NCBI GenBank assembly: GCA_030625965.1
Contig: DAOUPV010000002.1
Coordinates: 38,902 to 102,901 of the forward strand
Direction of reading: 5' to 3'
From: Clostridia bacterium
GTDB lineage: Bacteria > Bacillota > TC1 > UBA5767
Length of the DNA stretch: 64,000 nt
Part shown: positions 1 through 64,000 of the stretch, one piece after another
Position numbering within the stretch: position 1 is the stretch's first letter
How the letters are laid out: the number at the start of each line of letters is the position of its first letter
Program-made: the position numbers and the translations under genes
Notes under the pieces: model-generated
What the model saw: only the letters and a program-made list of their open reading frames with translations
Databases searched by the model: none
Told to the model about the DNA's origin: nothing

Positions 1-92
1 ATATATTTGGCCTCCCCGCCGCTAACCACCACATTGGCCCATTTCAGCAGCGCATCCAAAGCGATATAGTCCGTGTGAATCGTAAGTATCAT
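1..92 (-). CDS. yaaA: S4-domain RNA-binding protein YaaA-like, partial (runs off window)
   Basis: Reverse-strand translation MILTIHTDYIALDALLKWANVVVSGGEAKY; ATGA overlap with the dnaN stop; typical gene order dnaA-dnaN-yaaA. Confidence 0.75.
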   Translation of the reverse strand, partial: MILTIHTDYIALDALLKWANVVVSGGEAKY

Positions 93-1222
93 CAGCTTAA
101 CCGGATAGGAAGAACCAGGAACAGTGAGTTGTCTTTTCCATCAACGGGACGAATGATGCCAGGACTGAGTTCAGTAGTCAGGTCCATGACCACTTCATCG
201 GTATCTATGACACGCAGTACATCCAAAAGATATTTGGCGTTGAATCCGATTTCCAAAGTATTTCCTTCTAAATGGATAGGCAGTTCCTCTTCCAATTCAC
301 CGATCTGTGAGGATTTTGAGGAAATCTGCATTTCTGCTTCTCCCACGGACAGTTTCACTGTATTGTGCTTACGTTTGGATAAATCATCACGGGACAATAA
401 TGATGCTCTTTCTAGTGAATCAGAGAATCCTCTCTTCATAAGGCGCACACGTGTTGAAAAATCCTCAGGGATTACCTGTTTGTAGTTGACGAATTTACCT
501 TCGATCAGTCGGGAAGTAATCTTTATCCCATCAGCTTGGAAGAGTATTTTGTTGCGGTCGATGAAAATTTTTACTTCCCCTTCATCCATCTTGAAGATTC
601 GGCTGATTTCTATCAGACTGCGGCTAGGGATGATGACTGAAGTATTAAAATCGCTCGGTTCATCACCCAGCTCGATTTCTGTATAAGCTAGACGATGAGT
701 ATCCGTAGCCACCAGCTTCAGCTGATTGCCCTGAAGAATCTCCATCAGGATGCCTGTAAAGATAGGTCTGGTGTAATCGCTCGATGCCGCGATGGAAACA
801 TTTTTTATACCACCAATCAGAACACTCTTCTTCATTGATAGATAATTGGTTTCATCAAACTGCTGCAACGGAGGAAATTCATCAGCATCATAGGCGTTGA
901 GCGCAATCTCCGATTTTCCGTAGCTGATACGGATCTGAGAATTCTCAATCTCTTCTATAAACAATTCCATGCTCGGTAGTTTCTTCACCAGTTCTACAAA
1001 GTAGCGCGCTGGGAGTACGCTGGCGCCATTCTCTTCTACATTGGCAGGAAGCACAAATTCAATTCCGATTTCCAAATCGGTGGCTTTCAGGTATATTTCG
1101 TTGTCTTTGGCCTCAATGTATATGCCTGATAGGATTGGAGGTAAAACGGATTTGGTGGATATGGCGCGTTGAACAGTTTGAACGCCTTCTAAGAATGTAG
1201 TTTGATTGATTGAAAATCTCAT
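92..1222 (-). CDS. dnaN: DNA polymerase III subunit beta (sliding clamp)
   Basis: 376-aa ORF; N-terminus MRFSINQTTFLEGVQTVQRAISTKSVLPILSG-like and C-terminal VLPIRL; adjacent to dnaA. Confidence 0.98.
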   Translation of the reverse strand: MRFSINQTTFLEGVQTVQRAISTKSVLPPILSGIYIEAKDNEIYLKATDLEIGIEFVLPANVEENGASVLPARYFVELVKKLPSMELFIEEIENSQIRISYGKSEIALNAYDADEFPPLQQFDETNYLSMKKSVLIGGIKNVSIAASSDYTRPIFTGILMEILQGNQLKLVATDTHRLAYTEIELGDEPSDFNTSVIIPSRSLIEISRIFKMDEGEVKIFIDRNKILFQADGIKITSRLIEGKFVNYKQVIPEDFSTRVRLMKRGFSDSLERASLLSRDDLSKRKHNTVKLSVGEAEMQISSKSSQIGELEEELPIHLEGNTLEIGFNAKYLLDVLRVIDTDEVVMDLTTELSPGIIRPVDGKDNSLFLVLPIRLS

Positions 1223-1316
1223 GTTATTCTCCTATCTTATTCTTTTATTAATATAGTCATAATAGTAAGGCCTGTTATTATGTTGAAAAACGGCCGAAAC
1301 GGCGGTAAACAAGTAT

Positions 1317-1371
1317 TTATCCTGTGGATAACCTGTGGATATTCAGGATAAGTATAATATGGTTATCCACA
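1317..1371. promoter_or_regulatory. DnaA-box cluster between dnaA and dnaN
   Basis: TGTGGATAA (1323-1331), TGTGGATAT (1334-1342) and TTATCCACA (1363-1371) read directly. Confidence 0.85.
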
Positions 1372-2748
1372 TCAGCTATTTTTGATTTGTTTTTCCAGAG
1401 ATCTGACCACATTTTTAAGATCGTGGTTTTCTTTTACTTCTTCACCTATCTTATCAATAGCGTGCATGACGGTAGTATGGTCTCTGCCACCAAATTCCTC
1501 ACCTATCTTAATTAGAGGTAAATCTGTCATTTCACGGCTTAAATACATGGCGATCTGACGGGGATAGGAGATGGTCCTGGTACGTCGCTTGCTTACAAAA
1601 TCATCCACTCTCAAATTATAGTATTCTCCCACAACCTCCATAATCCTCTTGATATCGATTTTCATGGCCTGATTCAATAGAATGACATCCTTTAGTGCGA
1701 TGCCGACCACTTCATCTGTGATGTCCTCAAAAGGAATATTATTGATTTTGGAATAAGCGACCAAGCGGACCAAGGCGCCTTCTAGTTCCCTAATGTTGGT
1801 CCGTACTCTCTCCGCTATAGCAGAAAGAATCTTATCTGTTAGGATATAGTCTTCCAAGTCTGCTTTCTTCCTAAGGATGGCAACTCTGGTTTCGAAGTCC
1901 GGCGTTTGGATATCCGTGATTAATCCCCATTCGAACCTAGACCGCAAGCGGTCTTCCAATGTAGGGATATCCTTCGGAGGACGGTCACTGGAGATGACAA
2001 TCTGTTTACTGGATTCATGCAGCGCGTTGAATGTATGGAAGAATTCTTCCTGAGTACTTTCCTTTTTTGCCAGGAATTGGATATCGTCGATCAGCAGGAC
2101 ATCGATGTTCCGGTACTTGTTGCGGAATTTCTCTGTCGAATTGTTCTGGATAGAGCTGATCAATTCGTTGGTGAATTTCTCGGTGGAAACGTAAAGGACT
2201 GTTGCATTCGGGCTGTGGGATTGCACCATATGACCGATGGCATGCATCAGATGAGTCTTTCCCAATCCTACACCTCCATAAATAAACAGCGGGTTATAGG
2301 CTTTGGCCGGTGTTTCCCCTACGGCCAGACAGGCGGCATGGGTGAAGCGGTTGCTGTTACCAACGACAAAAGTATCAAAGGTATACTTCGATTGAAGATA
2401 AGAAGGTTTGTTCTGTCTTGGGTTGTTGCTACGGATAGATACAGTCTGCTCCGTAGATTTACTTTTCTTTTGTGCGTATTCTTTTGAATCCATTGGTAGG
2501 AATGTCACTTCTACTGACATTTTGAGAATATTTTCCAGAAACCCGGTGATCAGGGCACTGAAACGCTCTTCAAGCCAAGTGGCCGCGAAATCGTTGTGGC
2601 AGGAAATGGTTGCCACATTTTCATCCAGCGATATCAGTTGCGTTTTATCGAACCAGGTTTTGTAGGCGGAATCCGCGATATTTTCACGAATCAAGGACAA
2701 AGCTGTATCCCAGATTTCAGCCAATTGAGTTTGTTTGCCAGACGACAT
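1372..2748 (-). CDS. dnaA: Chromosomal replication initiator protein DnaA
   Basis: Walker A GGVGLGKTHLMHAIGH, DnaA signature GGRDHTTVMHAIDKI; likely start MSSGKQTQLAEIWD at 2748. Confidence 0.98.
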   Translation of the reverse strand: MSSGKQTQLAEIWDTALSLIRENIADSAYKTWFDKTQLISLDENVATISCHNDFAATWLEERFSALITGFLENILKMSVEVTFLPMDSKEYAQKKSKSTEQTVSIRSNNPRQNKPSYLQSKYTFDTFVVGNSNRFTHAACLAVGETPAKAYNPLFIYGGVGLGKTHLMHAIGHMVQSHSPNATVLYVSTEKFTNELISSIQNNSTEKFRNKYRNIDVLLIDDIQFLAKKESTQEEFFHTFNALHESSKQIVISSDRPPKDIPTLEDRLRSRFEWGLITDIQTPDFETRVAILRKKADLEDYILTDKILSAIAERVRTNIRELEGALVRLVAYSKINNIPFEDITDEVVGIALKDVILLNQAMKIDIKRIMEVVGEYYNLRVDDFVSKRRTRTISYPRQIAMYLSREMTDLPLIKIGEEFGGRDHTTVMHAIDKIGEEVKENHDLKNVVRSLEKQIKNS

Positions 2749-2760
2749 GTAGTGACCTCC

Positions 2761-3100
2761 GAAAAGTAATCCACAATATTTAGAGTTTTTCTGTGGATAA
2801 TGCAAAAAGGCAAAAAAAACACCTCACTTATCCACAAGAAAAGACACAGTAACGTTATAATTATTCTATAGAAGAAAAAGGCCTCGTCCCGTAAGGGGAA
2901 CAAGGGAATGATAAAACCCGTAATTCTGATTAAATAAGGTTTTTTAGGAGATTTTATGAGCATCCAGAGGGGCCTTTTGTGGACCGGATTGTGAATGACT
3001 AAAACCAGTATAGCAATCTTAGCAAAAATTATCCACAACTTCAACAGGATTATGGACAAAAAAGTGTGTATAAGGATAAGTTTATCCACAGATGTTATTA
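2761..3100. promoter_or_regulatory. Origin of replication region (oriC) upstream of dnaA
   Basis: DnaA boxes at 2792-2800, 2828-2836, 3029-3037 and 3082-3090 in an AT-rich dnaA/rpmH intergenic region. Confidence 0.85.
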
Positions 3101-3193
3101 GATTTTTTATTGACAGAAGTACATTTACTGCATATAATTTGACCATATGTCTTAACTACAAAATAACAATCTATAGAGATAGGGGGGAATATA

Positions 3194-3328
3194 ATGAAAA
3201 GGACTTATCAACCTAACAATAGAAAGCACAAAAAGGTACACGGCTTCAGATCTAGAATGAGTTCAGCCAGTGGCAGAAACATCATTAAAAAGAGAAGAGC
3301 AAAAGGAAGAAAAAACCTTTCAGCATAA
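3194..3328 (+). CDS. rpmH: 50S ribosomal protein L34
   Basis: Translation [44 protein letters not shown] (44 aa, below ORF-track cutoff). Confidence 0.98.
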
Positions 3329-3373
3329 GGCCGCATACGTGGCCTTTTCGTTTATTGGCTGAATGGAGACAGC

Positions 3374-3718
3374 ATGCTTAACCGGGAAAATAGATTGACG
3401 AAGCCGAAGGAATTTTCTTCGTTATATAATAGAGGGAAAAAAGCGGTAGGCCGCTACATAGTCGTTTATTTTCGTAAGAAGTCTGGCGGACCGAACCGTA
3501 TTGGTTTTACGGTATCCAAAAAAGTCGGAAATGCTGTAACCAGAAATCGAGTAAAGAGAAGGTTACGGGAAATCGTGCGAAATCACCCCGTGTCATCGGG
3601 GAGGGGGATGGATTTTGTTATCATCGCCCGTTCGAGTGCCGTTTCGGCGGCATATCACGAGTTAGAGAAAGATGTGGACGCTTTGCTCAGTCAGGAAGCT
3701 CCTCAGAAGGAAGAATAG
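3374..3718 (+). CDS. rnpA: Ribonuclease P protein component
   Basis: [28 protein letters not shown] signature; follows rpmH. Confidence 0.97.
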
Positions 3719-3722
3719 GAGA

Positions 3723-3932
3723 ATGATCAAGCGAATCTTTGTCGGTATGATCAGACTGTATCAAAAGCTAATATCGCCGTTTATTCAACCTCGATGTCGC
3801 TACTACCCAACCTGTTCTAATTATGCCGTACAGGCAATTGAGAAATACGGAGTGGTAAAGGGCGGAATCAAGGCGGTCTGGCGCATCTTACGCTGTAATC
3901 CCTTTTCAAGGGGCGGCGTGGATTTTCCCTAA
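3723..3932 (+). CDS. yidD: Membrane protein insertion efficiency factor YidD
   Basis: [43 protein letters not shown] signature. Confidence 0.95.
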
Positions 3933-3961
3933 GGAGGTGAGCTGCGTTTACGCAGTAAAAA

Positions 3962-4621
3962 ATGACAAATTTCTTTTTAACAATTATTAAAGGCATATAT
4001 GGTTTCACAGAAACTATAGGATTTCCCAACCACGGTTTGACCATCGTATTAATCGCCCTTCTGATCAAGACGGTATTGTTCCCCTTGACTAGAATGCAGG
4101 TCAAATCCATGAAGGCTATGCAGGAGCTGCAGCCAAAACTGGAAAAACTAAAAAAACAGTATGCGAATGACAAGGAAAAACTGAATGTTGAGACAGCCAA
4201 CCTGTACAAGGAGAACAAAGTCAATCCTATGGCCAGTTGCCTGCCCTTGTTAATTCAGTTCCCTATCATTATCGGTCTGTTTCAGGCTATGAGAGCTTAC
4301 TTTGTACCGGAGCTGGGCGCATCCTTCCTTTGGATCCCCAATCTAGGAGAGCCTGATCTTTGGATTCTGCCCATCTTGGCAGGTATTTCTACTTTCGTAC
4401 AGCAGAAGGTAACCATGTCAGGACAGTCGCAGACCGGATCGGCCGCATCACAGCAGAAGACCATGCTTTACGTCATGCCAGTATTCATGGCATGGATTAG
4501 CAGAAGCTTTCCAGCAGGTCTGGCGTTGTATTGGTTCTGTTATAATGTTGTCAGCACATTCGAGCAACTGGTTATTCATGGCAAAATCAAACTGAAGCGT
4601 GGAGAGGAGACAGCCAAGTAA
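3962..4621 (+). CDS. yidC: Membrane protein insertase YidC/Oxa1
   Basis: Oxa1/YidC core ALLIKTVLFPLTRMQVKSMKAMQELQPKLEKLKKQY; gene order. Confidence 0.96.
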   Translation: MTNFFLTIIKGIYGFTETIGFPNHGLTIVLIALLIKTVLFPLTRMQVKSMKAMQELQPKLEKLKKQYANDKEKLNVETANLYKENKVNPMASCLPLLIQFPIIIGLFQAMRAYFVPELGASFLWIPNLGEPDLWILPILAGISTFVQQKVTMSGQSQTGSAASQQKTMLYVMPVFMAWISRSFPAGLALYWFCYNVVSTFEQLVIHGKIKLKRGEETAK

Positions 4622-5244
4622 TGGAAAGCAAAGTATTTACTGGTAAAACAGTGGAAGAAGCTGTCGCCGTAGCATTAAAAGAGTTCCGCGTATTGCGGGA
4701 AGAAGTTGAAATAGAGGTACTGGCAGAACCCAAGAGCGGATTATTCGGTCTGTTGGGTAGCAGAGATGCAGCGGTCAAGGTTACAAAAATCGAAAAGCCA
4801 AGCAAAAACGTGGTGGCAATCGAATTTTTGGAAAAGATCTGCGAGCAGATGGGCGTCGTAGTGACCATCGAAGTTGACGAGAAGGGCGATTACACCTATC
4901 TGAGTATGAAGGGTGAACATCTGGGCGTCTTGATCGGTAGACGGGGAGAGACGCTGGATGCGTTGCAGTATCTACTCAACCTGGCTGTCAACAAGCAGAC
5001 AGGCGAGAAGCCTCACATCATATTGGATGTGGAGGGATACCGAGACAAGCGGAGGCAGACACTGGAAAGATTGGCACAGAATTTGGCCAAGAAAGCCAGA
5101 AGAACCCAGCGCAGCATCGTGTTGGAACCAATGAATCCACAGGAACGTAGAATCATTCACACGTCCCTGCAGGAAAATCCCTATGTATACACGGCTAGTG
5201 AGGGCGAAGAGCCTTATCGCAAAGTGGTCATCATACTGAAGTAA
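4621..5244 (+). CDS. jag: RNA-binding protein Jag/KhpB (Jag-N, KH, R3H)
   Basis: KH motif GVLIGRRGETLDALQYL and R3H motif MNPQERRIIHTSLQ. Confidence 0.95.
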   Translation: MESKVFTGKTVEEAVAVALKEFRVLREEVEIEVLAEPKSGLFGLLGSRDAAVKVTKIEKPSKNVVAIEFLEKICEQMGVVVTIEVDEKGDYTYLSMKGEHLGVLIGRRGETLDALQYLLNLAVNKQTGEKPHIILDVEGYRDKRRQTLERLAQNLAKKARRTQRSIVLEPMNPQERRIIHTSLQENPYVYTASEGEEPYRKVVIILK

Positions 5245-5247
5245 CAC

Positions 5248-5278
5248 AAGCCCAGTAATGAAAATTACTGGGCTTTTT
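5248..5278 (+). terminator. Intrinsic terminator after jag
   Basis: AAGCCCAGTAATgaaaATTACTGGGCTTTTT. Confidence 0.85.
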
Positions 5279-5290
5279 AAGGAGAAAAAG

Positions 5291-6664
5291 ATGGAAACGA
5301 CGGTAGCGGCGATTGCCACCAGTCCGGGACAAAGTGGGATCGGGATTATTCGAATAAGCGGTGATAGTGCGCTTGACGTTCTGGTAGCGCTGTTTCGACC
5401 GATGGATGTCAGGAGATGGCAGCATAAAAAGCCTTGGCAGTTGTACTTGGGGAATATCGTAGACCAAGACAGGACGGTCGATGAGGTTCTAGTTGTATTT
5501 ATGAAGGCCCCCAGGAGTTATACGGGAGAAGACGTGGTCGAGATCCACAGCCACGGTGGAAGACTAGTACAACAGCAGATCATGCAGCTGCTGCTGGCTC
5601 ACGACGTCAGTGCCGCACCGCCGGGGGAATTCACCAAACGGGCCTTTTTGAACGGCCGGTTGGACCTGGTACAGGCCGAATCTGTGATTGATATCATCGA
5701 GGCCAACAATGATCAAGGCTTACAGGCTGCCAATTCACAATTACAGGGCAGGTTGTCCACGGGAATCCTAGCATTGTCAGATCGGCTGTTGCGCCTGATT
5801 GCCTATCACGAAGCTGCGCTTGACTTCCCTGAGGATGAAATTGATGCTATGACTGACAATCAGGTGTTGCGAGAAGTGCTAGATATCAAAGAACAGCTAA
5901 GCACCCTGATTGGAACCTATAATCAAGGTCGGATGATGAAGGATGGCATTCGAACGGCGATTATAGGAAAACCCAACGTAGGGAAATCTAGTCTGCTGAA
6001 CGTACTGTTGCAGGAATCCAGGGCTATCGTAACCGAAATCCCCGGAACGACCCGAGATACCATCGAGGAAGTACTGAATCTGGGGGAAGTATCGCTTCGT
6101 ATCACAGACACAGCAGGAATCAGGGAAACGGACGATGTTGTAGAGCGTATCGGAGTGGAGAAATCCAGACAGGCTCTAGAGGAGTCAGACCTGGTATTGC
6201 TGGTCATGGATGTGCACTCTGGAATCGATGAACAGGACAAGACACTGCTTGAACAAGTGAAAACCCTGGGAAAACCTTATATATCTGTCTGGAACAAGGC
6301 GGATTTGCTTACGGATGAGAATAGACCGGAGTGGTTGCACCAGACGCCTGATGCCGTCGCTATCTCGGCCAAGGAAGATACAGGAATCGAGAAATTGGTT
6401 GATGCTGTCAAGAATCGCGTTTCTTTGGAAGGTTCGGAGATTTATAGAGACCAGACCGTGACCAGGGCCAGGCACTATGAGCTACTGGTTAGGGCAGAAC
6501 AGGAATTAGAGACATTCCTACAAAGCCGCAAGGCACAGATGCCGATGGATTTCTTGAGCATCGATTTGCGCTCTGCCTTGGAGCATCTCAATGAGATTTT
6601 GGGCAAGAACACCGCCGAAGATATCTTTGATACCATATTTCAGGAATTTTGTTTGGGAAAGTAG
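5291..6664 (+). CDS. mnmE: tRNA modification GTPase MnmE (TrmE)
   Basis: METTVAAIATSPGQSGIGIIRISG; GTPase GKPNVGKSSLLN; C-terminal FCLGK. Confidence 0.97.
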   Translation: METTVAAIATSPGQSGIGIIRISGDSALDVLVALFRPMDVRRWQHKKPWQLYLGNIVDQDRTVDEVLVVFMKAPRSYTGEDVVEIHSHGGRLVQQQIMQLLLAHDVSAAPPGEFTKRAFLNGRLDLVQAESVIDIIEANNDQGLQAANSQLQGRLSTGILALSDRLLRLIAYHEAALDFPEDEIDAMTDNQVLREVLDIKEQLSTLIGTYNQGRMMKDGIRTAIIGKPNVGKSSLLNVLLQESRAIVTEIPGTTRDTIEEVLNLGEVSLRITDTAGIRETDDVVERIGVEKSRQALEESDLVLLVMDVHSGIDEQDKTLLEQVKTLGKPYISVWNKADLLTDENRPEWLHQTPDAVAISAKEDTGIEKLVDAVKNRVSLEGSEIYRDQTVTRARHYELLVRAEQELETFLQSRKAQMPMDFLSIDLRSALEHLNEILGKNTAEDIFDTIFQEFCLGK

Positions 6665-6672
6665 GTTGAAGC

Positions 6673-8568
6673 ATGAGTTACCATAGCGACCAATATCAGA
6701 ATATCGTCATCGGGGGTGGTCATGCGGGTTGCGAAGCCTCATTGGCAAGCGCACGCATGGGTGTGGAGACCCTGCTTCTGACGTTGAATATTGACAATAT
6801 CGCTCTCATGCCCTGCAATCCGTCAATCGGTGGGCCGGCCAAGGGGCATCTGGCCAGGGAAATCGACGCTTTGGGCGGAGAAATGGGCAAAGCGACGGAT
6901 AAGTCCTATATTCAGATAAGAATGCTGAACACCCGTAAGGGACCGGCAGTGAGGGCTTTACGGGCCCAAGTGGACAAATTGGAATATCAGAATCAAATGA
7001 GGAAGGCCCTGTTTTCCCAGAAGCACTTAAACATCAAACAAGAAGTAGTGACGGAAATCCTCTATGACCAAGAAGGTACCGTATCCGGCGTGAAGACCAT
7101 CTATGGATCGATTTATGCGGCCAAAACCATCGTAATCACTAGCGGGACATATCTGAAGGGGAGAATCATCATCGGCGATTTGAAGACCCAGGGTGGTCCC
7201 CAGGGCCAGCATAGTGCGGAGAGTCTGACTGAATCCTTGGAGAAAAGGGGTATTGAAGTCGGCCGTTTCAAAACGGGTACACCTGCACGCGTAGATAGTC
7301 GCAGCGTAGACATTAGCCGAATGGAGGAGCAACCTTCGGACGCGGAGCAATGGAGTTTTTCCTTCGAAAAGATCAAGAAGCAGAAAACCATGGTACCGTG
7401 CTATCTAACGTATACCAATGAGGATACGCACCAGATCATACGGGATAACATTCACAGGGCGCCCCTGTACTGCGGTATCATAGACAGCTTGGGACCAAGA
7501 TACTGCCCTTCCATCGAAGACAAGGTCATGCGTTTTCCTGATAAGACGAGCCATCAGATATTTGTGGAGCCGGAGGGGTATGATTCCTCAGAAATGTATA
7601 TTCAGGGACTGTCCACAAGCCTACCGCTGGATGTCCAGGTAGGAATATTAAGGACCATTCCGGGACTGGAGGAGGCCCAGATCATCCGACCGGCCTATGC
7701 TATAGAATACGATTATGTCAATCCGACCCAGCTTAAGGCGTCGTTGGAGCTGAAAAAGATACCCTGCTTATACTGTGCGGGACAGATAAACGGAACCTCA
7801 GGCTACGAGGAAGCCGCGGCACAGGGCATGGTCGCAGGTATTAATGCCGCATTGAAGGTTAAAGGGTTGCCAGAGAAGGTTCTGATGCGCAGTTCCAGCT
7901 ATATTGGAGTCCTTATTGATGACTTGGTCACCAAAGGGACCAATGAACCCTACAGGATGTTCACGGCACGCTCGGAATATCGTCTGCTCTTAAGGCAGGA
8001 TAACGCCGATCAGCGACTGACACCGCTGGGACATGAGCTGGGATTGATATCCGATGACAGATTTAAGCAGTTTGAGAAGAAAATGATGGAAATTTCCGAT
8101 GAAATAGGCCGTTTAGAGGGTATCGTAGTGGGCCCCAAAGAACCAGGCATCAACGAGTACTTGTCAGGGAAGGGCTCTGCAGAAATCAGCCAGGGTTACG
8201 GTCTGAAAGAACTGATGAAAAGACCGGAACTGGGTTATGATTTGGTACAGACATTCTACCCGCGATCAACAAAATTCAGCCAGGAGGTCACAGAACAGGT
8301 AATCCTGCGAATCAAGTATGCCGGATATATTCAGAAACAACAGGAGCAGGTGGACCGATTCGCCAAGTTGGAGAAGAAACAGCTCCCAGGCGACCTGGAA
8401 TATGATAACATCCGAGGGCTGACCCGTGAAGCGGCGCAGAAACTGACGCAGATGCAACCGTCATCGATTGGTCAGGCATCAAGGATATCAGGTATAACGC
8501 CAGCGGACATAACTGTTCTCTTAGTGCATCTGGAGAAAAGAAAGAGAGAAGATGGAGAGCCTAAGTAG
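6673..8568 (+). CDS. mnmG: tRNA uridine-5-carboxymethylaminomethyl modification enzyme MnmG (GidA)
   Basis: [39 protein letters not shown]. Confidence 0.98.
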
Positions 8569-9256
8569 AGAAATAGAAAAGTATAACGTACATTTGAGCG
8601 AAAGCCAACAACGCCTGCTTCAGGAATATAGTTCCCTTTTTCAGAAAACCAACGAAATGATGAATTTATCTGCCATACGGGCCCCGAAGGAAGTGGAAAT
8701 TAAGCATTTCCTTGACTCGCTGATTATTGCTAGTTATCTGGGCCTGTCAGGTAATGAGAGGGTGCTGGATCTAGGAACTGGGGGAGGATTCCCGGGTGTA
8801 CCCATTAAAGTGCTTTATCCGGGTACGAAGGTCTATTTTCTGGATTCCGTCCGCAAGAAACTGGAGTTCATCCGGTCATCCTGTGATCAGATGGGCCTAG
8901 AAGAAACCGAATTTCTACATCTAAGAGCAGAGGATGCAGGACATGACCCGGAGCTCCGTGCTTCTATGGATGTGGTTGTTGCACGAGCGGTAGCCTATCT
9001 TCCGGTTTTACTGGAATATGCTGCTCCTCTGATCAAGGTTGGAGGCTGCCTGGCTGCCGCTAAATTGCAAAAAGATCAGGAACTGGAAGAATCCAAGGGT
9101 GCTATGCAGGTACTGGGTATGAAGTTAGAAAGCCAGCATTCTTACCGCTTGCCGGGTAGCGATGAGACAAGACAAGTTCTGATTCTAAGGAAAACGGCGC
9201 CAACAGCCAAAAAGTACCCCAGAAGGGCTGGAGTTCCTAAAAAATCTCCACTTTAG
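8552..9256 (+). CDS. rsmG: 16S rRNA (guanine527-N7)-methyltransferase RsmG
   Basis: [23 protein letters not shown]-binding motif; overlaps the end of mnmG. Confidence 0.96.
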
Positions 9257-9300
9257 GCCAGAACTTACAGCAAAAAGCGCGCAATTTCTATGCTATAATG

Positions 9301-9327
9301 AATCAAGCAGCAATGCTTGATTTTTTT
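9301..9327 (+). terminator. Intrinsic terminator between rsmG and parA
   Basis: AATCAAGCagcaatGCTTGATTTTTTT. Confidence 0.65.
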
Positions 9328-9339
9328 ATGGAGGCGACG

Positions 9340-10101
9340 ATGGGAAGAATCATAGCGATAACCAATCAAAAAGGTGGTGTGGCTAAAACCACAACCACAG
9401 TAAATCTCAGTGCCTGCTTAGCAGGACTGGGTAAAAAAGTACTAATGGTGGATTCGGATCCGCAGGGGAATGCCACCAGTGGAATTGGAATCCCCAAGTA
9501 CGACCTTTCAGAATGCTACTATGATGTGCTGATCAATGATGAGAATATCGGATCCTTGATCACAGAGACCCAGGTTCCGGGACTGGATGCCGTACCTGCC
9601 ACACTACAATTGGCTGGAGCCGAGGTAGAACTTGTTCAGAAGGAAAAGCGGGAATATTTGGCAAAAAAGGCTTTAGACAAAATAAAACAGAGATATGACT
9701 ATATTCTGATGGATTGTCCGCCCTCTTTGGGGCTTTTGACCATCAATGCCTTGACAGCGGCGGACAGTTACCTGATACCTGTTCAGGCGGAATATTATGC
9801 TCTAGAAGGCCTGACGCTTTTACTGAGGACGATTGAATCCATTAAGAAGTCCTCAAATCAACGGCTTCGGCTGGAAGGGGTACTGTTGACCATGTATGAC
9901 AGCAGGACCAATCTTTCGAACCAAGTAGAGGATGAGGTAAAAGCCTATTTTAGGGATAAGCTTTATCAGACCCGAATCCCCAAGAACGTGAAATTGGCGG
10001 AAGCGCCGAGCTTCGGACTTCCAATCTGTATGTATGATAAGAGTTCAAAGGGATGCGAGGCGTATCTCTCATTGGCAAAGGAAGTGATTAGTCGTGGTTA
10101 A
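9340..10101 (+). CDS. parA: Chromosome partitioning ATPase ParA/Soj
   Basis: Deviant Walker A NQKGGVAKTTTTVNLSACLA; DSDPQGNATSG. Confidence 0.97.
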   Translation: MGRIIAITNQKGGVAKTTTTVNLSACLAGLGKKVLMVDSDPQGNATSGIGIPKYDLSECYYDVLINDENIGSLITETQVPGLDAVPATLQLAGAEVELVQKEKREYLAKKALDKIKQRYDYILMDCPPSLGLLTINALTAADSYLIPVQAEYYALEGLTLLLRTIESIKKSSNQRLRLEGVLLTMYDSRTNLSNQVEDEVKAYFRDKLYQTRIPKNVKLAEAPSFGLPICMYDKSSKGCEAYLSLAKEVISRG

Positions 10102-10939
10102 AAAAGCTTTAGGAAGAGGGTTGGGTGCTTTAATGCCCACAGAAATTGCTGAATTCCAGGAAACTGAAGGATTGGTCAATATTGAGGTAGGAAAAATCCG
10201 GGCCAATGCGCATCAGCCAAGGAAAGCGTTTTCACAGGATTCACTTAAAGAATTGGCTGACTCCATCAAGGAAAAAGGGTTGATCCAGCCGATAGTGGTA
10301 GTAAAAAAGGATGGCTATTATGAATTGGTCTCGGGTGAGAGACGAACCAGAGCTGCCAAGCTGGCCAAACTAAAGACGATACCTGCAATCATTCGTGACT
10401 ATGACGAGCGGGATAAAGCGGAAATCGCCCTAATTGAGAATATACAGCGAGAGGACTTGAATAAAGTCGAGGAGGCCCTGGCCTATCGGGCACTGATGAG
10501 CGAATTCGATCTAACCCAAGAACAGATGTCCAAAAAGGTGGGGAAAAGTCGAGCTCATATTGCCAACACGGTACGATTGCTGGATCTATCCCAGGCTGCG
10601 AAAGCTTATCTGCAAGCTGGCAAGATTACGCCAGGCCATGCAAGAGCCTTACTGACGTTAGATCCCGAAGACCAGCAGGAAATGTGCGAGTTGATCGTCA
10701 AGAAAGATCTTTCTGTGAGAGCTGTAGAAAAAGAAATGAAGCGCTGGAACAAATCCCAGACGCAGGAGCCGAAGACGGAAGAGCTTCCGGCGGACATCAA
10801 GTCATTCCAGGATCAGTTGGAAGAGAAGTTTTCTACCAGAGTGAAAGTAAGGTATGGCCAGGAGAAGGGCCATATCCAGATCGACTATTATTCAAAAGAG
10901 GATCTTATGCGTATCGCGGACGTATTACTGGAGCTCTAA
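10094..10939 (+). CDS. parB: Chromosome partitioning protein ParB/Spo0J
   Basis: LGRGLGALMP start, ELVSGERRTRAAKLAKL, HTH GKSRAHIANTVRLL. Confidence 0.97.
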   Translation: MVKKALGRGLGALMPTEIAEFQETEGLVNIEVGKIRANAHQPRKAFSQDSLKELADSIKEKGLIQPIVVVKKDGYYELVSGERRTRAAKLAKLKTIPAIIRDYDERDKAEIALIENIQREDLNKVEEALAYRALMSEFDLTQEQMSKKVGKSRAHIANTVRLLDLSQAAKAYLQAGKITPGHARALLTLDPEDQQEMCELIVKKDLSVRAVEKEMKRWNKSQTQEPKTEELPADIKSFQDQLEEKFSTRVKVRYGQEKGHIQIDYYSKEDLMRIADVLLEL

Positions 10940-10960
10940 TGTTTCACGTGAAACATTAGA
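10935..10960. promoter_or_regulatory. parS centromere site (core 10940-10955)
   Basis: Core TGTTTCACGTGAAACA inside a 26-bp perfect palindrome TCTAATGTTTCACGTGAAACATTAGA. Confidence 0.95.
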
Positions 10961-10979
10961 AAAAAAGCAAGGAGGGTAC

Positions 10980-11489
10980 ATGACCATCTATGTATTGATT
11001 TTTCTGGCTAAAATAGTGGAGATCTCCATTATGACGGTCCGGACGGTCATGATGACCAAAGGGGAAAAGCTGTATGCATCCATCCTAGGAGCTATAGAAA
11101 TTTCGATTTGGCTATACCTGATGAGCACTATTTTGACCAATATCCAGTCTGATCCCTATCAGTTGGTCGCTTACGCCTTGGGATTTGGCTGTGGAATCTA
11201 TCTGGGTAGCACTTTGGAAGAAAAAATCGGAGTGGGTTTGATTACCATCCATGTAATTGCGGATATCCGGGAGGGCATGCTCATAGCCAGTAACCTGCGG
11301 AATAACAACGTCGCGGTAACCCATCTTAAGGGTGAAGGACGAGATGCGGGCAAGAGCATACTGATGATTCACATAAAAAGGCGTCGCAAGAAAGAGGCCA
11401 TCCGGGTCATCAAGGAGACCTGTGAGGACGTAATGATTAGCGTCTACGATGTTAAGAATGTCGCTGGCGGCTATGGACTGAAGAAATAA
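10980..11489 (+). CDS. DUF2179/UPF0316-type membrane protein (YebE-like)
   Basis: MTIYVLIFLAKIVEISIMTVRTVMMTKGEKLYASILGAIEISIWL; C-terminal DUF2179-like domain. Confidence 0.8.
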   Translation: MTIYVLIFLAKIVEISIMTVRTVMMTKGEKLYASILGAIEISIWLYLMSTILTNIQSDPYQLVAYALGFGCGIYLGSTLEEKIGVGLITIHVIADIREGMLIASNLRNNNVAVTHLKGEGRDAGKSILMIHIKRRRKKEAIRVIKETCEDVMISVYDVKNVAGGYGLKK

Positions 11490-11502
11490 TTAAAAACGCA
11501 AT

Positions 11503-11537
11503 AAAAAAGAGACATCCCGAAGGATGTCTCTTTTTTT
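11503..11537. terminator. Bidirectional intrinsic terminator
   Basis: AAAAAAGAGACATCCcgaaGGATGTCTCTTTTTTT between convergent genes. Confidence 0.9.
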
Positions 11538-11539
11538 GC

Positions 11540-12571
11540 TTAAAATTCTATGTTGCCTGCAATAAGTTCCGCTTCAACTTCTGCCATACGATCTTTGACT
11601 TCCTGCGGTACGAAGTCCTCGAAATCATGGTAGTCGGAGAAGAATACTACGCCTTCTTTAACACCAAGACGGTAGACTTCAGCGTTCAGATTACCTTCCA
11701 TGAAGGTTTTATAGGCGAAATCAAAGGCTATAGGTACTTCCTTCATAACCGATACTACAACAGCAGAAGGTGCGATGTCGAATTGGTCTTGGTTGGCTCC
11801 GATGGCGTAAACACCACGCTCCTCACAAGCTTCGATGGATCCCAGACCTGCCTGATTGGCGATAGCGGCGACATAGTCGGCACCCTTATCTATGTAGGCA
11901 AGTGCGGTTTCTTTGGCTGCGGTTACATCGTCAAATGATCCAGTCATGCCGGATAGTACTTCTATTTCTGGGTTGATATATGCTGCGCCAGCTACAAAGC
12001 CATTGACTGCATTGGTGATGGGCGGGATTTCCAGACCACCGATAACACCTACTGTACCAGTTTCAGTCATCAAAGCGGCGAAAGCACCCATCAGGAAGCC
12101 TTGCTGCTCATCAGCAACTTGAACACAAGCCAGATTGGGCTCTGTAGGAGCGTTTCCGTTGATCAGAACAAACATGGTGTCTGGGAATTCAGCCGCCACG
12201 GCAAGTGCAGCATCAGTAAACTGCGAACCGTGACCGAAGATCAGATCATAGCCAATAGATGCGTAGCTGCGGAATACTTCTTCCATGTCTGACTGTGCGA
12301 CAGTCTCAGCATAGGAGATTTCGGCTCCGTATGTTTCTTCAATTAACTGCAAACCACCGTAAGCGGATGCGTTCCAACCCATATCATTGATGGGGCCGGG
12401 CAGCAGCAGTGCGACAGATGGTACTTCAGCAGGCTCCTCAGCAGGTTCCTCAGCAGGTTCCTCGGATGGTTCCTCAGCAGGTTCTTCAGGCTGGTCACCA
12501 GCACACCCCACGATGGAAAACAACATTGCGAGCATGAGAAACAGCGCAATACCTTTAAAAAGCTTTTTCAT
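11540..12571 (-). CDS. BMP/Med-family basic membrane lipoprotein (substrate-binding protein)
   Basis: Lipobox LFSIVGCAG, acidic EEPAEEPSEEPAEEPAEEPAE linker, then BMP-family domain (LLLPGPINDMGWNASAYGGLQ... VGVIGGLEIPPITNAVNGFVAGA). Confidence 0.88.
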   Translation of the reverse strand: MKKLFKGIALFLMLAMLFSIVGCAGDQPEEPAEEPSEEPAEEPAEEPAEVPSVALLLPGPINDMGWNASAYGGLQLIEETYGAEISYAETVAQSDMEEVFRSYASIGYDLIFGHGSQFTDAALAVAAEFPDTMFVLINGNAPTEPNLACVQVADEQQGFLMGAFAALMTETGTVGVIGGLEIPPITNAVNGFVAGAAYINPEIEVLSGMTGSFDDVTAAKETALAYIDKGADYVAAIANQAGLGSIEACEERGVYAIGANQDQFDIAPSAVVVSVMKEVPIAFDFAYKTFMEGNLNAEVYRLGVKEGVVFFSDYHDFEDFVPQEVKDRMAEVEAELIAGNIEF

Positions 12572-12777
12572 AAATACCTCCTCTAGTTTAGATGTCTAAC
12601 AACATACTACTATAGTTCGAGTTTGAAGTAGGAACTCCTTCTAAAAAGCCTAGTTAATTTATTAACAAGCTCAAAAAGTAAAATAAACATACCGAATTGT
12701 GGTTTTGATGCAAAAAACTATAGTTTTTCACTTGTTCTTTTAGGCCAATTTTAGGATAATGACGGGGAGGTATTAAC

Positions 12778-13035
12778 ATGAAACATTATAAATTCGTCCA
12801 AAACAGAGAATGTGAATATTTCCCCTGCCACAAAGGTGTACCGGAAGAGGAGTTCAACTGCTTGTTCTGCTACTGTCCGTTGTACATGCTAGGCAATGAA
12901 TGTGGTGGGAATTATTTCTACAACCGCAAGGATGTTAAAGACTGCTCACGTTGCATCAAACCCCACGACAAGGGGGGGTATGATTACGTAATGGAAAAAA
13001 TGAAAATGGTCATAGATAGGACCAAAAAGAAATAG
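12778..13035 (+). CDS. Small cysteine-rich domain protein (PF04071-like)
   Basis: 85 aa with C-x4-[34 protein letters not shown] pattern. Confidence 0.75.
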
Positions 13036-13037
13036 GA

Positions 13038-13925
13038 GTGAATATGGAGAAAAGAAAACCGGATTGGTTGAAAGTACAGTATCAGGATCCTAAAAAGATC
13101 GCCAAAGTGAAGAGACTGCTGAATCATTTGTCGCTGCATACGGTGTGCGAGGAAGCCAACTGTCCCAACAAGATGGAATGTTTCAGCAAAGGCACGGCCA
13201 CATTCATGGTTCTGGGTAGCGTTTGCACCAGAAACTGCAAATTCTGCAATGTGACCAAAGGAGAGCCGGAGAAGGTGGATCCCCAAGAAGCTCTCCATCT
13301 GGCGGAAGCGGTAGAGCAACTGGAACTGCGCCATGTAGTAGTTACCACGGTGACACGCGATGACCTGCCTGATGGCGGTGCGGCCCACTTCGCTTTGATT
13401 GTCCAGGAAATAAGAAAACGCTCAAAGGTGACCATCGAGCTGCTGATCTCTGATCTGCAGGGCAGTGAAGAGGATCTCAAGACCATCGTGGAGCAGAAAC
13501 CAGACATCATCAACCATAATTTGGAGACAGTTCCTTCATTATATGAGAAGGTAAGACCCATGGCCAATTACCAGCAATCTCTGACGTTGCTGCAGCGAGT
13601 GAAAAAGATGGATCCGAATGTCTTCACCAAATCCGGCATCATGGTAGGCCTAGGTGAGACTGAGGAGCAGGTTCTTTCATTAATGAAGGATTTACGCCAG
13701 GTCGATTGCGATTTTCTTACCATCGGCCAATACCTGGCTCCCTCAAAGGAGCATCTGGATGTTGTGGAATATGTTCATCCGGATGTATTTAAGCGCTACG
13801 AGGATATGGCTTATGAGTTGGGTTTCAAGCATGTGGCTTCCGCGCCCTTCGTGCGCTCCTCCTACAACGCTGAAAATCTGCGTTCTGTGCTCGATGCAGA
13901 AAAGCACGCTAGTCCTGAGGCGTAG
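13038..13925 (+). CDS. lipA: Lipoyl synthase
   Basis: [36 protein letters not shown]: both LipA cysteine motifs. Confidence 0.95.
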
Positions 13926-13953
13926 AGTGTGCTATAATAGCTTTCGTAGCATT

Positions 13954-14030
13954 GCGTCTATAGCTCAGGTGGATAGAGCAATGGTTTCCTAAACCATGTG
14001 TCGGGAGTTCGAGTCTCTCTAGGCGCACCA
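13954..14030 (+). tRNA. tRNA-Arg (anticodon CCT)
   Basis: GCGTCTATAGCTCAGGTGGATAGAGCAATGGTTTCCTAAACCATGTGTCGGGAGTTCGAGTCTCTCTAGGCGCACCA; cloverleaf folds, anticodon loop TTCCTAA, encoded CCA. Confidence 0.95.
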
Positions 14031-14057
14031 AAGACTTGCCCTGGCAAGTCTTTTTTT
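14031..14057 (+). terminator. Intrinsic terminator after tRNA-Arg
   Basis: AAGACTTGCCctggCAAGTCTTTTTTTT. Confidence 0.88.
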
Positions 14058-14095
14058 TATTGCATACCTTTGCTATGATAGGGTTAGAGGTGAAT

Positions 14096-14572
14096 ATGAA
14101 ACATCAGGATTATATGAAAATCGCTTTAGAGGAGGCCAGACAGGCGTTAAGCGAAGGAGAAGTGCCTGTTGGAGCTGTCATCATCAAAGATGGCGTGATT
14201 CTCGCTAGAGCGCACAACAGGAAAGAAGCTCAACATGACCCTACAGCTCATGCCGAATTGCTGGCCATACAGCAGGCCTGCAGGCAGCAGAAGGACTGGA
14301 GATTGGACGGGTGCACTTTATATGTAACCTTGGAACCTTGTGCAATGTGCGCTTCAGCCATGACCCAGGCCCGCCTCTCAACATTGGTGTACGGCACCTT
14401 GGACGAGGAACGGGGTGCCGTCGAATCACGCGGTAGGCTCCTGGCTGACAATCTCTATAACCATGTTATGGAGGTCTACGGGGGGTTCTGCGAGGAAGAA
14501 GCCAAAAATCTGCTAGAGGTCTTTTTCAAATCTATCCGGGATCGGTGTAACCAGGTTTCACTAGCAGATTGA
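14096..14572 (+). CDS. tadA: tRNA-specific adenosine deaminase TadA
   Basis: MKHQDYMKIALEEARQALSEGEVPVGAVI; HAELLAI and PCAMCASA zinc motifs. Confidence 0.95.
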   Translation: MKHQDYMKIALEEARQALSEGEVPVGAVIIKDGVILARAHNRKEAQHDPTAHAELLAIQQACRQQKDWRLDGCTLYVTLEPCAMCASAMTQARLSTLVYGTLDEERGAVESRGRLLADNLYNHVMEVYGGFCEEEAKNLLEVFFKSIRDRCNQVSLAD

Positions 14573-14649
14573 ACCAGCATCGGAAGAGCCTTTTAAAGGG
14601 ACACTTATGAGAATAATACAATAAACATACAGTGAAGGAAGGCTGTTGC

Positions 14650-14860
14650 TACCGGGCACCTATTCTGTACTTTCAGACACATATTGTGGTCGGATATAAG
14701 TTTAGCAAACATGTAGATAAAGAAATTGTCCTTGAGGCTATGGAAAAGCCATTTTCAAAAGTACTTTAGAAGTTGCAATTATTAAGAACGTGTTGACAAG
14801 GGATTGAATTTGTAGCGAAAAGTGTGGAAACTTCTTAGGTATGCAAAAGATTACAATATA
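14650..14860 (+). pseudogene. Degraded IS3-family transposase (integrase core) remnant
   Basis: 14683-14768 reads IVVGYKFSKHVDKEIVLEAMEKPFSKVL*, resembling the IS3 OrfB core; ~40 nt downstream QGIEFVAKSVETS resembles the HSDQG block with a 1-nt frameshift. Confidence 0.45.
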
Positions 14861-14929
14861 AATAATAATACATTTAAACAGAGCATGTGTATCCATCAGT
14901 TATGAAATTCTGAAGAGTGTGTATTGAGG

Positions 14930-14960
14930 AAGCCAAGAATTATAATAAATTCTTGGCTTT
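14930..14960 (+). terminator. Hairpin with short T-run
   Basis: AAGCCAAGAATTataatAAATTCTTGGCTTT. Confidence 0.5.
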
Positions 14961-15186
14961 ACTATATTCTGTTGATGGCTAGGGATACAGTATCCTTAAG
15001 TGCATATTGTCTGATTTAAGTGGACATTGAAAGTAACAATTTTGCATTAAGGAGAAAAATATGAGAAAATAGGAGGCAAGGGTGGGGAAATATTCGATTA
15101 AGAGAATAAATATACTGACATACATATAAATAGGTATAAAAATTAACAATAATGCGGTAAAATATGTTAATAATAGAATAGTGTGC

Positions 15187-15215
15187 TTGACAATATTTAA
15201 GATGATTTGTATACT
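15187..15215 (+). promoter_or_regulatory. Sigma-A type promoter for leader RNA 1
   Basis: TTGACA (15187-15192), 17-nt spacer, TATACT (15210-15215). Confidence 0.75.
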
Positions 15216-15250
15216 TTACTAAAGATTTAAAAACAATTTAATAGCTAAAA

Positions 15251-15480
15251 AGAATTTTGTGAGGTGGGATAGACGAAGGTCTATCTGAGCTGAAGAAGCT
15301 TTAGACGGCAGAGTTCCGATTTGTAACTGTTCGCCATTTTGAAATGACAGTTTGTTGTGATGTTTCATTTCATGGTGCGTATGCAAACGGATTCTCTCAG
15401 TCTATGTGCTCGCATATGTGACATTGAATAACGCCACGACTTTCTGCTGAAAGAGCAGGAACAGTTGTGGCGTTTTTTTG
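15251..15480 (+). ncRNA. Structured leader RNA, copy 1 (riboswitch/attenuator candidate) upstream of iorAB-1
   Basis: Long conserved blocks shared with 20145-20384; hairpins GATAGAC/GTCTATC, GAAATGA/TCATTTC, CGTATGC/GCATATG; terminal AACGCCACGACT...AGTTGTGGCGTTTTTTT. Confidence 0.8.
15430..15480 (+). terminator. Intrinsic terminator of leader RNA 1
   Basis: AACGCCACGACTTTCTGCTgaaagAGCAGGAACAGTTGTGGCGTTTTTTTG. Confidence 0.88.
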
Positions 15481-15549
15481 TATGCGGCTGATGCAAAAGG
15501 TTGACCAGAATTTGAAATTGCAATTGTTTGACAGGAAGGTAGGTGTATT

Positions 15550-17487
15550 GTGGTTGAGATTCGAGAGAATAGAAAGATGCTGCTGATGGGAAACGAGGCC
15601 ATTGCGCGAGGTGCTATTGAAGCCGGTGTCCAAGTAGTAGCTTCCTATCCGGGGACTCCATCTTCTGAGATCACGGAGAGCCTCATTGAACAGGCGGACG
15701 AGTTTGGGTATTACACACAATGGAGTACAAACGAGAAGGTCGCATTTGAGATCGCGGCTGGTGCCTCATTGGTTGGGGCACGTTCAATTACTTCCATGAA
15801 AAATGCGGGATTGAATGTGGCGATGGATACATTCATGACCATCCCCTATGGAGGATGCAAAGGTGGCTTCGTCGTTGCTGTGGCGGATGATCCTGATGCT
15901 CATTATTCTTCGACTGAACAGGATACGCGCGTTTTGGCGGCCTATGCTGAAATTCTGTGCATGGAGCCCGGTGACCAGCAGGAAGCCAAGGATATGACGA
16001 AAGAAGCATTCGAGCTTTCTGAGCGGTTTGAGTTGCCGGTGATGCTTCGGTCAGTCAGCAGGATCTCCCATGCCAGCGGAGATGTTGTATTGGGCGATGT
16101 AGAACAGGGCAGGAACAAAATCGGATTCAACAAGCATTACAAGGTTCCCTACAGATGGAATGTCTATGGCCCGCCAGGAGCCAGGTCGAAACATGAGTGG
16201 CTTCACCGGCAGTTGGTTGACATGAAAGCCTATTCCGAGCAATCCGGATTCAATGAAATCCGCATGGTTGAGGGTGCCAGGACAGGGATTATCGGTGTGG
16301 GACTGGGAGCATCCTATGCACAGGAGGCGATGCAGGAGCTGGAGATGCATGAGAGTATAAGCTTCTTAAAGGTTGGTATCCCGTTCCCTCTACCGGAAGA
16401 AAAGATACTGGCTTTTTTAAAAGCGCTGGATCGTGTGGCAATCATTGAAGAGGGAGATCCAGTCGTCGAGAACATGATCAGGGTCATTGCTCAATGCCAT
16501 GGCCTTGATGTTGAGATTGTCGGGAAGAATGCAGGCCGGATGTTCAACCCATGGGGCGAATTGAATCCGGATATAGTCCGCAAAGGCATTGCAGACTTCA
16601 TGCGTCTGAGCATTGCTGAGGATGAGGCACGTAACGCAATCAAGGCGGATATCAAAGAGCTGGTGACCACGAGATCGTCTGCGCTATGCCCGGGATGTTC
16701 GCATCTGGGGACCTACTGGGTTGTGCAGAAGATACTTAAGAAAATTCCCGGGGTGCATATCGTAAACGGGGATATCGGCTGTTATGAGCAGGGCGGTTAC
16801 GGAGAAGGTGGTAGAAAACCCGCAAGCGATGAGGTCAGCAAAAAATATAAACGTTCATCTCCATATGAAACACTTGATACGATCCATATCATGGGTAGTG
16901 GCATCGGTTTGGCGCAAGGCCAAGTTGCTGCAGGATATGAAGACGGCAAGGTGCTCGCTGTCTGCGGCGAGTCAACGTTTTTCCATGCGATTCTGCCGGC
17001 CATCGTCAATGCAGTATACAACGAATCAGATATTACATTCTTGATTTTGGACAATTCGTGGACAGCCATGACTGGGCACCAACCCAATCCGAGAACAGGC
17101 ATGAATACGAGAGGTGCGATCAAACCGGCTGATATATTCGATATCGTAAAATCGATGGGGGTCAAGCATGTAAGCCGCGGTAATGCGTTCAACCTGCAGG
17201 AAGCGGAAGAACTGCTTGCGGAGGCTGTTGAGGCGGAAGGCCTTTCCGTCCTGATACTGGAAGGTGAGTGCCAGCTTCAGAATGTACGCCGGAACAAGAT
17301 CACGGAAGGATTCATGCAGGTTAATCAGGATACCTGCAATGGTTGCAGAACGTGTGTAACCCTGGGATGTCCTTCGATCAAATTTGATGCTGTGACGAAG
17401 AAAGCCAGTATTGATCCGATTACCTGTTGCGATTGCGGCTTGTGTACTCAAGTGTGTCCTGTGCAATCGATAAGTAAGGGGATGTGA
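15550..17487 (+). CDS. iorA: Indolepyruvate:ferredoxin oxidoreductase alpha subunit (paralog 1)
   Basis: MGNEAIARGAIEAGVQVVASYPGTPSSEI; TPP domain GDIGCYEQ...CGESTFFHAILPA; C-terminal 2x[4Fe-4S] CNGCRTCVTLGCP / CCDCGLCTQVCP. Confidence 0.9.
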   Translation: MVEIRENRKMLLMGNEAIARGAIEAGVQVVASYPGTPSSEITESLIEQADEFGYYTQWSTNEKVAFEIAAGASLVGARSITSMKNAGLNVAMDTFMTIPYGGCKGGFVVAVADDPDAHYSSTEQDTRVLAAYAEILCMEPGDQQEAKDMTKEAFELSERFELPVMLRSVSRISHASGDVVLGDVEQGRNKIGFNKHYKVPYRWNVYGPPGARSKHEWLHRQLVDMKAYSEQSGFNEIRMVEGARTGIIGVGLGASYAQEAMQELEMHESISFLKVGIPFPLPEEKILAFLKALDRVAIIEEGDPVVENMIRVIAQCHGLDVEIVGKNAGRMFNPWGELNPDIVRKGIADFMRLSIAEDEARNAIKADIKELVTTRSSALCPGCSHLGTYWVVQKILKKIPGVHIVNGDIGCYEQGGYGEGGRKPASDEVSKKYKRSSPYETLDTIHIMGSGIGLAQGQVAAGYEDGKVLAVCGESTFFHAILPAIVNAVYNESDITFLILDNSWTAMTGHQPNPRTGMNTRGAIKPADIFDIVKSMGVKHVSRGNAFNLQEAEELLAEAVEAEGLSVLILEGECQLQNVRRNKITEGFMQVNQDTCNGCRTCVTLGCPSIKFDAVTKKASIDPITCCDCGLCTQVCPVQSISKGM

Positions 17488-17491
17488 GACC

Positions 17492-18106
17492 ATGACATAT
17501 AATTTGATAATTGCAGGCATTGGCGGTCAGGGCAGCATTCTGGCTTCCAGAATCGTGGCAGATGCCGCCATTCAAGCTGGTAGTGGAGTAGACGGTGATT
17601 TGAAAGTGAGAGTAGGGGAAACGTTCGGGGCCGCCATGCGTGGTGGATCTGTTGCGTCCCACGTTCGTATCGGGCCAGATGTAGGAGGGCCCCTGGTACC
17701 GAAAAATGCAGCACAGGCGATTCTTGCGCTGGAGCCCCTTGAAGGACTGCGTATAGGGATCCCCTATCTGGCACCTAGCGGCTTGGCAATACTTAACACC
17801 TCCGAGGTTATGCCTATTGATGTGAAAGTGGGCGCTGCTAGCTATCCCAAATTGGAGACGATCAAAGCGGCTCTTGAAAGTCTGGAAGGAAGAGTTTATC
17901 TGCTCGATGCGACCAGTCTGGCGCTGGAGGCCGGTAATGCAAAAACGGTAAGCGCTGTTATGCTGGGCGCCTGGGCAAATCTGGCGGAACTCCCCTTCGC
18001 CCTAGAGCAACTTAAAGAGGCGCTGCAAGGTCGAGTGCCGCCAAAAACGGTTTCTACGAATATGAAAGCATTTCAGCTTGGATTTGAGGCGGTTGCTTCA
18101 GACTAA
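17492..18106 (+). CDS. iorB: Indolepyruvate:ferredoxin oxidoreductase beta subunit (paralog 1)
   Basis: IAGIGGQGSILASRIVADAAI...RVGETFGAAMRGGSVASHVRIG. Confidence 0.9.
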   Translation: MTYNLIIAGIGGQGSILASRIVADAAIQAGSGVDGDLKVRVGETFGAAMRGGSVASHVRIGPDVGGPLVPKNAAQAILALEPLEGLRIGIPYLAPSGLAILNTSEVMPIDVKVGAASYPKLETIKAALESLEGRVYLLDATSLALEAGNAKTVSAVMLGAWANLAELPFALEQLKEALQGRVPPKTVSTNMKAFQLGFEAVASD

Positions 18107-18209
18107 AAGATAAGAGGCAGTACGGAATGTGAGGCGATGTCTATGTTGTAGTCCAATAGGTTAGAATGCGAATGAATACATATTCTGAAAACCAGAGGAG
18201 GTATGATTA

Positions 18210-20003
18210 ATGAATACTACTTATATCCTGGTAATTTTGATTGCGTATCTTTTACTCATGATTTACTTGGGTTTCTTCTTCAAAAACAGGATCAACACAT
18301 TCGACGATTTCATCTTAGGAGGGCGAGACTTGCCATGGTTCGTGATTTCCATGACCATGCTGGCGACACTTGCCAATGCACAACAGACGCTCGGTATTGC
18401 AGGTAACAGCTATATTTTGGGCTTGGCCCCTATGCTTTGGTACTTTATTCTGGTAAATATCTTCATTTACCCCCTTATGATTCGTCTAGGTAGTCGGTAC
18501 CGCTATCTGAAATTCTCCACGGTTGTCGATATGGGGGAAGAGCGCTATCCTAACAGCGGCCGGATGACCATTGTACTTAGCATCTGGCAGGTTGCATGGG
18601 CTGTGGTTAGTACGGCAATTTGCATCTTTGGTGGCGGACTCGTGATTGAGACGGTTTTTGGAGTGCCACTCGCATTTGCCTGCGGGATTGTAACGATTAT
18701 TACTGTAGCCTATTGCGTGATGGGCGGCCTCAATGCTGTTGTATTTACCGATACCATTCAATGGCTAATCATCATCGCAGGTACGGCGTTCCTGGTGCCT
18801 GCTGTATTCTCGAAATTCGGTAGTTTCTCTGTCTTCTTCTCCGCCATATTGGGGAGCTCAGGCATGTTACCCGCGGAGGGGGCAACCTTGTGGCCTGGGT
18901 TTACGGACTTGTTTACCTTGCCGCAAGGAGTGACCGCCTTAGGACTGATTTCCATGGGCCTGGCCGGAGCCTTATGGATCCCGATCGATCTGGGCTATAT
19001 GCAGAGAATGCTTTCAGCGAAAGACATCAAGCATAGCCGTAAAGCAGCGTTGGGCTTTCTGGTAATTGTCACGCTTTGGGCGATCATCATGGTTGTGATG
19101 GGTATCTATGGTACAGTGCTGTTCCCGAATGTCGCAAACACGGACACTGTGATTCTGCTGATGGCCGAGGCTGCTATGCCAGGGATAGGCTTGGCCATTT
19201 TCGTGACTGCGATCGCTGCTGCAGTCATGAGTACGGCATCCACCTATATGAATGCGGGGGCTGCCATCATTGCTAAGAATATCTACAAGCGCTTTTTTAA
19301 CAAGAGTGCTGAAGATGCAAAGCTGATTAAAGTTGCCAGGATATCCATCATAATCATTGCTGTAGCAGCGCTTGGATTTGCGCCCTTTGTGCGCAGTAGC
19401 GGTGTGTTCAATACTGCAATCACTTTCCAGATGATCATGTGTGCATCTCTTACACCCCTGATCATACTGAGTACCTACTGGAAGCGAATGACCGAAGGGG
19501 CAGCTTTCTGGGGATGCGTTATTAGTGGCGTGATCACAGCTGCGTTGGTTATGAGAGCTGGTGGTGGCGGTGCGGTATTCTTTGGCGCTGGCATAGCTGG
19601 TATCCCTGCGATTTTTATAGGCCTAGTCCTATCAACGTTAATCTATGTGACATGGAGTATGAATAAACCATACGATGCCAGTAGTGTAGGACCCGCGTTC
19701 AGGAAGATTTTTGAGGGCGAGGAAAAGATGGAGAAAACCTCCAATAGGGACCTGGCCGTTATCGGTACTGCCATTGTTGTTCTCCTGATATCCATCGGCG
19801 TGCGTTCCATTCCGGGCAGAACATTTAATGCCTGGCCAGCGTTGAGCGGTATAGGTGGACGTTTGACCGACTGGTTCCTGATTGCTGACGGAATAGCCAT
19901 CTTCTTCATTTGCCTGTTTATCCTTGGACGTACCTTCAAGTGGGTGGTCGGATTGAAAAAACAGCAGAATGGCGAATCGTTGCCGGAAGACCAATCTGTT
20001 TAG
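18210..20003 (+). CDS. Sodium:solute symporter (SSS) family transporter
   Basis: 597-aa multi-TM protein; N-terminal FDDFILGGRDLPWFVISMTMLATLANAQQTLG and AAVMSTASTYMNAGAAIIAKNIYKRF typical of SSS. Confidence 0.88.
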   Translation: MNTTYILVILIAYLLLMIYLGFFFKNRINTFDDFILGGRDLPWFVISMTMLATLANAQQTLGIAGNSYILGLAPMLWYFILVNIFIYPLMIRLGSRYRYLKFSTVVDMGEERYPNSGRMTIVLSIWQVAWAVVSTAICIFGGGLVIETVFGVPLAFACGIVTIITVAYCVMGGLNAVVFTDTIQWLIIIAGTAFLVPAVFSKFGSFSVFFSAILGSSGMLPAEGATLWPGFTDLFTLPQGVTALGLISMGLAGALWIPIDLGYMQRMLSAKDIKHSRKAALGFLVIVTLWAIIMVVMGIYGTVLFPNVANTDTVILLMAEAAMPGIGLAIFVTAIAAAVMSTASTYMNAGAAIIAKNIYKRFFNKSAEDAKLIKVARISIIIIAVAALGFAPFVRSSGVFNTAITFQMIMCASLTPLIILSTYWKRMTEGAAFWGCVISGVITAALVMRAGGGGAVFFGAGIAGIPAIFIGLVLSTLIYVTWSMNKPYDASSVGPAFRKIFEGEEKMEKTSNRDLAVIGTAIVVLLISIGVRSIPGRTFNAWPALSGIGGRLTDWFLIADGIAIFFICLFILGRTFKWVVGLKKQQNGESLPEDQSV

Positions 20004-20089
20004 CCAGAAGAGTTGAGGCTGGTGTAAAGCAAGACTATTCTATATTAGTCATTGACACTAGCTATACCATTAATAGTATAAATTCTTCC

Positions 20090-20118
20090 TTGACAGACTA
20101 AAATGTTTGAAATATGAT
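20090..20118 (+). promoter_or_regulatory. Sigma-A type promoter for leader RNA 2
   Basis: TTGACA (20090-20095), 17-nt spacer, TATGAT (20113-20118). Confidence 0.75.
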
Positions 20119-20144
20119 TAATATATAAATACAATTACATATAA

Positions 20145-20384
20145 AGAATTTTGTGAGGTGGGATAGACCCTAGGATCTATCTGAGCTGAAGAAGCTTTTT
20201 AGACGGCAGAGTTCCGTATTTGTTGATGTTCGCCATTTTGGAAATGACAGTCAGTTGTGACGTTTCATTTCATGGCGCATGTGCAAACGGATGCTCCATG
20301 CCTTCCACACTCGCATATGTGACAGTGAATAACGCCACAACTTTCTGCCAACAATGGTAGAAATCAGTTGTGGCGTTATTTTTG
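20145..20384 (+). ncRNA. Structured leader RNA, copy 2 (riboswitch/attenuator candidate) upstream of hyuA
   Basis: Homologous to 15251-15480; GATAGA/TCTATC, CGCCAT..GAAATGA/TCATTTC..ATGGCG, CATGTGC/GCATATG, terminator AACGCCACAACT...AGTTGTGGCGTTATTTTTG. Confidence 0.8.
20331..20383 (+). terminator. Intrinsic terminator of leader RNA 2
   Basis: AACGCCACAACTTTCTGCCaacaatGGTAGAAATCAGTTGTGGCGTTATTTTTG. Confidence 0.85.
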
Positions 20385-20428
20385 TGTGCTGTCGAATTTC
20401 TCAAACAAAAGAGTAAAGGAGTGAAAAA

Positions 20429-22495
20429 ATGAGATATCGAATCGGTGTTGATATTGGAGGGACATTTACTGACTGTGTAGTGATTGGGGATAACAATCAG
20501 ATCCATACATTCAAGGAAATGTCTACTCCGGAAGATCAGTCAATTGGGCTTTACAATGTTATTCATAAAGCGTCTAGTTTTTTCGATAAGGGCTTAGATG
20601 AATTCTTGGAGGGGGCAGACTTATTCGTACATGGGACCACTGTGGCGACCAACACGTTGTTGACAGGTACAGGGGCGAAGACAGGGCTAATCCTGACAAA
20701 AGGTTTTCGGGATACGATAGAGATGCGAAGGGCTCATAAAGACAATATTTGGGATCTCAATCTCTTCACTCCACCACCATTAGTACCCCGTTATTTGCGG
20801 TGTGGTGTGGAAGAACGTATGAATTATTTGGGAGAAGAAGTCCTTCCATTGAATGAGCAGGACGTACTTGATGTGTGTGAAGGATTGAGAGAGGAAAAGG
20901 TAGATGCTGTTGCTATTTGCACACTCTTTTCCTATCTGAATGACAAGAATGAAAAGCGTATTAAGGAGATTGTAGAAGAACAGTTGCCAGATGCGTTTGT
21001 GTCTCGATCCTCTGAAGTATTACCTCAAATCCGCGAGTACGAGAGACAATCGACAACAGTAGCCAATGCCTATGTAGGACCTAAACTGACCGTATACTTG
21101 AAGAATCTAGAAAAGAAACTAAAGAATGACGGACTGAAAAAGGCCTTCTATGTCGTAGCATCCAATGGAGGTATGATGATGGCCGATACAGCGATACGAC
21201 ACGCTTCTGCCACCCTCCTTTCCGGCCCTGCCGCCGGCGCCACAGGTGCTATGTTCTTTGCTAACTTAGTCGATAATCCCAATCTGATCTTGTTGGATAT
21301 GGGTGGTACGTCTTTTGACGTGAGCTTGATTAACAACGCAGGTGTAACTCTATCTACAGAAGGTGAAATCGCTGGCTATCGAGTTGCAAAACCCATGATC
21401 GATATCCACACGATCGGTGCTGGTGGCGGTTCGGTTGCTTGGCTTGACAGCTGGGGGATGATCAACGTCGGACCTGAATCTGCCTATTCGAATCCCGGCC
21501 CTGTCTGTTATGGCCGTGGTGGTGTGAAACCGACGGTGACAGACGCCAATCTCCTGCTTGGGTATTTGAACAAAGACTACTTCCTCGGCGGAGAGATGGA
21601 AATTGACTTTGAAAAGTGCCACAGCATCATGAAAGAGAAAATAGCTGACAAAATGGGTATGAGCGTTGAAGAAGCAGCCAGTGGAGTATTCCAGATCGTC
21701 AACCAGAGCATGGCTGATGCCACCAAGGTGGTTTCTGTGCAAAAAGGGTATGATCCTCGTGAGTTTGCCCTGGTCAGTGCTGGAGGTGCTTGCTCCATCC
21801 ACGCTTGCAAGATTGCAGAAGAGGTTGGCTCCAAGACCATTTACGTACCTAAGGCGGCCTCGGTATTCTGCGCTCTCGGTATGTTAGAATCCGACATCCG
21901 ACTAGACAGTGTACGGAGCTTTACGGGCACCATTCCCGGGATGAATCTGGAGGACATGAATCAGGTCATCGCCGATACGGAACAGACCGCGATGGGCGAA
22001 TTGCTCCAAGAAGGTAGTAGTCGGGAAGAGTCATCTCTGGAACGCTATCTGGACGTACGCTATGTCGGACAGCACCACGAGGTTACCTTGCCTATTCCTA
22101 ACGACTGCACACTAACAGAGAAGCAAGTGGAAGAAATCGCGAACACTTTCCATGAGGCTCACGAACGACTGTACAGTTATAGCACACCTGAAACACCGAT
22201 TGAGATCGTTAACTTACGTATTACGGCAGTCGGCCATGTTGAGAAGACCGGCATGGAGAAAAAGGAAGCGGTCAAGCAGAGTGTAAATGATGCAATCAAG
22301 AATAGAAGAGCGATTTATTTCGAGGAGTATGAAGATTGGAAGGAAGTCCCCGTATATGATCGGAACATGCTCCATCCGGGACATGAAATTGAGGGACCTG
22401 CTGTTTTGGAAGAACGAATTACCACCATCATAGTGCATCCCAAATGGAATGCTAGGATTGATGACTTTGGCAACGTGATCATGGAGGTGAAATAA
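20429..22495 (+). CDS. hyuA: Hydantoinase/oxoprolinase family subunit A (HyuA)
   Basis: MRYRIGVDIGGTFTDCVVIG; ILLDMGGTSFDVSLI; DIHTIGAGGGSVAWLDSWGMINVGPESAYSNPGPVCYGRGG. Confidence 0.93.
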   Translation: MRYRIGVDIGGTFTDCVVIGDNNQIHTFKEMSTPEDQSIGLYNVIHKASSFFDKGLDEFLEGADLFVHGTTVATNTLLTGTGAKTGLILTKGFRDTIEMRRAHKDNIWDLNLFTPPPLVPRYLRCGVEERMNYLGEEVLPLNEQDVLDVCEGLREEKVDAVAICTLFSYLNDKNEKRIKEIVEEQLPDAFVSRSSEVLPQIREYERQSTTVANAYVGPKLTVYLKNLEKKLKNDGLKKAFYVVASNGGMMMADTAIRHASATLLSGPAAGATGAMFFANLVDNPNLILLDMGGTSFDVSLINNAGVTLSTEGEIAGYRVAKPMIDIHTIGAGGGSVAWLDSWGMINVGPESAYSNPGPVCYGRGGVKPTVTDANLLLGYLNKDYFLGGEMEIDFEKCHSIMKEKIADKMGMSVEEAASGVFQIVNQSMADATKVVSVQKGYDPREFALVSAGGACSIHACKIAEEVGSKTIYVPKAASVFCALGMLESDIRLDSVRSFTGTIPGMNLEDMNQVIADTEQTAMGELLQEGSSREESSLERYLDVRYVGQHHEVTLPIPNDCTLTEKQVEEIANTFHEAHERLYSYSTPETPIEIVNLRITAVGHVEKTGMEKKEAVKQSVNDAIKNRRAIYFEEYEDWKEVPVYDRNMLHPGHEIEGPAVLEERITTIIVHPKWNARIDDFGNVIMEVK

Positions 22496-24255
22496 TGGCT
22501 ATCTCTAATGAAAGAAAAACAGAATTTGAAGGTGCGAAAGATCCGATTACGTTTGCGGTTATCTACAATCGCCTACTGACTATCAACCGTGAAATGGGTA
22601 TCACTATGATTAACACCTCAATCTCACCCATTTTTGCAGAAGTACATGATTTCTCTTGCGCTATCTGTGATTGGGAGAACCGAATCGTATCCCAAGTAGA
22701 CGGCGTCCCCTCGCATACTGCATCAGCCATGGAGTCAGTACGTGCCATTGCAAGGTATTTTGGTGATGATATCAATCCCGGAGATGTGTTTGTTTTGAAC
22801 GATCCTTATAACGGAGGCACACATCTACAGGATGTGACCATCATGAAGCCGGTTTTCTTCGAAGAACGTCTTCAGTTCTTCGCCATCAACCGCGCACACC
22901 ATGGCGACGTGGGAGGAATGGAACCAGGTTCCTATTGTCCGACAGCTACGGAACTTTTCCATGAAGGGATCAGGATTCCACCAGTGCGTATCTACAAGAA
23001 TGAAAAACCGATCCAGGATGTGGTCGATATGATTCGCATCAATACCAGAATGCCAGATGATCTGTGGGTCGATGTAAAAGCTCAGATAGCTTCATGTCGA
23101 GTCGGAGAAAAGCGAATACTGGAAATGATGGAGAAATACGGGGAGAGAAAAACCCGTGAGACCATTGAGGATATCCATATGTATGCGGAAAACCGTATGC
23201 GGGATGAAATCACGAAGCTTCCTGATGGAGTCTACCACGGACATTCAATCCTCGATTCGGATGGATTATCGGACGATCCTATTGATATCAAGGTGACGAT
23301 CACCATTGACGGTGATGAAGCTTTGGTTGATTTCGTAGGTAGCAGCCCACAGGTGACAGGCCCGAGTAACTCTCCCATTGCCAATACAGAGACGTGCGTC
23401 TATGTTGCCTTTCTGACAACAGTCACAACGCCGGATATCCCCCACAATGAAGGAGTATACAGACCGATTAAGATTACAGCTCCAGCTGGCAGTGTAGTCA
23501 ATTCCGAATTTCCGGCCCCGGTAGCGTACTGTACCCTGGATACAGCGTGCGCGATCCTGGAAGCATGTTGGATGGCCATGGCAGATATCCTTCCTGACAG
23601 AGTACCTGCAGGTTGGAATCGCTGGAATGGACCAACCATCACCGGAGTGGATCCACGTAATGAAGCTTTCTACGTCATGTTTGGATTCAACGGTTTTGGC
23701 GGCGCAGGGGCTTCGAAAGGTGAGGATGGACGCCATTACATCGGAGACGGTATTGATCTTGGTGGCTTGATTGCACCCAATATCGAAACCAACGAAGTGG
23801 ATTATCCCCATATCACCGAGTTCAATGAGTTCGATACCGATTCATGTGGGGCAGGTGAATTCAGAGGCGGATGTGGTGCCAAGTACAAGATCAAATACTA
23901 TGATGAGGCTCAAACCGATATGGTGATGTTCGGCGACGGACGGATCAATCCGCCGTATGCCCTGTTTGGTGGAAAGCCAGGTTCGCTGAATATGGCGTAC
24001 ATCAACGAGGGTACAGATAAAGAGGAACTCTTGAAATCCAAGGGCGCCGTGTCGCTGCCGAACGGCGGAAGTTTCTCGACGTATCCGTCTGGTGGAGGCG
24101 GCTGGGGAGATCCCAAAAAGCGTTCTGCCGAAAAGGTGCGGCTGGATGTGAAGAATGGATATATCTCCCGTCAAGCAGCAAACGATGTGTACGGTGTCTC
24201 CCTGACAGATGAGTTGGAGATCAATGTCGAGTCGACAGCGCAATTGCGTAGTTAG
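22495..24255 (+). CDS. hyuB: Hydantoinase B/oxoprolinase family subunit (HyuB)
   Basis: DPITFAVIYNRLLTINREMGITMINTSISPIFAE; NDPYNGGTHLQDVTIMKPVF; GGGGWGDPKKR C-terminus. Confidence 0.93.
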   Translation: MAISNERKTEFEGAKDPITFAVIYNRLLTINREMGITMINTSISPIFAEVHDFSCAICDWENRIVSQVDGVPSHTASAMESVRAIARYFGDDINPGDVFVLNDPYNGGTHLQDVTIMKPVFFEERLQFFAINRAHHGDVGGMEPGSYCPTATELFHEGIRIPPVRIYKNEKPIQDVVDMIRINTRMPDDLWVDVKAQIASCRVGEKRILEMMEKYGERKTRETIEDIHMYAENRMRDEITKLPDGVYHGHSILDSDGLSDDPIDIKVTITIDGDEALVDFVGSSPQVTGPSNSPIANTETCVYVAFLTTVTTPDIPHNEGVYRPIKITAPAGSVVNSEFPAPVAYCTLDTACAILEACWMAMADILPDRVPAGWNRWNGPTITGVDPRNEAFYVMFGFNGFGGAGASKGEDGRHYIGDGIDLGGLIAPNIETNEVDYPHITEFNEFDTDSCGAGEFRGGCGAKYKIKYYDEAQTDMVMFGDGRINPPYALFGGKPGSLNMAYINEGTDKEELLKSKGAVSLPNGGSFSTYPSGGGGWGDPKKRSAEKVRLDVKNGYISRQAANDVYGVSLTDELEINVESTAQLRS

Positions 24256-24300
24256 TCTAGGAGTGAAGATTCAAGAAAAATTTAATGGAGGTATTTTATT

Positions 24301-25434
24301 ATGAGTGACAGAATTGCAATTCTGGGCGCTGGCAATGGTGGTTTCATGAGTGCGGTCGATATGGCTGGTTTGGGCTATGAAGTTGCGCTATTTGATAGCT
24401 TACCAGGCCGATTGGAAGGTGTAAAGAAGACTGGTGGTATAGAACTGTGTGACATCGATTCCAAGCCTACAGGAGAGTTCGGCAAGGTTAAAGTTGCAGC
24501 TGACGAGATTAAGGATGCAGTAGAGGGAGCCAGTATCATACTGAATCCCGTACCATTCTTCGCAGTGAAAACCTATGCAGATCTGGCTGCGCCGTATATC
24601 ACAGATGGACAGATCATAATCTGTCTCGGCAAAGGTGGTGCTTCCCTGGTCTGGAAGAAAGCATTGGATGATGCGGGCAACAAAGCCGAGGTTTATCTTG
24701 CCGATTGTAATACCTTGCCATACGGCGCATCAAGACTAAATGACACACAGGTGCGTTTGGAAGCACGCACGCAGAATCTGATGTTTGCTACGTTCCCTGC
24801 CAAAGATGCAGATTATATTTGGGAGACGCTTGAAAAGATTTATCCTGAAGAACACGGATATAGCCTGCGACGTGGCCAAAACGTAATCGATACCCTGTTG
24901 GTGGACTACAATGCCATCACGCATACTCCGCCGATGATCTGTAACGCTGCCAGAATCGACAGTGGAGATCCTACTTTCCACTTGTTCGGCGTGGAAGAAA
25001 ATCCCAAGCCAGTTGTCAATTTGATAGAAGGCATTGACAGAGAGCGGATGGCAATCGGTGAGAAACTGGGATTGAAACAGTATCCATTGGAGGAAGAGAT
25101 CTACATGGTCAAATGGAATCGGGAGGGCGCAGATTATGTATTGCCTATCTACGAGGCTATACACACTCCTTTCCTGGAGGTATGCGAGGGCCCATTCAAA
25201 TTGGATGTACGACATCTGGTTGAGGATATTCCGTACGGCTTGGTGACCTATTCTTCACTAGGACGTCTGGTAGGTGTACCCACTCCAGTTTGCGACGCGG
25301 TCACGACGATAGCAGAATCCTTGCTGGGGCGTGATTTCCATAATGAATGTCGCACGACTGCAGAACTTGGACTACCAGACGATTGGTCGGTAGACCAGAT
25401 AAAGCAATATCTACATGAAGGCAAAGTTGAGTAG
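24301..25434 (+). CDS. NAD/NADP octopine/nopaline (opine) dehydrogenase family protein
   Basis: Rossmann IAILGAGNGGFMSAVDMAGLGYEVALFD; opine-DH C-terminal pattern VDYNAITHTPPMICNAARIDSG. Confidence 0.8.
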   Translation: MSDRIAILGAGNGGFMSAVDMAGLGYEVALFDSLPGRLEGVKKTGGIELCDIDSKPTGEFGKVKVAADEIKDAVEGASIILNPVPFFAVKTYADLAAPYITDGQIIICLGKGGASLVWKKALDDAGNKAEVYLADCNTLPYGASRLNDTQVRLEARTQNLMFATFPAKDADYIWETLEKIYPEEHGYSLRRGQNVIDTLLVDYNAITHTPPMICNAARIDSGDPTFHLFGVEENPKPVVNLIEGIDRERMAIGEKLGLKQYPLEEEIYMVKWNREGADYVLPIYEAIHTPFLEVCEGPFKLDVRHLVEDIPYGLVTYSSLGRLVGVPTPVCDAVTTIAESLLGRDFHNECRTTAELGLPDDWSVDQIKQYLHEGKVE

Positions 25435-25501
25435 TTGGCGCATACAAGCAGTCTGTATTCAAATCTAGTGTTTGGTAAAAAAAAGATATGGAGGAATTAG
25501 C

Positions 25502-26494
25502 ATGAGAGAGTTACAAGGAAGAAGCATCTTAGGTATCAACGAACTTACTGCAGATGAAATCAGATTTATTCTCGACACATCCCACGACTTCAAGCGTAAG
25601 TGGAAGACCGGGGAGCTCCACGAATATCTTCGGGGCAAGAGTCTTGCCGGTATCTTTGCAACCCAGTCTACTCGCACAAGCTCATCATTCGAAACGGCCA
25701 TGACTGCTTTGGGAGGCCATATGCTGTGGTTGGACAAAAGCCGCATCTGGGCAGGTACAGCAGCAGCTGAATCCTGGCCTGATACCATCAGAACCCTTAC
25801 AAGATACGTGCACGGGATCGCCTATCGTCCAGTGAATCGCCAGATGTTGGATTTGACTGAAGAATTGGCAAGTGTTCCCGTCATCAATGCTTCATGTCCG
25901 GTCGAGCATCCTACCCAGGCGCTTGCAGACGTGATGACCATGCAGGAGCATGGCGGCGGCAGCGTCAAGAAAGCCAAGGTGGCTTTACTCTGGGGCTACG
26001 GAGAATTGAATCCTCCTTGCGGCCTACCCAACTCAACGCTGGCCATGGCCACACGCATGGGCTTTGATGTCAGCATCGCATGTCCCGAAGGCATGGATCC
26101 GGACGCCAATTATATTAATGCAGCCATGAAGGAAAGCACTGCGGGCGGATCGAAGATCGAGATTGTGCGGTCTTATGAAGAAGCCACCAAGGACGCTGAC
26201 TTCATAAACGTATATTCTTGGGTGAGTCCTGAAATCTTTGCGGAAGGTCCGGAAACCGGATATCGTGGCAATCCTGAATTCGCGAAATATAAGGAATCAC
26301 TCAAGGACTGGTGTGTTACTAAGGACATAGTCAATACAGCGCCTAAGAGTGTCAAAGTTATGCATTGCCTACCGGCAGCCCGTGAAGAAGAGGTTACGAG
26401 TGAAGTGCTTGATGCGCCCAATTCCATCATCTTTGATGAGGCAGAAAACAGAATGCATACGATTAAGGCTTTGCTAGCACTTACGCTAGGATAA
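25502..26494 (+). CDS. Aspartate/ornithine carbamoyltransferase superfamily protein (YgeW-like; not a canonical OTC)
   Basis: Carbamoyl-phosphate motif STRTSSSFETAM, EHPTQALADVMTM, MHCLPAAREEEV; canonical ornithine-binding SMG replaced (NVYSWVSPEIF). Confidence 0.82.
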   Translation: MRELQGRSILGINELTADEIRFILDTSHDFKRKWKTGELHEYLRGKSLAGIFATQSTRTSSSFETAMTALGGHMLWLDKSRIWAGTAAAESWPDTIRTLTRYVHGIAYRPVNRQMLDLTEELASVPVINASCPVEHPTQALADVMTMQEHGGGSVKKAKVALLWGYGELNPPCGLPNSTLAMATRMGFDVSIACPEGMDPDANYINAAMKESTAGGSKIEIVRSYEEATKDADFINVYSWVSPEIFAEGPETGYRGNPEFAKYKESLKDWCVTKDIVNTAPKSVKVMHCLPAAREEEVTSEVLDAPNSIIFDEAENRMHTIKALLALTLG

Positions 26495-27158
26495 GTAATG
26501 AAGATGCTGATCCCAGATGGGAAGCGCAAATCAGTGCTTCCCCAAGGGTTGTATTGCAGGAGCAGAATCGCCTGCGAAAATTTCTAAAACAAGATTCTTA
26601 TCAAGTTAGCCAAGAAGCAATATTTCATCTCCTTTCAATGAATAACCTATCAAGCTGATGACAATTCATATATGGAAGAGCCACTACAGGACCATAGTTC
26701 AGACGATGGCCAAAATAGAAAGCGACGTAGCCAGGGCATGTTTTATGGCCATCGGAGCGGCGCAGGGGCTTCTTTCATACTCTAGAATCATCTTTATTGA
26801 GGCGGATTGGCTAGCATTTTTCGAATATGGTAACGGCGAACAGGTCTACTCCACCTGTTCGCGACGTTTGCCATTTGGTAATGGACGGTTTTGCATGATC
26901 ATAGTACATCATAGCGTTGAATTATAACTGACACCCAGGCAGACATAAGAATTCGCCATTTTACTTGAGAATATCTCAACCGAATGGGAATTTCGATATG
27001 CAAAATCTTATTTATAAGGGGGTGGAAGATTTACAGAAGCATTGTTGCCAACACAGACTGACTGTGTTGAGAAAATGTTTGTAAATGGAGTGCGCTCTTT
27101 GATAGACGTGCTTTCTGAGAAAAGATTCAATACCAAAAAAATGATGGAGGTGAATCAC

Positions 27159-28538
27159 ATGACAAACAATATTGAAAATGACGGAAAACTTGGCGTCCTT
27201 GCATGCACAATGATTCTCATCGGTGGAATGGTAGGCTCAGCAGTATTTTCTCTTTCAGGCGTTACTTATGCAATCGCTGGTCCGGCTAGTATCATCAGCT
27301 GGGTCGTAGCAGGTATTATTCTAATGGTTTTTGGTCTAATGGCCGCTGAACTTGGCGTGATCTATCCTGAGTCAGGCGGAGCCTTTGTTTTTCCTTATAA
27401 AGCCTTGGGCAAAACAAAAAGAAGCAAAGAAGCCTGGGGATGGTTTACGGCTTGGTTATACTTGAATGTAAACCTCTTCGGAGCTGCCTTTTCTGCAATC
27501 TATATTGCAAATTATCTTGGCACGGCTTTTCCAGTCTTTGCGCCCTATCAGACACAGTTAGCTGTAATCTGGTGCTTGGCTTGCGGACTGCTGACGATGC
27601 TGAACATAACGATTGCCGGTAAAGTCAATCTAGTTCTGGTGCTTGTTTTGATCGCGTTGATCCTGGTGTATTGCTTTGCTGGTTTAGGAGCTTTTAATCC
27701 AGAGCACTTTACACCTTTCTTTACACAAGGAGCAGGGGGTACGTTTGGTTTCATCGGGGCGATTCCCATTGCCATGTTAGCCTATGGAGCGATCGTTGCC
27801 ATTGCATTTATGGTTTCGCAGGTAAGGAATCCCAAAAAAACAGTGCCACGTGCGGTTCTGACAGCGACTGTGGTTGCAGTTGTATTGTACACTGCTGTGA
27901 TTATCATTACTACAGGCCTGTTGAGAGCCAGCTACTTCAACGCAGCGGAAACAGCTTGGGCACAGTATGTGCCGTTATATGCAGCAGCTTGGACGACATT
28001 GTATAGTCTGCCTTGGTTGCCCGCAGTCATTTCTATTGCTGCTGTCTTAGCGCTTACGACTACCTTGTTGGTATTGATGATGATATCTGGCTGGACCATT
28101 CAATCGGCAGCTGCCAAGGGCTTGTTGCCTGCAGGCTTATCAAAAATCAATGGCAAGACCAAAGCGCCTGTCAATGCGATGTTGCTGACCATGATCGTTG
28201 TTACCCTCCTTTCGGTGATTCCGGATTTCACTAATGTTTTGATCCACGCCGGAGCGATATCTCTTGCGTTGGTTGTTTGTATCATGTCCATAACTCTGAT
28301 TGCTGCTCGTAAACAGAATGTACGTAAACCGGGCGATTTCCGGTTGTTCGGAGGCAGTGTTGTTCCCGTGATCCTATCGATAGCTGTTTTGTATTTCATT
28401 TTGCCAGGCGTATACCAGGCATGGTCTTACTGGGGCATTACTGCGATTTGGTTTTTCGCAGGAGCTGTCATATTCGGATTCTTGCAGATTACTCAGAGGA
28501 GTGAGATTGAGAATGATGTTTCTGAGGAGAGTGTGTGA
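27159..28538 (+). CDS. APC-family amino acid permease (antiporter-like)
   Basis: LGVLACTMILIGGMVGSAVFSLSGVTYAIAGPASIISWVVAGI; ~12 TM; start MTNNIENDGKLG. Confidence 0.85.
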   Translation: MTNNIENDGKLGVLACTMILIGGMVGSAVFSLSGVTYAIAGPASIISWVVAGIILMVFGLMAAELGVIYPESGGAFVFPYKALGKTKRSKEAWGWFTAWLYLNVNLFGAAFSAIYIANYLGTAFPVFAPYQTQLAVIWCLACGLLTMLNITIAGKVNLVLVLVLIALILVYCFAGLGAFNPEHFTPFFTQGAGGTFGFIGAIPIAMLAYGAIVAIAFMVSQVRNPKKTVPRAVLTATVVAVVLYTAVIIITTGLLRASYFNAAETAWAQYVPLYAAAWTTLYSLPWLPAVISIAAVLALTTTLLVLMMISGWTIQSAAAKGLLPAGLSKINGKTKAPVNAMLLTMIVVTLLSVIPDFTNVLIHAGAISLALVVCIMSITLIAARKQNVRKPGDFRLFGGSVVPVILSIAVLYFILPGVYQAWSYWGITAIWFFAGAVIFGFLQITQRSEIENDVSEESV

Positions 28539-28957
28539 TAGAAAATATATAGTGTGATTTTCTAAATAAATATATTGATTGGAGCAATTGTTATGGCAAG
28601 TTCGACTTGCCATAACGGCTCTGATTAAGTAATTGTACAATTCCCCGGATTTGAATTTGTAAGGTTTCATCAGTTCCAAATATATCATACGCCATTATAA
28701 TTATTCATTCATATTTCATAATATGTTCATCCATCATGCTGAAATGAATTTCCAATCTTTAGTATACAGTGCAACATAACTATTTTGCGGGGAAGTATTA
28801 CGAGTCAAGAATTACTAGAAAATGTTTATTATCATTAATATCAGGCATCTATTTTCGTGTTTTGCGATGAAAGAATGGGTAAGACTCTAATAGAAGTTGT
28901 GCTATCCATTGAATATTGTTTGAATACGAACAAAATATAATTTTCATAGGAGGAAAT

Positions 28958-30142
28958 ATGGATTTAAGTGTAGATATTGCAGGGATTAAATTAAACAGCC
29001 CGATTATTTCTTCATCCGGTGTGGACGGTAAGGATGGTGAGCGCATTCAACAGATCAGTGAATACAATCTTGGAGCGGCAACGACCAAGACCATTGTCAA
29101 AGATATGTTTGTTGATGTAATACCTAATATGAAAGCCGTCAAGGGTGGCTCGATGATCAACTGTGTTTTCGGGGCCAACCTCACTTCTGACCAGTGGTTC
29201 AAGGAAGAATTTCCCAAGGCGTTGGAGGCAGGCATTCCCATCATTGCCAATATGGCCGGGCAGAATCCCGATGAAGCCATCGAACTGGCGAAGGGCTGTG
29301 AGGCAGCTGGTGCGAGTTTCATTGAGTACCCAACAGCGTGCCCCCACATGGGCAACATTCTGGAGGCCATGTATCCCGGTTTGAAGATCGACTTGCCGGA
29401 AGTGTCTGATCCAAGTGAATATGCCCGCCAGATCGAGGCGGTAAAGAAAGCGGTCAATATCCCCGTGATTGCGAAATTCAGTGCGATTTATCATCTGAAC
29501 TGCAAAGAATGGGCGAAGGCGGTCGTAGAGGCAGGTGCTGACGTAATTTCCACAGCGGACTCTATCGGTCCGGCGATAGGCATTGATATCGAGACAGGAC
29601 AACCGCTCCTGGGTGGTCCCAAGGGCTATGGAGGCCTTACCGGGGCAGCCCTGAAACCCCTGGTGCTGCGTATGGTGATGGAGATAACCGAGGCGGTCGA
29701 CGTGCCAGTGATCGGTATCGGTGGTATTGCCACCGGAGCAGATGCGATCGAGTATATCATGGCGGGTGCATCAGCAGTGGCCATGGCTTCATCTACCACG
29801 ATGTACGGATATGAGCGGTATGGCGACGTCTATGACGGCATTGTCAAATTCATGAAACGCAAAGGCTACAACAGCCTTGATGAAATACGGGGCCTGGCCC
29901 ACAAGCGGATTGCCGAGCGGGTGGAGAATGAGCAACAAATCATCCATACTCCTTTAGTTCCGACTCGTAACATGGGCGTGTGCAATTCTTGTCTCAATTG
30001 CTTGATGGCTTGTCCTTACGGGGCGATTGATATGGGTGAAACTGGTCCTATATTCATCGAAGAAAATTGCCATGGATGCGGCATGTGTGTTTCCGTCTGC
30101 GGCAACAATGCCATTTCGCAGCAATATTACAAGGTGGATTAA
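28958..30142 (+). CDS. preA: Dihydropyrimidine dehydrogenase PreA-like / dihydroorotate dehydrogenase-family protein with C-terminal 2x[4Fe-4S]
   Basis: MDLSVDIAGIKLNSPIISSSGVDG; GGIATGADAIEYIMAGASAV; CNSCLNCLMACPYGAI / CHGCGMCVSVCGNNAI. Confidence 0.8.
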   Translation: MDLSVDIAGIKLNSPIISSSGVDGKDGERIQQISEYNLGAATTKTIVKDMFVDVIPNMKAVKGGSMINCVFGANLTSDQWFKEEFPKALEAGIPIIANMAGQNPDEAIELAKGCEAAGASFIEYPTACPHMGNILEAMYPGLKIDLPEVSDPSEYARQIEAVKKAVNIPVIAKFSAIYHLNCKEWAKAVVEAGADVISTADSIGPAIGIDIETGQPLLGGPKGYGGLTGAALKPLVLRMVMEITEAVDVPVIGIGGIATGADAIEYIMAGASAVAMASSTTMYGYERYGDVYDGIVKFMKRKGYNSLDEIRGLAHKRIAERVENEQQIIHTPLVPTRNMGVCNSCLNCLMACPYGAIDMGETGPIFIEENCHGCGMCVSVCGNNAISQQYYKVD

Positions 30143-30163
30143 AGTAGTAAAGGAGGAGATTCT

Positions 30164-31543
30164 GTGATTGATCTATTGATTAAAAATGCTCTGGTGCTGA
30201 CTTTTGATAAAGGTGCTGCCTCTGGCAAAATGATTGAAAACGGAGCGGTGGCGATTAAGGGTAATACCATTGCCGACCTTGGGGATAGCGATACTTTGTC
30301 CAAAATGTATCCAGGTGCTGAAACCATAGATGCCAAGGGGAAAATCGTGATGCCTGGTTTTATCGTGACCCATACCCATATGTCTTATGTATTAGGCCAC
30401 AACATGCCAGTGGATTTTTCTCAGGTACAGGATTTCTGGGATATGCTGCAGAAAATGGGCTGGGAGTGGCTGGAGGACCTCATCACACAAGAAGGCGTCT
30501 ATGCCGCTACACGTTATTCTGCCACAAAATTACTAAAGAGCGGAACGACGACGGTATGTGAATTCGTTGAAGGGCCGAATGCGTTACCAGGTATTTTGGA
30601 TGCTAGCGCCAAAGCCATTGAAGAGACGGGGATTCGGGCTCAACTTGGATTCGAGGTGACGGAACGCGTACCAGGTGAACATATTCTCGAGAGGGTATCC
30701 CTGGTGAATGCAGATAAAGCGTTTGCTGAAAACGTCGCTTTTTTTGAAAAATATCCTGGTGGTAAGGACTCGCGCATCCAAGGACGGCTTGGCCTGCATA
30801 CCGCTTTTACCAACTCGCGTTCGACAATGGAAAAGGCAAGAAAGATTGCCAATCAGTATGACGTAGGCATCCAGGTGCATATCGCTGAAATTCCTCGGGC
30901 ATTTATGCTTGAGAAGCACGGCATGTCTGCACCACAAATCCTTGAAGAAACAGGAGTATTGGGACCCGATGTAATTGCGGCGCATTGTATCGATTTGACA
31001 GATGAAGATGTAGCGATTCTTGCGCGCAACAATGTTAATATCTCCCATACCCCCATGACCAACTCTTTTGGCGGAAACGGTGTAGCGAGAGTGCCTTTCA
31101 TGATGGATCAAGGCCTTAATATGACGATTGGACACGACTGTTTCTTCTCTCTGGATATTGCCGAATATCTGCGTTATACCTTTTTGTTGCACAAGGCGCA
31201 CCAAGCCAATGCTGGGCTGTTGCCCATAACGCAAGTCTTGGATATGCTGCTGGGCAATGCGGCGCGGGCTCTGGGGATGGAAAAACAGATAGGAAGTCTT
31301 AAAATAGGCAAGAAGGCAGATCTGATTATCATTAATCCGAACAGTCCGACACCGATAGCCCCTTGCTCAGCGCTGAGCTATTATAATATGACGTTCCAAG
31401 GGCAGCATGTGGAGACTGTCATCGTGGATGGACAAATCGTTGTTAAAGATGGTCAAGCTACCTTGGTGGATGAGGTTGAAACGATGAGAGAGTGCCAGGA
31501 ACAAGCAAAAATCCTGTGGCGCAAAAACGGGATTACGATCTAG
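30164..31543 (+). CDS. Amidohydrolase family protein (SsnA/TRZ-ATZ-like deaminase)
   Basis: PGFIVTHTHMSYVLG metal motif; IQVHIAEI; DVIAAHCIDLTDEDVAILARNNVNISHTPMTN; IGHDC. Confidence 0.82.
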   Translation: MIDLLIKNALVLTFDKGAASGKMIENGAVAIKGNTIADLGDSDTLSKMYPGAETIDAKGKIVMPGFIVTHTHMSYVLGHNMPVDFSQVQDFWDMLQKMGWEWLEDLITQEGVYAATRYSATKLLKSGTTTVCEFVEGPNALPGILDASAKAIEETGIRAQLGFEVTERVPGEHILERVSLVNADKAFAENVAFFEKYPGGKDSRIQGRLGLHTAFTNSRSTMEKARKIANQYDVGIQVHIAEIPRAFMLEKHGMSAPQILEETGVLGPDVIAAHCIDLTDEDVAILARNNVNISHTPMTNSFGGNGVARVPFMMDQGLNMTIGHDCFFSLDIAEYLRYTFLLHKAHQANAGLLPITQVLDMLLGNAARALGMEKQIGSLKIGKKADLIIINPNSPTPIAPCSALSYYNMTFQGQHVETVIVDGQIVVKDGQATLVDEVETMRECQEQAKILWRKNGITI

Positions 31544-31566
31544 AAGAGGAAGAGACGGAGGGAATC

Positions 31567-32913
31567 ATGGTTAAGCCTGAAACACTACATGCTGTACTTA
31601 ATGCAAAGACCGTATCTGTGGTCGGCGCATCCAGCAATCCTGACAAAACTGGATACCAAGTGTTAAAGAATATCTTAGACGCCGGATATCAGGGACGTAT
31701 CTATCCGATTAACCTAAAGGCAGAGTCGATTCTGGATATTAATTGCTATCCATCGCTGCTTGACGTACCAGAGGATCTCGATCTGGTAGTGATTGTTGTG
31801 CCGGCTGCTGCAGTGCCGGAAGTGATGCAACAAGCTGCGGATAAAAATGCAAGGGGGGCTGTCATAATTAGTGGCGGCTTCCGTGAGATCGGGAATGTAG
31901 AGCTGGAAAATGAGGTGATGGGGATCGCCAACGCTCATGATATTGCAGTAATCGGGCCCAATTGCCAGGGAATAAATTATACGCCGAACAAGCTGTGCGC
32001 CTGCTGGCCTTTGCTGACCAAACGAGGCGGAATGGCCGTGATTGCGCAAAGCGGTACCATTGGAGCGACCATGGGCGGCTGGGCAGAGGATGAAGAGATT
32101 GGATTTTCTGCTTTGTTGGCGCTGGGGAACAAGAGCGGCGTTGGTGAGATTGAGCTACTGGATTATTTTGCATCAGATGAGGAAACAAAGGTTATTGCCT
32201 TGAATATTGAAGGTGTCAAGGATGGTAGAGCTTTTATAAAGACCGCGAAGTCGGCACTTTCAAAGAAACCGGTGGTTGTACTCAAACCAGGACGTACCCG
32301 AAAAGGTGCGGAAGCCGCGCAAAGCCATACCAAATCCATTGCAGGCAGCGACAAGGTTTTTGAAGCTGTGTGCAAACAGACCGGGCTGATCAGGGCGGAA
32401 GGTATCTGCGAGTTCTATGACTACAGCAAGATACTGAGCATGCTGGATGCGCCGTTAGGGAGGAGGATGCTGGTAATAACCAGCAGTGGAGGAAGCGGTA
32501 TCTTGGCAGCTGATACAGCGGAGGATCTAGGTATCGAGCTGAAACAGTTGTCTACGGATATCAAAGACAGACTCAAGGAGATTCTTCCGAATCAGTGTGT
32601 CGTATCCAATCCACTGGACCTGACCGGTGATGCTACGGCTAATCGGTATATGCAAGCACTTGATGTTGCCATCACCTCGGAGGTAATCGATTGCATACTG
32701 GTTATATTCGGGGATCCGGTTCATAAAGCCAGCGATGTGGTGCGGGACATATCTAGTAGGACGGATAAACCGATCGTTGTTGCCTTTTTGGGTGGCGGCG
32801 ATGTAGAAAAAGAAGAGGTGCTTTTGATGCATCAAGCAGGTATTCCAGCCTTCCCCACGCCTGAACGTGCTGTCCGTGCGATAGGTGCTCTTCTGAAGAA
32901 GAAAAACTACTGA
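31567..32913 (+). CDS. ADP-forming acyl-CoA synthetase alpha subunit (CoA-binding/succinyl-CoA ligase-like)
   Basis: VSVVGASSNPDKTGYQVLKNILDAGYQGRIYPIN; IGPNCQGINY; ITSSGGSGILAADTAEDLGIEL. Confidence 0.85.
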   Translation: MVKPETLHAVLNAKTVSVVGASSNPDKTGYQVLKNILDAGYQGRIYPINLKAESILDINCYPSLLDVPEDLDLVVIVVPAAAVPEVMQQAADKNARGAVIISGGFREIGNVELENEVMGIANAHDIAVIGPNCQGINYTPNKLCACWPLLTKRGGMAVIAQSGTIGATMGGWAEDEEIGFSALLALGNKSGVGEIELLDYFASDEETKVIALNIEGVKDGRAFIKTAKSALSKKPVVVLKPGRTRKGAEAAQSHTKSIAGSDKVFEAVCKQTGLIRAEGICEFYDYSKILSMLDAPLGRRMLVITSSGGSGILAADTAEDLGIELKQLSTDIKDRLKEILPNQCVVSNPLDLTGDATANRYMQALDVAITSEVIDCILVIFGDPVHKASDVVRDISSRTDKPIVVAFLGGGDVEKEEVLLMHQAGIPAFPTPERAVRAIGALLKKKNY

Positions 32914-32952
32914 GAAGATGTCATATTCGACTGACATAAAGGAGAGAAAATT

Positions 32953-34911
32953 ATGAGTGTAAAGATTTTACAAGAAGCCGGCAAACGCGACCTCTTAATG
33001 GGGAACGAAGCAATTGCCCGTGGGGCAGTAGAGGCAGGGGTGCAGCTGATGGCTGCATATCCAGGTACACCCTCTTCGGAAATCGGCGAAGTACTGTTTG
33101 AGGCAGCCCCCGAGAGCGATTTCTATGTTGAATGGAGTGTCAATGAGAAAGTCGCCTTTGAAGTGGCAGCGGGAGCATCATTTGTTGGGGCCCGTACGAT
33201 GGTGGCTATGAAGAATGCGGGTCTGAATGTAGCAATGGACACCTTCATGACGCTACCTTATGGTGGCATCAAGGGTGGGATGGTGGTCGTGGTCGCTGAT
33301 GATCCGGACGCTCATTATTCTTCCAACGAACAGGATACTCGGTTTGCTGCTTCATATGCTGAGATACCTTGTTTTGAGCCGGAGAACCAGCAGGAGGCCA
33401 AAGATATGGCCAGAGAGGCCTTCACCTTGTCGGAGGAAGTGGGCTTGCCTGTATTCCTGCGTTCGGTTAGCCGCATATCACATGCCAGTGGGGACGTTCT
33501 CTTCGACCAGTGCGAGAAAACGCGCAATAATCTTGCTTTCAATAAGCATTACAAATTGCCTTATCGTTGGAATGTCTACGGGCCTCCAGGTGCGATCAGC
33601 AAGCATGCGTGGCTGCACGATGTGTTGCCCCAGGTCCAATCTTTAGCCAATAAAAGCCCTTATAATTCTACCTTGAAACCGGAAGGGGCCAAGACAGGAA
33701 TTATCGCCAGTGGTTTGGCTGCTGCGTATGCCCGGGAGGCTTTGTCTCGTCTGGGATTGAGCGACGAGGTTGCTTTCCTCAAATTGGGATTCATCTATCC
33801 TTTGCCGGATGAATTGGTTAGCAGTTTCTTTGACGGTCTTGATCAGGTAATCATGATCGAGGAAGGGGATCCGGTAGTAGAAAACATGGTCCGCTCCCTC
33901 GCCAAAGAGGTCGCTCCGCTGGTTAAGATCAGCGGCAAGAGTTACAATCCCATTTTCAATCCGTATGGTGAATTGAACACGGATATCGTCACGGACGCAC
34001 TGGCGGACGTATTCGGGATGGAGTTGGCTGCGGACGACAAGGAAAAGGTCCGTGAGGAAAAGGCATCCTTGGTCGTACCGCGATCATCGACACTGTGTGC
34101 CGGTTGCTCGCACCTGGGTTCCTATGCTGCTTTGAAGAAGGCGTTGCAGCGCTACCCTGAAGACGAGGTGCATATCATCAACGGAGATATCGGATGCTAC
34201 GAGCAGGCTGGTTACGGCATCTTCGCAAGTGGTAATCTTGCCAGTGATGCTGATTCGATGGCTTTCAAACCTGACTCGCCATACGATATGTTGGATACCA
34301 TTTACGTGATGGGCAGCGGCATAAGCATGGCCCACGGACAGAACAAAGTTGGCTACAAGGATGGCAAAGTGGTCGCTGTCTGCGGCGATTCTACGCTTTT
34401 CCACGGGATACTCCCCGCGCTTATGAACATTGTCTATAACCAATCGGATATCACCTTCTTGATTCTTGACAACCGTTGGACCTGCATGACGGGACACCAG
34501 CCGAATCCCAATACGGGTTATGATGTTTATGGCGATGAGTACCCCCGTGCGGATATTCCTTCTATTGTGCAAGCGATGGGGATCAAATCTGTGAGGACTG
34601 TGGACGCATACGACCAGGAAGAAGCCGAAGAAGCCATTTCTGAGGCGCTGGACTATGAAGGGCCCGCAGTTGTGATTCTCGAAGGTGAATGTCAGCTTCA
34701 AAAACAACGAAGAGTTAAGAAAAGCTTGGCAAAAACATACATCAGTGTCAATGAATGTGACGGCTGTAAGAGTTGCGTGCAGTTGGGCTGTCCTGCAATC
34801 ATGTTCGATATTACGGAAAAGAAATCCAGAATTGACAATGTGCTGTGCGTGGACTGTGGACTTTGCATGCAAAACTGTCCGAATGACGCGATTAAGATGA
34901 GGAGGCGCTAG
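32953..34911 (+). CDS. iorA: Indolepyruvate:ferredoxin oxidoreductase alpha subunit (paralog 2)
   Basis: LLMGNEAIARGAVEAGVQLMAAYPGTPSSEIGE; C-terminal CDGCKSCVQLGCP / CVDCGLCMQNCP. Confidence 0.9.
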   Translation: MSVKILQEAGKRDLLMGNEAIARGAVEAGVQLMAAYPGTPSSEIGEVLFEAAPESDFYVEWSVNEKVAFEVAAGASFVGARTMVAMKNAGLNVAMDTFMTLPYGGIKGGMVVVVADDPDAHYSSNEQDTRFAASYAEIPCFEPENQQEAKDMAREAFTLSEEVGLPVFLRSVSRISHASGDVLFDQCEKTRNNLAFNKHYKLPYRWNVYGPPGAISKHAWLHDVLPQVQSLANKSPYNSTLKPEGAKTGIIASGLAAAYAREALSRLGLSDEVAFLKLGFIYPLPDELVSSFFDGLDQVIMIEEGDPVVENMVRSLAKEVAPLVKISGKSYNPIFNPYGELNTDIVTDALADVFGMELAADDKEKVREEKASLVVPRSSTLCAGCSHLGSYAALKKALQRYPEDEVHIINGDIGCYEQAGYGIFASGNLASDADSMAFKPDSPYDMLDTIYVMGSGISMAHGQNKVGYKDGKVVAVCGDSTLFHGILPALMNIVYNQSDITFLILDNRWTCMTGHQPNPNTGYDVYGDEYPRADIPSIVQAMGIKSVRTVDAYDQEEAEEAISEALDYEGPAVVILEGECQLQKQRRVKKSLAKTYISVNECDGCKSCVQLGCPAIMFDITEKKSRIDNVLCVDCGLCMQNCPNDAIKMRRR

Positions 34912-34913
34912 TG

Positions 34914-35543
34914 ATGGAACGAAATGTTATTGTAGCAGGAATTGGCGGACAGGGTAGTATTTTAGCGTCGCACTTGATTGCCGAGGCAACCATCAAGACA
35001 CATGACGACAAGTATAATATTCGAGTAGGCGAAACGTTCGGCGCGGCGCAGCGTGGTGGTGCAGTGGCTTCTCACGTGCGCATCGGCGAGACGGTCTATT
35101 CCCCACTGGTGGGAAAAGGGAAAGCTGATCTGATTCTGGCGCTGGAGCCGTTGGAAGGCCTGCGTGTGGGAGTACCGTATCTCTCAGCGGAAGGCATGGT
35201 AATCATCAATACGAAGATGGAGATTCCGGTGGATGTCAAGGTGGGAGCCGTAGAGTATCCTGCATTGGAAGATATTGTCGGTTCCATGGACGATATCGGA
35301 GAGAAGGTCATCACGATCGACGGTTCGAGGATCGCTGCTACCGCGGGTAGCTCTAAAGTGCTCAGTGTGGTGATGTTGGGAGCAGCTTTTGCTAGCGGAT
35401 TGATTCCGGTAGCAGAGGATATCATGTTGGATGTAATTACTCAGAAAGTCCCGCCCAAGACCGTGGAGATGAATATGAAGGCCTTTGAAATGGGTAAGGA
35501 GGCATATTTTGCTGCGGCCGACAACAAGGAGCTGGCTGGCTAG
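34914..35543 (+). CDS. iorB: Indolepyruvate:ferredoxin oxidoreductase beta subunit (paralog 2)
   Basis: VAGIGGQGSILASHLIAEATI...RVGETFGAAQRGGAVASHVRIG. Confidence 0.9.
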   Translation: MERNVIVAGIGGQGSILASHLIAEATIKTHDDKYNIRVGETFGAAQRGGAVASHVRIGETVYSPLVGKGKADLILALEPLEGLRVGVPYLSAEGMVIINTKMEIPVDVKVGAVEYPALEDIVGSMDDIGEKVITIDGSRIAATAGSSKVLSVVMLGAAFASGLIPVAEDIMLDVITQKVPPKTVEMNMKAFEMGKEAYFAAADNKELAG

Positions 35544-35565
35544 CTGAGAATAGAGGAGGTCAGAT

Positions 35566-36252
35566 ATGCACAAGCTTATAGGAAAGGCGTTAGCAGATGA
35601 ATATCATCTGAATGAAGCGGAGGCATGGGAGCTGTTTTCAGATTATGGCATTCCTACGCCTCAGCATCAGCTAGCTCGTAGTGTAGAGGAAGCACTTGAT
35701 GCGGCGAAAAGGATAGGATATCCAGTCGTCATGAAGATAGTGTCGCGGAATATCTTGCATAAATCCGATGCCGGCGGTGTAGAGGTTAACATCATGGATG
35801 ATGAAGGATTGTCCGAGGCTTATCACGCTATCATTGAAAATGTGCTTGCTTACAAGTCGGATGCGGTAATCGACGGCATCCTAGTATGTGAAATGCTAAA
35901 AGGTGGCCTCGAATGCATTATTGGAATGACCCAGGATGCATCTTTCGGACCGACGCTGATGTTTGGTCTGGGAGGGATTTTTGTCGAGGTTCTGGAGGAT
36001 GTGAGTTTTAGGGTGCTGCCGCTCAGCAAGGAGGATGCGTTGTCCATGATCTACGAGATCAAGGCTTCCTCGCTGTTGCAGGGCGCTCGCGGTCAAGTTG
36101 CTAGAGATGTGGATGCAATGGCCGAGCTGATGCTCAAGGTAGCGATTATGATTGAGGATAATCCGGAAATCAAAGAGTTGGATATCAATCCCTGTTTTGT
36201 CTTTGAAGCAGGCGGGGGAATTATGCCAGTTGATGCAAGGGTTATGCTGTAA
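35566..36252 (+). CDS. ADP-forming acyl-CoA synthetase beta subunit (ATP-grasp)
   Basis: SDYGIPTPQHQLARSVEEALDAAKRIGYPVVMKIVSRNILHKSDAGGVEVNI; MTQDASFGPTLMFGLGGIFVEVLEDVSFRVLPL. Confidence 0.88.
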   Translation: MHKLIGKALADEYHLNEAEAWELFSDYGIPTPQHQLARSVEEALDAAKRIGYPVVMKIVSRNILHKSDAGGVEVNIMDDEGLSEAYHAIIENVLAYKSDAVIDGILVCEMLKGGLECIIGMTQDASFGPTLMFGLGGIFVEVLEDVSFRVLPLSKEDALSMIYEIKASSLLQGARGQVARDVDAMAELMLKVAIMIEDNPEIKELDINPCFVFEAGGGIMPVDARVML

Positions 36253-36584
36253 GCGACTGCTTTCTGGTAGCAACAAACTAAAACTGAATATTAAAGCTTG
36301 AAGAGGGAAGGACTATAACCGGGAATGTGAAAATAATTACATTTAGCTAGGAAGAAAATCATCATATTGTGTGCATCCGATGAACCAGGAGGCGATGAAA
36401 CAGGGGAACCATATGCTTTGATGCATACAGCCAACATATATGTACAAGGTCATCGCACTTGGTGCTGATGTATAGCCAGAAAACACATAACAATAAGGTA
36501 CAACAAGGTACAGTCAGATAAGAAATACGAATGTGGCCCGTCTATGGGCTATCGCAAGTTTATTCCGAAAGGAGAGTGAAATAT

Positions 36585-38882
36585 ATGCCGCTTTTTGCGG
36601 AGGGAAACAAAAAGTATTCTCATATCAATAAATTCTGTCCCCGGGTAGACGCAAAGGAGAAGGTTACCGGCAGGGCGGACTATGCAGCCGACCTAGTATT
36701 TCCCGACATGCTGTTTGGGGGCTCGCTTCACGGACCGTACACCCATGCAAAGGTGAAGCGGATTTGCGTGGAGAAAGCCCTGGCAGTGCCTGGCGTTAGA
36801 GCGGTCCTGACATATAAGGATCTTAATAAGCCCTTCAGCTGGGGCTACTACACCTATATGACAGAAATACTGCGATACGAGGGTGACGTGGTGGCCATTG
36901 TAGCTGCGGACACAAAACACGCGCTTGAGGCGGGTCTAGAAGCGATAGATGTTGAGTACGAGGAACTGCCTGCAGTGTATACCATCGATGAGGCGATGGC
37001 TGACGGCGCTCCTTTGGTACATGAGAACAACGAAGATTGTGCCGGTAATATTTGGAGCCACGCCAGATGTAAAGTGAGAAAAGGTGATGTGGATGTAGCC
37101 TTTACCGACTGTGATGTGATTGTTGAGCGGGAGTATGAAACACAGGCTGTGGAACATCTGTATCTGGAACCGGAAGCGGCCGTAGCTGTACCGGAAAAGA
37201 ATGGCTGCATGACCGTCTACGCTTGTGCTGCGAATCCTTTCTTCGGTCGCAGATGGATTGCGGATAGTCTAGGTATCCCGCGCAGTAAGGCGCGTTTGGT
37301 GCAGACGACTATAGGCGGATCCTTCGGTGGCAAGGAGGAGTTGATGGGATTGACCATTGGTAGGGCTTCATTGTTGGCCGATGCTACAGGTCATCCTGTG
37401 AAGATGGTAATTAGTCGCGAAGAATCTATCGTTTGCAGTTCCAAACGACACCCCTTCAAGTTCAAGTATAAGGCAGGCGTCAACAAAGACGGCAAGCTGC
37501 AGGCGTTACAAGTGACGCTCATTGAAGATGTAGGCGCCTATCATATGCATGAATTCATGAGTTTCCGGGCTGTTGTACATGCAGCCGGCGCGTATGTGAT
37601 TCCCAATGTGAAGGTGGATATCTTAGGTGTGTTCACCAATACGGTTACCTCGGGAGCAATGCGTGGTTATAGCTCGCCGCAGATTATCTATGCACAGGAA
37701 CAGTTCTACGAGGAAGTCGCCGAAGAACTTGGTATGGATTTCCTAGCCTTTAAGAAATCCAATATGTTACATAAAGGGGCCATTCACCCTTGCGGCCAAG
37801 AGCTCAATGAAGAGGTGATTCTTCCCGAGATCATTGAAAACCTCTGCGCCAAAACCGATTTTGAGGGAAAACGTAAGAAGTACGCCAACCAGACTGGAGA
37901 CAAGCGAAAAGGCATCGGTATGAGTATTTTTCACCGGGGGTGCGGATTGGGGAATGAATCAATTGATGCCTCAGCTGCATACATATGTGTACACGATGAT
38001 GGCTCGGTGATGGTCAATGTAGGCCTAGTGGAGAACGGCCAGGGATTGCATACAGCCTATTCCCAGATTGTTGCAGAGACGCTGGGTGTTCCTGTAGAGA
38101 AAATATTGGTCAATAAGGTGGATACCAATACCATATTGGATAGCGGTCCCACAGTTGCTTCACGTTGTACTGTTATGGGAGCACAGTCGGTAAGAAAAGC
38201 AGCCCAGGAGCTTAAAAGCTATCTGAAAGAGACAGCGGCGATGATGTTCCATACGGAAAGCCCGGATCAAGTTGCTTTGGAGGATGGCATGTTTATACTC
38301 ATCGGAGTGCCGGATGCTGCGATTCCTTTCCATGAGGTTTGCAATGTGCATCACTGGACTGGTGGACAGAGCGGGGTTATGAACTGGTATAAACCGCCCA
38401 AGCTGAGTTTCAGCTGCAAAACCGGATTTGGTGATGCGTTTCCGACCTATTCTTACAGCGTTTGTGTCGCCGAGGTGGAAGTCGACTACAAAACAGGCGA
38501 AATAACGGTGGAAAAAGTCACGTCCGGACACGACGTAGGTACGGTTATCAATCCCGAAACCTCAAAGGGTCAGATCTTCGGTGGAATCGCCATGGGCCAG
38601 GGTTTTGCAATGATGGAAAACCTGGCCATCAAGGATGGAAAGATCCGCAACAAAAATCTGGATACCTTCATGATTGCCAGCAGTATGGATACTCCTGAGA
38701 TGGAAGCGATCTTGTTTGAGTGTGAGGATAAGACGGGTACCTATGGGGCAAAGAGTCTGGGCGAAAACGCCACCGAGGGAGTTGCTTCCGCCATCATCAA
38801 TGCACTGCATAATGCAACGGGAGAGCGAATAAATAAAATTCCCATCAACAAAGTCAAGATGTTTGAGTTGCTACATAAATAG
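36585..38882 (+). CDS. Xanthine dehydrogenase-family molybdenum-binding subunit
   Basis: RVDAKEKVTGRADYAADLVFPDMLFG; GGSFGGKEELMG; AMRGYSSPQ; GMGQ-type FGGIAMGQGFAMMENL; ENATEGVASAIINA. Confidence 0.9.
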   Translation: MPLFAEGNKKYSHINKFCPRVDAKEKVTGRADYAADLVFPDMLFGGSLHGPYTHAKVKRICVEKALAVPGVRAVLTYKDLNKPFSWGYYTYMTEILRYEGDVVAIVAADTKHALEAGLEAIDVEYEELPAVYTIDEAMADGAPLVHENNEDCAGNIWSHARCKVRKGDVDVAFTDCDVIVEREYETQAVEHLYLEPEAAVAVPEKNGCMTVYACAANPFFGRRWIADSLGIPRSKARLVQTTIGGSFGGKEELMGLTIGRASLLADATGHPVKMVISREESIVCSSKRHPFKFKYKAGVNKDGKLQALQVTLIEDVGAYHMHEFMSFRAVVHAAGAYVIPNVKVDILGVFTNTVTSGAMRGYSSPQIIYAQEQFYEEVAEELGMDFLAFKKSNMLHKGAIHPCGQELNEEVILPEIIENLCAKTDFEGKRKKYANQTGDKRKGIGMSIFHRGCGLGNESIDASAAYICVHDDGSVMVNVGLVENGQGLHTAYSQIVAETLGVPVEKILVNKVDTNTILDSGPTVASRCTVMGAQSVRKAAQELKSYLKETAAMMFHTESPDQVALEDGMFILIGVPDAAIPFHEVCNVHHWTGGQSGVMNWYKPPKLSFSCKTGFGDAFPTYSYSVCVAEVEVDYKTGEITVEKVTSGHDVGTVINPETSKGQIFGGIAMGQGFAMMENLAIKDGKIRNKNLDTFMIASSMDTPEMEAILFECEDKTGTYGAKSLGENATEGVASAIINALHNATGERINKIPINKVKMFELLHK

Positions 38883-38932
38883 GGGAGCTCGCTTTTTCTG
38901 TCAACTTATAGAAAGGTATGGTGAATTTCCGC

Positions 38933-39415
38933 ATGAGTGAAAATATAAAGATCGCATTTACGTTGAATGGTGAAGTGGTTAACTTGGAGGTGGAACCAGA
39001 TCAGACGCTGCTCTCGGCACTGCGGGATAATCTGGGGATGACTGGTGTCAAGGAAGGATGTTCCATCGGTGAATGCGGCACCTGCACGGTCATCGTTGAC
39101 GGCAAAGCGACAAAGAGCTGCATTGCTCTGGCAGCAGCATTTGACGGCAGAGAGATTGTCACCATCGAAGGTTTGGCCAATGGCGATCAGTTGCATCCTA
39201 TCCAGGAAGCCTTCATTGAAAAAAATGCGATACAATGTGGTTTCTGTACCCCTGGTTTTATTATGAGTGCTTTGGCATATCTGGAAAAGCATCCCCGGCC
39301 TAGGCGTGAAGAGATTCGAAAAGCAATTTCAGGAAACCTGTGCCGTTGTACAGGCTATGAGCAGATTGTCGATGCTATCGAATACTATGCTAATGAAATG
39401 GAAGAAGCTCAATAA
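38933..39415 (+). CDS. Xanthine dehydrogenase-family [2Fe-2S] subunit
   Basis: VKEGCSIGECGTCTVIVDGKATKSC and QCGFCTPGFIMSALAYLEKHPRPRREEIRKAISGNLCRCTGYEQIVDAIE. Confidence 0.95.
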   Translation: MSENIKIAFTLNGEVVNLEVEPDQTLLSALRDNLGMTGVKEGCSIGECGTCTVIVDGKATKSCIALAAAFDGREIVTIEGLANGDQLHPIQEAFIEKNAIQCGFCTPGFIMSALAYLEKHPRPRREEIRKAISGNLCRCTGYEQIVDAIEYYANEMEEAQ

Positions 39416-39427
39416 GAGGTGGAAATA

Positions 39428-42400
39428 ATGGATGATTTTCGTAATGTTACGGTTAGTATTGATGGGAAAAAGGTCATCGCCCATGCGGGAGATAATATAT
39501 GGGATGTGGCGCTATCCGCTGGGATAGAAATTCCCAACCTCTGTCATGACACCAAACTTAATCCGAATGGGAAATGTGGCTTATGTGTGGTGCAGATTGA
39601 TGGCAAAGAGCCGGTATGTGCATGTGAGACACCTGTACATGACGGAATGGACATCGTAACTGAAAACGAGTTGCTCGCCTCCATGCGTTGCGAGGCACTG
39701 CAGAAGATGGCGGACAAGCATCGCGGTGATTGCATCGCCCCTTGCCGTTTGGAATGTCCGGCGGATAGCGATTGCCAAGGTTATGCGGGCTTGATTGCCG
39801 AGGGTTACTTCTCAGAAGCACTGCAGTTATTAAAAGAAAAATATCCTTTGCCTGCCTCGTTGGGTCGGATATGTCCGCATCCTTGCGAGGAGGCCTGTAG
39901 ACGCAATCTTCTCGAGGGCCCTGTATCACTGGCGAAGCTGAAGCGCTTTGCGGCGGACGTCGATTTGGGATTGGAAACGTCATACATGCCCGAGACGGAC
40001 GCCTTGACAGGGAAAAGCGTAGCGATCATCGGCAGCGGTCCAGCAGGGCTGACGGCAGCCTGGCAGCTGCTGCAAAAGGGCCATAAGGTGACGATATATG
40101 AAGCCATGCCCGAAATGGGCGGGATGCTGCGTTATGGCATTCCAGAATTTCGGCTGCCGAAAGCTGTTCTGGATCAGGAAATCGCACTGATAGAGGCCAT
40201 GGGCGCGAAGATGAATATTTCCTGTCCCATCGATGAGAAGCGGTTCGATGAACTGAGAAAGCAGTACGACGCGGTATTCGTTTCCATTGGGGCTTGGAAG
40301 AGCTCATCGCTTAATATTCCGGGAGAGTATTTGCATAACGTCATGAGTGGATTGGATTTCTTACGTCGAATCGCACAGCAGGAAACGCTGAACTTGGGCA
40401 AACACGTCGTCGTGGTTGGAGGGGGCAACACAGCCATCGATGCCTGCCGAGCAGCCTACCGTTTACCGAGCGTGAAAAAGGTTACCCTGGTTTACCGTAG
40501 AGCGCGTGATCAAATGCCGGTCATTGAAGAGGAACTGCTGGAAGCAGAGAAAGAAGGTATCGAGTTCTGCTTCTTGGCTACCCCGGTAGAAGTCAAACCA
40601 TGTAACGACGAACTCTATCTGGTTCTGCAAAAGATGCATTTGGCAATGCCGGATGCATCAGGGCGTAGACGCCCTGAACCGATTACGGGCGAAATCCGGG
40701 AATGTTCTTGTGATTATTTAATCGTAGCGATCGGTCAGCAGGTCGATACGGGAGGCTTCCCCCAACTGAATCTTTCGCATCAGGGGACGATCCAGACGGA
40801 CGACCGACTGCAGACCGGTATGCCGGGTGTTTTCGCAGGCGGTGACGCGGCGAATTCCGGCCCTGGCCTGGCGGTGGAGGCTGTCGCGGACGGACAGAAG
40901 GCCGCGAGAGCCATCGACGCCTATCTGCGTGGCGAGGAGTACGTCGAGCAGGACAAGACCTATTTCAGGCAAAATGACCTGACTGCTGAAGCGTTCTCCC
41001 ATGTCAATCCGCAGGAACGGGTAGCAGCGCCAATTCTGGATTGCAGCGACAGGATGAAGAATTTCACGGAAACCGCTGGGGGATTCTCAGCAGATGAAGC
41101 TGTGCAAGAAGCTTCGCGTTGTTTGGAGTGTGGGTGTCTTGATTTATATGAATGCAAGTTGCTCTCCTATATGAAACAGTATGGCATGGAAACAGCGGTG
41201 CCAGACCAGACACCGCGTCAAGTCATTGATCGCCGTCATCCATATATTCATTACGATCCCAATAAATGCGTTCTTTGCGGATTGTGTGTTCGTGTTTGTT
41301 CCGAGATGATGGGATACGATTCTTGGAAGCTCGATGAAAGCGGTAATCATGCACTGATCAAAACTGCTTCAGGTGGAGCGCTCCAGACTACATCTTGCAT
41401 CGGATGCGGTCAGTGTGTGGAACATTGTCCTACCGGAGCGCTAACGGAACGAAATCCCAGGCAAAAACCGCTGGTACTTCCTCCCAGCAAACAACGTAGT
41501 GTTTGTAATTATTGTGGCGTGGGCTGTAGCACCGAAATTCATAGTTACGGCAATGCTCTCATCAAGGTCAAGCCGATCGTTGACGGATCATTGGAGGAAA
41601 ATATTCTCTGTCGCCATGGACGATTCGGTTGGCACACGGTCTTGAGCGAAAAGGGACTCACGTCTCCATTATGTATGGATGAAGGATGTTTTCAACCTGC
41701 CAGCTGGGATGATGCCTATCTAGCGATCCATGAGGAGATCAACCGTGTGCAGCGGACGTATGGCAGTGATGCCATCGGCATCTTGGTCGCTGATCGTATG
41801 ACCAGCGAGGAGATCTATCTTTCCCGCAAGCTCGGGGAGAGTATCGGCACCAGCAGCTTCTATAGCGCCAATGTATACGACGGCGGTTTGGAAGAGGTTC
41901 TAGGTCTGGATGGCAGCAGCAATAGCTATCAAGAACTTGCCGAGACGGATTTGATATTCATCCTTGGGGCTGATGTTCCTTCTTATTATGCAATGTTGGC
42001 TGTGCCGGTACAAAAGGCCAAAAAGAAGGGCGCCAAGCTGTTGCTGGCGGCAGCTGAGGGCTGGAATGGCTTCAATATGCTAGCAGATCAGCGTGCAGTC
42101 GTGGAGGACGATACAAGATTTCTCAAAGAAATGCTCCAATATCTTCTCAGACAGTGTTGTTGTCCAACCAACGCCGAAGGTTATGAACAATTGGTTGTCT
42201 CCCTGGCGGGTGTAGAGCCAAGTGAGGAGGCGACAGCCTTCGCCAAAGCGTACCTGGAAGCGCCTAATGCGATGATCATGCTCGATCGTGAGCGAGTTTC
42301 AACGGAGACAGCACGTTTGCTTGCCAATCTAGCCGTCATCAGCGGACATATCGGCAAGCCCAAAAACGGATTGATACAGATGCTGCAACATAGCAATACT

Positions 42401-42994
42401 CAGAGTGTGTCTTATATGAACATCCGCGCCAATATGTCTGATTTACAAGAAGACATACAGAGTGGAAAAATCAAAGGCTTGATCTTGGTTGAGCAATTCA
42501 TTGATAAGGAATTAGCGAATTCCCTCGAATTCATAATGCTGATGGACAGTATGTCCGGTCCGGCTTTTGAGTATGCAGACGTATTTCTTCCCATGCCAGG
42601 ATATGGCGCCTTTGACGGCAGTTATGTTAACGCTGAAGGGCGGGTGCAACGTCTGCAGCGAGTCTTAGCACCACCAGCCGGCAAGGATGGCTGGCAAGTT
42701 TTGGATGACATGATTGGCTATATTGATCCAGCACAACAACTGTCAACTTTGGAAGCGGTGCAAGATGAGTTGAGTCAGAGATTTCCTTTATATAAGCCCT
42801 GTTTGCAGGGGGGGGAGGATTTTGTTGCAGGTGGTCCAGTTTGCTATCAAAACGGATTCGCTTTTACTGATGGCAATGCCCGTTTATATCCTGCACAACC
42901 AGATTCGAGAATGTTTAGCGAGATGATATTTGCAGATGTACCTTTGGTCGTCTGGTTTGATCAGTTGATAAAGGAAGGTCTGCTGCAATACTAG
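39428..42994 (+). CDS. Large fusion oxidoreductase: 2Fe-2S + GltD/NfnB-like FAD-NAD(P) module + 4Fe-4S ferredoxin domains + NuoG/FDH-like molybdopterin-fold domain
   Basis: CHDTKLNPNGKCGLCVVQIDG; CPHPCEEACRR; VAIIGSGPAGLTAAWQL; VVVVGGGNTAIDACRAAYRL; CVLCGLCVRVC; CIGCGQCVEHCPTG; CNYCGVGC...ILCRHGRFGW. Confidence 0.88.
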   Translation: MDDFRNVTVSIDGKKVIAHAGDNIWDVALSAGIEIPNLCHDTKLNPNGKCGLCVVQIDGKEPVCACETPVHDGMDIVTENELLASMRCEALQKMADKHRGDCIAPCRLECPADSDCQGYAGLIAEGYFSEALQLLKEKYPLPASLGRICPHPCEEACRRNLLEGPVSLAKLKRFAADVDLGLETSYMPETDALTGKSVAIIGSGPAGLTAAWQLLQKGHKVTIYEAMPEMGGMLRYGIPEFRLPKAVLDQEIALIEAMGAKMNISCPIDEKRFDELRKQYDAVFVSIGAWKSSSLNIPGEYLHNVMSGLDFLRRIAQQETLNLGKHVVVVGGGNTAIDACRAAYRLPSVKKVTLVYRRARDQMPVIEEELLEAEKEGIEFCFLATPVEVKPCNDELYLVLQKMHLAMPDASGRRRPEPITGEIRECSCDYLIVAIGQQVDTGGFPQLNLSHQGTIQTDDRLQTGMPGVFAGGDAANSGPGLAVEAVADGQKAARAIDAYLRGEEYVEQDKTYFRQNDLTAEAFSHVNPQERVAAPILDCSDRMKNFTETAGGFSADEAVQEASRCLECGCLDLYECKLLSYMKQYGMETAVPDQTPRQVIDRRHPYIHYDPNKCVLCGLCVRVCSEMMGYDSWKLDESGNHALIKTASGGALQTTSCIGCGQCVEHCPTGALTERNPRQKPLVLPPSKQRSVCNYCGVGCSTEIHSYGNALIKVKPIVDGSLEENILCRHGRFGWHTVLSEKGLTSPLCMDEGCFQPASWDDAYLAIHEEINRVQRTYGSDAIGILVADRMTSEEIYLSRKLGESIGTSSFYSANVYDGGLEEVLGLDGSSNSYQELAETDLIFILGADVPSYYAMLAVPVQKAKKKGAKLLLAAAEGWNGFNMLADQRAVVEDDTRFLKEMLQYLLRQCCCPTNAEGYEQLVVSLAGVEPSEEATAFAKAYLEAPNAMIMLDRERVSTETARLLANLAVISGHIGKPKNGLIQMLQHSNTQSVSYMNIRANMSDLQEDIQSGKIKGLILVEQFIDKELANSLEFIMLMDSMSGPAFEYADVFLPMPGYGAFDGSYVNAEGRVQRLQRVLAPPAGKDGWQVLDDMIGYIDPAQQLSTLEAVQDELSQRFPLYKPCLQGGEDFVAGGPVCYQNGFAFTDGNARLYPAQPDSRMFSEMIFADVPLVVWFDQLIKEGLLQY

Positions 42995-43043
42995 ATCTTT
43001 GTAAATGACACGCATGTTTTTGTAATATGAAGGAGGTATATTG

Positions 43044-43904
43044 ATGAGCGGTTTTGAGTATGTAAGGTCGAACGGCATCCAAGAGACACTCAATATTCTG
43101 GCGAAGGAAAAAGAAGATTCTGTATTGGTAGCTGGTGCGACTAATGTTATGAATGATATTCGTTCAAGAAAACTGCAGAATAAAATCCTAGTGGATATAA
43201 GCAATATCGGAGAATTGTCTGGTATTACACAAGAAGACGGCATGATTCGCATTGGCGCTTTAACAACAGTGGCTGATATAGCTAAAAGCGCGCTGCTCTG
43301 TAAGCAGGCACCGGCGCTGTACCAAGCAGCTCAGGTCTTTGCGGATCCCAGCACCTGTAACTATGCAACCATAGGTGGAAACATTGCCCATGCATGTCCG
43401 GCTGCTGACACAGCACCACCATTGCTTGCACTAGATGCAGAGGTGGAAATCGCCAAGAAGGGCAATATCCGCACGCTGCATATCAATAATTTTTTCCTCG
43501 GATTTTACTCTAACCAATTGGATGATGACGAGCTTATCGTAGCGATTCGATTCAAACCACAGCGGTGCAGTGCATTTGAGAAGATCGGTCTTCGTAGTGC
43601 GATGTCAATCGCATTATTGTCTGTAGCGGTTGCTGTGGAAATCGATCAGCAGGAAAAGGTGCGTACGTGCGCAATCGCTCTTGGTGCGGCAGCGCCGCGT
43701 CCTGTGCGTGCATCGCATGCGGAGGCGGTTATGATAGGATCCAAGCCGACTCCGGAGCTATATGCGAAAATGGCGGAGGCACTTTGTGAGGATATCGCTC
43801 CCAATCCAAAGAGCGCACGAGCTAGCAAATTATATAGGGAAGTAGTTGGAGGCTCATTGCTAGAAAAAGTATTCAAGAATGCAATAGGCAGTGCCATAGA
43901 ATAA
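43044..43904 (+). CDS. Xanthine dehydrogenase-family FAD-binding subunit
   Basis: VLVAGATNVMNDIRSRK; NYATIGGNIAHACPAADTAPPLLALDAEVEI; CoxM-like C-terminus. Confidence 0.9.
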   Translation: MSGFEYVRSNGIQETLNILAKEKEDSVLVAGATNVMNDIRSRKLQNKILVDISNIGELSGITQEDGMIRIGALTTVADIAKSALLCKQAPALYQAAQVFADPSTCNYATIGGNIAHACPAADTAPPLLALDAEVEIAKKGNIRTLHINNFFLGFYSNQLDDDELIVAIRFKPQRCSAFEKIGLRSAMSIALLSVAVAVEIDQQEKVRTCAIALGAAAPRPVRASHAEAVMIGSKPTPELYAKMAEALCEDIAPNPKSARASKLYREVVGGSLLEKVFKNAIGSAIE

Positions 43905-44055
43905 TCTTTTACTCAACAACCGAAGAACAGTTGTATAAAGAGTTATTGGGAAATACTATACTATTCGCAATTGCATATCCGATAGTCGGAGTGCAGAAAC
44001 ATCTATCAGCTCCTTAAGCTGAAGAAATATGCTGAAGAAATATTAATATGAACAA

Positions 44056-44105
44056 TGGATAAGAGGGATTGGAATATCTAATCTTTCTTATCCTCTTTTT
44101 ATTTT
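44056..44105 (+). terminator. Probable terminator of the catabolic cluster
   Basis: GGATAAGAgggattggaatatctaatctTTCTTATCCTCTTTTTATTTT. Confidence 0.6.
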
Positions 44106-44126
44106 GTTGCTGCACTTAAAGCATAA

Positions 44127-44172
44127 AAACACCCCGTTCCCAGGCTAGTTTGACTGGGAACGGGGTGCATAG
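44127..44172 (-). terminator. Intrinsic terminator of glucosaminidase gene (minus strand)
   Basis: Inverted repeat CACCCCGTTCCCAG...CTGGGAACGGGGTG, followed on the minus strand by a T-run. Confidence 0.8.
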
Positions 44173-44223
44173 TATAAGCGCACTCTTTATATTAAAGTTT
44201 ATAAGATTTAAAAGTATACACTT

Positions 44224-44901
44224 TTAATGAAGGAAATAACCGTTTTCCAGGCGCTCCCATATGGTCGAGATGTTACGTTTCCAACTAGTATCCGCGGCAT
44301 AAATGGTATTCATGCCGGGTAGGGTAGCATCCACGTAATACTTGCCTTCTTCATCCAGGTAATGCTCCTGCAGGAATTCGGCCACGTAGAGCACGCAACT
44401 TTCCGCGGTGGAGAAATTCTTGGCTGAGTTAGGACTATTGGTGTAAGCGGCAAAACCGAAAAGGTTGTTACGGTTTCGGGCGTAGGAACTGGCTCCCCAG
44501 GCACTTTCATGAATCGCGATAGAGGCCAATGCGGCTGCGTTAATATCGTAAAGTGCTTCCGCTTCTTTAAACGCCTGGCCAAGGCCTTGCATGTTGGTTC
44601 CGTCTAAAACGGTATCTAGCTCTTCCGCGCTCATTCTGGTCTGGCTGACCAGGCTCATCTGTAAATAATCTATGTCCAGTTCAGAAGATGTTTGGGGTAA
44701 CCTCGGCTGTCGTACTTCGATGGGTTCCAGCGTTATATTTAGTTCTTCCGCATTGGCCCGTTTTAGGACCGGATTGCTGACGGAAGAAGTACCTTCTGTG
44801 GTGGCGTAAGAATAATTTGATGAGAGCAGTACGGAGAGCAGTACGATGGTCGCCACGATCAAGAAAAACTTCTTGTCGGCCACGTGCTGTTGTCTACTCA
44901 T
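44224..44901 (-). CDS. Exported glucosaminidase-domain (peptidoglycan hydrolase) protein
   Basis: N-terminal TM; AEALYDINAAALASIAIHESAWGASSYARNRNNLFGFAAY glucosaminidase core. Confidence 0.85.
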   Translation of the reverse strand: MSRQQHVADKKFFLIVATIVLLSVLLSSNYSYATTEGTSSVSNPVLKRANAEELNITLEPIEVRQPRLPQTSSELDIDYLQMSLVSQTRMSAEELDTVLDGTNMQGLGQAFKEAEALYDINAAALASIAIHESAWGASSYARNRNNLFGFAAYTNSPNSAKNFSTAESCVLYVAEFLQEHYLDEEGKYYVDATLPGMNTIYAADTSWKRNISTIWERLENGYFLH

Positions 44902-45128
44902 TTCAATCTACCTTTCCTTTGTGTCGAAATTTACTCCTGGACAGGTTTCCCTGTACCGAGTGCAATCCTATCATATAAAAGGGGAAGGAGGAAAGGCGAG
45001 GAATCAAGGCTGAAATCAGTTGATTTGTAAGGAAGTAGAGTACCACAGAGGGCAAATCGGGCGTTCTTAAGATTTCGCGCGTATTCTCACTTATACGCGT
45101 GTATTCTCTTGAATTCATAAAAAAAGTA

Positions 45129-46877
45129 CTAGGCGATGCCTAGTACTTTTAACATTTCACTCATATTTTCCGGCAGAGAGACAATTTTATTTGCTGTGAA
45201 GTCGTAGTGAGTCTCACCTACCGTTAGTCTTGCAGTACCCCCCTGAAGGGCTAGGTCGACCTTCGTGTCGGGGTGTTTATTTTTTGCCAAATTCCAAAGG
45301 AGGATGGCTTTTTCCAGACCGTCACCAGTGTGGAAATTGGCCACTTCGTCCGGTTGAGCCAGACGATTTTCGCTGTATATGGAATCTTCATCGAAAGCGT
45401 TGATGCTCTCATAGGCTTCGGCTAAGCTTTGGCCTATGAACATTTCAATGCTGACAGGATTACGTTCCAGGGCCGCTTTCAAGAACGGATACCAGTAGTC
45501 TCCCACGATTTCGCGGTATGCCATGAAGGCTAGGCTGGTAGCCTCTGAGGTATCTTTTAATGTTCGTAGGTAAGCGATGATTTGCTGCCTGTCCGTAAGA
45601 CCGCTTAGGGTCAGGTCTTCTTCCTGCGCCTGGTAGTCTTTACCTTCATAAGATGGCAGCATCGGGTCAGTCTTGCAGAACTCTAGCAGGTCCGGTACGA
45701 TTTCAGTTGCTTTGCGGCAGATATTGGACAGTTGGTCCGTGATGATATCTGGCTGTTCTTTCAGCTCCTTGATATGGATGTGGTTGTTCTGAAAGAACTG
45801 CTGCATGGTTTTAAGGCTGACCCTGCCTTCCACGGGATTGCTGTAGTACTCGTCTTCCTCGATGGAATCCAGCAGCTTGGTCTGGGTGTTGGTGCCAACC
45901 TGATACGGGCTACTGTGTTCGTAGCGGAAAACGTCTTCAGCCGGGATATATAGCGTCTTGCCGAACCGTTCTGTCTCAAACTGGAAACAGCACTGCCGGT
46001 TGTTATATTCGCGAAGGAAATTGGCCAGGATCTCATAGTTTACGTCGGTGCTCAGGAAGTCTTGCAGCTCAGCACGGAAAGTTTCGTAGGATTCCCGGGG
46101 TAATGTGGTCTTGTCATACACCCTATGGATATACCCCTTACTATTGGAGATGAATGTAATATGTTCATTGACTAGTGCTCGCTTGGCTTTGTAGGAGAGC
46201 ACCGTTCCGTTGAACCACATGTTCTTGGTTACTAGCCGCCGGTTGTTGGTCAGTAGACCATCATTGATCTCCACGAAGTTCTGAGAATGTAGCGGTGTAG
46301 CGATCATGTACATTTTATCTGTAGGTACTTCCGCCATGACGAATAGGGCTGCAAAATAGAGGGTGGAGAAGGAGACACATTCACCAGCTCCTTTGCGATA
46401 ACCCGGGCGTCGATAGAAATTCTCCATGGCTTCCGGCGTCTCAGTCTTCCAGTAGGGAATGACCTCTGAATCATACTTTTCCAATCCGAAGTGCCTGCGG
46501 ATGTCCATGTCAAAGTAATACTTATCACCTTCGTAACCGAACAGCGCATTGCTCTTTGACAGGGTATCATCATCGATGAACTTTTTGAAACGGTTCATCT
46601 CTACATCCTTATTGGTGAGGCCCCAGGTATCAAGGTCCAGGTTGAAATCATAGTTATCCATAATATATTGTTTTACACGCAAAATTTTGCGGTAACCCTT
46701 CAGAGTATCCATTTTGGAAAACCATGGATCTTCCTTCCATTTCCAGATGGAAGGGCTCATGATATTCGCCAGAACTAGTGAGAACATCAGCTCCGGGAAA
46801 ATGAAAATCTCCATATCAGATAATGTAACAGCGGAAGAATATTTCTCCATCGATTCCGCATCGTAAATGTTCAGCAT
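45129..46877 (-). CDS. Hypothetical protein with transglutaminase-like (Cys-His-Asp) segment
   Basis: 582 aa; GAGECVSFSTLYFAALFVMAEVPTDKMYMIATPLHSQNFVEINDG. Confidence 0.55.
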   Translation of the reverse strand: MLNIYDAESMEKYSSAVTLSDMEIFIFPELMFSLVLANIMSPSIWKWKEDPWFSKMDTLKGYRKILRVKQYIMDNYDFNLDLDTWGLTNKDVEMNRFKKFIDDDTLSKSNALFGYEGDKYYFDMDIRRHFGLEKYDSEVIPYWKTETPEAMENFYRRPGYRKGAGECVSFSTLYFAALFVMAEVPTDKMYMIATPLHSQNFVEINDGLLTNNRRLVTKNMWFNGTVLSYKAKRALVNEHITFISNSKGYIHRVYDKTTLPRESYETFRAELQDFLSTDVNYEILANFLREYNNRQCCFQFETERFGKTLYIPAEDVFRYEHSSPYQVGTNTQTKLLDSIEEDEYYSNPVEGRVSLKTMQQFFQNNHIHIKELKEQPDIITDQLSNICRKATEIVPDLLEFCKTDPMLPSYEGKDYQAQEEDLTLSGLTDRQQIIAYLRTLKDTSEATSLAFMAYREIVGDYWYPFLKAALERNPVSIEMFIGQSLAEAYESINAFDEDSIYSENRLAQPDEVANFHTGDGLEKAILLWNLAKNKHPDTKVDLALQGGTARLTVGETHYDFTANKIVSLPENMSEMLKVLGIA

Positions 46878-46951
46878 ATTTCCTCCTTATTAGTGTGCCT
46901 ATTTCTGGATTATATATTATGATAATAGCAGAAGCAAACATGGAGGCATAC

Positions 46952-48196
46952 ATGAAAAATCATACAAGGGAAAAACGACCTTTATTGCAGAAAGACTATC
47001 TTCTGGCAATTATAGCAGGCGGAATCTTCATAACCATAAACTTCGCCTTGTTCACGGTAGGTCCGCTGTATATGATTCATTCAGGCTACTCTGAGTTCAT
47101 GGCAGGCCTGCAGAATACGCTGTTTGCATTGTTTTGCGTGCTCTTTCGCTTTTATTTCGCACCATTGGCGGATATCAAGGGGCGTAAGGCAATGATGCTC
47201 TTGGGAAGCCTTAGTTTTGTAGTCGGGACGCTGTTTTTCTTTTTCTCTCAGGGATCATTTCTGATCGTCATCATAGCCAGGATTGCCATGGGTGTAGGTA
47301 TGGCATCGTATCTATCAGCCATGAGCTGCTATATTTCGGAACTGGTGCCAGCCGAGAGCCGGGGTCTGGCCATTGGCTTGCAACGCGCGATGTATTCTCT
47401 GGGGCTGATGCTTGGCCCGGTGGGGGCGCTGGCCCTCGTAAAAAGATATGGTTACCCGGAAATGTTTCTGACACTGGTGGCGCTAGCGCTGTTGATGTCA
47501 TTGTTGGTTTCTTTCTTACAGGAAACCTATAAATCTCTGGAAAACAAAGTGCAATTGAAGAAAATCATCGGCGAGTACAAGGTACTGCTTAAGAATCCGC
47601 AGGCAAGACGTATCTTCGGTCTGATTCTAGTACTCTGCATTGGTTACGGCGCCATTTTGTCCTTCGTGGCCATCTACTTGGGCGGTTTTTCTGCCATCCC
47701 AAATGTGGGTCTGTTCTTTACATTTTTCTCAACTGGTGGTTTAATGGGAAATGTTGCAGGGGGTATGAGTGTTAACCGTTTTTCGAAGGCTAGATCAGCC
47801 ACCGTCAGCACGGTTATGTTCGCCATCGCGACTGCTCTTTTATACTTGGTGCCCTTCGCACCAAGGCAGATGCTTGTCGTGTGCTCACTACTGGGAGGAT
47901 TCGGTTTTTCAGCTGCCATCACCATAGGTGTCAATTGGCTGATCGATAGTGTACCGGAGGAAACAAAGGGTGCTGCACTGGGATTGCAGGAAAACTGCAT
48001 GGACGGTGGTTTCGCCATTGGTAGTTTTATATTCGGCCTGCTTACCCTGTGGGCTACACACCAAACTATTTTTCTTATCATAGGGATTTCGGGAATCATA
48101 TTGCCCGTTTTAATGAACAGAAGCAGCCTGCGGCTGTCTTCCAAGAATAAGGAGGAAAAAGGATATGCCACTAGTTACAACAACCGAGATGTTTAA
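46952..48196 (+). CDS. MFS transporter
   Basis: 12-TM pattern; FYFAPLADIKGRKAMMLLGS signature; RIAMGVGMASYLSAMSCYISELVPAESRGLAIGLQ. Confidence 0.9.
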   Translation: MKNHTREKRPLLQKDYLLAIIAGGIFITINFALFTVGPLYMIHSGYSEFMAGLQNTLFALFCVLFRFYFAPLADIKGRKAMMLLGSLSFVVGTLFFFFSQGSFLIVIIARIAMGVGMASYLSAMSCYISELVPAESRGLAIGLQRAMYSLGLMLGPVGALALVKRYGYPEMFLTLVALALLMSLLVSFLQETYKSLENKVQLKKIIGEYKVLLKNPQARRIFGLILVLCIGYGAILSFVAIYLGGFSAIPNVGLFFTFFSTGGLMGNVAGGMSVNRFSKARSATVSTVMFAIATALLYLVPFAPRQMLVVCSLLGGFGFSAAITIGVNWLIDSVPEETKGAALGLQENCMDGGFAIGSFIFGLLTLWATHQTIFLIIGISGIILPVLMNRSSLRLSSKNKEEKGYATSYNNRDV

Positions 48197-49094
48197 GAAA
48201 GCCTATGAGGGTGGATATGCAATCGGTGCTTTTAATGTCAACAATATGGAAATCATCCAGGGAATTACTGAAGCGGCCTACGAAGAAAAAGCACCGCTGA
48301 TTCTGCAGGTTTCCGCGGGAGCAAGAAAATATGCCAGTCATACCTACTTGATGAAGCTGGTAGAAGCTGCCCTAGCCGAAACGGATCTGCCCATCGCATT
48401 GCATCTGGACCATGGTGATTCCTTTGAGCTGTGCAAGTCTTGTATAGATGGCGGTTTCAGTTCAGTCATGATTGATGGATCCCATTTGTCATTTGCTGAA
48501 AATATCGCACTTACCAAGCGTGTTGTAGAGTATGCGCACGATAAAGGTGTGACGGTTGAAGGCGAGTTGGGCAAGTTAGCTGGCATTGAGGATGATGTCA
48601 ATGTCTCGGCGGAAGACGGCAGCTACACCAAACCGGACGAAGTGGAAGAGTTCGTATTCGGGACGGGTGTTGATTCATTGGCCATCGCCATCGGTACTAG
48701 TCACGGCGCCTTCAAATTCAAAGGGGAACCCATGCTACGTTATGACATTTTGGAAGAAGTCAGCAGAAGGCTGCCGGAATTTCCCATCGTGTTGCACGGA
48801 GCCTCATCGGTTATTCCGGAATATGTAGATATGATCAATACTTTCGGAGGAGAAATGTCCGGCGCCAAAGGCGTTCCCGAAGATATGTTACGCAAGGCGG
48901 CAGGTATGGCCGTGTGCAAGATCAATATCGATTCGGACCTGAGATTGGCCATGACCGGCACCATCCGCAAAGAGATGGCGGAGCACCCTGATGCATTCGA
49001 TCCCAGAAAGTACCTGGGACCAGCCAGGGAGGCCATCAAGGAGATGGTAAGACATAAGATAGTCAACGTACTGGGATGCAACAACAAAATATAG
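48165..49094 (+). CDS. fba: Class II fructose-bisphosphate aldolase family protein
   Basis: AIGAFNVNNMEIIQGI; IALHLDHGDSFELCKSCIDGGFSSVMIDGSHL; VLHGASSVI. Confidence 0.92.
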   Translation: MPLVTTTEMFKKAYEGGYAIGAFNVNNMEIIQGITEAAYEEKAPLILQVSAGARKYASHTYLMKLVEAALAETDLPIALHLDHGDSFELCKSCIDGGFSSVMIDGSHLSFAENIALTKRVVEYAHDKGVTVEGELGKLAGIEDDVNVSAEDGSYTKPDEVEEFVFGTGVDSLAIAIGTSHGAFKFKGEPMLRYDILEEVSRRLPEFPIVLHGASSVIPEYVDMINTFGGEMSGAKGVPEDMLRKAAGMAVCKINIDSDLRLAMTGTIRKEMAEHPDAFDPRKYLGPAREAIKEMVRHKIVNVLGCNNKI

Positions 49095-49099
49095 TAAAC

Positions 49100-49130
49100 C
49101 GGAGCATGGCCACCCCATGCTCCTTTTTTT
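49100..49130 (+). terminator. Intrinsic terminator after aldolase
   Basis: GGAGCATGGccaccCCATGCTCCTTTTTTT. Confidence 0.85.
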
Positions 49131-49205
49131 CCGTCTGGCTGCTGAAAAGTCAATGCTTTTCTTTTTGATTGCCCGGTGTTATCTTATACAGATAAGGAGA
49201 AAGTC

Positions 49206-49928
49206 ATGATCAAAGGGATACTATTAGATAAAGATGGAACTATTTTGGATATCGATAAGACCTGGGTGCCGGTGGCACGTCGGGTATGCAAGGCTGTGGC
49301 AGAGGAGTATGCACCGGAAATAGATCCGGTGGAATTGCTACAGGCTATTGGTATAGAAGGTGACTATGTTAATCCGTCTGGTTCAATGGCCAAAGGTACC
49401 AATGCGGACATCGCCGACGATTTCCTACAAGTGATGCGGTTCTATGGCAAAGAGATTGAGGGAGAGACTTTTGCTGCCAGATCGGAGCATTACTTCAACG
49501 CCTTTTCTTTGGATGTGCAAGTCATACCCAGTGTTGAGGATTTGCCGGCCCTACTCGGCAGATTGAAGGAAAGAGGGTTGGTAATCGGACTGGCCACGGC
49601 AGATACCCTGGTTTCAGCCAGAAATTGCCTACTAAAGATGAATGTTTTGGAGCTATTCGAGTACATCGGGTCAGATGATGGTATAATAAAACCAAAGCCC
49701 GCCCCCGAAATGATGGAGGCGTTCTGTCAAAAATATGGACTGCAACCTTCAGAAGTAGCCATGGTAGGAGATACCATGACAGATATGGCCTTTGGCCGTA
49801 ATACCGGGGCAGGGGTGCTGATTGGCATCGAAAAAGAACCAAGCGAAGTGGGCGAAACCGCAGACTATGCGATTTCATCTGTAGCGGAGTTGATTAACGG
49901 AGAAGAAAAACTGATTTGGGAGAGATAA
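49206..49928 (+). CDS. HAD-superfamily phosphatase (phosphoglycolate phosphatase-like)
   Basis: ILLDKDGTILDIDKTW; VGDTMTDMAFGRNTGAGVLIG. Confidence 0.88.
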   Translation: MIKGILLDKDGTILDIDKTWVPVARRVCKAVAEEYAPEIDPVELLQAIGIEGDYVNPSGSMAKGTNADIADDFLQVMRFYGKEIEGETFAARSEHYFNAFSLDVQVIPSVEDLPALLGRLKERGLVIGLATADTLVSARNCLLKMNVLELFEYIGSDDGIIKPKPAPEMMEAFCQKYGLQPSEVAMVGDTMTDMAFGRNTGAGVLIGIEKEPSEVGETADYAISSVAELINGEEKLIWER

Positions 49929-49929
49929 G

Positions 49930-50625
49930 ATGAAAGAAATCGTGCTTGTCTGCAGTGGGACAACAGAAGAATCTAGCGACAAGAAATTAGTCGGCTGGCA
50001 GGATGTAAGACTTTCGAAAACCGGACTTGAAGAAGAGTATCGTGCGGGGAGGATTCTCAGGAACAACGGATATACTTTTGACCTGGCCTTTACTTCCGTG
50101 TTGACGCGGGGAATCCAGTCATTGTGGCAGATCCTCGATGCAATGGATCTGCATTGGCTCAAGGTAAATAAGAACTGGAGACTAAACGGCAGATACTATG
50201 GACAGCTGGAGGGCATGAGTTACCAGCAAATCGCCGAAGTCTATGGGGCGGAGAAGCTCGAGCTCTGGATGAACGACTATAAAGCGTTTGTCCCCACCGT
50301 GGAGATTGATGACCCGAGACATCCGTCTCATGATCCTAGATATGGGGATCTGATACCGGAAGAGATACCCCAAGGCGAAAACCTGGTAGAAACCTTCTCG
50401 CGGGTGTTTCCGCATTGGGACAACAAGATCAAACCCATGATTGCCATCGACCGTAAGGTCCTGGTGGTCGGGCACCATAACAGCATCCGGGCGCTGATGT
50501 CCATGATGGAGGATACCAACATTGAAGAAATCATAAGCCGACCGATAATCAGGGGTATACCCATGGTCTACAGGTTGGATGACGAACTGAACTTCCTATC
50601 TAGAGCGGAGCTGTTCGATGACTGA
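49930..50625 (+). CDS. Phosphoglycerate mutase-family (dPGM-like) protein lacking the catalytic RHG histidine
   Basis: Colinear with dPGM (LVGWQDVRLSKTGLEE; FTSVLTRGIQSLWQILDAMDLHWLKVNKNWRLNGRYYGQLEG; VVGHHNSIRAL), but VLVRHG reads VLVCSG. Confidence 0.85.
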   Translation: MKEIVLVCSGTTEESSDKKLVGWQDVRLSKTGLEEEYRAGRILRNNGYTFDLAFTSVLTRGIQSLWQILDAMDLHWLKVNKNWRLNGRYYGQLEGMSYQQIAEVYGAEKLELWMNDYKAFVPTVEIDDPRHPSHDPRYGDLIPEEIPQGENLVETFSRVFPHWDNKIKPMIAIDRKVLVVGHHNSIRALMSMMEDTNIEEIISRPIIRGIPMVYRLDDELNFLSRAELFDD

Positions 50626-51139
50626 AAAGGAGTACTTGTACCAGGGCTGGTTGAAGATTTTCCGCAGGCAAAGGAACGGTAGGAAATACGATATCCTGGA
50701 GTCACCCAGTGGGGTAGCTGCACTTCTGATTGATGACAAGGAACGAGTACTGCTGGTAGAACAATATCGCCCGGCGGTCGAGAAAAAGACCTGGGAGATT
50801 CCAGCAGGCTGTTTGGACAAGGCGGGCAAATCCTCAGTGGAGATATTGGTGGAAGAAATCGAAGAAGAGTGCGCGATGAACATCGATTCGCAAGAGTTGC
50901 ACCTACTGACCTCGTACATTCCCCAAATCGGCCATAATTATTCTACGATGGAGATATATTTTGCCAGATTAACCCAAGCGCAGGAGACGGAGCGAGCAGT
51001 GGATGATGTGGACGTAGAACGAATCCGGTGGTGGCCCTTGCAGGAATTGGGACAAGCCATAAAGCTAGGGGATATTCTGGATGCAAAGACAATACTAGCG
51101 TATTACTGTTACCGGGAGATGGACCGATCATGCGAGTGA
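50618..51139 (+). CDS. Nudix hydrolase family protein (ADP-ribose pyrophosphatase-like) with divergent Nudix box
   Basis: VLLVEQYRPAVEKKTWEIPAGCLDKAGKSSVEILVEEIEEECAM; downstream YSTMEIYFARL. Confidence 0.8.
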   Translation: MTEKEYLYQGWLKIFRRQRNGRKYDILESPSGVAALLIDDKERVLLVEQYRPAVEKKTWEIPAGCLDKAGKSSVEILVEEIEEECAMNIDSQELHLLTSYIPQIGHNYSTMEIYFARLTQAQETERAVDDVDVERIRWWPLQELGQAIKLGDILDAKTILAYYCYREMDRSCE

Positions 51140-51276
51140 TATTTCAGGACGACCACTACCGAATTATACAGATAGGGAAAGCCTTTCTGCTGTTGGAGTT
51201 TGAGGGTGATCGAATCATCCGCCATGTCTATCCTGAAGAAGAGCAGGCGAGAAAAGCCATGAAAAAGAATACGTAA
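51130..51276 (+). CDS. Small hypothetical protein (48 aa)
   Basis: MRVIFQDDHYRIIQIGKAFLLLEFEGDRIIRHVYPEEEQARKAMKKNT, overlapping the end of the Nudix gene. Confidence 0.45.
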   Translation: MRVIFQDDHYRIIQIGKAFLLLEFEGDRIIRHVYPEEEQARKAMKKNT

Positions 51277-51316
51277 AAAAATTGAGCCTTGGACATTGTC
51301 CAAGGCTCAATTTTTG
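51276..51316. terminator. Bidirectional intrinsic terminator
   Basis: AAAAAATTGAGCCTTGGACattGTCCAAGGCTCAATTTTT between convergent genes. Confidence 0.92.
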
Positions 51317-52966
51317 CTATGCGTTCTGGGCCAGTACGATACCGGCGATGTTGCTACAGTGGTCGCCGATTCGCTCCATATTGCTCAGAATGTCCAGGAA
51401 GGCCACACCCGATTGAGGATAGCAGACGCCTTCGTTCAGACGATTGATGTGCTTTTCTCGAAGCATCTGTTCAAGATTGTCAATGGCGTTCTCCAGATAT
51501 TGAACAGAATTTGCGGCCTCTTCATCATTATTAGCCAGAGCTTTCAGCGCAGCCTGGACGCATTCTTGGGTTATTTTGTAGATATCGTTCAGTTCTTCGA
51601 TAGCCAACTCGCTGAACTTGAATTGACCATCTATATAGAGCTGGGCTGTCTGGGCGATGTTCTCCGCGTGGTCGCCGATACGTTCGATGTCGTAGGCTAC
51701 GTGCAATAGACCGGAGTTCTCTTCTGACAGACGCTTACTGATGTTTTGCTGAGCAATTTTAGTCAGGTACAACGTTGTCTCTTTTTCCAGTTTGTCGATG
51801 ATCGGTTCGACTTCGAACACTTTACGTAGTTTCTTGGGTTTCTTGTCTACCAGACCCACAAAGGCGTTCTTGAAATTCTTAGAGGCCAGGTTACCGATGC
51901 TGACCAGCTCTTTTCTAGCTAAGGAAGAGGCGATTTCGGGTGTGCCGAGAACCCGTTCATCCAGATAGATGGGATTCTTGTCCAATTCTTTTTCTTCTTC
52001 CAGCACAGGTACTATGCGCAGTATCAGCTTATTGAACAGGCCGATGAAGGGGAAGAAAATCAGCGTATTGATAATGTTGAAGGCCGTATGGGCATTGGCT
52101 ACCAATCTGGCCACTGTCACTTCACCGCCGAAAGAGTTCACGATCATGTCTGTACCGTTGATGACCATGCCGGAAAAGGGCTTCAGGAATAACATGAAGA
52201 GCAGAGAACCCATAACATTGAACATCACATGGGCCAAAGCAGCACGCTTGGCGCTGCGGCTGGTTCCAATTGATGACAGTACAGCAGTGATGCAGGTTCC
52301 GATGTTGGTGCCGAACAAAACGGGAATGGCGCCTTGTATGTCAATAAGGCCTGAAGCGGCCATGGCAATCAGGATACCTGTCGCTGCACTGGAACTTTGC
52401 AGAACAAAGGTCACCGCCATACCGCTTAAAAGTCCTAAGAAAGGTCTGGTGGCGAAGCTTGCCATGATGCCGGTGAATTGAGCGTTGCTTCTGAGTGGTG
52501 CCATAGCATCACCCATGATCCCCATACCATGCATCAGGATACCGAAGCCGAGTATAATGGCGCCGACATATTTTACTGAAGATTTGGATCCTAGGAAATT
52601 GAGCAGGAAACCGATGATGATGATCGGCAGGACGAAATGCGAGATTTTAAAAGCGATCAACTGGGAGGTGATGGTCGTACCGACGTTGGCTCCCATGATA
52701 ACCGCGATAGCCTGGCGCAATGTCATCAGCCCTGCGTTAACGAAACCGACCACCATGACCGTAGTCGCGCTACTTGACTGAATCAGTGCCGTAACTCCAG
52801 CTCCTACCATAACTCCTAGTATGGGTTTGCTGGTCAGACGTTCCAGGATGCTTTGCATCCGGTCACCGGCAGCATTTTTGAGTCCGTTACTCATCATTTG
52901 CATGCCGAAAATAAAGAGGGCAAGACCTCCGAATAATCCAATAATTGCTTCCATGTAATGTACCAC
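51317..52966 (-). CDS. Na/Pi cotransporter family protein with PhoU-like C-terminus
   Basis: GLALFIFGMQMMSNGLKNAAGDRMQSILERLTSKPILGVMVGAGVTALIQSSSATTVMVVGFVNAGLM; C-terminal helical region with ERIGDHAENIA repeats. Confidence 0.93.
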   Translation of the reverse strand: MVHYMEAIIGLFGGLALFIFGMQMMSNGLKNAAGDRMQSILERLTSKPILGVMVGAGVTALIQSSSATTVMVVGFVNAGLMTLRQAIAVIMGANVGTTITSQLIAFKISHFVLPIIIIGFLLNFLGSKSSVKYVGAIILGFGILMHGMGIMGDAMAPLRSNAQFTGIMASFATRPFLGLLSGMAVTFVLQSSSAATGILIAMAASGLIDIQGAIPVLFGTNIGTCITAVLSSIGTSRSAKRAALAHVMFNVMGSLLFMLFLKPFSGMVINGTDMIVNSFGGEVTVARLVANAHTAFNIINTLIFFPFIGLFNKLILRIVPVLEEEKELDKNPIYLDERVLGTPEIASSLARKELVSIGNLASKNFKNAFVGLVDKKPKKLRKVFEVEPIIDKLEKETTLYLTKIAQQNISKRLSEENSGLLHVAYDIERIGDHAENIAQTAQLYIDGQFKFSELAIEELNDIYKITQECVQAALKALANNDEEAANSVQYLENAIDNLEQMLREKHINRLNEGVCYPQSGVAFLDILSNMERIGDHCSNIAGIVLAQNA

Positions 52967-53061
52967 CTTTTCAATATTCTAAACCACCTGAATTATAGCA
53001 TTAAACGTAGCTCTTGAGAACTGAAAAGATACTCATCTGAAAGGGAATGTCGGATAACTGG

Positions 53062-54153
53062 TTATCTTGACAAAAAATGCTTGCACACGTCCGATTGCTC
53101 CTTACTTATCGTTAACCACTCAGGCTGGTAGGGAGCGCATACGATGGTGGAGAACTTCCTTTCCAAGGTGCGCTGGATCACACGTAGATTTTCTTTGGGA
53201 CAGAAATTGAGCCACAATGAAGCGTCAGAACGAGGCAGGACAAGTTTCTGGAGATGTTGAATGCTCCAGGGGCTGCCAAGCGATGTGAGCACACTCTGGT
53301 TACTGCGCATGAATTCCAAATAGCGGGAATCGCTGGGATTCTTTGGAAGGACGCCCAAATCCAGAATGATATGCTGGAAATGCTCCAACTGTTTGATCCA
53401 ATTCTTGGAACGCTCGTAGGGCATAATGGCAAGAAGGGGTTGTGCCGGGAGGTAGTACAGGTTGCTGGTTGCGTCAAAGTATTCGTCGAGAAGGAAAAAT
53501 TCCTGCAGCACGGGACGTTCCTGATTCAGTTCCACCAGCAACACGTTCGCTTTAATGTAGGAGGACAGAAGTAGAGCAGTTTTAGTGGTACCGGTCCTTT
53601 CCTCCAGCCCGGCAACGGCAATGAAGTTTTTGGAAGAGGGTGCTTGCTGAGTTTCGGATTGTTCGAATGTTGTTCTCTGCAGATATGTTATTACGTCGGT
53701 TGGGTGAAGGATCAATTGAGGGAGGGATTCCTGCAGTTGGACGAGTCCCGCCGAGTTCGCCCGGTAGGAAAGGATATCGTATATCTGAAGTACGGCCAAT
53801 TCTGTCCGGAGCTGCTCTAGGCGCTGTGGTTGGGTGGAGAGCAGTAGAATTCTCAGCCGGGGATGGCCAAGACGTAGCCTTCTAAGCGTATCGAGACAAT
53901 TTGGCTTTGGAAGCAACAGGGTGTCTAGGATGAGCATAGCAATATCCCTTTCAGCCAGTAGGCTGAATAGCCGGTGAACATTAGTTGCAGGAGCCATGGA
54001 AGATTGTATCGATACAGATTCATGTCCGGTTTTTATCAGACTATCATTCACAAGGGAAGAAATTTTGGGATGTACAGCAACGAGAGTGGTCATGTCTCCT
54101 CCTAAAATCGTCGTTAATTTAGCGCTAGAGTATGTGTCGCCCGGAAAGTTCAC
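53062..54153 (-). CDS. CpaE-like pilus-assembly ATPase/receiver-like protein (divergent P-loop)
   Basis: N-terminal receiver-like region; VAGLEERTGTTKTALLLSSYIKANVLLVEL; next to tad genes. Confidence 0.55.
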   Translation of the reverse strand: MNFPGDTYSSAKLTTILGGDMTTLVAVHPKISSLVNDSLIKTGHESVSIQSSMAPATNVHRLFSLLAERDIAMLILDTLLLPKPNCLDTLRRLRLGHPRLRILLLSTQPQRLEQLRTELAVLQIYDILSYRANSAGLVQLQESLPQLILHPTDVITYLQRTTFEQSETQQAPSSKNFIAVAGLEERTGTTKTALLLSSYIKANVLLVELNQERPVLQEFFLLDEYFDATSNLYYLPAQPLLAIMPYERSKNWIKQLEHFQHIILDLGVLPKNPSDSRYLEFMRSNQSVLTSLGSPWSIQHLQKLVLPRSDASLWLNFCPKENLRVIQRTLERKFSTIVCAPYQPEWLTISKEQSDVCKHFLSR

Positions 54154-54282
54154 AATAATTTATAAAGGTGCCGGAACCGCCGTAACTGTATATTAGCTTA
54201 AGCGGGACCGGGGTTGAGAAGCTTCATTCTTTTTTGATGATGGTTAAACGGAGGAAAAGGGGTGTATCCGGATATATAATGG

Positions 54283-55323
54283 TTGCATAAATTAGGGAAG
54301 GCTTGTCAGATGCGTATCGGATTGAATTTGGAAAAAGACTATCGCGGTTTTTTCATGGAACAGTTTTTAGCTCGGACGAGCATGGATATCACTTTTGTCG
54401 TAATAGAAGAACAGGAGGGGGACGAGGCCTGCGCTTTGATCGTGAGCGACCGGCCGGAAATTGAAGTTGATTCTGCTGAGAATATAATCTACCTGGTGGA
54501 GCGGGAGCCAGAAACGGATAGACAGATATCCAAGCTTCAGCGATTTTCATTCGTTTATGCTGAGATCTTACATCATATAGTCAGTGGTCAGAAAAGCGAG
54601 CAGTCGAAAAAGGCTTCCGTAATCTGTGTGCTCTGCCCCGGGTCAGAGGAAAAGAGGAATGGAATTTCGCTGGGACTCGCAGGTTGTTTGGCTGAAAAAT
54701 GGGAGCATGTCGCCTACATGAGTACGGAAGGGATCGACATCAACGACCGCATACTGGATAGTCCTAAGGACGAAGGGTTCTCCCGCCTCTTTCTCAACGT
54801 GAACCGCCAGGCGGTGATGACCAATTTTTCTTATCAGCATGCCCAGCATTTCTACTTTTTGGGATCTGCCAGGAGCAGGAAGGACAAGCGTTCGATAGGC
54901 AAGGAAGAATATCGGGAGGTGCTGCACCGCTTTCGGCAAGAGCAGGCCTTTGATTATTTGGTGATGGAGCTAAGTCAGGAACTAGATGAGGCGGAAATGT
55001 GGCTTATGACCCAGGCCGAGACGGTCATCTGCATTCGAGGTGCAAGTGTTTATGAAAGAATCAAATGGGAAGAGGCCTTGAAAAGACTAGGCAAGGAATA
55101 TCCATCACTTCCACAGAAGTGTCTTTACCTGAATTATGGACAGACCAAACTGATGAATCCAATGTATCCCGGAGTGCCAGAGGGGGCGGGTGAATTCCAG
55201 GTGGAAGAGGTGTCAAATCTCTATCGTGAGACCAGTATCGGTATCGAATTCGACGCAGAAAGGCGCTTGATGCTAGAACTACAGCCGTTTATAGACTATA
55301 TGTTAGAAAGGATGATGTCATGA
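54283..55323 (+). CDS. Hypothetical tad-locus protein, possibly CpaE/ParA-like (degenerate)
   Basis: SVICVLCPGSEEKRNGISLGLAGCLAEKWEHVAYMSTEG layout; start-stop overlap with cpaF. Confidence 0.5.
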   Translation: MHKLGKACQMRIGLNLEKDYRGFFMEQFLARTSMDITFVVIEEQEGDEACALIVSDRPEIEVDSAENIIYLVEREPETDRQISKLQRFSFVYAEILHHIVSGQKSEQSKKASVICVLCPGSEEKRNGISLGLAGCLAEKWEHVAYMSTEGIDINDRILDSPKDEGFSRLFLNVNRQAVMTNFSYQHAQHFYFLGSARSRKDKRSIGKEEYREVLHRFRQEQAFDYLVMELSQELDEAEMWLMTQAETVICIRGASVYERIKWEEALKRLGKEYPSLPQKCLYLNYGQTKLMNPMYPGVPEGAGEFQVEEVSNLYRETSIGIEFDAERRLMLELQPFIDYMLERMMS

Positions 55324-56519
55324 GTGATTTGCATTTGATCAGGAATCAGATTCGTATGAACGTGAATGAAAAGGTGGCCCGCTATCCAGATGTCGAGGAT
55401 AACCAGTTGCAGGATGTAATCACGGAAGAGGTGCTGTCATATGAGCAAGCCGATATGTTGAGCTTTTCTCAAAAGGAGAAACTGATTGTCAGCATATACA
55501 ATTCCATGAGGAAATTGGATATTCTGCAACCGTTTCTGGAGGATGAGAGTGTTTCAGAAATCATGATTAACGGCCCAGACTGCATCTTTGTGGAAAGGGG
55601 GGGGAGGATGGAGCGGATTGACCAAGTTTTTGATACTCCGGAGACCCTGAACAATATCATCCAGAATGTAGTTACAAAGGTGAATCGCTCTGTTAATGAG
55701 ACGACCCCGATCGTCGATGCCCGGTTGGAAGATGGATCCAGGGTTGCGGTAGTTCTGCCCCCGGTTGCGCTGCAAGGACCGATTATGGCGATAAGGAAAT
55801 TCCCGGAGAACCCTTTGACCATGGAACATTTGCTAAAAAGTGGGAGTATGACATTGGAGGCTGCGGACTTCATGCACCTGCTAGTACGCAGCAAATATAA
55901 TATTTTCATTAGCGGTGGCACCAGTTCCGGTAAGACTACCTTCTTGAATATACTTTCCAATTACATCCCCGATGATGAGCGTATCGTGACCATTGAAGAC
56001 TCGGCTGAATTGCAGATCAAAGGGAAAGAGAACATTATCAGGCTGGAAGCCAGGATTGACACCAGCGGAGGATGTCCCATTTCCATCCGGGATTTGATCA
56101 AGACAGCGCTGCGTCTGAGACCTGACCGTATCATTGTCGGTGAGGTAAGGGGCAGAGAGGCGCTGGACATGTTGCAGGCCATGAATACGGGCCACGACGG
56201 TTCCTTGTCAACTGGCCATGCAAACAGTCCCAGGGATGCCTTGAAAAGGTTGGAGGTTATGGCAGTGGAGTCTGGTGAAATACCCCTAGATTCAGCACGC
56301 CAACAGATCGTCAGCGCGATAGATATTGTGGTTCAACTGTCACGGATCGGCAGCGGTAAGCGCAAGGTGATGTGGATTTCAGAACTGGTAGGAATCGAGA
56401 AAGGTGACTATCTCATGAATCACCTATACTCGTTCGATTTGGACCAGGGATGCCTGCAACGTAGCGGTGATTTGATGAATAAAGGAAAGCTGGACCTGCA
56501 GAAGAGTCTAAACAGATGA
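55320..56519 (+). CDS. cpaF: CpaF/TadA-type secretion ATPase
   Basis: FISGGTSSGKTTFLNILSNYIPDDERIVTIEDSAELQI; RPDRIIVGEVRGREALDMLQAMNTGHDGSLSTGHANS. Confidence 0.95.
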   Translation: MSDLHLIRNQIRMNVNEKVARYPDVEDNQLQDVITEEVLSYEQADMLSFSQKEKLIVSIYNSMRKLDILQPFLEDESVSEIMINGPDCIFVERGGRMERIDQVFDTPETLNNIIQNVVTKVNRSVNETTPIVDARLEDGSRVAVVLPPVALQGPIMAIRKFPENPLTMEHLLKSGSMTLEAADFMHLLVRSKYNIFISGGTSSGKTTFLNILSNYIPDDERIVTIEDSAELQIKGKENIIRLEARIDTSGGCPISIRDLIKTALRLRPDRIIVGEVRGREALDMLQAMNTGHDGSLSTGHANSPRDALKRLEVMAVESGEIPLDSARQQIVSAIDIVVQLSRIGSGKRKVMWISELVGIEKGDYLMNHLYSFDLDQGCLQRSGDLMNKGKLDLQKSLNR

Positions 56520-57220
56520 GACTGCGTTTGGCTTGCATGGTAGCGGCCTTTCTGCTGGGCTTGCTCCTCTTTGATCTCTGGTTCTTCGGATTGTTCATGG
56601 CGCCGTTGGGCTTTTTCATGGCAGGCAGGATCGAAAACCACATGACGAAGAAGAAAGAACGGGAGTACCTGGCGCAGTATCTGGATTTTCTGAATGTTTT
56701 CTCCATGACTAGCAGCGTGGGCCGTGGCGGTTTGGATGCGTTTCAATACTGTTTTGGTGAGTTGAGCCTGATTCATCCCGCTAGCAGGGGTTTCATGGCG
56801 GATTTGCAGGATGTGATCGCAAAGACTACCATGGACCAAGATATCTACCAGCTCTTCCGGGACCACCGTTTTCGCATTGCCAGGGAAGAAATCGATGTCT
56901 TCGTCCAAATGCTTTACCTCGCCAGCAAGAAAGGTGGGGATGTAGACCGGGTGATCTCCTATTGTGCTTCTCTGCTGGAGGAGCGTGTACGCATGCAAAA
57001 AGACAAAGAGGTCTTGATGGCGCGACAAAAGTTCGAATTGGATGTGATTGTTGCTTTACCGTTCGTACTTCTGGCCATAATGAAAGGCTCAAATCCAGGT
57101 TACCTGACAACGCTAGTATCTACACCGATGGGCTGGATAGCACTGTTCCTTTCCGTTGCATTAATGGGATTTTCGTTGGTATTGGGGGTGCAATTGTGCA
57201 GTTTCAAGAATCATTCCTAA
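56516..57220 (+). CDS. tadB: TadB-like type II/IV secretion inner-membrane protein
   Basis: T2SF-type layout with C-terminal TM pair; between cpaF and a tadC-like gene. Confidence 0.75.
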   Translation: MRLRLACMVAAFLLGLLLFDLWFFGLFMAPLGFFMAGRIENHMTKKKEREYLAQYLDFLNVFSMTSSVGRGGLDAFQYCFGELSLIHPASRGFMADLQDVIAKTTMDQDIYQLFRDHRFRIAREEIDVFVQMLYLASKKGGDVDRVISYCASLLEERVRMQKDKEVLMARQKFELDVIVALPFVLLAIMKGSNPGYLTTLVSTPMGWIALFLSVALMGFSLVLGVQLCSFKNHS

Positions 57221-57915
57221 AACGGGTGCGGACCAGCCGTTATGGTCGGTTTCATCAGCAGGCCGAAGTCATGCTGGGGTTGGAGGCGGACCAAGCTTCA
57301 TTTGAGCGATACATCCTGAAAAAAGTGAGATTCCAGCTATTTGGTACACTACTCTGTGTCGGGCTGGCTCTACTACTCAGAGAAAAGGCAATTCTACTGT
57401 TTATTGCTCTTTCCTACGGAAACCTGAGAGAAGAACTTTCCTTATATAAAAGGGCCAAGGATTTAACACGCGCCTACCGCAGGGCTTTTCCCATTTACAT
57501 CAGTAATCTGATCATCTTTCTCGAAGCGGGTTATTCTATGGAGATGGCCCTGAGGAAATCGGCTGAGATCGGATCTAGGAATCCATTGAAAGAACTATTC
57601 AAAACGGCATTCCAAGAGATCGACAACGGAGAACAGCGGGAAAAAGCATTTCGGAACATGGCGACCAGATCTAGGGATTCCTATGTATCCAAATTGATAT
57701 TTATCGCTGAACAGGGAATGCGGATCGGCAAGCGACAAGTAATGCCCGGCATGGAAGCCTTGTCCACCAGATGCTGGAGGGAGCAGATGGACCTGATTCG
57801 GGAAGACAGTGCTAAGGCTTCTTCTAAGATGGTGTTCCCGATGATCATGATGTTCATCTCTATTGCTATACTTGCGTTGGCGCCAGGCATCATCACATTG
57901 AGTTCGGCTTTTTGA
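57196..57915 (+). CDS. tadC: TadC-like type II secretion system F-domain protein
   Basis: AFPIYISNLIIFLEAGYSMEMALRKSAEIG...AEQGMRIGKRQVMPGMEALSTRCWREQMDLIREDSAKASSKMVFPMIMMFISIAILALAPGI; likely GTG start. Confidence 0.78.
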   Translation: MQFQESFLKRVRTSRYGRFHQQAEVMLGLEADQASFERYILKKVRFQLFGTLLCVGLALLLREKAILLFIALSYGNLREELSLYKRAKDLTRAYRRAFPIYISNLIIFLEAGYSMEMALRKSAEIGSRNPLKELFKTAFQEIDNGEQREKAFRNMATRSRDSYVSKLIFIAEQGMRIGKRQVMPGMEALSTRCWREQMDLIREDSAKASSKMVFPMIMMFISIAILALAPGIITLSSAF

Positions 57916-57928
57916 AAGGAGGGAGAAT

Positions 57929-58141
57929 ATGCGTATGTTACAAGAGGTTTGTATCCGGTTCATTCACGATGAGCGGGGTGTGGAGACGATTGAGGCAGTT
58001 ATTCTAATGATTGCCATCGTAGCGATAGGTTTCGCCTTTAAGAATACACTGACCAACTGGTTCAATGGATTGGTCGGTCAGATTGGAGACGGTACCAAAA
58101 ACGGTACGGTCAACGTAAAGGTAGGCACCTTTGGTAGATAG
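57929..58141 (+). CDS. Flp-type pilin
   Basis: 70 aa; FIHDERGVETIEAVILMIAIVAIGFAFKNTLTNWFNGL. Confidence 0.75.
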   Translation: MRMLQEVCIRFIHDERGVETIEAVILMIAIVAIGFAFKNTLTNWFNGLVGQIGDGTKNGTVNVKVGTFGR

Positions 58142-58796
58142 GAAAGGCTCCGTCTTGCTGGAGGCCACCTGGCTGGTGCCATTAATCATCACGCTGCTCC
58201 TGACGTTACTGCTGGCTGAAGTGAAACTTCTTGACTTTGGCTGGTCGGCCCAGAATATGCTGGGACTGATCCGTGAGGAATCGATGTGTTGGATCCAACC
58301 GGATGACGGCCTATACTGGGATGTTGAAAACCTGTTTCAGAAGGGAGGTGGTGCACAGGATCAGGACTCTGCTATAGTGGGTGAGCGATTCAATGACATG
58401 GGTGTGCGTTTCGGCACGATGGGTACGGTAGAGGAGGAGTTGAACTTCGGTCCGCTCAAGCTTGAGTGCCGGTGTCAGTTCAAAGATACAAGCATTCTGC
58501 CTACCTATCAGTTGCGTACGGCCAAATTGATTGAGGATGAGATCCTGCCTGAACTAGAAAAGCTGATTGACAGGGGGACGGAATCCCCGATCAACAAGAG
58601 CGAGGTATACGTGGTGGATGCCTCAGAAAAAGAACATGACTATCTCAAGGTTTACCATTTGCACAAAGATTGCCAATATGTCCGAAGCAAATCATGCCAG
58701 ACCATGAGCACCCAGGAAGCTATGGATGCGGGTTTCAGGCCGTGTGTGATTTGTCTGAAAAAAGAAATTGCCAAGAGCTATGAAAGCTTGCTATGA
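58131..58796 (+). CDS. TadE-like pseudopilin with C-terminal Ada-type Cys/His zinc-finger-like tail
   Basis: N-terminal RKGSVLLEATWLVPLIITLLLTLLLAEVKLL; C-terminal VYHLHKDCQYVRSKSCQTMSTQEAMDAGFRPCVICLKK. Confidence 0.7.
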   Translation: MVDRKGSVLLEATWLVPLIITLLLTLLLAEVKLLDFGWSAQNMLGLIREESMCWIQPDDGLYWDVENLFQKGGGAQDQDSAIVGERFNDMGVRFGTMGTVEEELNFGPLKLECRCQFKDTSILPTYQLRTAKLIEDEILPELEKLIDRGTESPINKSEVYVVDASEKEHDYLKVYHLHKDCQYVRSKSCQTMSTQEAMDAGFRPCVICLKKEIAKSYESLL

Positions 58797-58815
58797 TGGG
58801 AAAGGAGGTACGGCC

Positions 58816-58992
58816 ATGGACTATAAAGTCGGAGATAAAGTACAGATGAAAAAAGGCCACCCATGCGGTGCTAATGAATGGGAAGTGTTGCGTGTGGGCA
58901 TGGATTTCAGAATCAAATGCCTCGGCTGCCAGCGCGTGGTCATGCTTCCCAGGAAAAAATTCGAAAAGAATGTAAAACGCAGACTGGATTAA
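58816..58992 (+). CDS. DUF951 family protein
   Basis: MDYKVGDKVQMKKGHPCGANEWEVLRVGMDFRIKCLGCQRVVMLPRKKFEKNVKRRL. Confidence 0.92.
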   Translation: MDYKVGDKVQMKKGHPCGANEWEVLRVGMDFRIKCLGCQRVVMLPRKKFEKNVKRRLD

Positions 58993-59097
58993 AATAGTCA
59001 TTGCTAGCTTCGAGAAGAAGTGTTACAATGATTCGACGATGAATTATCATCCTTACCCCTGTTTGAGGGGGTCAAAGTCCAAAAGGAGGTGAAACGA

Positions 59098-59385
59098 ATG
59101 AGAAAGTATGAGTGTCTATACATCATTGATGCTGAGTTGGAAGACGAAGTCATTCAGGCTGAAGTTGACAAATACACCCAGTTGCTGGAAAAGCACGAGT
59201 GTGATGAAATCAAAATTGATGCATGGGGAAAACGCAGACTTGCTTATGAGATTCGCAAAAAACGTGAGGGATATTATGTTCTTATGGAATATAACGGCCC
59301 AGCTGATTTTGTCAAAGAATTAGAGCGTTTAATGGGAATCGACGAAAAAGTAATGAAATACTTAGTTACAAGAAAAGAAAAATAG
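59098..59385 (+). CDS. rpsF: 30S ribosomal protein S6
   Basis: MRKYECLYIIDAELEDEVIQAEVDKY...WGKRRLAYEIRKKREGYYVLMEY. Confidence 0.97.
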   Translation: MRKYECLYIIDAELEDEVIQAEVDKYTQLLEKHECDEIKIDAWGKRRLAYEIRKKREGYYVLMEYNGPADFVKELERLMGIDEKVMKYLVTRKEK

Positions 59386-59392
59386 GAAAGAG

Positions 59393-59809
59393 GTGCTTGC
59401 TTTGTTCAACAAAGTCGTATTGATTGGGAGACTCACAAGAGATCCCGAGCTAAGATTTACACCCAACGGTAAGGCCGTAGCAAGTTTTTCCTTGGCAGTG
59501 GATAGATCCTTCAAAAGAGAAGGACAGCCAGAAGCCGATTTCTTTAGAATTTCGGTTTGGGGCAAGCAGGCCGAGAATTGTGCAAATTATCTGTCCAAAG
59601 GCAGCTTGACTGCTGTTGATGGACGCATTGAAATTAACAAATACACCGATAAGGATGGTCAGGAACGGACCAGCGTTGACGTTACCGCGAACGATGTGCG
59701 CTTTTTAAGCTCGCCGGGCGGTAAGAAAAACGGTCAAGAGAAGAGCTCAGCCACCGAGGACAAAAAGGGTGACATGAGCGATTTCTCCGACGACGGACTA
59801 CCATTCTAA
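59393..59809 (+). CDS. ssb: Single-stranded DNA-binding protein
   Basis: FNKVVLIGRLTRDPELRFTPNGKAVASFSLAVDR; acidic tail DFSDDGLPF; possible TTG start at 59402. Confidence 0.97.
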   Translation: MLALFNKVVLIGRLTRDPELRFTPNGKAVASFSLAVDRSFKREGQPEADFFRISVWGKQAENCANYLSKGSLTAVDGRIEINKYTDKDGQERTSVDVTANDVRFLSSPGGKKNGQEKSSATEDKKGDMSDFSDDGLPF

Positions 59810-59827
59810 ATCAGGGAGGGAATAGTC

Positions 59828-60064
59828 ATGAAACGTGAGAGAACTAATAGAAGACCACGTAGAAAGGTATGCAGCTTCTGCGTAGACAAAGTCGAGTACA
59901 TCGACTACAAAGATGTCAACAAGCTGAAGAAGTATGTTACCGAGCGCGGCAAGATTCTTCCTAGAAGAATCACTGGTGCATGTGCATCTCACCAGAGGCA
60001 GATTACCAATGCCATCAAGAGAGCGAGACATATCGCACTGATGCCGTACACAACACAAGATTAG
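59828..60064 (+). CDS. rpsR: 30S ribosomal protein S18
   Basis: [60 protein letters not shown]. Confidence 0.98.
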
Positions 60065-60070
60065 GTTTGG

Positions 60071-60107
60071 AAAGAGACTTCGGGATTTCATGAAGTCTCT
60101 TTTTTTA
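60071..60107 (+). terminator. Intrinsic terminator after rpsR
   Basis: AAAGAGACTTCgggatttcatGAAGTCTCTTTTTTT. Confidence 0.88.
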
Positions 60108-60134
60108 TTCTATTATAAGTAGTAGAATAATCTT

Positions 60135-61166
60135 ATGCCTAAAGGAGAAAATATGTTTGAAGATAAGCAAATGACGGACAGCAGGTTCATAGCGGAAGGC
60201 GCCATCCTCAGCTGTATGGCTGCAATCCTGGGTATTATCGGAATCTACTTTCCGCCACTAAGCCTAATCAGCAATCTGGTTTGGCTGATTCCTCTGATCG
60301 TGGTGACCATGCGATGGGGTTTCGGGCGGGGCATGATAGCCTTGCTGGTCGCCGGCTCATTGATGGCGATGCTGTCCTCGCCGGTGGATGCACTACTTTT
60401 ATTGGTACAGTATGGAGGTTTGGCCCTGGTATATGGGTATAGTTTTAGGAAGGGAGACCGGTTGCAGAAAACATTGCTGCGGGGAATCCTGGCTGCAGCG
60501 TTAGGGAGTATCCTTATGATTGTGGTCTCTATGGGCGTATTGGGATTTGAGCCAGCCGCATTTGTGGAAGAGATGCAACAAGCTTCTCAAATGACGCTGT
60601 CTTTATATGAAGAGACAGGACTGCTTGCCCAATTTGAGGAACAAGGCGTTTCCCGGGAACAGATTGAGGCGCTAGTCGATAGTGTAAGCAAGTTGATGAT
60701 TAGTATCATACCTAGCATCATGGTGGTGCTGGCCATGCTTACTGCGATCTTCTCCCTGATTCTAACCAGGAGCGTGTTGAAAAGGCTTAAGCTGAATGTG
60801 CCTGCCAAGCTGCCACCCTTCAGGGAGTGGCGGATCGATTTTCGTTATATATACGGATTCATCGCGGGGCTGGCGGCCTATCTATTGGCGGATATTATGT
60901 CCATACCGGTGCTTTCCACTGTCGGTATGAATCTGCTGGTGGCCTTTGGTTTCGTATTCGCCCTGCAAGGCATGGCGGTGCTGGCTTCACTGTTCCACCT
61001 ACTGAAAGGCAGACCTTTGGGTCGGGTTATGCTGATCCTATTCGTACTGTTATTCATGCAGACAGCGGTATACTTGTTGGTGTTCATAGGACTTTTCGAT
61101 TTGTTCTTTGATTATAGGAAAAGATTTGACAGGAAGGGAGATAATCATGAAAGTAATACTCAATAA
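60135..61166 (+). CDS. DUF2232 (YybS-like) membrane protein
   Basis: 343-aa multi-TM protein directly upstream of rplI, as in many Firmicutes. Confidence 0.78.
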   Translation: MPKGENMFEDKQMTDSRFIAEGAILSCMAAILGIIGIYFPPLSLISNLVWLIPLIVVTMRWGFGRGMIALLVAGSLMAMLSSPVDALLLLVQYGGLALVYGYSFRKGDRLQKTLLRGILAAALGSILMIVVSMGVLGFEPAAFVEEMQQASQMTLSLYEETGLLAQFEEQGVSREQIEALVDSVSKLMISIIPSIMVVLAMLTAIFSLILTRSVLKRLKLNVPAKLPPFREWRIDFRYIYGFIAGLAAYLLADIMSIPVLSTVGMNLLVAFGFVFALQGMAVLASLFHLLKGRPLGRVMLILFVLLFMQTAVYLLVFIGLFDLFFDYRKRFDRKGDNHESNTQ

Positions 61167-61596
61167 AGATGTAAAGAAGCTGGGAAAGAAAGGTGACGTG
61201 GTCACAGTCAGTGATGGCTATGCTCGGAATTTCCTGCTACCCAAGGAACTGGCTAAGGAGGCTACTGACGGTAATGTGCGTCAGGCCGAAACCAAGAAGC
61301 AGGAAGTGAAGGAACAGGAACAGGCACGCAGACAGGAAGCACTGGGAAAAAAAGAGGCACTGGAAGGTGGGGTTTTGGAATACATTGCCAAAGCTGGTTC
61401 CGCCGGACGTCTGTTTGGAGCCATTACCAATAAGGATCTGGCGACCAGCATAAATGAGAAATACGGCTTGGCGATTGACAAGAAGAAGATTGAGATGGGG
61501 GACCATATCAAGGTACTCGGAGAATACGAGATCAAGGTCAAACTGTATCCCCAGGTCTCCGCGAAACTGAAAGTGCTCGTTAAAGAAGAAGAATAG
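61147..61596 (+). CDS. rplI: 50S ribosomal protein L9
   Basis: MKVILNKDVKKLGKKGDVVTVSDGYARNFLLPKELA. Confidence 0.98.
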   Translation: MKVILNKDVKKLGKKGDVVTVSDGYARNFLLPKELAKEATDGNVRQAETKKQEVKEQEQARRQEALGKKEALEGGVLEYIAKAGSAGRLFGAITNKDLATSINEKYGLAIDKKKIEMGDHIKVLGEYEIKVKLYPQVSAKLKVLVKEEE

Positions 61597-61605
61597 GAGT
61601 GCAGT

Positions 61606-62916
61606 ATGCTGGAAAGAGTTCCTCCGCACAACGAAGAAGCAGAACAGGCATTTTTAGGTTCGCTCATATTGCAGGGAGATATGCTGGATGAAGTGGGCTC
61701 CAAGATCCACAAGAACAGCTTCTATTTCGAAAAGCATGAAATTATTTACCAGTCTATATTGGAGTTGGCGGAAGAATACCGTCCCGTGGACCTAATTACC
61801 CTGACGAACAAGCTGAAAGAGAAGAGCAGCTTGGACAAAGTGGGAGGCTCTTCCTATATCGCTTACCTGTCTACTGTGGTCCCGACGGCGGCCAATGTGG
61901 TCTACTATGCCGATATTGTGGAAAAGAACGCCGTCTTGCGGGAACTGATTACCACGTCCACCAATATCGCCAGCAAGGCCTTCCAAGGGGAGGCCGAGGT
62001 GGAATATCTGTTGGATGAGTCGGAGCGCATGATTCTGGATGTCGCTGAAAAGCGCCAGAAGGAGGGCTTCACGGAAATAAAAGACGCGTTGAATGTAGCC
62101 ATCGATAACATTTCCAAGATGGCCAAAAATATGGGCGATGTAACGGGGATACCGACCTACCGGGACTTGGACAAGTATCTTTTGGGTCTGCACGAGAGTG
62201 ACATGCTGATCGTAGCCGCCCGACCAGGTATGGGCAAGACCTCTTTCTGTCTCAATCTGGCGTTGAAGGCGGCTAAGGAAGGCTATCCAGTGGCCCTGTT
62301 CAGTCTGGAGATGTCAGCTGATCAGCTGGTGACCCGGATGCTCTCGTCCGAATCCATGATCGACCAGCAGAAACTACGATCCGGTAATATCTCTATCGAA
62401 GAGATTGAACGAATGATTAAGACTGCGGGTGAGATTTCCAAACTGCCCATCTACATTGATGACACGCCAGGCATCTCTGCCATGGAAATCCGGGGCAAGG
62501 CCAGACGTCTCAAGGCCAAGCACGGATTGGGTTTGATTATCATCGACTACCTGCAACTCATGCAGTCTCATAAGAAAAGTGAGAACCGGCAACAAGAAGT
62601 ATCCGAAATCTCACGTTCGCTGAAAGCTTTGGCCAGGGAACTGAGTGTCCCCCTAATGGCTCTTTCACAGCTGAGCCGAGCTGTAGAGCAGACCGCCGAC
62701 AAGAAACCGGCGCTTAGCCATCTGAGGGAGTCCGGATCATTGGAGCAGGACAGTGACTGCGTTATGTTCATACACCGTCCGGAATACTATGATGAGGAGA
62801 CCGAGAAGAAAAATATCGCGGAAATCATCATCGCCAAACACCGTCACGGTCCTACCGGCACCGTGGAGTTGGCCTTCTTCGCGGAGCTGACGAAGTTTGC
62901 TGATTTGGCGCATTAA
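61606..62916 (+). CDS. dnaB: Replicative DNA helicase DnaB
   Basis: RVPPHNEEAEQAFLGSLI; ARPGMGKTSFCLNLALKAA; LRESGSLEQDSDCVMFIHRPEYY. Confidence 0.97.
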   Translation: MLERVPPHNEEAEQAFLGSLILQGDMLDEVGSKIHKNSFYFEKHEIIYQSILELAEEYRPVDLITLTNKLKEKSSLDKVGGSSYIAYLSTVVPTAANVVYYADIVEKNAVLRELITTSTNIASKAFQGEAEVEYLLDESERMILDVAEKRQKEGFTEIKDALNVAIDNISKMAKNMGDVTGIPTYRDLDKYLLGLHESDMLIVAARPGMGKTSFCLNLALKAAKEGYPVALFSLEMSADQLVTRMLSSESMIDQQKLRSGNISIEEIERMIKTAGEISKLPIYIDDTPGISAMEIRGKARRLKAKHGLGLIIIDYLQLMQSHKKSENRQQEVSEISRSLKALARELSVPLMALSQLSRAVEQTADKKPALSHLRESGSLEQDSDCVMFIHRPEYYDEETEKKNIAEIIIAKHRHGPTGTVELAFFAELTKFADLAH

Positions 62917-62980
62917 TTAGTGAAAGTACTAGCATTCTTTTCGACTCTCGCATATAATGGTTCAGTATTGGAGGGTTAAG

Positions 62981-63433
62981 ATGAGAAAATTTGTAAGAGG
63001 CGCTTCGATAGCGGCTATATATATCGTGCTTTGCTACATACCAGGCATCTCAGCCATATCTTTCGGACCGATTCAATTCCGGGTGGCGGAGAGTTTGGTA
63101 GTATTGCCCATACTTTTCCCTGAAGCAATACCAGGATTGTTTGTAGGCGTGTTTATTGCCAATCTGATTGGGCCATATGGACTGATAGATGCAGTAGTGG
63201 GTAGCGCGGCTACGTTGCTAGCGGCAGTTCTGACTTACCGCTTTCGCAAGACCATCTGGGCTTATTGGTCGCCGGTTATCGTTAATGGAATCGTAATCAG
63301 CATTTATTTGCATATATTAGCAGGATGGCCCTATCTGGCCACGGCAGCTAGCGTTGCTACTGGCGAAGCTTTGGTAGTATTTACTTTAGGAAAGCTGCTA
63401 GTACGTAAATTGAGAGATACTAAGTTAGACTAA
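62981..63433 (+). CDS. queT: QueT transporter family protein
   Basis: IQFRVAESLVVLPILFPEAIPGLFVGVFIANLIGPYGLIDAVVGSAATLLAAVLTYRFR. Confidence 0.82.
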   Translation: MRKFVRGASIAAIYIVLCYIPGISAISFGPIQFRVAESLVVLPILFPEAIPGLFVGVFIANLIGPYGLIDAVVGSAATLLAAVLTYRFRKTIWAYWSPVIVNGIVISIYLHILAGWPYLATAASVATGEALVVFTLGKLLVRKLRDTKLD

Positions 63434-63436
63434 TAA

Positions 63437-64000
<564 letters not shown>

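Follow-up and report, generated by a model that had tools for sequence, protein, structure and literature searches.

A leader RNA whose apical loop mimics the downstream terminator: a candidate pseudoknot antiterminator ahead of catabolic operons in a Clostridia bacterium

Two operons in the window (the whole stretch of 64,000 nucleotides analysed here) are each preceded by a long leader, and in both leaders a hairpin loop resembles the 3' arm of the terminator that lies downstream. Does this loop capture the 5' arm of the terminator and let transcription pass into the operon, or does it resemble the terminator for another reason?

The leader is a structured RNA with a sigma-70-like promoter ahead of it and an intrinsic terminator behind it (table 1). 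This is the order found in transcription-attenuation leaders: promoter, structured 5' untranslated region, then a hairpin with a T run ahead of the first gene. Compared with shuffled sequences, copy 1 folds with a z-score of -5.7 when the terminator is included and of -3.15 when it is left out. The corresponding values for copy 2 are -7.6 and -4.3. The long arm called P4 here had been named P3 in the preliminary description.

Table 1. Features of the two leaders and of the genes behind them; coordinates are positions in the window.
Feature	Coordinates	Strand	Evidence
Sigma-70-like promoter, copy 1 (TTGACA-17-TATACT)	15187..15215	+	11/12 consensus matches
Structured leader RNA, copy 1	15248..15428	+	84% identity to copy 2, 98% to copy 3 (leader and terminator)
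P1 5' strand, TGTGAG, with partner CTCGCA at 15409-15414	15258..15263	+	fold, alifold
P2 hairpin, GGATAGAC/GTCTATCT	15267..15286	+	fold, alifold
Small hairpin, GAGCT-GAAGA-AGCTT	15287..15301	+	fold
Long arm P4, base TCCG/CGGA	15315..15391	+	fold, alifold
P4 apical helix, GAAATGA/TCATTTC, 7 bp, closing a 17-nt loop	15341-15347 / 15365-15371	+	fold
Loop segment, copy 1, GTTGTGATGTT, mimic of the terminator 3' arm	15354..15364	+	10/11 pairs with 15430-15440; same in copy 3
Intrinsic terminator, copy 1 (5' arm 15430-15440, 3' arm 15464-15474, T run to ~15480)	15430..15474	+	-28.3 kcal/mol
iorA/iorB-like indolepyruvate ferredoxin oxidoreductase subunits, behind copy 1	15550..18106	+	TIGR03336 (E 2e-188) and TIGR03334 (E 5e-55), both below the curated cut-off
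Sodium:solute symporter, copy 1 operon	18210..20003	+	PF00474
Sigma-70-like promoter, copy 2 (TTGACA-17-TATGAT)	20090..20118	+	11/12 consensus matches
Structured leader RNA, copy 2	20142..20330	+	alignment with copies 1 and 3
Loop segment, copy 2, GTTGTGACGTT	20254..20264	+	10/11 pairs with 20331-20341
Intrinsic terminator, copy 2 (5' arm 20331-20341, 3' arm 20367-20377, then ATTTTTG)	20331..20377	+	-32.8 kcal/mol
Copy 2 operon: hydantoinase/oxoprolinase A and B, octopine-dehydrogenase-domain protein, ornithine-carbamoyltransferase-like enzyme	20429..26494	+	PF01968, PF02538, PF02317, PF00185

The genes behind copy 2 open a longer run (20429-38882), whose predicted products suggest the breakdown of hydantoins, ureides or purines with recovery of carbamoyl phosphate. 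This run also encodes an amino acid permease, a PreA-like protein, an SsnA-like amidohydrolase, a CoA-ligase-like protein and a molybdopterin dehydrogenase. The same catabolic cluster contains a second iorA-like gene (32953-34911), 59% identical to the iorA of copy 1. A covariance model of the leader built from the three copies of this genome (R1) found no leader of the copy 1 or copy 2 kind ahead of that gene. Inspection of translations by eye also picked out lipoproteins resembling the BMP family at 11540-12571 and at L090 2-829, the latter near a nucleoside-deaminase-like frame.

The complementarity between loop and terminator is close in both leaders. In copy 1, GTTGTGATGTT can pair with AACGCCACGAC at 10 of 11 positions, 8 of which are Watson-Crick pairs. 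The copy 2 segments GTTGTGACGTT and AACGCCACAAC also form 10 of 11 pairs, Watson-Crick throughout, and inclusion of A20253-T20342 extends this to 11 of 12. The sole mismatch is the same in the two copies, an A opposite a C. The preliminary description had reported 10 of 11 pairs in both leaders, and its letters and coordinates are exact. It had also likened the loop to the terminator 3' arm (GTTGTGGCGTT in both copies), a likeness borne out in copy 2, where the loop (CAGTTGTGACGTT, 20252-20264) and the terminator 3' strand (CAGTTGTGGCGTT) are identical at 12 of 13 positions. The helix between loop and arm falls short of the terminator helix by one mismatch. Within each leader, no other ungapped segment pairs with the terminator 5' arm as well as the loop 11-mer does, the runners-up reaching 8 and 7 pairs.

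The layout of the arm is that of an H-type pseudoknot: the loop segment abuts the 3' strand of its own stem with no linker, and a linker of 6 nt lies on the other side. The upstream loop and the 3' arm have the potential, in both copies, to compete for the same terminator 5' strand. We propose that the leader works as a pseudoknot antiterminator, an explanation to which, taken as a whole, we give an even chance of being right. A structured leader of ~170 nt closed by P1 would be made first, the terminator starting ~15 nt later. Once the terminator 5' arm is transcribed, the apical loop of P4 would capture it, giving a pseudoknot with a stem 1 of ~7 bp, a stem 2 of ~10 bp, an L1 of 6 nt and a junction without linker. 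As long as the pseudoknot held, the terminator would be prevented and transcription would read through into the catabolic operon. If the leader fold were left unstabilised, the terminator 3' arm would oust the loop and transcription would end. We infer that the pseudoknot is stabilised by a metabolite from the pathway under control, perhaps hydantoin-, ureide- or purine-like; this would make an ON switch, as fits catabolic genes. A continuous duplex of 17 nt between loop and arm, including CAG/CUG, was also considered and was dropped because, with the stem intact, it would leave no nucleotides for the chain to turn back.

Can the pseudoknot compete with other folds? Pseudoknot energies are rough and carry an assumed penalty of 9.6 kcal/mol. 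By this estimate, before the terminator 3' arm is available, the pseudoknot lies 1.0-1.7 kcal/mol above the best ordinary fold in copy 2 and ~3 kcal/mol above it in copy 1 (8 at one length); at no length does it come out as the more stable of the two. Once the transcript is complete, the terminator is favoured by ~13-23 kcal/mol. Antitermination would therefore have to be cotranscriptional and would probably be stabilised by a ligand.

The ordinary folds of these intermediates point to a second way of blocking the terminator. The antiterminator may be formed by the P1 5' strand with the bases upstream of it (AGAA..UUGU..GGUG, ~15250-15266), which would pair with the 5' arm of the terminator and the bases that extend it (CGCCACRAC-UUUCU, 15430-15447). 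A ligand would then lock P1 and cause termination, as an OFF switch, and the match in the P4 loop would be of secondary importance or fortuitous. The minimum-energy fold contains this pairing in some intermediates of each copy (15440-15460; 20355), and at 15440 in copy 1 it beats the form with P1 by ~3 kcal/mol. It would also account for the conserved AAAGAATTT upstream of P1 and for the TTTCTGC in the terminator arm. However, its duplex is weaker than that of the loop (-6.5 and -6.8 versus -9.6 and -12.6 in copies 1 and 2), the pairing is not significant at its place (P of 0.16 and 0.09), and in copy 2 it is barely favoured. Furthermore, an OFF switch is less expected ahead of catabolic genes, although this preference for an ON switch is itself something we infer. 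We consider this explanation unlikely. The mutually exclusive pseudoknot antiterminator advanced in the preliminary description is partly supported: it fits the geometry, but it does not stand as the only antiterminator available, since ordinary folding offers the P1 strand in both copies.

The pseudoknot antiterminator also requires that the loop match be more than an accident. The leader could be an attenuator in which the P4 loop has another role, as a ligand pocket or in a tertiary contact, its resemblance to the terminator 3' arm being a coincidence inherited by the copies. Copies 1 and 2 are homologous and are not two independent observations; with a single descent, the match is effectively observed once. 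In dinucleotide shuffles, 10 pairs arise anywhere in the leader with P=0.017 (copy 1) and 0.008 (copy 2), that is, ~0.01 per copy if the location is not fixed beforehand, and at the loop with 4e-4 and 6e-4. A gapped free-energy test is not significant over the whole leader (0.83 for copy 1, 0.13 for copy 2), which, like the ~0.01 per copy at an unfixed location, speaks for coincidence; restricted to the loop, it gives 0.025 and 0.002. Since the copies are homologous, we also used a joint shuffle that permutes the alignment columns and keeps the two copies aligned. It argues against coincidence, giving P=0.003 when the match may lie anywhere and 1.5e-4 when it must lie in the loop. The two strands of the 64 kb offer 127,980 positions; the copy 1 arm forms at least 10 pairs at 10 of them and the copy 2 arm at 7, and most of these are the loops and the terminator arms themselves. 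Hence, the match is above what chance would give when the loop is regarded as the obvious site to search, and otherwise it is modest.

The differences between copies also argue against coincidence. T15361>C in the loop and G15438>A in the arm each convert a G.U into a Watson-Crick pair and strengthen the helix. Among all two-substitution neighbours of copy 1, 0.6% attain 10 Watson-Crick pairs; among those made of transitions only, 5% do. Each of these two changes lies on a single side of the helix, and the searches described below brought up no homolog from another genome that would add independent covariation. On this evidence, a coincidental match appears distinctly unlikely.

A third copy of the leader is found elsewhere in the same genome (C116, 20788-21014) and is 98% identical to copy 1. 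The duplicated unit comprises the leader with its promoter and ~88 codons of iorA, a fragment cut short by an early stop; next comes the operon of a sodium:solute symporter other than the one behind copy 1. Against copy 1, the leader and terminator have changed at 6 of 233 sites and the flanking noncoding sequence at 19 of 134 (P=4e-5). Neither the loop nor the terminator carries a substitution, and the promoter hexamers are unchanged while their spacer has diverged. This pattern of conservation indicates selection on the RNA.

Very improbable, finally, is a leader controlled by peptide translation, or by a protein or small RNA that binds the antiterminator, in place of a metabolite aptamer: similar short frames (MTVxCDVSFHGA) do run from ATG 15344 and ATG 20244 (15344-15418 and 20244-20357), with several of the copy differences at third positions, but we dropped the leader peptide because the frames are not kept, an indel making them end differently (25 versus 38 codons), and Shine-Dalgarno-like sequences are absent before both starts; the frames also have no run of a single amino acid.

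We then compared the leader with catalogued RNAs and with other genomes. None of the three leaders has a match at gathering score among the 4227 families of Rfam 15. Permissive scans up to E 10 returned only weak matches far under threshold, and the look-alikes (microRNAs, rhtB, RAGATH-7-assoc) were dropped for this reason; no T-box match appeared at E up to 10. R1 was run against 10 genomes of the class, two largely overlapping sets of phylum genomes (399 and 398) and the sequences upstream of 29 hydantoinase-A homologs, and recovered only the same three copies. In the genome that holds these copies, a weak fourth match (C57, 12.5 bits, E 5.65) was put down to chance: it shares just a hairpin and GAGCTGAAG, and by eye it lies upstream of the likely promoter. 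Scanned with a pattern, 85,488 species genomes yielded 43 matches, none of which R1 scored as a relative. Eight of these have one common spacing and were dropped as one and the same coding sequence, which we take to be RNase Y from its translation. The other matches inspected look coding and were set aside. Two separate matches on viral contigs turned out to be a phage coding gene that both contigs share. A second viral pattern and blastn searches of plasmids and phages had zero matches. Because the pattern scan demands exact matches and the phylum searches were strictly filtered, diverged relatives may exist. Overall, the leader is best read as a new orphan attenuator, and it is probably a riboswitch.

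Pseudoknots that compete with terminators are known from smaller riboswitches. In the fluoride (crcB) riboswitch, one sequence serves as pseudoknot tract and as terminator base; the pseudoknot forms first during transcription, and the ligand blocks invasion by the terminator (PMC11077080). If our interpretation holds, the leader would share this overlap logic with the transcriptional type of that riboswitch. However, the fluoride riboswitch is a compact aptamer with a pseudoknot of 6 bp, whereas the leader here has ~170 nt, a candidate helix of 10-11 bp and a loop that caps a long arm. In the ZTP (pfl) riboswitch, a long-range pseudoknot competes with the terminator hairpin, and the fold kept by the ligand leads to readthrough (PMC10907184). 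The logic would again be the same on our interpretation, with different sequence, helix order and gene context. In Guanidine-IV, readthrough is promoted when the loop of an upstream hairpin makes contact with a portion of the terminator hairpin (PMC11611296; PMC10907184). The likeness is in the contact between a loop and the terminator hairpin; that contact is made with the loop of the terminator (a kissing loop), whereas here the candidate partner is its 5' stem strand. By Rfam score, the RNA described here belongs to none of these three families, even if it may work like them. The NMT1 (xanthine/uric acid) riboswitch is linked to purine-oxidation genes (PMC7373994), and the window also has xanthine-dehydrogenase-like and SsnA-like genes. 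Yet NMT1 is a distinct RNA, with no Rfam match here even at E up to 10.

Could these leaders represent a new class of riboswitch? Such a class, so far in one genome, would sense a hydantoin-, ureide- or creatinine-type metabolite and act by seizure of the terminator 5' strand by the P4 loop. We regard this possibility as less likely than not. If the proposed mechanism is true, the leader would be an orphan riboswitch candidate controlling catabolism of the hydantoin or ureide type, and its three natural copies would be ready-made test constructs. It would also extend the contest between pseudoknot and terminator, known from small riboswitches, to a far larger leader, in which the switch would sit at the end of a long arm and not in the core.

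Follow-up and report, generated by a model that had tools for sequence, protein, structure and literature searches.

A single genome of a Clostridia bacterium holds three copies of a leader RNA that folds into a four-way junction and ends in an intrinsic terminator. We conclude that this leader is very probably a real, selected and structured cis-regulatory RNA that acts by transcription attenuation. The three copies precede functionally related genes, and we read the leader as a rare orphan riboswitch, a reading to which we assign a probability of roughly 0.55; that the RNA binds a small molecule is, on the model developed below, likewise somewhat better than an even bet. Unless another contig is named, positions refer to the window, that is, the whole stretch of 64,000 nucleotides of contig DAOUPV010000002.1 that was analysed.

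Two homologous leaders and their signals

The features that define the two leaders of the window are as follows.

15187-15215, forward strand: promoter of copy 1, TTGACA-17-TATACT
15250-15480, forward strand: leader RNA copy 1, upstream of iorA (GTG start at 15550), from sequence, alignment and fold
15550-20003, forward strand: iorA, iorB and an SSS-family symporter gene, the unit 3' of copy 1
20090-20118, forward strand: sigma-70-type promoter of copy 2, TTGACA (20090-20095), 17-nt spacer, TATGAT (20113-20118)
20144-20384, forward strand: leader RNA copy 2, an aptamer-like domain and terminator upstream of hyuA, from sequence, alignment, BLAST and fold
20331-20384, forward strand: intrinsic terminator of copy 2, AACGCCACAACU/AGUUGUGGCGUU with upper stem UUUCUGCC/GGUAGAAA, then AUUUUU
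20429-22495, forward strand: hyuA, Hydantoinase_A family (ATP-dependent hydantoinase/caprolactamase type), ATG start, Shine-Dalgarno sequence AAAGGAG at 20415-20421

A preliminary description of this DNA proposed that hyuA is preceded by a second, homologous copy of the leader with its own promoter and with a terminator 45 nt before the gene. All of this holds. BLAST gives 84% identity between copy 2 and copy 1 (15251-15479), and alignments agree on the homology. The homologous block starts at AAGAATTTTGTGAGG and ends just past the T run of the terminator; the similarity is confined to the leader, and the surrounding sequences are dissimilar. Both promoters match the consensus at 11 of 12 positions and rank at the top of nine promoter-like sites in 5.5 kb, the total number of such sites being no higher than in shuffled sequence. 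A strong terminator closes each copy shortly before iorA or hyuA; that of copy 2 ends at 20384, and the hyuA start codon lies at 20429. The leader is structured, lies 5' of the gene that it putatively controls and reads in the same direction, as a riboswitch would. The structured RNA itself is about 230 nt long and the predicted short terminated transcript about 255 nt.

Might these short transcripts be the functional product, a family of trans-acting small RNAs, with read-through to the genes incidental? A promoter of their own and a strong terminator would indeed yield, at each of three loci, a discrete transcript of about 255 nt. A co-directional gene starts close behind the terminator in every case, however, and the terminator arm has an internal competitor that is kept in all copies (see below); we regard a small RNA family as distinctly unlikely. 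Attenuation through translation of a leader peptide receives next to no weight from us: copy 1 contains a 23-codon ATG frame near 15360, but an indel shift and residue-altering substitutions destroy it in copy 2, and no ribosome-binding site is evident.

The fold of the leader

The consensus fold is a four-way junction of helices P1 to P4, with a conserved multi-helix part of about 175 nt. Its elements are given here for copy 2.

20152-20157, forward strand: P1 5' strand UGUGAG, partner CUCGCA at 20310-20315; the stretch is also used by the alternative antiterminator
20162-20181, forward strand: P2 hairpin GATAGA/TCTATC, stem invariant, loop variable
20184-20196, forward strand: P3 hairpin AGCU-GAAGA-AGCU, invariant
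20209-20296, forward strand: long P4 arm, GAG/CUC, UCCG/CGGA, UUUG/CAAA, CGCCAU/AUGGCG, GAAAUGA/UCAUUUC
20254-20264, forward strand: P4 apical loop, GUUGUGACGUU
20278-20284, forward strand: CAUGUGC, a potential partner of GCAUAUG (20313-20319) in a pseudoknot or alternative helix
20310-20315, forward strand: P1 3' strand CUCGCA
20311-20322, forward strand: alternative hairpin P5, UCGC-AUAU-GUGA, which sequesters the P1 3' strand when the leader is antiterminated

The joining segments GUGG, UG and UUUAGACGGCA are invariant; variation falls in the P2 loop, the P4 tip and the linker from P4 to P1. Two helices behave as first described: the initial hairpin GATAGA/TCTATC keeps its stem with a different loop, and the lower stem CGCCAT/ATGGCG pairs perfectly in copy 2 and contains a G.U pair in copy 1. 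A third helix needs revision. CGTATGC (copy 1) and CATGTGC (copy 2) were taken to form a helix P4 with the invariant GCATATG. Each does pair fully with it, by way of two one-sided changes, but the minimum-energy fold lacks this helix, which could form only in competition with P1, as a pseudoknot or an alternative helix.

The leader is more stable than its shuffled versions. Fold energies give z=-7.4 for copy 2 and z=-5.6 for copy 1, and none of 200 shuffles was as stable. Much of this is due to the terminator; the aptamer part alone still reaches z=-4.3 and -2.7. The proposed check of both copies by alignment and alifold also came out in favour of a shared structure: the two-sequence consensus energy lies beyond that of column-shuffled alignments by 3.5 SD for the aptamer and 5.7 SD for the whole leader.

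Predicted mutually exclusive pairings at the terminator

How might such a structure act on its terminator? The 5' strand of P1 is common to two computed helices that exclude each other: P1 itself, and a pairing with the 5' arm of the terminator.

15251-15266, forward strand: antiterminator 5' strand of copy 1, partner 15432-15445
20145-20160, forward strand: antiterminator 5' strand of copy 2, AGAAUUUUGUGAGGUG, partner 20333-20346; 12 bp, one 2x2 loop and one 2-nt bulge

For transcripts truncated at the terminator loop, all three copies have the antiterminator as their minimum-energy fold: this strand pairs with the terminator 5' arm CGCCAC(G/A)ACUUUCU and the 3' strand of P1 is held in UCGC-AUAU-GUGA. 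In the full-length leader P1 and the terminator form instead, again in all three. Such double use of the strand offers an explanation of why the bases ahead of P1 do not vary. Every copy retains all 12 antiterminator pairs, with a single change, U.G to U-A. A terminator with a mutually exclusive pairing is what an expression platform consists of; here both come from computed folds, and shuffles lend the pairing modest support. The antiterminator is equalled by 2% of whole-aptamer shuffles and, with shuffling restricted to the first 19 nt, by 18-23%; in terms of energy alone, the complementarity to the terminator arm is nothing out of the ordinary.

The P4 apical loop, GUUGUGA(U/C)GUU, is similar to the terminator 3' arm GUUGUGGCGUU and offers a second candidate antiterminator. 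It pairs with the terminator 5' arm at 10 of 11 positions, and 1-2% of shuffles do as well. We considered this loop as the sole antiterminator and demoted the idea because the predicted folds of every copy contain the 5'-strand pairing; the duplex energy in copy 1 is moreover not unusual.

Catabolic operons often use RNA-binding antiterminator or terminator proteins, and the anatomy just described would fit an attenuator governed by such a protein, with no small molecule involved, equally well. Known protein sites of the antiterminator kind need far less sequence than the roughly 175 nt of conserved helices with invariant junctions seen here, and no gene for an RNA-binding regulator was recognised among the neighbouring open reading frames that were scanned. 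We hold a protein-controlled attenuator to be unlikely, though still to be reckoned with.

A third copy and constraint on the leader

The genome total is three copies. The third lies on contig C116 at 20786-21014 (L005:4787-5013); like the pairing of the leader's 5' strand with the terminator arm, it is new relative to the preliminary description. It arose by a duplication that spans the promoter, leader and spacer of copy 1 and the first 256 nt of iorA. Downstream of it lie the truncated iorA (89 codons), a frame of 43 amino acids and a 482-aa SSS-family symporter that shares only 23% identity with the copy-1 symporter. Since copy 3 is a duplicate and the symporters differ to this degree, a different transporter now stands behind the leader. 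Between the iorA fragment (L005:5144-5413, contig C116) and its parent, 12 of 14 differences are synonymous, and for this reason the fragment was probably part of a functional gene before it was truncated.

The duplication allows the leader to be compared with its own surroundings. Between copies 1 and 3 only 5 of 226 leader sites differ. In the non-coding flanks the figure is 20 of 141 (promoter side 12/68, terminator-to-gene spacer 8/73), and at third positions of iorA it is 12 of 85. The lower divergence of the leader is significant against both (Fisher p=1.7e-5 and 1.6e-4, respectively), so the leader is more strongly constrained than its flanks. The simplest reading is that purifying selection acts on the leader; gene conversion restricted to it could also produce this pattern.

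Selection on the RNA structure, as opposed to a recent duplication of neutral DNA, had been claimed at the outset from compensatory base changes. The claim of selection survives on other grounds, namely the divergence of copies 1 and 3, the fold z-scores and the alifold energies. The argument from compensatory changes was overstated and does not hold statistically. In the aptamer there are no two-sided pair changes between the paralogues, and the changes that keep a pair are one-sided, by way of G.U. The sole double change, U-A to C-G, sits at the tip of the terminator stem, where correct placement of the loop gap makes it visible to the eye; MAFFT misplaces this gap, and some cells there are counted as unpaired in the pair tallies. 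A test that places the same substitutions at random and counts broken pairs is not significant overall: the copy-1 structure gives P=0.03, the copy-2 structure P=0.44. Covariation cannot be proven from two diverged sequences, and the searched genomes outside this one yielded no homologues that could lend covariation support across species.

Genes behind the leaders

Copy 2 is followed by hyuA, hyuB and genes for an octopine-dehydrogenase-family protein and an ornithine-carbamoyltransferase-like protein. Further along the same stretch are an amino-acid permease, a PreA/DHO-dehydrogenase-like (UacX-like) protein, an SsnA-like amidohydrolase, subunits of an ADP-forming acyl-CoA synthetase, a second IOR pair and XdhA/XdhB-like subunits. 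By gene content, the downstream genes resemble a cluster for reductive purine (uric-acid-type) degradation and probably serve the breakdown of a nitrogen ring compound. Window positions 15550-43904 as a whole form a large accessory cluster with Hydantoinase_A/B, two IOR pairs (alpha subunits 59% identical), ADP-forming acyl-CoA synthetase and an OTC-like carbamoyltransferase, possibly a variant of the reductive purine/uric-acid degradation pathway. At 39419-42994 the window encodes a 1191-aa fusion of a glutamate-synthase-small-subunit-like part and a NuoG/formate-dehydrogenase-like C-terminal part, directly 3' of a 2Fe-2S-type frame (about 38934-39415, by eye).

Two further regions of the window were noted for their folds: the intergenic stretch 28539-28718, 5' of the PreA-like gene (z about -3.1 against shuffles, no match to the leader model), and 14873-15052, 5' of copy 1, which folds somewhat above shuffles (z about -2.9).

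Judged by homology, the system is accessory in this lineage, because the three family mates yield no hyuA match at E<=1e-100 and the best relative of iorA, in one of the three, is 41% identical. The nearest hyuA homologue (44%, genome G215) lies in a non-syntenic cluster.

Searches for relatives

Does the leader belong to a known family? Stretches of 311-321 nt searched against Rfam 15 gave no family above the gathering threshold and nothing credible at relaxed E-values. T-boxes and large riboswitches resemble the leader in size and in terminator control, and the leader might belong to a known class, such as the T-boxes or a known purine riboswitch, yet have diverged too far for the models to detect it. 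Given the Rfam result, and with no conserved sequence bearing a T-box UGGN found by eye, we think this very unlikely.

BLASTN within the family found no homologue beyond the three known copies. A covariance model built from the three copies was run on the order, the class, two other classes and about 400 genomes of the phylum. It recovered the three copies of this genome, with no match in the 398 other genomes drawn from the phylum or in the classes; the model rests on three close sequences and its filters were strict beyond 40 genomes, so that very diverged members could be missed. A search of the genome itself for weak hits returned only the known copies, and no leader was found at 29 loci with hyuA homologues. 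A pattern search of the genome contigs of the whole collection gave three matches, which we discarded as chance: the model scores two as nothing and one at E=0.21, and the match in Lacrimispora is a coding repeat.

A dispersed repeat or mobile element that folds and terminates by chance would explain why copy 3 came with a segmental duplication that includes the 5' part of iorA, and why the operons are absent from genus mates. Yet just three copies exist in the genome, each ahead of metabolic or transport genes in the same orientation. The leader is conserved by selection, we saw no signature of a mobile element, and searches of phages, plasmids and viral contigs gave no homologue of the leader. 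A mobile origin of this kind is highly improbable.

Proposed mechanism

On the riboswitch reading, transcription would start at the sigma-70 promoter and polymerase would transcribe the compact junction domain. In the OFF state P1 (UGUGAG/CUCGCA) would be closed and the terminator would form before the coding region. In the ON state AGAAUUUUGUGAGGUG would pair with the terminator 5' arm while P5 holds the 3' strand of P1, allowing read-through into hyuA (copy 2), iorAB and the symporter gene (copy 1) or the second symporter gene (copy 3). A putative ligand, plausibly the imported N-heterocycle, an intermediate of purine or hydantoin breakdown or an end product, would act at the strongly conserved junction, binding there and biasing P1. 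Ligand binding, the ligand's identity and the polarity of the switch are inferred; a ligand that stabilises P1 would turn the switch OFF, and OFF is the polarity we favour, at about 60:40.

A ligand from the downstream pathway is plausible. More tentatively, and with the balance leaning against it, the leader may represent a riboswitch class not described before, one whose ligand is an intermediate or end product formed in anaerobic purine/hydantoin degradation and which coordinates uptake and breakdown through its three copies; urate, yanthine and ureidomethyl-hydantoin may serve as example ligands. A riboswitch of this kind would provide a ready-made sensor of a metabolite in this anaerobic route, which is relevant to uric-acid breakdown in gut-type bacteria. 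With three natural copies and a few mutually exclusive helices, the leader is directly testable. As a riboswitch it would be one of the rare, hard-to-find classes, which are expected to be numerous (PMC10043782).

Comparison with known systems

The leader resembles terminator-controlled riboswitches, such as those of Bacillota in which P1 competes with an antiterminator. It is a promoter-proximal structured leader with conserved joining segments at its junction, a P1 strand common to the antiterminator, an intrinsic terminator before the gene and several copies before related genes. Unlike them, it matches no described family in sequence or structure and was found in one genome only. T-box leaders are about 200 nt long and choose between a terminator and an antiterminator. 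The leader is similar in size and in this choice; in copies 1 and 2 neither the T-box sequence nor its UGGN bulge is seen by eye, and Rfam gives no match.

The reductive uric-acid degradation clusters of anaerobes comprise XdhD, UacX, SsnA, HyuA and YgeW, and the paper describing them mentions no riboswitch (PMC12507026). The window shares with these clusters XdhA/XdhD-like and SsnA-like proteins, a UacX-like DHO_dh, a carbamoyltransferase and a hydantoin-opening enzyme. Its HyuA/HyuB are of the Hydantoinase_A/B type, in contrast to the amidohydrolase HyuA; YgeX/YgeY were not noticed in the window, and two IOR-type oxidoreductases and an ADP-forming acyl-CoA synthetase are present in addition.

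The NMT1 motif, a xanthine/uric acid riboswitch of Proteobacteria, is a small two-stem junction (PMC7373994). Our leader, a four-way junction of about 175 nt, differs from it in structure, and Rfam searches of the leader gave no NMT1 match. The likeness lies in the association with purine oxidation genes, and through the downstream pathway the ligands of the two RNAs may overlap.

Follow-up and report, generated by a model that had tools for sequence, protein, structure and literature searches.

StnC of Sporomusa ovata is a fusion of GltD and NuoG with six 4Fe-4S clusters, one 2Fe-2S cluster, FAD and NADPH (PMC10482914). The FAD of StnC is non-bifurcating, bifurcation being carried out by StnAB, and its inactive FdhF-like part is needed for assembly (PMC10482914). 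For the Sporomusa protein it has been demonstrated that NADPH is oxidised at the non-bifurcating FAD and that electrons pass along the clusters to the partner. With methyl viologen as acceptor, isolated StnC oxidises NADPH at 58 U/mg. The same subunit type is found in NfnABC of Caldicellulosiruptor saccharolyticus (9bov) and Thermococcus sibiricus (9n5u), the top fold and sequence matches to the protein described here. These complexes use NuoE/NuoF-type subunits, whereas the operon that encodes our protein has none. The gene lies at 39428-42994 in the window, by which we mean the whole 64,000-nucleotide stretch analysed, and it sits within a xanthine dehydrogenase (XDH)-type operon. All features of the gene and of this operon are on the + strand.

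Using phmmer against the PDB, about 1100 residues of the protein could be aligned with C. saccharolyticus NfnABC (9bov_A; 891 bits) and with S. ovata StnC (8oh5_C; 845 bits). An AlphaFold model, which has low confidence at residues 590-660 and was used solely for fold assignment, gave these same structures as the top Foldseek chains (38% identity to 9bov and 37% to 8oh5). As in StnC subunits, a GltD-like part is fused to a NuoG/FDH-like part at a length of about 1170 aa, and the ligand sets for one 2Fe-2S and six 4Fe-4S clusters are present along with the C7 lysine. Judged by homology, the protein is therefore a known subunit type (StnC/NfnABC) and not an unknown fusion. Novelty of the polypeptide is thus not supported. 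An earlier first-pass annotation, made from the letters alone, had itself named identity to a characterised NADPH-dependent enzyme as refuting its reading, and the sequence and fold comparisons show this identity. The resemblance to Sporomusa StnC (8oh5; PMC10482914, PMC7483475) extends over the whole architecture, at 37% identity, and covers the cluster set, the C7 lysine, the FAD/NADPH module and the inactive FDH-like part. In contrast to Sporomusa StnABC, the window operon lacks StnA and StnB, two otherwise conserved motifs are gone from the StnC-type protein, and the setting is an XDH operon.

The open frame spans 39419-42994, and residues are numbered here from 39419 (1191 aa). The intact ORF itself encodes 1188 aa from the ATG at 39428, a start that is backed by a ribosome-binding site (AGAGGTGG) at 39415-39422. 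Above curated cut-offs, Pfam assigns Fer2_4 (residues 5-80), Fer4_20 (102-178), which is a dihydropyrimidine-dehydrogenase-type 4Fe-4S domain, Pyr_redox_2 (197-489), two Fer4 stretches (605-673), Molybdop_Fe4S4 (690-738) and Molybdopterin (744-1094), which confirms the first-pass description of 2Fe-2S, GltD/NfnB, ferredoxin and molybdopterin parts in a single polypeptide. Aligned with 62 full-length homologs of StnC, the protein retains 26 of 26 invariant cluster cysteines and also C119 (StnC C114), which is partly conserved. The N-terminal 2Fe-2S ligands C42, C53, C56 and C69 (39542-39625) are Cys in 62/62 canonical StnCs, and the 4Fe-4S ligands C568, C571, C573 and C579 (41120-41155) are likewise invariant in the 62. 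From Pfam and the alignments, the GltD/NfnB-like module (39731-40933) is assigned two 4Fe-4S sites (C105-C160), FAD and an NADP(H) site; it contains GGGNTA and YRRAR, which are NADP-binding motifs, and K175 and R245 align with StnC K170, the C7 lysine, and R239. Two ferredoxin-type 4Fe-4S motifs follow (C617-C627 and C660-C670; 41267-41428), and a last 4Fe-4S site (C696-C731) belongs to the FDH/NuoG-like C-terminal part (41489-42991). The protein would thus be expected to carry one 2Fe-2S and six 4Fe-4S clusters, as StnC does; the first-pass annotation had named genuine motifs but counted too few clusters.

When the C-terminal part was aligned with a working FDH (9wxb), CARVCHSP fell on SANVYDG, with Tyr at the position of the catalytic Cys. 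The earlier claim that no catalytic ligand is present therefore stands, but it had been read from the wrong place, as GSSNSYQEL lies about 15-20 residues C-terminal to the catalytic position. Pfam gave no match to the C-terminal Molydop_binding domain at E 0.001, so that this domain and the catalytic Cys/Sec of formate dehydrogenase alpha subunits are both missing. A formate dehydrogenase was ruled out because the catalytic Cys is absent and the NCBIfam Fdh-alpha cut-off is missed (179 versus 666 bits). The FDH-like part is catalytically dead and, by analogy with StnC, probably serves assembly; the combination of a non-catalytic NuoG/FDH-like part with a GltD/NfnB module, as first proposed, is supported.

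The StnC-type gene starts 12 bp past the gene for the XdhC-type 2x[2Fe-2S] subunit (38918-39415) and ends 49 bp ahead of that for the XdhB-type FAD subunit (43044-43904), as had been noted from the letters. An XdhA-type Mo subunit is encoded upstream (36585-38882) and contains the candidate active-site motifs SREES, AMRGY and SLGEN. All three subunits give strong XDH-type family matches that fall under the curated NCBIfam cut-offs (XdhA, 539 versus 780 bits; XdhC, 200 versus 217 bits; XdhB, 210 bits). The operon is closed after XdhB by its one terminator-like hairpin (44057-44093; a 17-pair stem, then a T-rich tail). Codon use of the StnC-type gene, which is ordinary, and the short flanking gaps give no sign of an assembly chimera or of foreign DNA. 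Homologs of all subunits of the three-subunit XdhABC enzyme are present; unlike XdhABC, the operon has the gene for the 1188-aa subunit inserted between XdhC and XdhB, and a different lineage supplies its XdhB. The nearest relatives of XdhA and XdhC (53-55%) are in same-genus operons ordered SsnA-XdhA-XdhB-XdhC-GltD-like (872 aa), while the best match of XdhB is in another genome (48%, G314) and its identity to the sister operons of XdhA is 32-33%. By these matches, XdhB is from another XDH lineage than XdhA and XdhC. As XdhA/XdhC, XdhB and StnC are closest to separate sources, the operon looks like a mosaic of three sources. XdhB has altered FAD motifs (GATN, ADPSTCN), and we considered whether these point to a new docking partner; this was ruled out, because the AGxTN/FADP pattern characterises a subfamily of XdhB that occurs in ordinary XDH operons.

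Canonical StnC genes are accompanied by StnB. In 95 of 102 related loci a NuoF-type gene (StnB) lies directly upstream; of the remaining seven, two abut a contig edge, two hold the second fragment of a StnC with a broken frame, and L023, L024 and L025 encode GltD proteins that are short, truncated or different in other ways. Every full-length copy with readable context among these loci has an adjacent NuoF; the window copy does not. Neither StnA nor StnB was found in the window XDH operon, so that the co-encoded NuoE-like and NuoF-like subunits of an Stn/NfnABC complex are absent from it. The sole NuoE/NuoF pair in the genome (97.8% complete) belongs to an [FeFe]-hydrogenase HydABC operon; RnfC is also present. 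In the genomes of the class (10), no further StnC is present. No second XDH-linked StnC was found in those ten, in 398 genomes of the phylum, in two further classes or in a scan of named genomes, the scan and the 398-genome sample being of a kind that may miss members, and the open-access literature yielded no report of StnC or NfnABC with XDH. One candidate second case, an XDH 4 kb downstream of StnABC (G316/L094), was rejected because a sensor kinase and a regulator lie between, which places the XDH outside the StnABC operon. The survey also returned StnC-like genes with neither NuoF nor XDH adjoining in termite-gut Oscillospiraceae MAGs (L023:10001-11464 and L024:9941-11671), rumen and hindgut Clostridia MAGs (L011-L022) in which StnAB is followed by a short StnC of about 676 aa without the FDH-like half, and a Desulfobacteraceae MAG (L025:6112-8187) in which the last gene of an Rnf operon apparently encodes a 691-aa fusion of RnfB with a GltD/NfnB-like NAD(P)H module.

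The divergence of the window StnC is unevenly distributed. Among 63 sequences compared by mean identity to the rest, it is the most divergent at residues 1-104 (2Fe-2S), 331-470 (NADP) and 561-690 (Fe-S exit), and is ordinary in the GltD Fe-S, FAD and FDH-like parts. These three segments show an excess distance over the sister lineage of 0.40 [0.25-0.57], 0.25 [0.13-0.36] and 0.26 [0.14-0.40], respectively; for the GltD Fe-S and FAD parts the excess is about zero, and for the FDH-like part it is negative. Two short stretches are altered most clearly. At residues 91-104 (39689-39730), the canonical LELLLSDHxGDC is replaced by LQKMADKHRGDC, with four of eight conserved columns lost against at most one in any of the 62 canonical StnCs; the linker at 631-658, which is without ALGLVNRGF, has lost five of eight against at most two. 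The ELLL..H and RG signatures that have disappeared here also occur in HydA and in NuoG-like proteins, which have NuoF as their common partner. Their loss may reflect the loss of a NuoF-type docking side, in which the two motifs would form the interface. ELLL is no strict sign of a neighbouring NuoF gene, since the orphan proteins of L023 and L024 retain it without one. In the full-length tree the window StnC is nested among canonical StnCs, beside single-genus copies with StnABC operons (support 0.997), on the longest branch of the tree, and long branches can distort placement; in a tree of the FDH-like part its placement has support 0.999. In the tree of the N-terminal 2Fe-2S segment it groups elsewhere, as expected of a short, fast-evolving piece.

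XDH-type operons of the same class repeatedly carry a GltD-family oxidoreductase, in the form of an 872-aa protein, which misses the NF045663 cut-off, a relative of about 410 aa, or YgfK. YgfK, AegA, YgfT and the 872-aa proteins share with the window StnC a GltD-like NAD(P)H-FAD-4Fe-4S core tied to XDH/SsnA genes, but none has a NuoG/FDH-like half, and the NCBIfam scores of the window protein are far from the respective cut-offs (YgfK, 331 versus 835; AegA, 229 versus 1003; YgfT, 214 versus 1154 bits). NCBIfam names AegA and YgfT for formate-dependent urate use in E. coli, in which AegA and UacF have been implicated (PMC12507026). In anaerobic purine breakdown such flavoproteins act as donors or acceptors of reducing equivalents; YgfK of E. 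coli works with NAD(P)H, and C. difficile UacX and XdhD are without an NAD(P)H module (PMC12507026). Upstream of the window operon, a PreA/UacX-like flavoprotein (28916-30142) and an SsnA-like aminohydrolase (together 28916-31543, +; NCBIfam matches under equivalog cut-offs) are, by pathway analogy (PMC12507026), possible candidates for purine ring-reduction and ring-opening steps. The window also encodes two indolepyruvate:ferredoxin oxidoreductases (IORs; gene pairs at 15550-18106 and 32953-35543), the second flanked by alpha and beta genes of an ADP-forming acyl-CoA synthetase. Two caprolactamase/ATP-dependent hydantoinase-type genes (CapA/CapB-like, under cut-off) lie at 20429-24255, and a carbamoyltransferase gene is near them at 25472-26494. 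The genome (G000, 2.57 Mb) has about 20 XDH-family Mo-subunit genes (e.g. L171, L175 and L165), several of them in SsnA-XdhA-XdhB-XdhC clusters that also encode YgfK or another GltD-like protein, and looks like that of an N-heterocycle specialist.

We propose, with a probability of roughly 0.6, that this StnC departed from an Stn transhydrogenase and became the NADP(H)-side redox subunit of an XDH-type Mo-hydroxylase that does not bifurcate. StnC would have taken the GltD slot of an XDH. Hydride would be exchanged between NADP(H) and the FAD of the GltD-like module, and single electrons would run along the retained 4Fe-4S/2Fe-2S chain to the XDH 2Fe-2S and FAD subunits and on to the Mo site, or in reverse; the dead FDH-like part would have an assembly role, as in StnC. 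Supporting this reading are the homology to StnC, the retained cysteines with K175 and R245, the absent StnAB, the position interleaved with XDH genes, the uneven divergence, the lost HydA/NuoG motifs, the tree nested within StnC, and the GltD partners of XDH elsewhere. It is limited by its occurrence in one genome, and XdhB retains an FAD-type fold that could serve NAD(P) alone. We infer contact of the window StnC with XDH, and its use of NADP(H), from these features. As to direction, NADPH driving a reductive purine step is slightly favoured, given that candidate ring-reduction genes lie close by and that StnC has been studied in this sense. Purine and NADP couples are close in potential, so bifurcation would not be needed.

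Other explanations were weighed against the same evidence. The protein could still be an Stn subunit that borrows HydB and HydC of the hydrogenase in trans and bifurcates electrons from NADPH to NAD+ and ferredoxin; lying within the XDH operon would then couple expression only. HydBC is a bifurcating module homologous to StnAB (PMC10482914), the genome encodes both HydC and HydB, and every cluster of the StnC exit path is retained. We nevertheless consider this unlikely: no family member diverges more in the 2Fe-2S and Fe-S segments, the motifs common to NuoF-docking proteins are gone, HydBC is in its own hydrogenase operon, and StnAB adjoins StnC in all readable full-length canonical cases. 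A doubtful alternative is that the protein acts as a PreT, in which case the PreA/UacX-like flavoprotein, and not XDH, would be the main recipient of electrons from NADPH. PreA-type proteins depend on a GltD-like partner or some other donor, PreA has a GltD-family neighbour in XDH/SsnA clusters of other genomes (L213 and L214), and C. difficile UacX is without an FAD domain, its donor being thought to be ferredoxin (PMC12507026). The StnC-type gene, however, lies inside the XDH genes, seven genes from the PreA-like gene, and StnC has a large NuoG-like part that PreT is without.

The first-pass annotation had suggested a hub that bifurcates or confurcates electrons among XDH, NADP(H) and ferredoxin. 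An electron-transfer role with a Mo-hydroxylase and NADP(H) is likely to survive from that proposal; bifurcation is not, since StnA and StnB are absent and the Fe-S exit motifs are lost. The NfnB-like fold, the many retained clusters and two ferredoxin-producing IORs encoded nearby are in keeping with such a hub, but the flavin of StnC is non-bifurcating and the operon encodes no NfnA, StnA or StnB partner. Ferredoxin as a partner fares no better, as no ferredoxin-binding module was recognised in the protein and nothing was found that points to a ferredoxin site; the tie of the gene to the IORs or the PreA-like protein is one of co-location. We judge a true hub very improbable. Least credible is a chance insertion or decaying gene without a role in XDH: there is one genome with three fast-evolving segments, yet the 1188-aa ORF is intact, with a ribosome-binding site and all 26 invariant cluster cysteines, and its divergence is domain-specific and not uniform. 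A further and improbable reading is a four-subunit Mo-hydroxylase in which the StnC module couples purine hydroxylation or dehydroxylation to NADP(H) and, via the spare FDH-like branch, to a second carrier; if true, this would be a previously undescribed wiring of XDH to cell redox pools.

Published accounts describe Stn and Bfu enzymes as combining one NuoE/NuoF-type bifurcating core with varied input modules (PMC10482914, PMC9304861). If the NADP(H)-side reading of the window StnC is correct, this case would be the reverse, in which the input module has been recruited by Mo-hydroxylases, a quite different enzyme class. Modular reuse of this sort was expected by the Stn paper (PMC10482914), and the Bfu survey names no XDH (PMC9304861). 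For several XDH and UacX-type enzymes, the electron donor is so far conjectural (PMC12507026); an XDH served by StnC would provide a defined path by which NADP(H) enters the anaerobic breakdown of purines.
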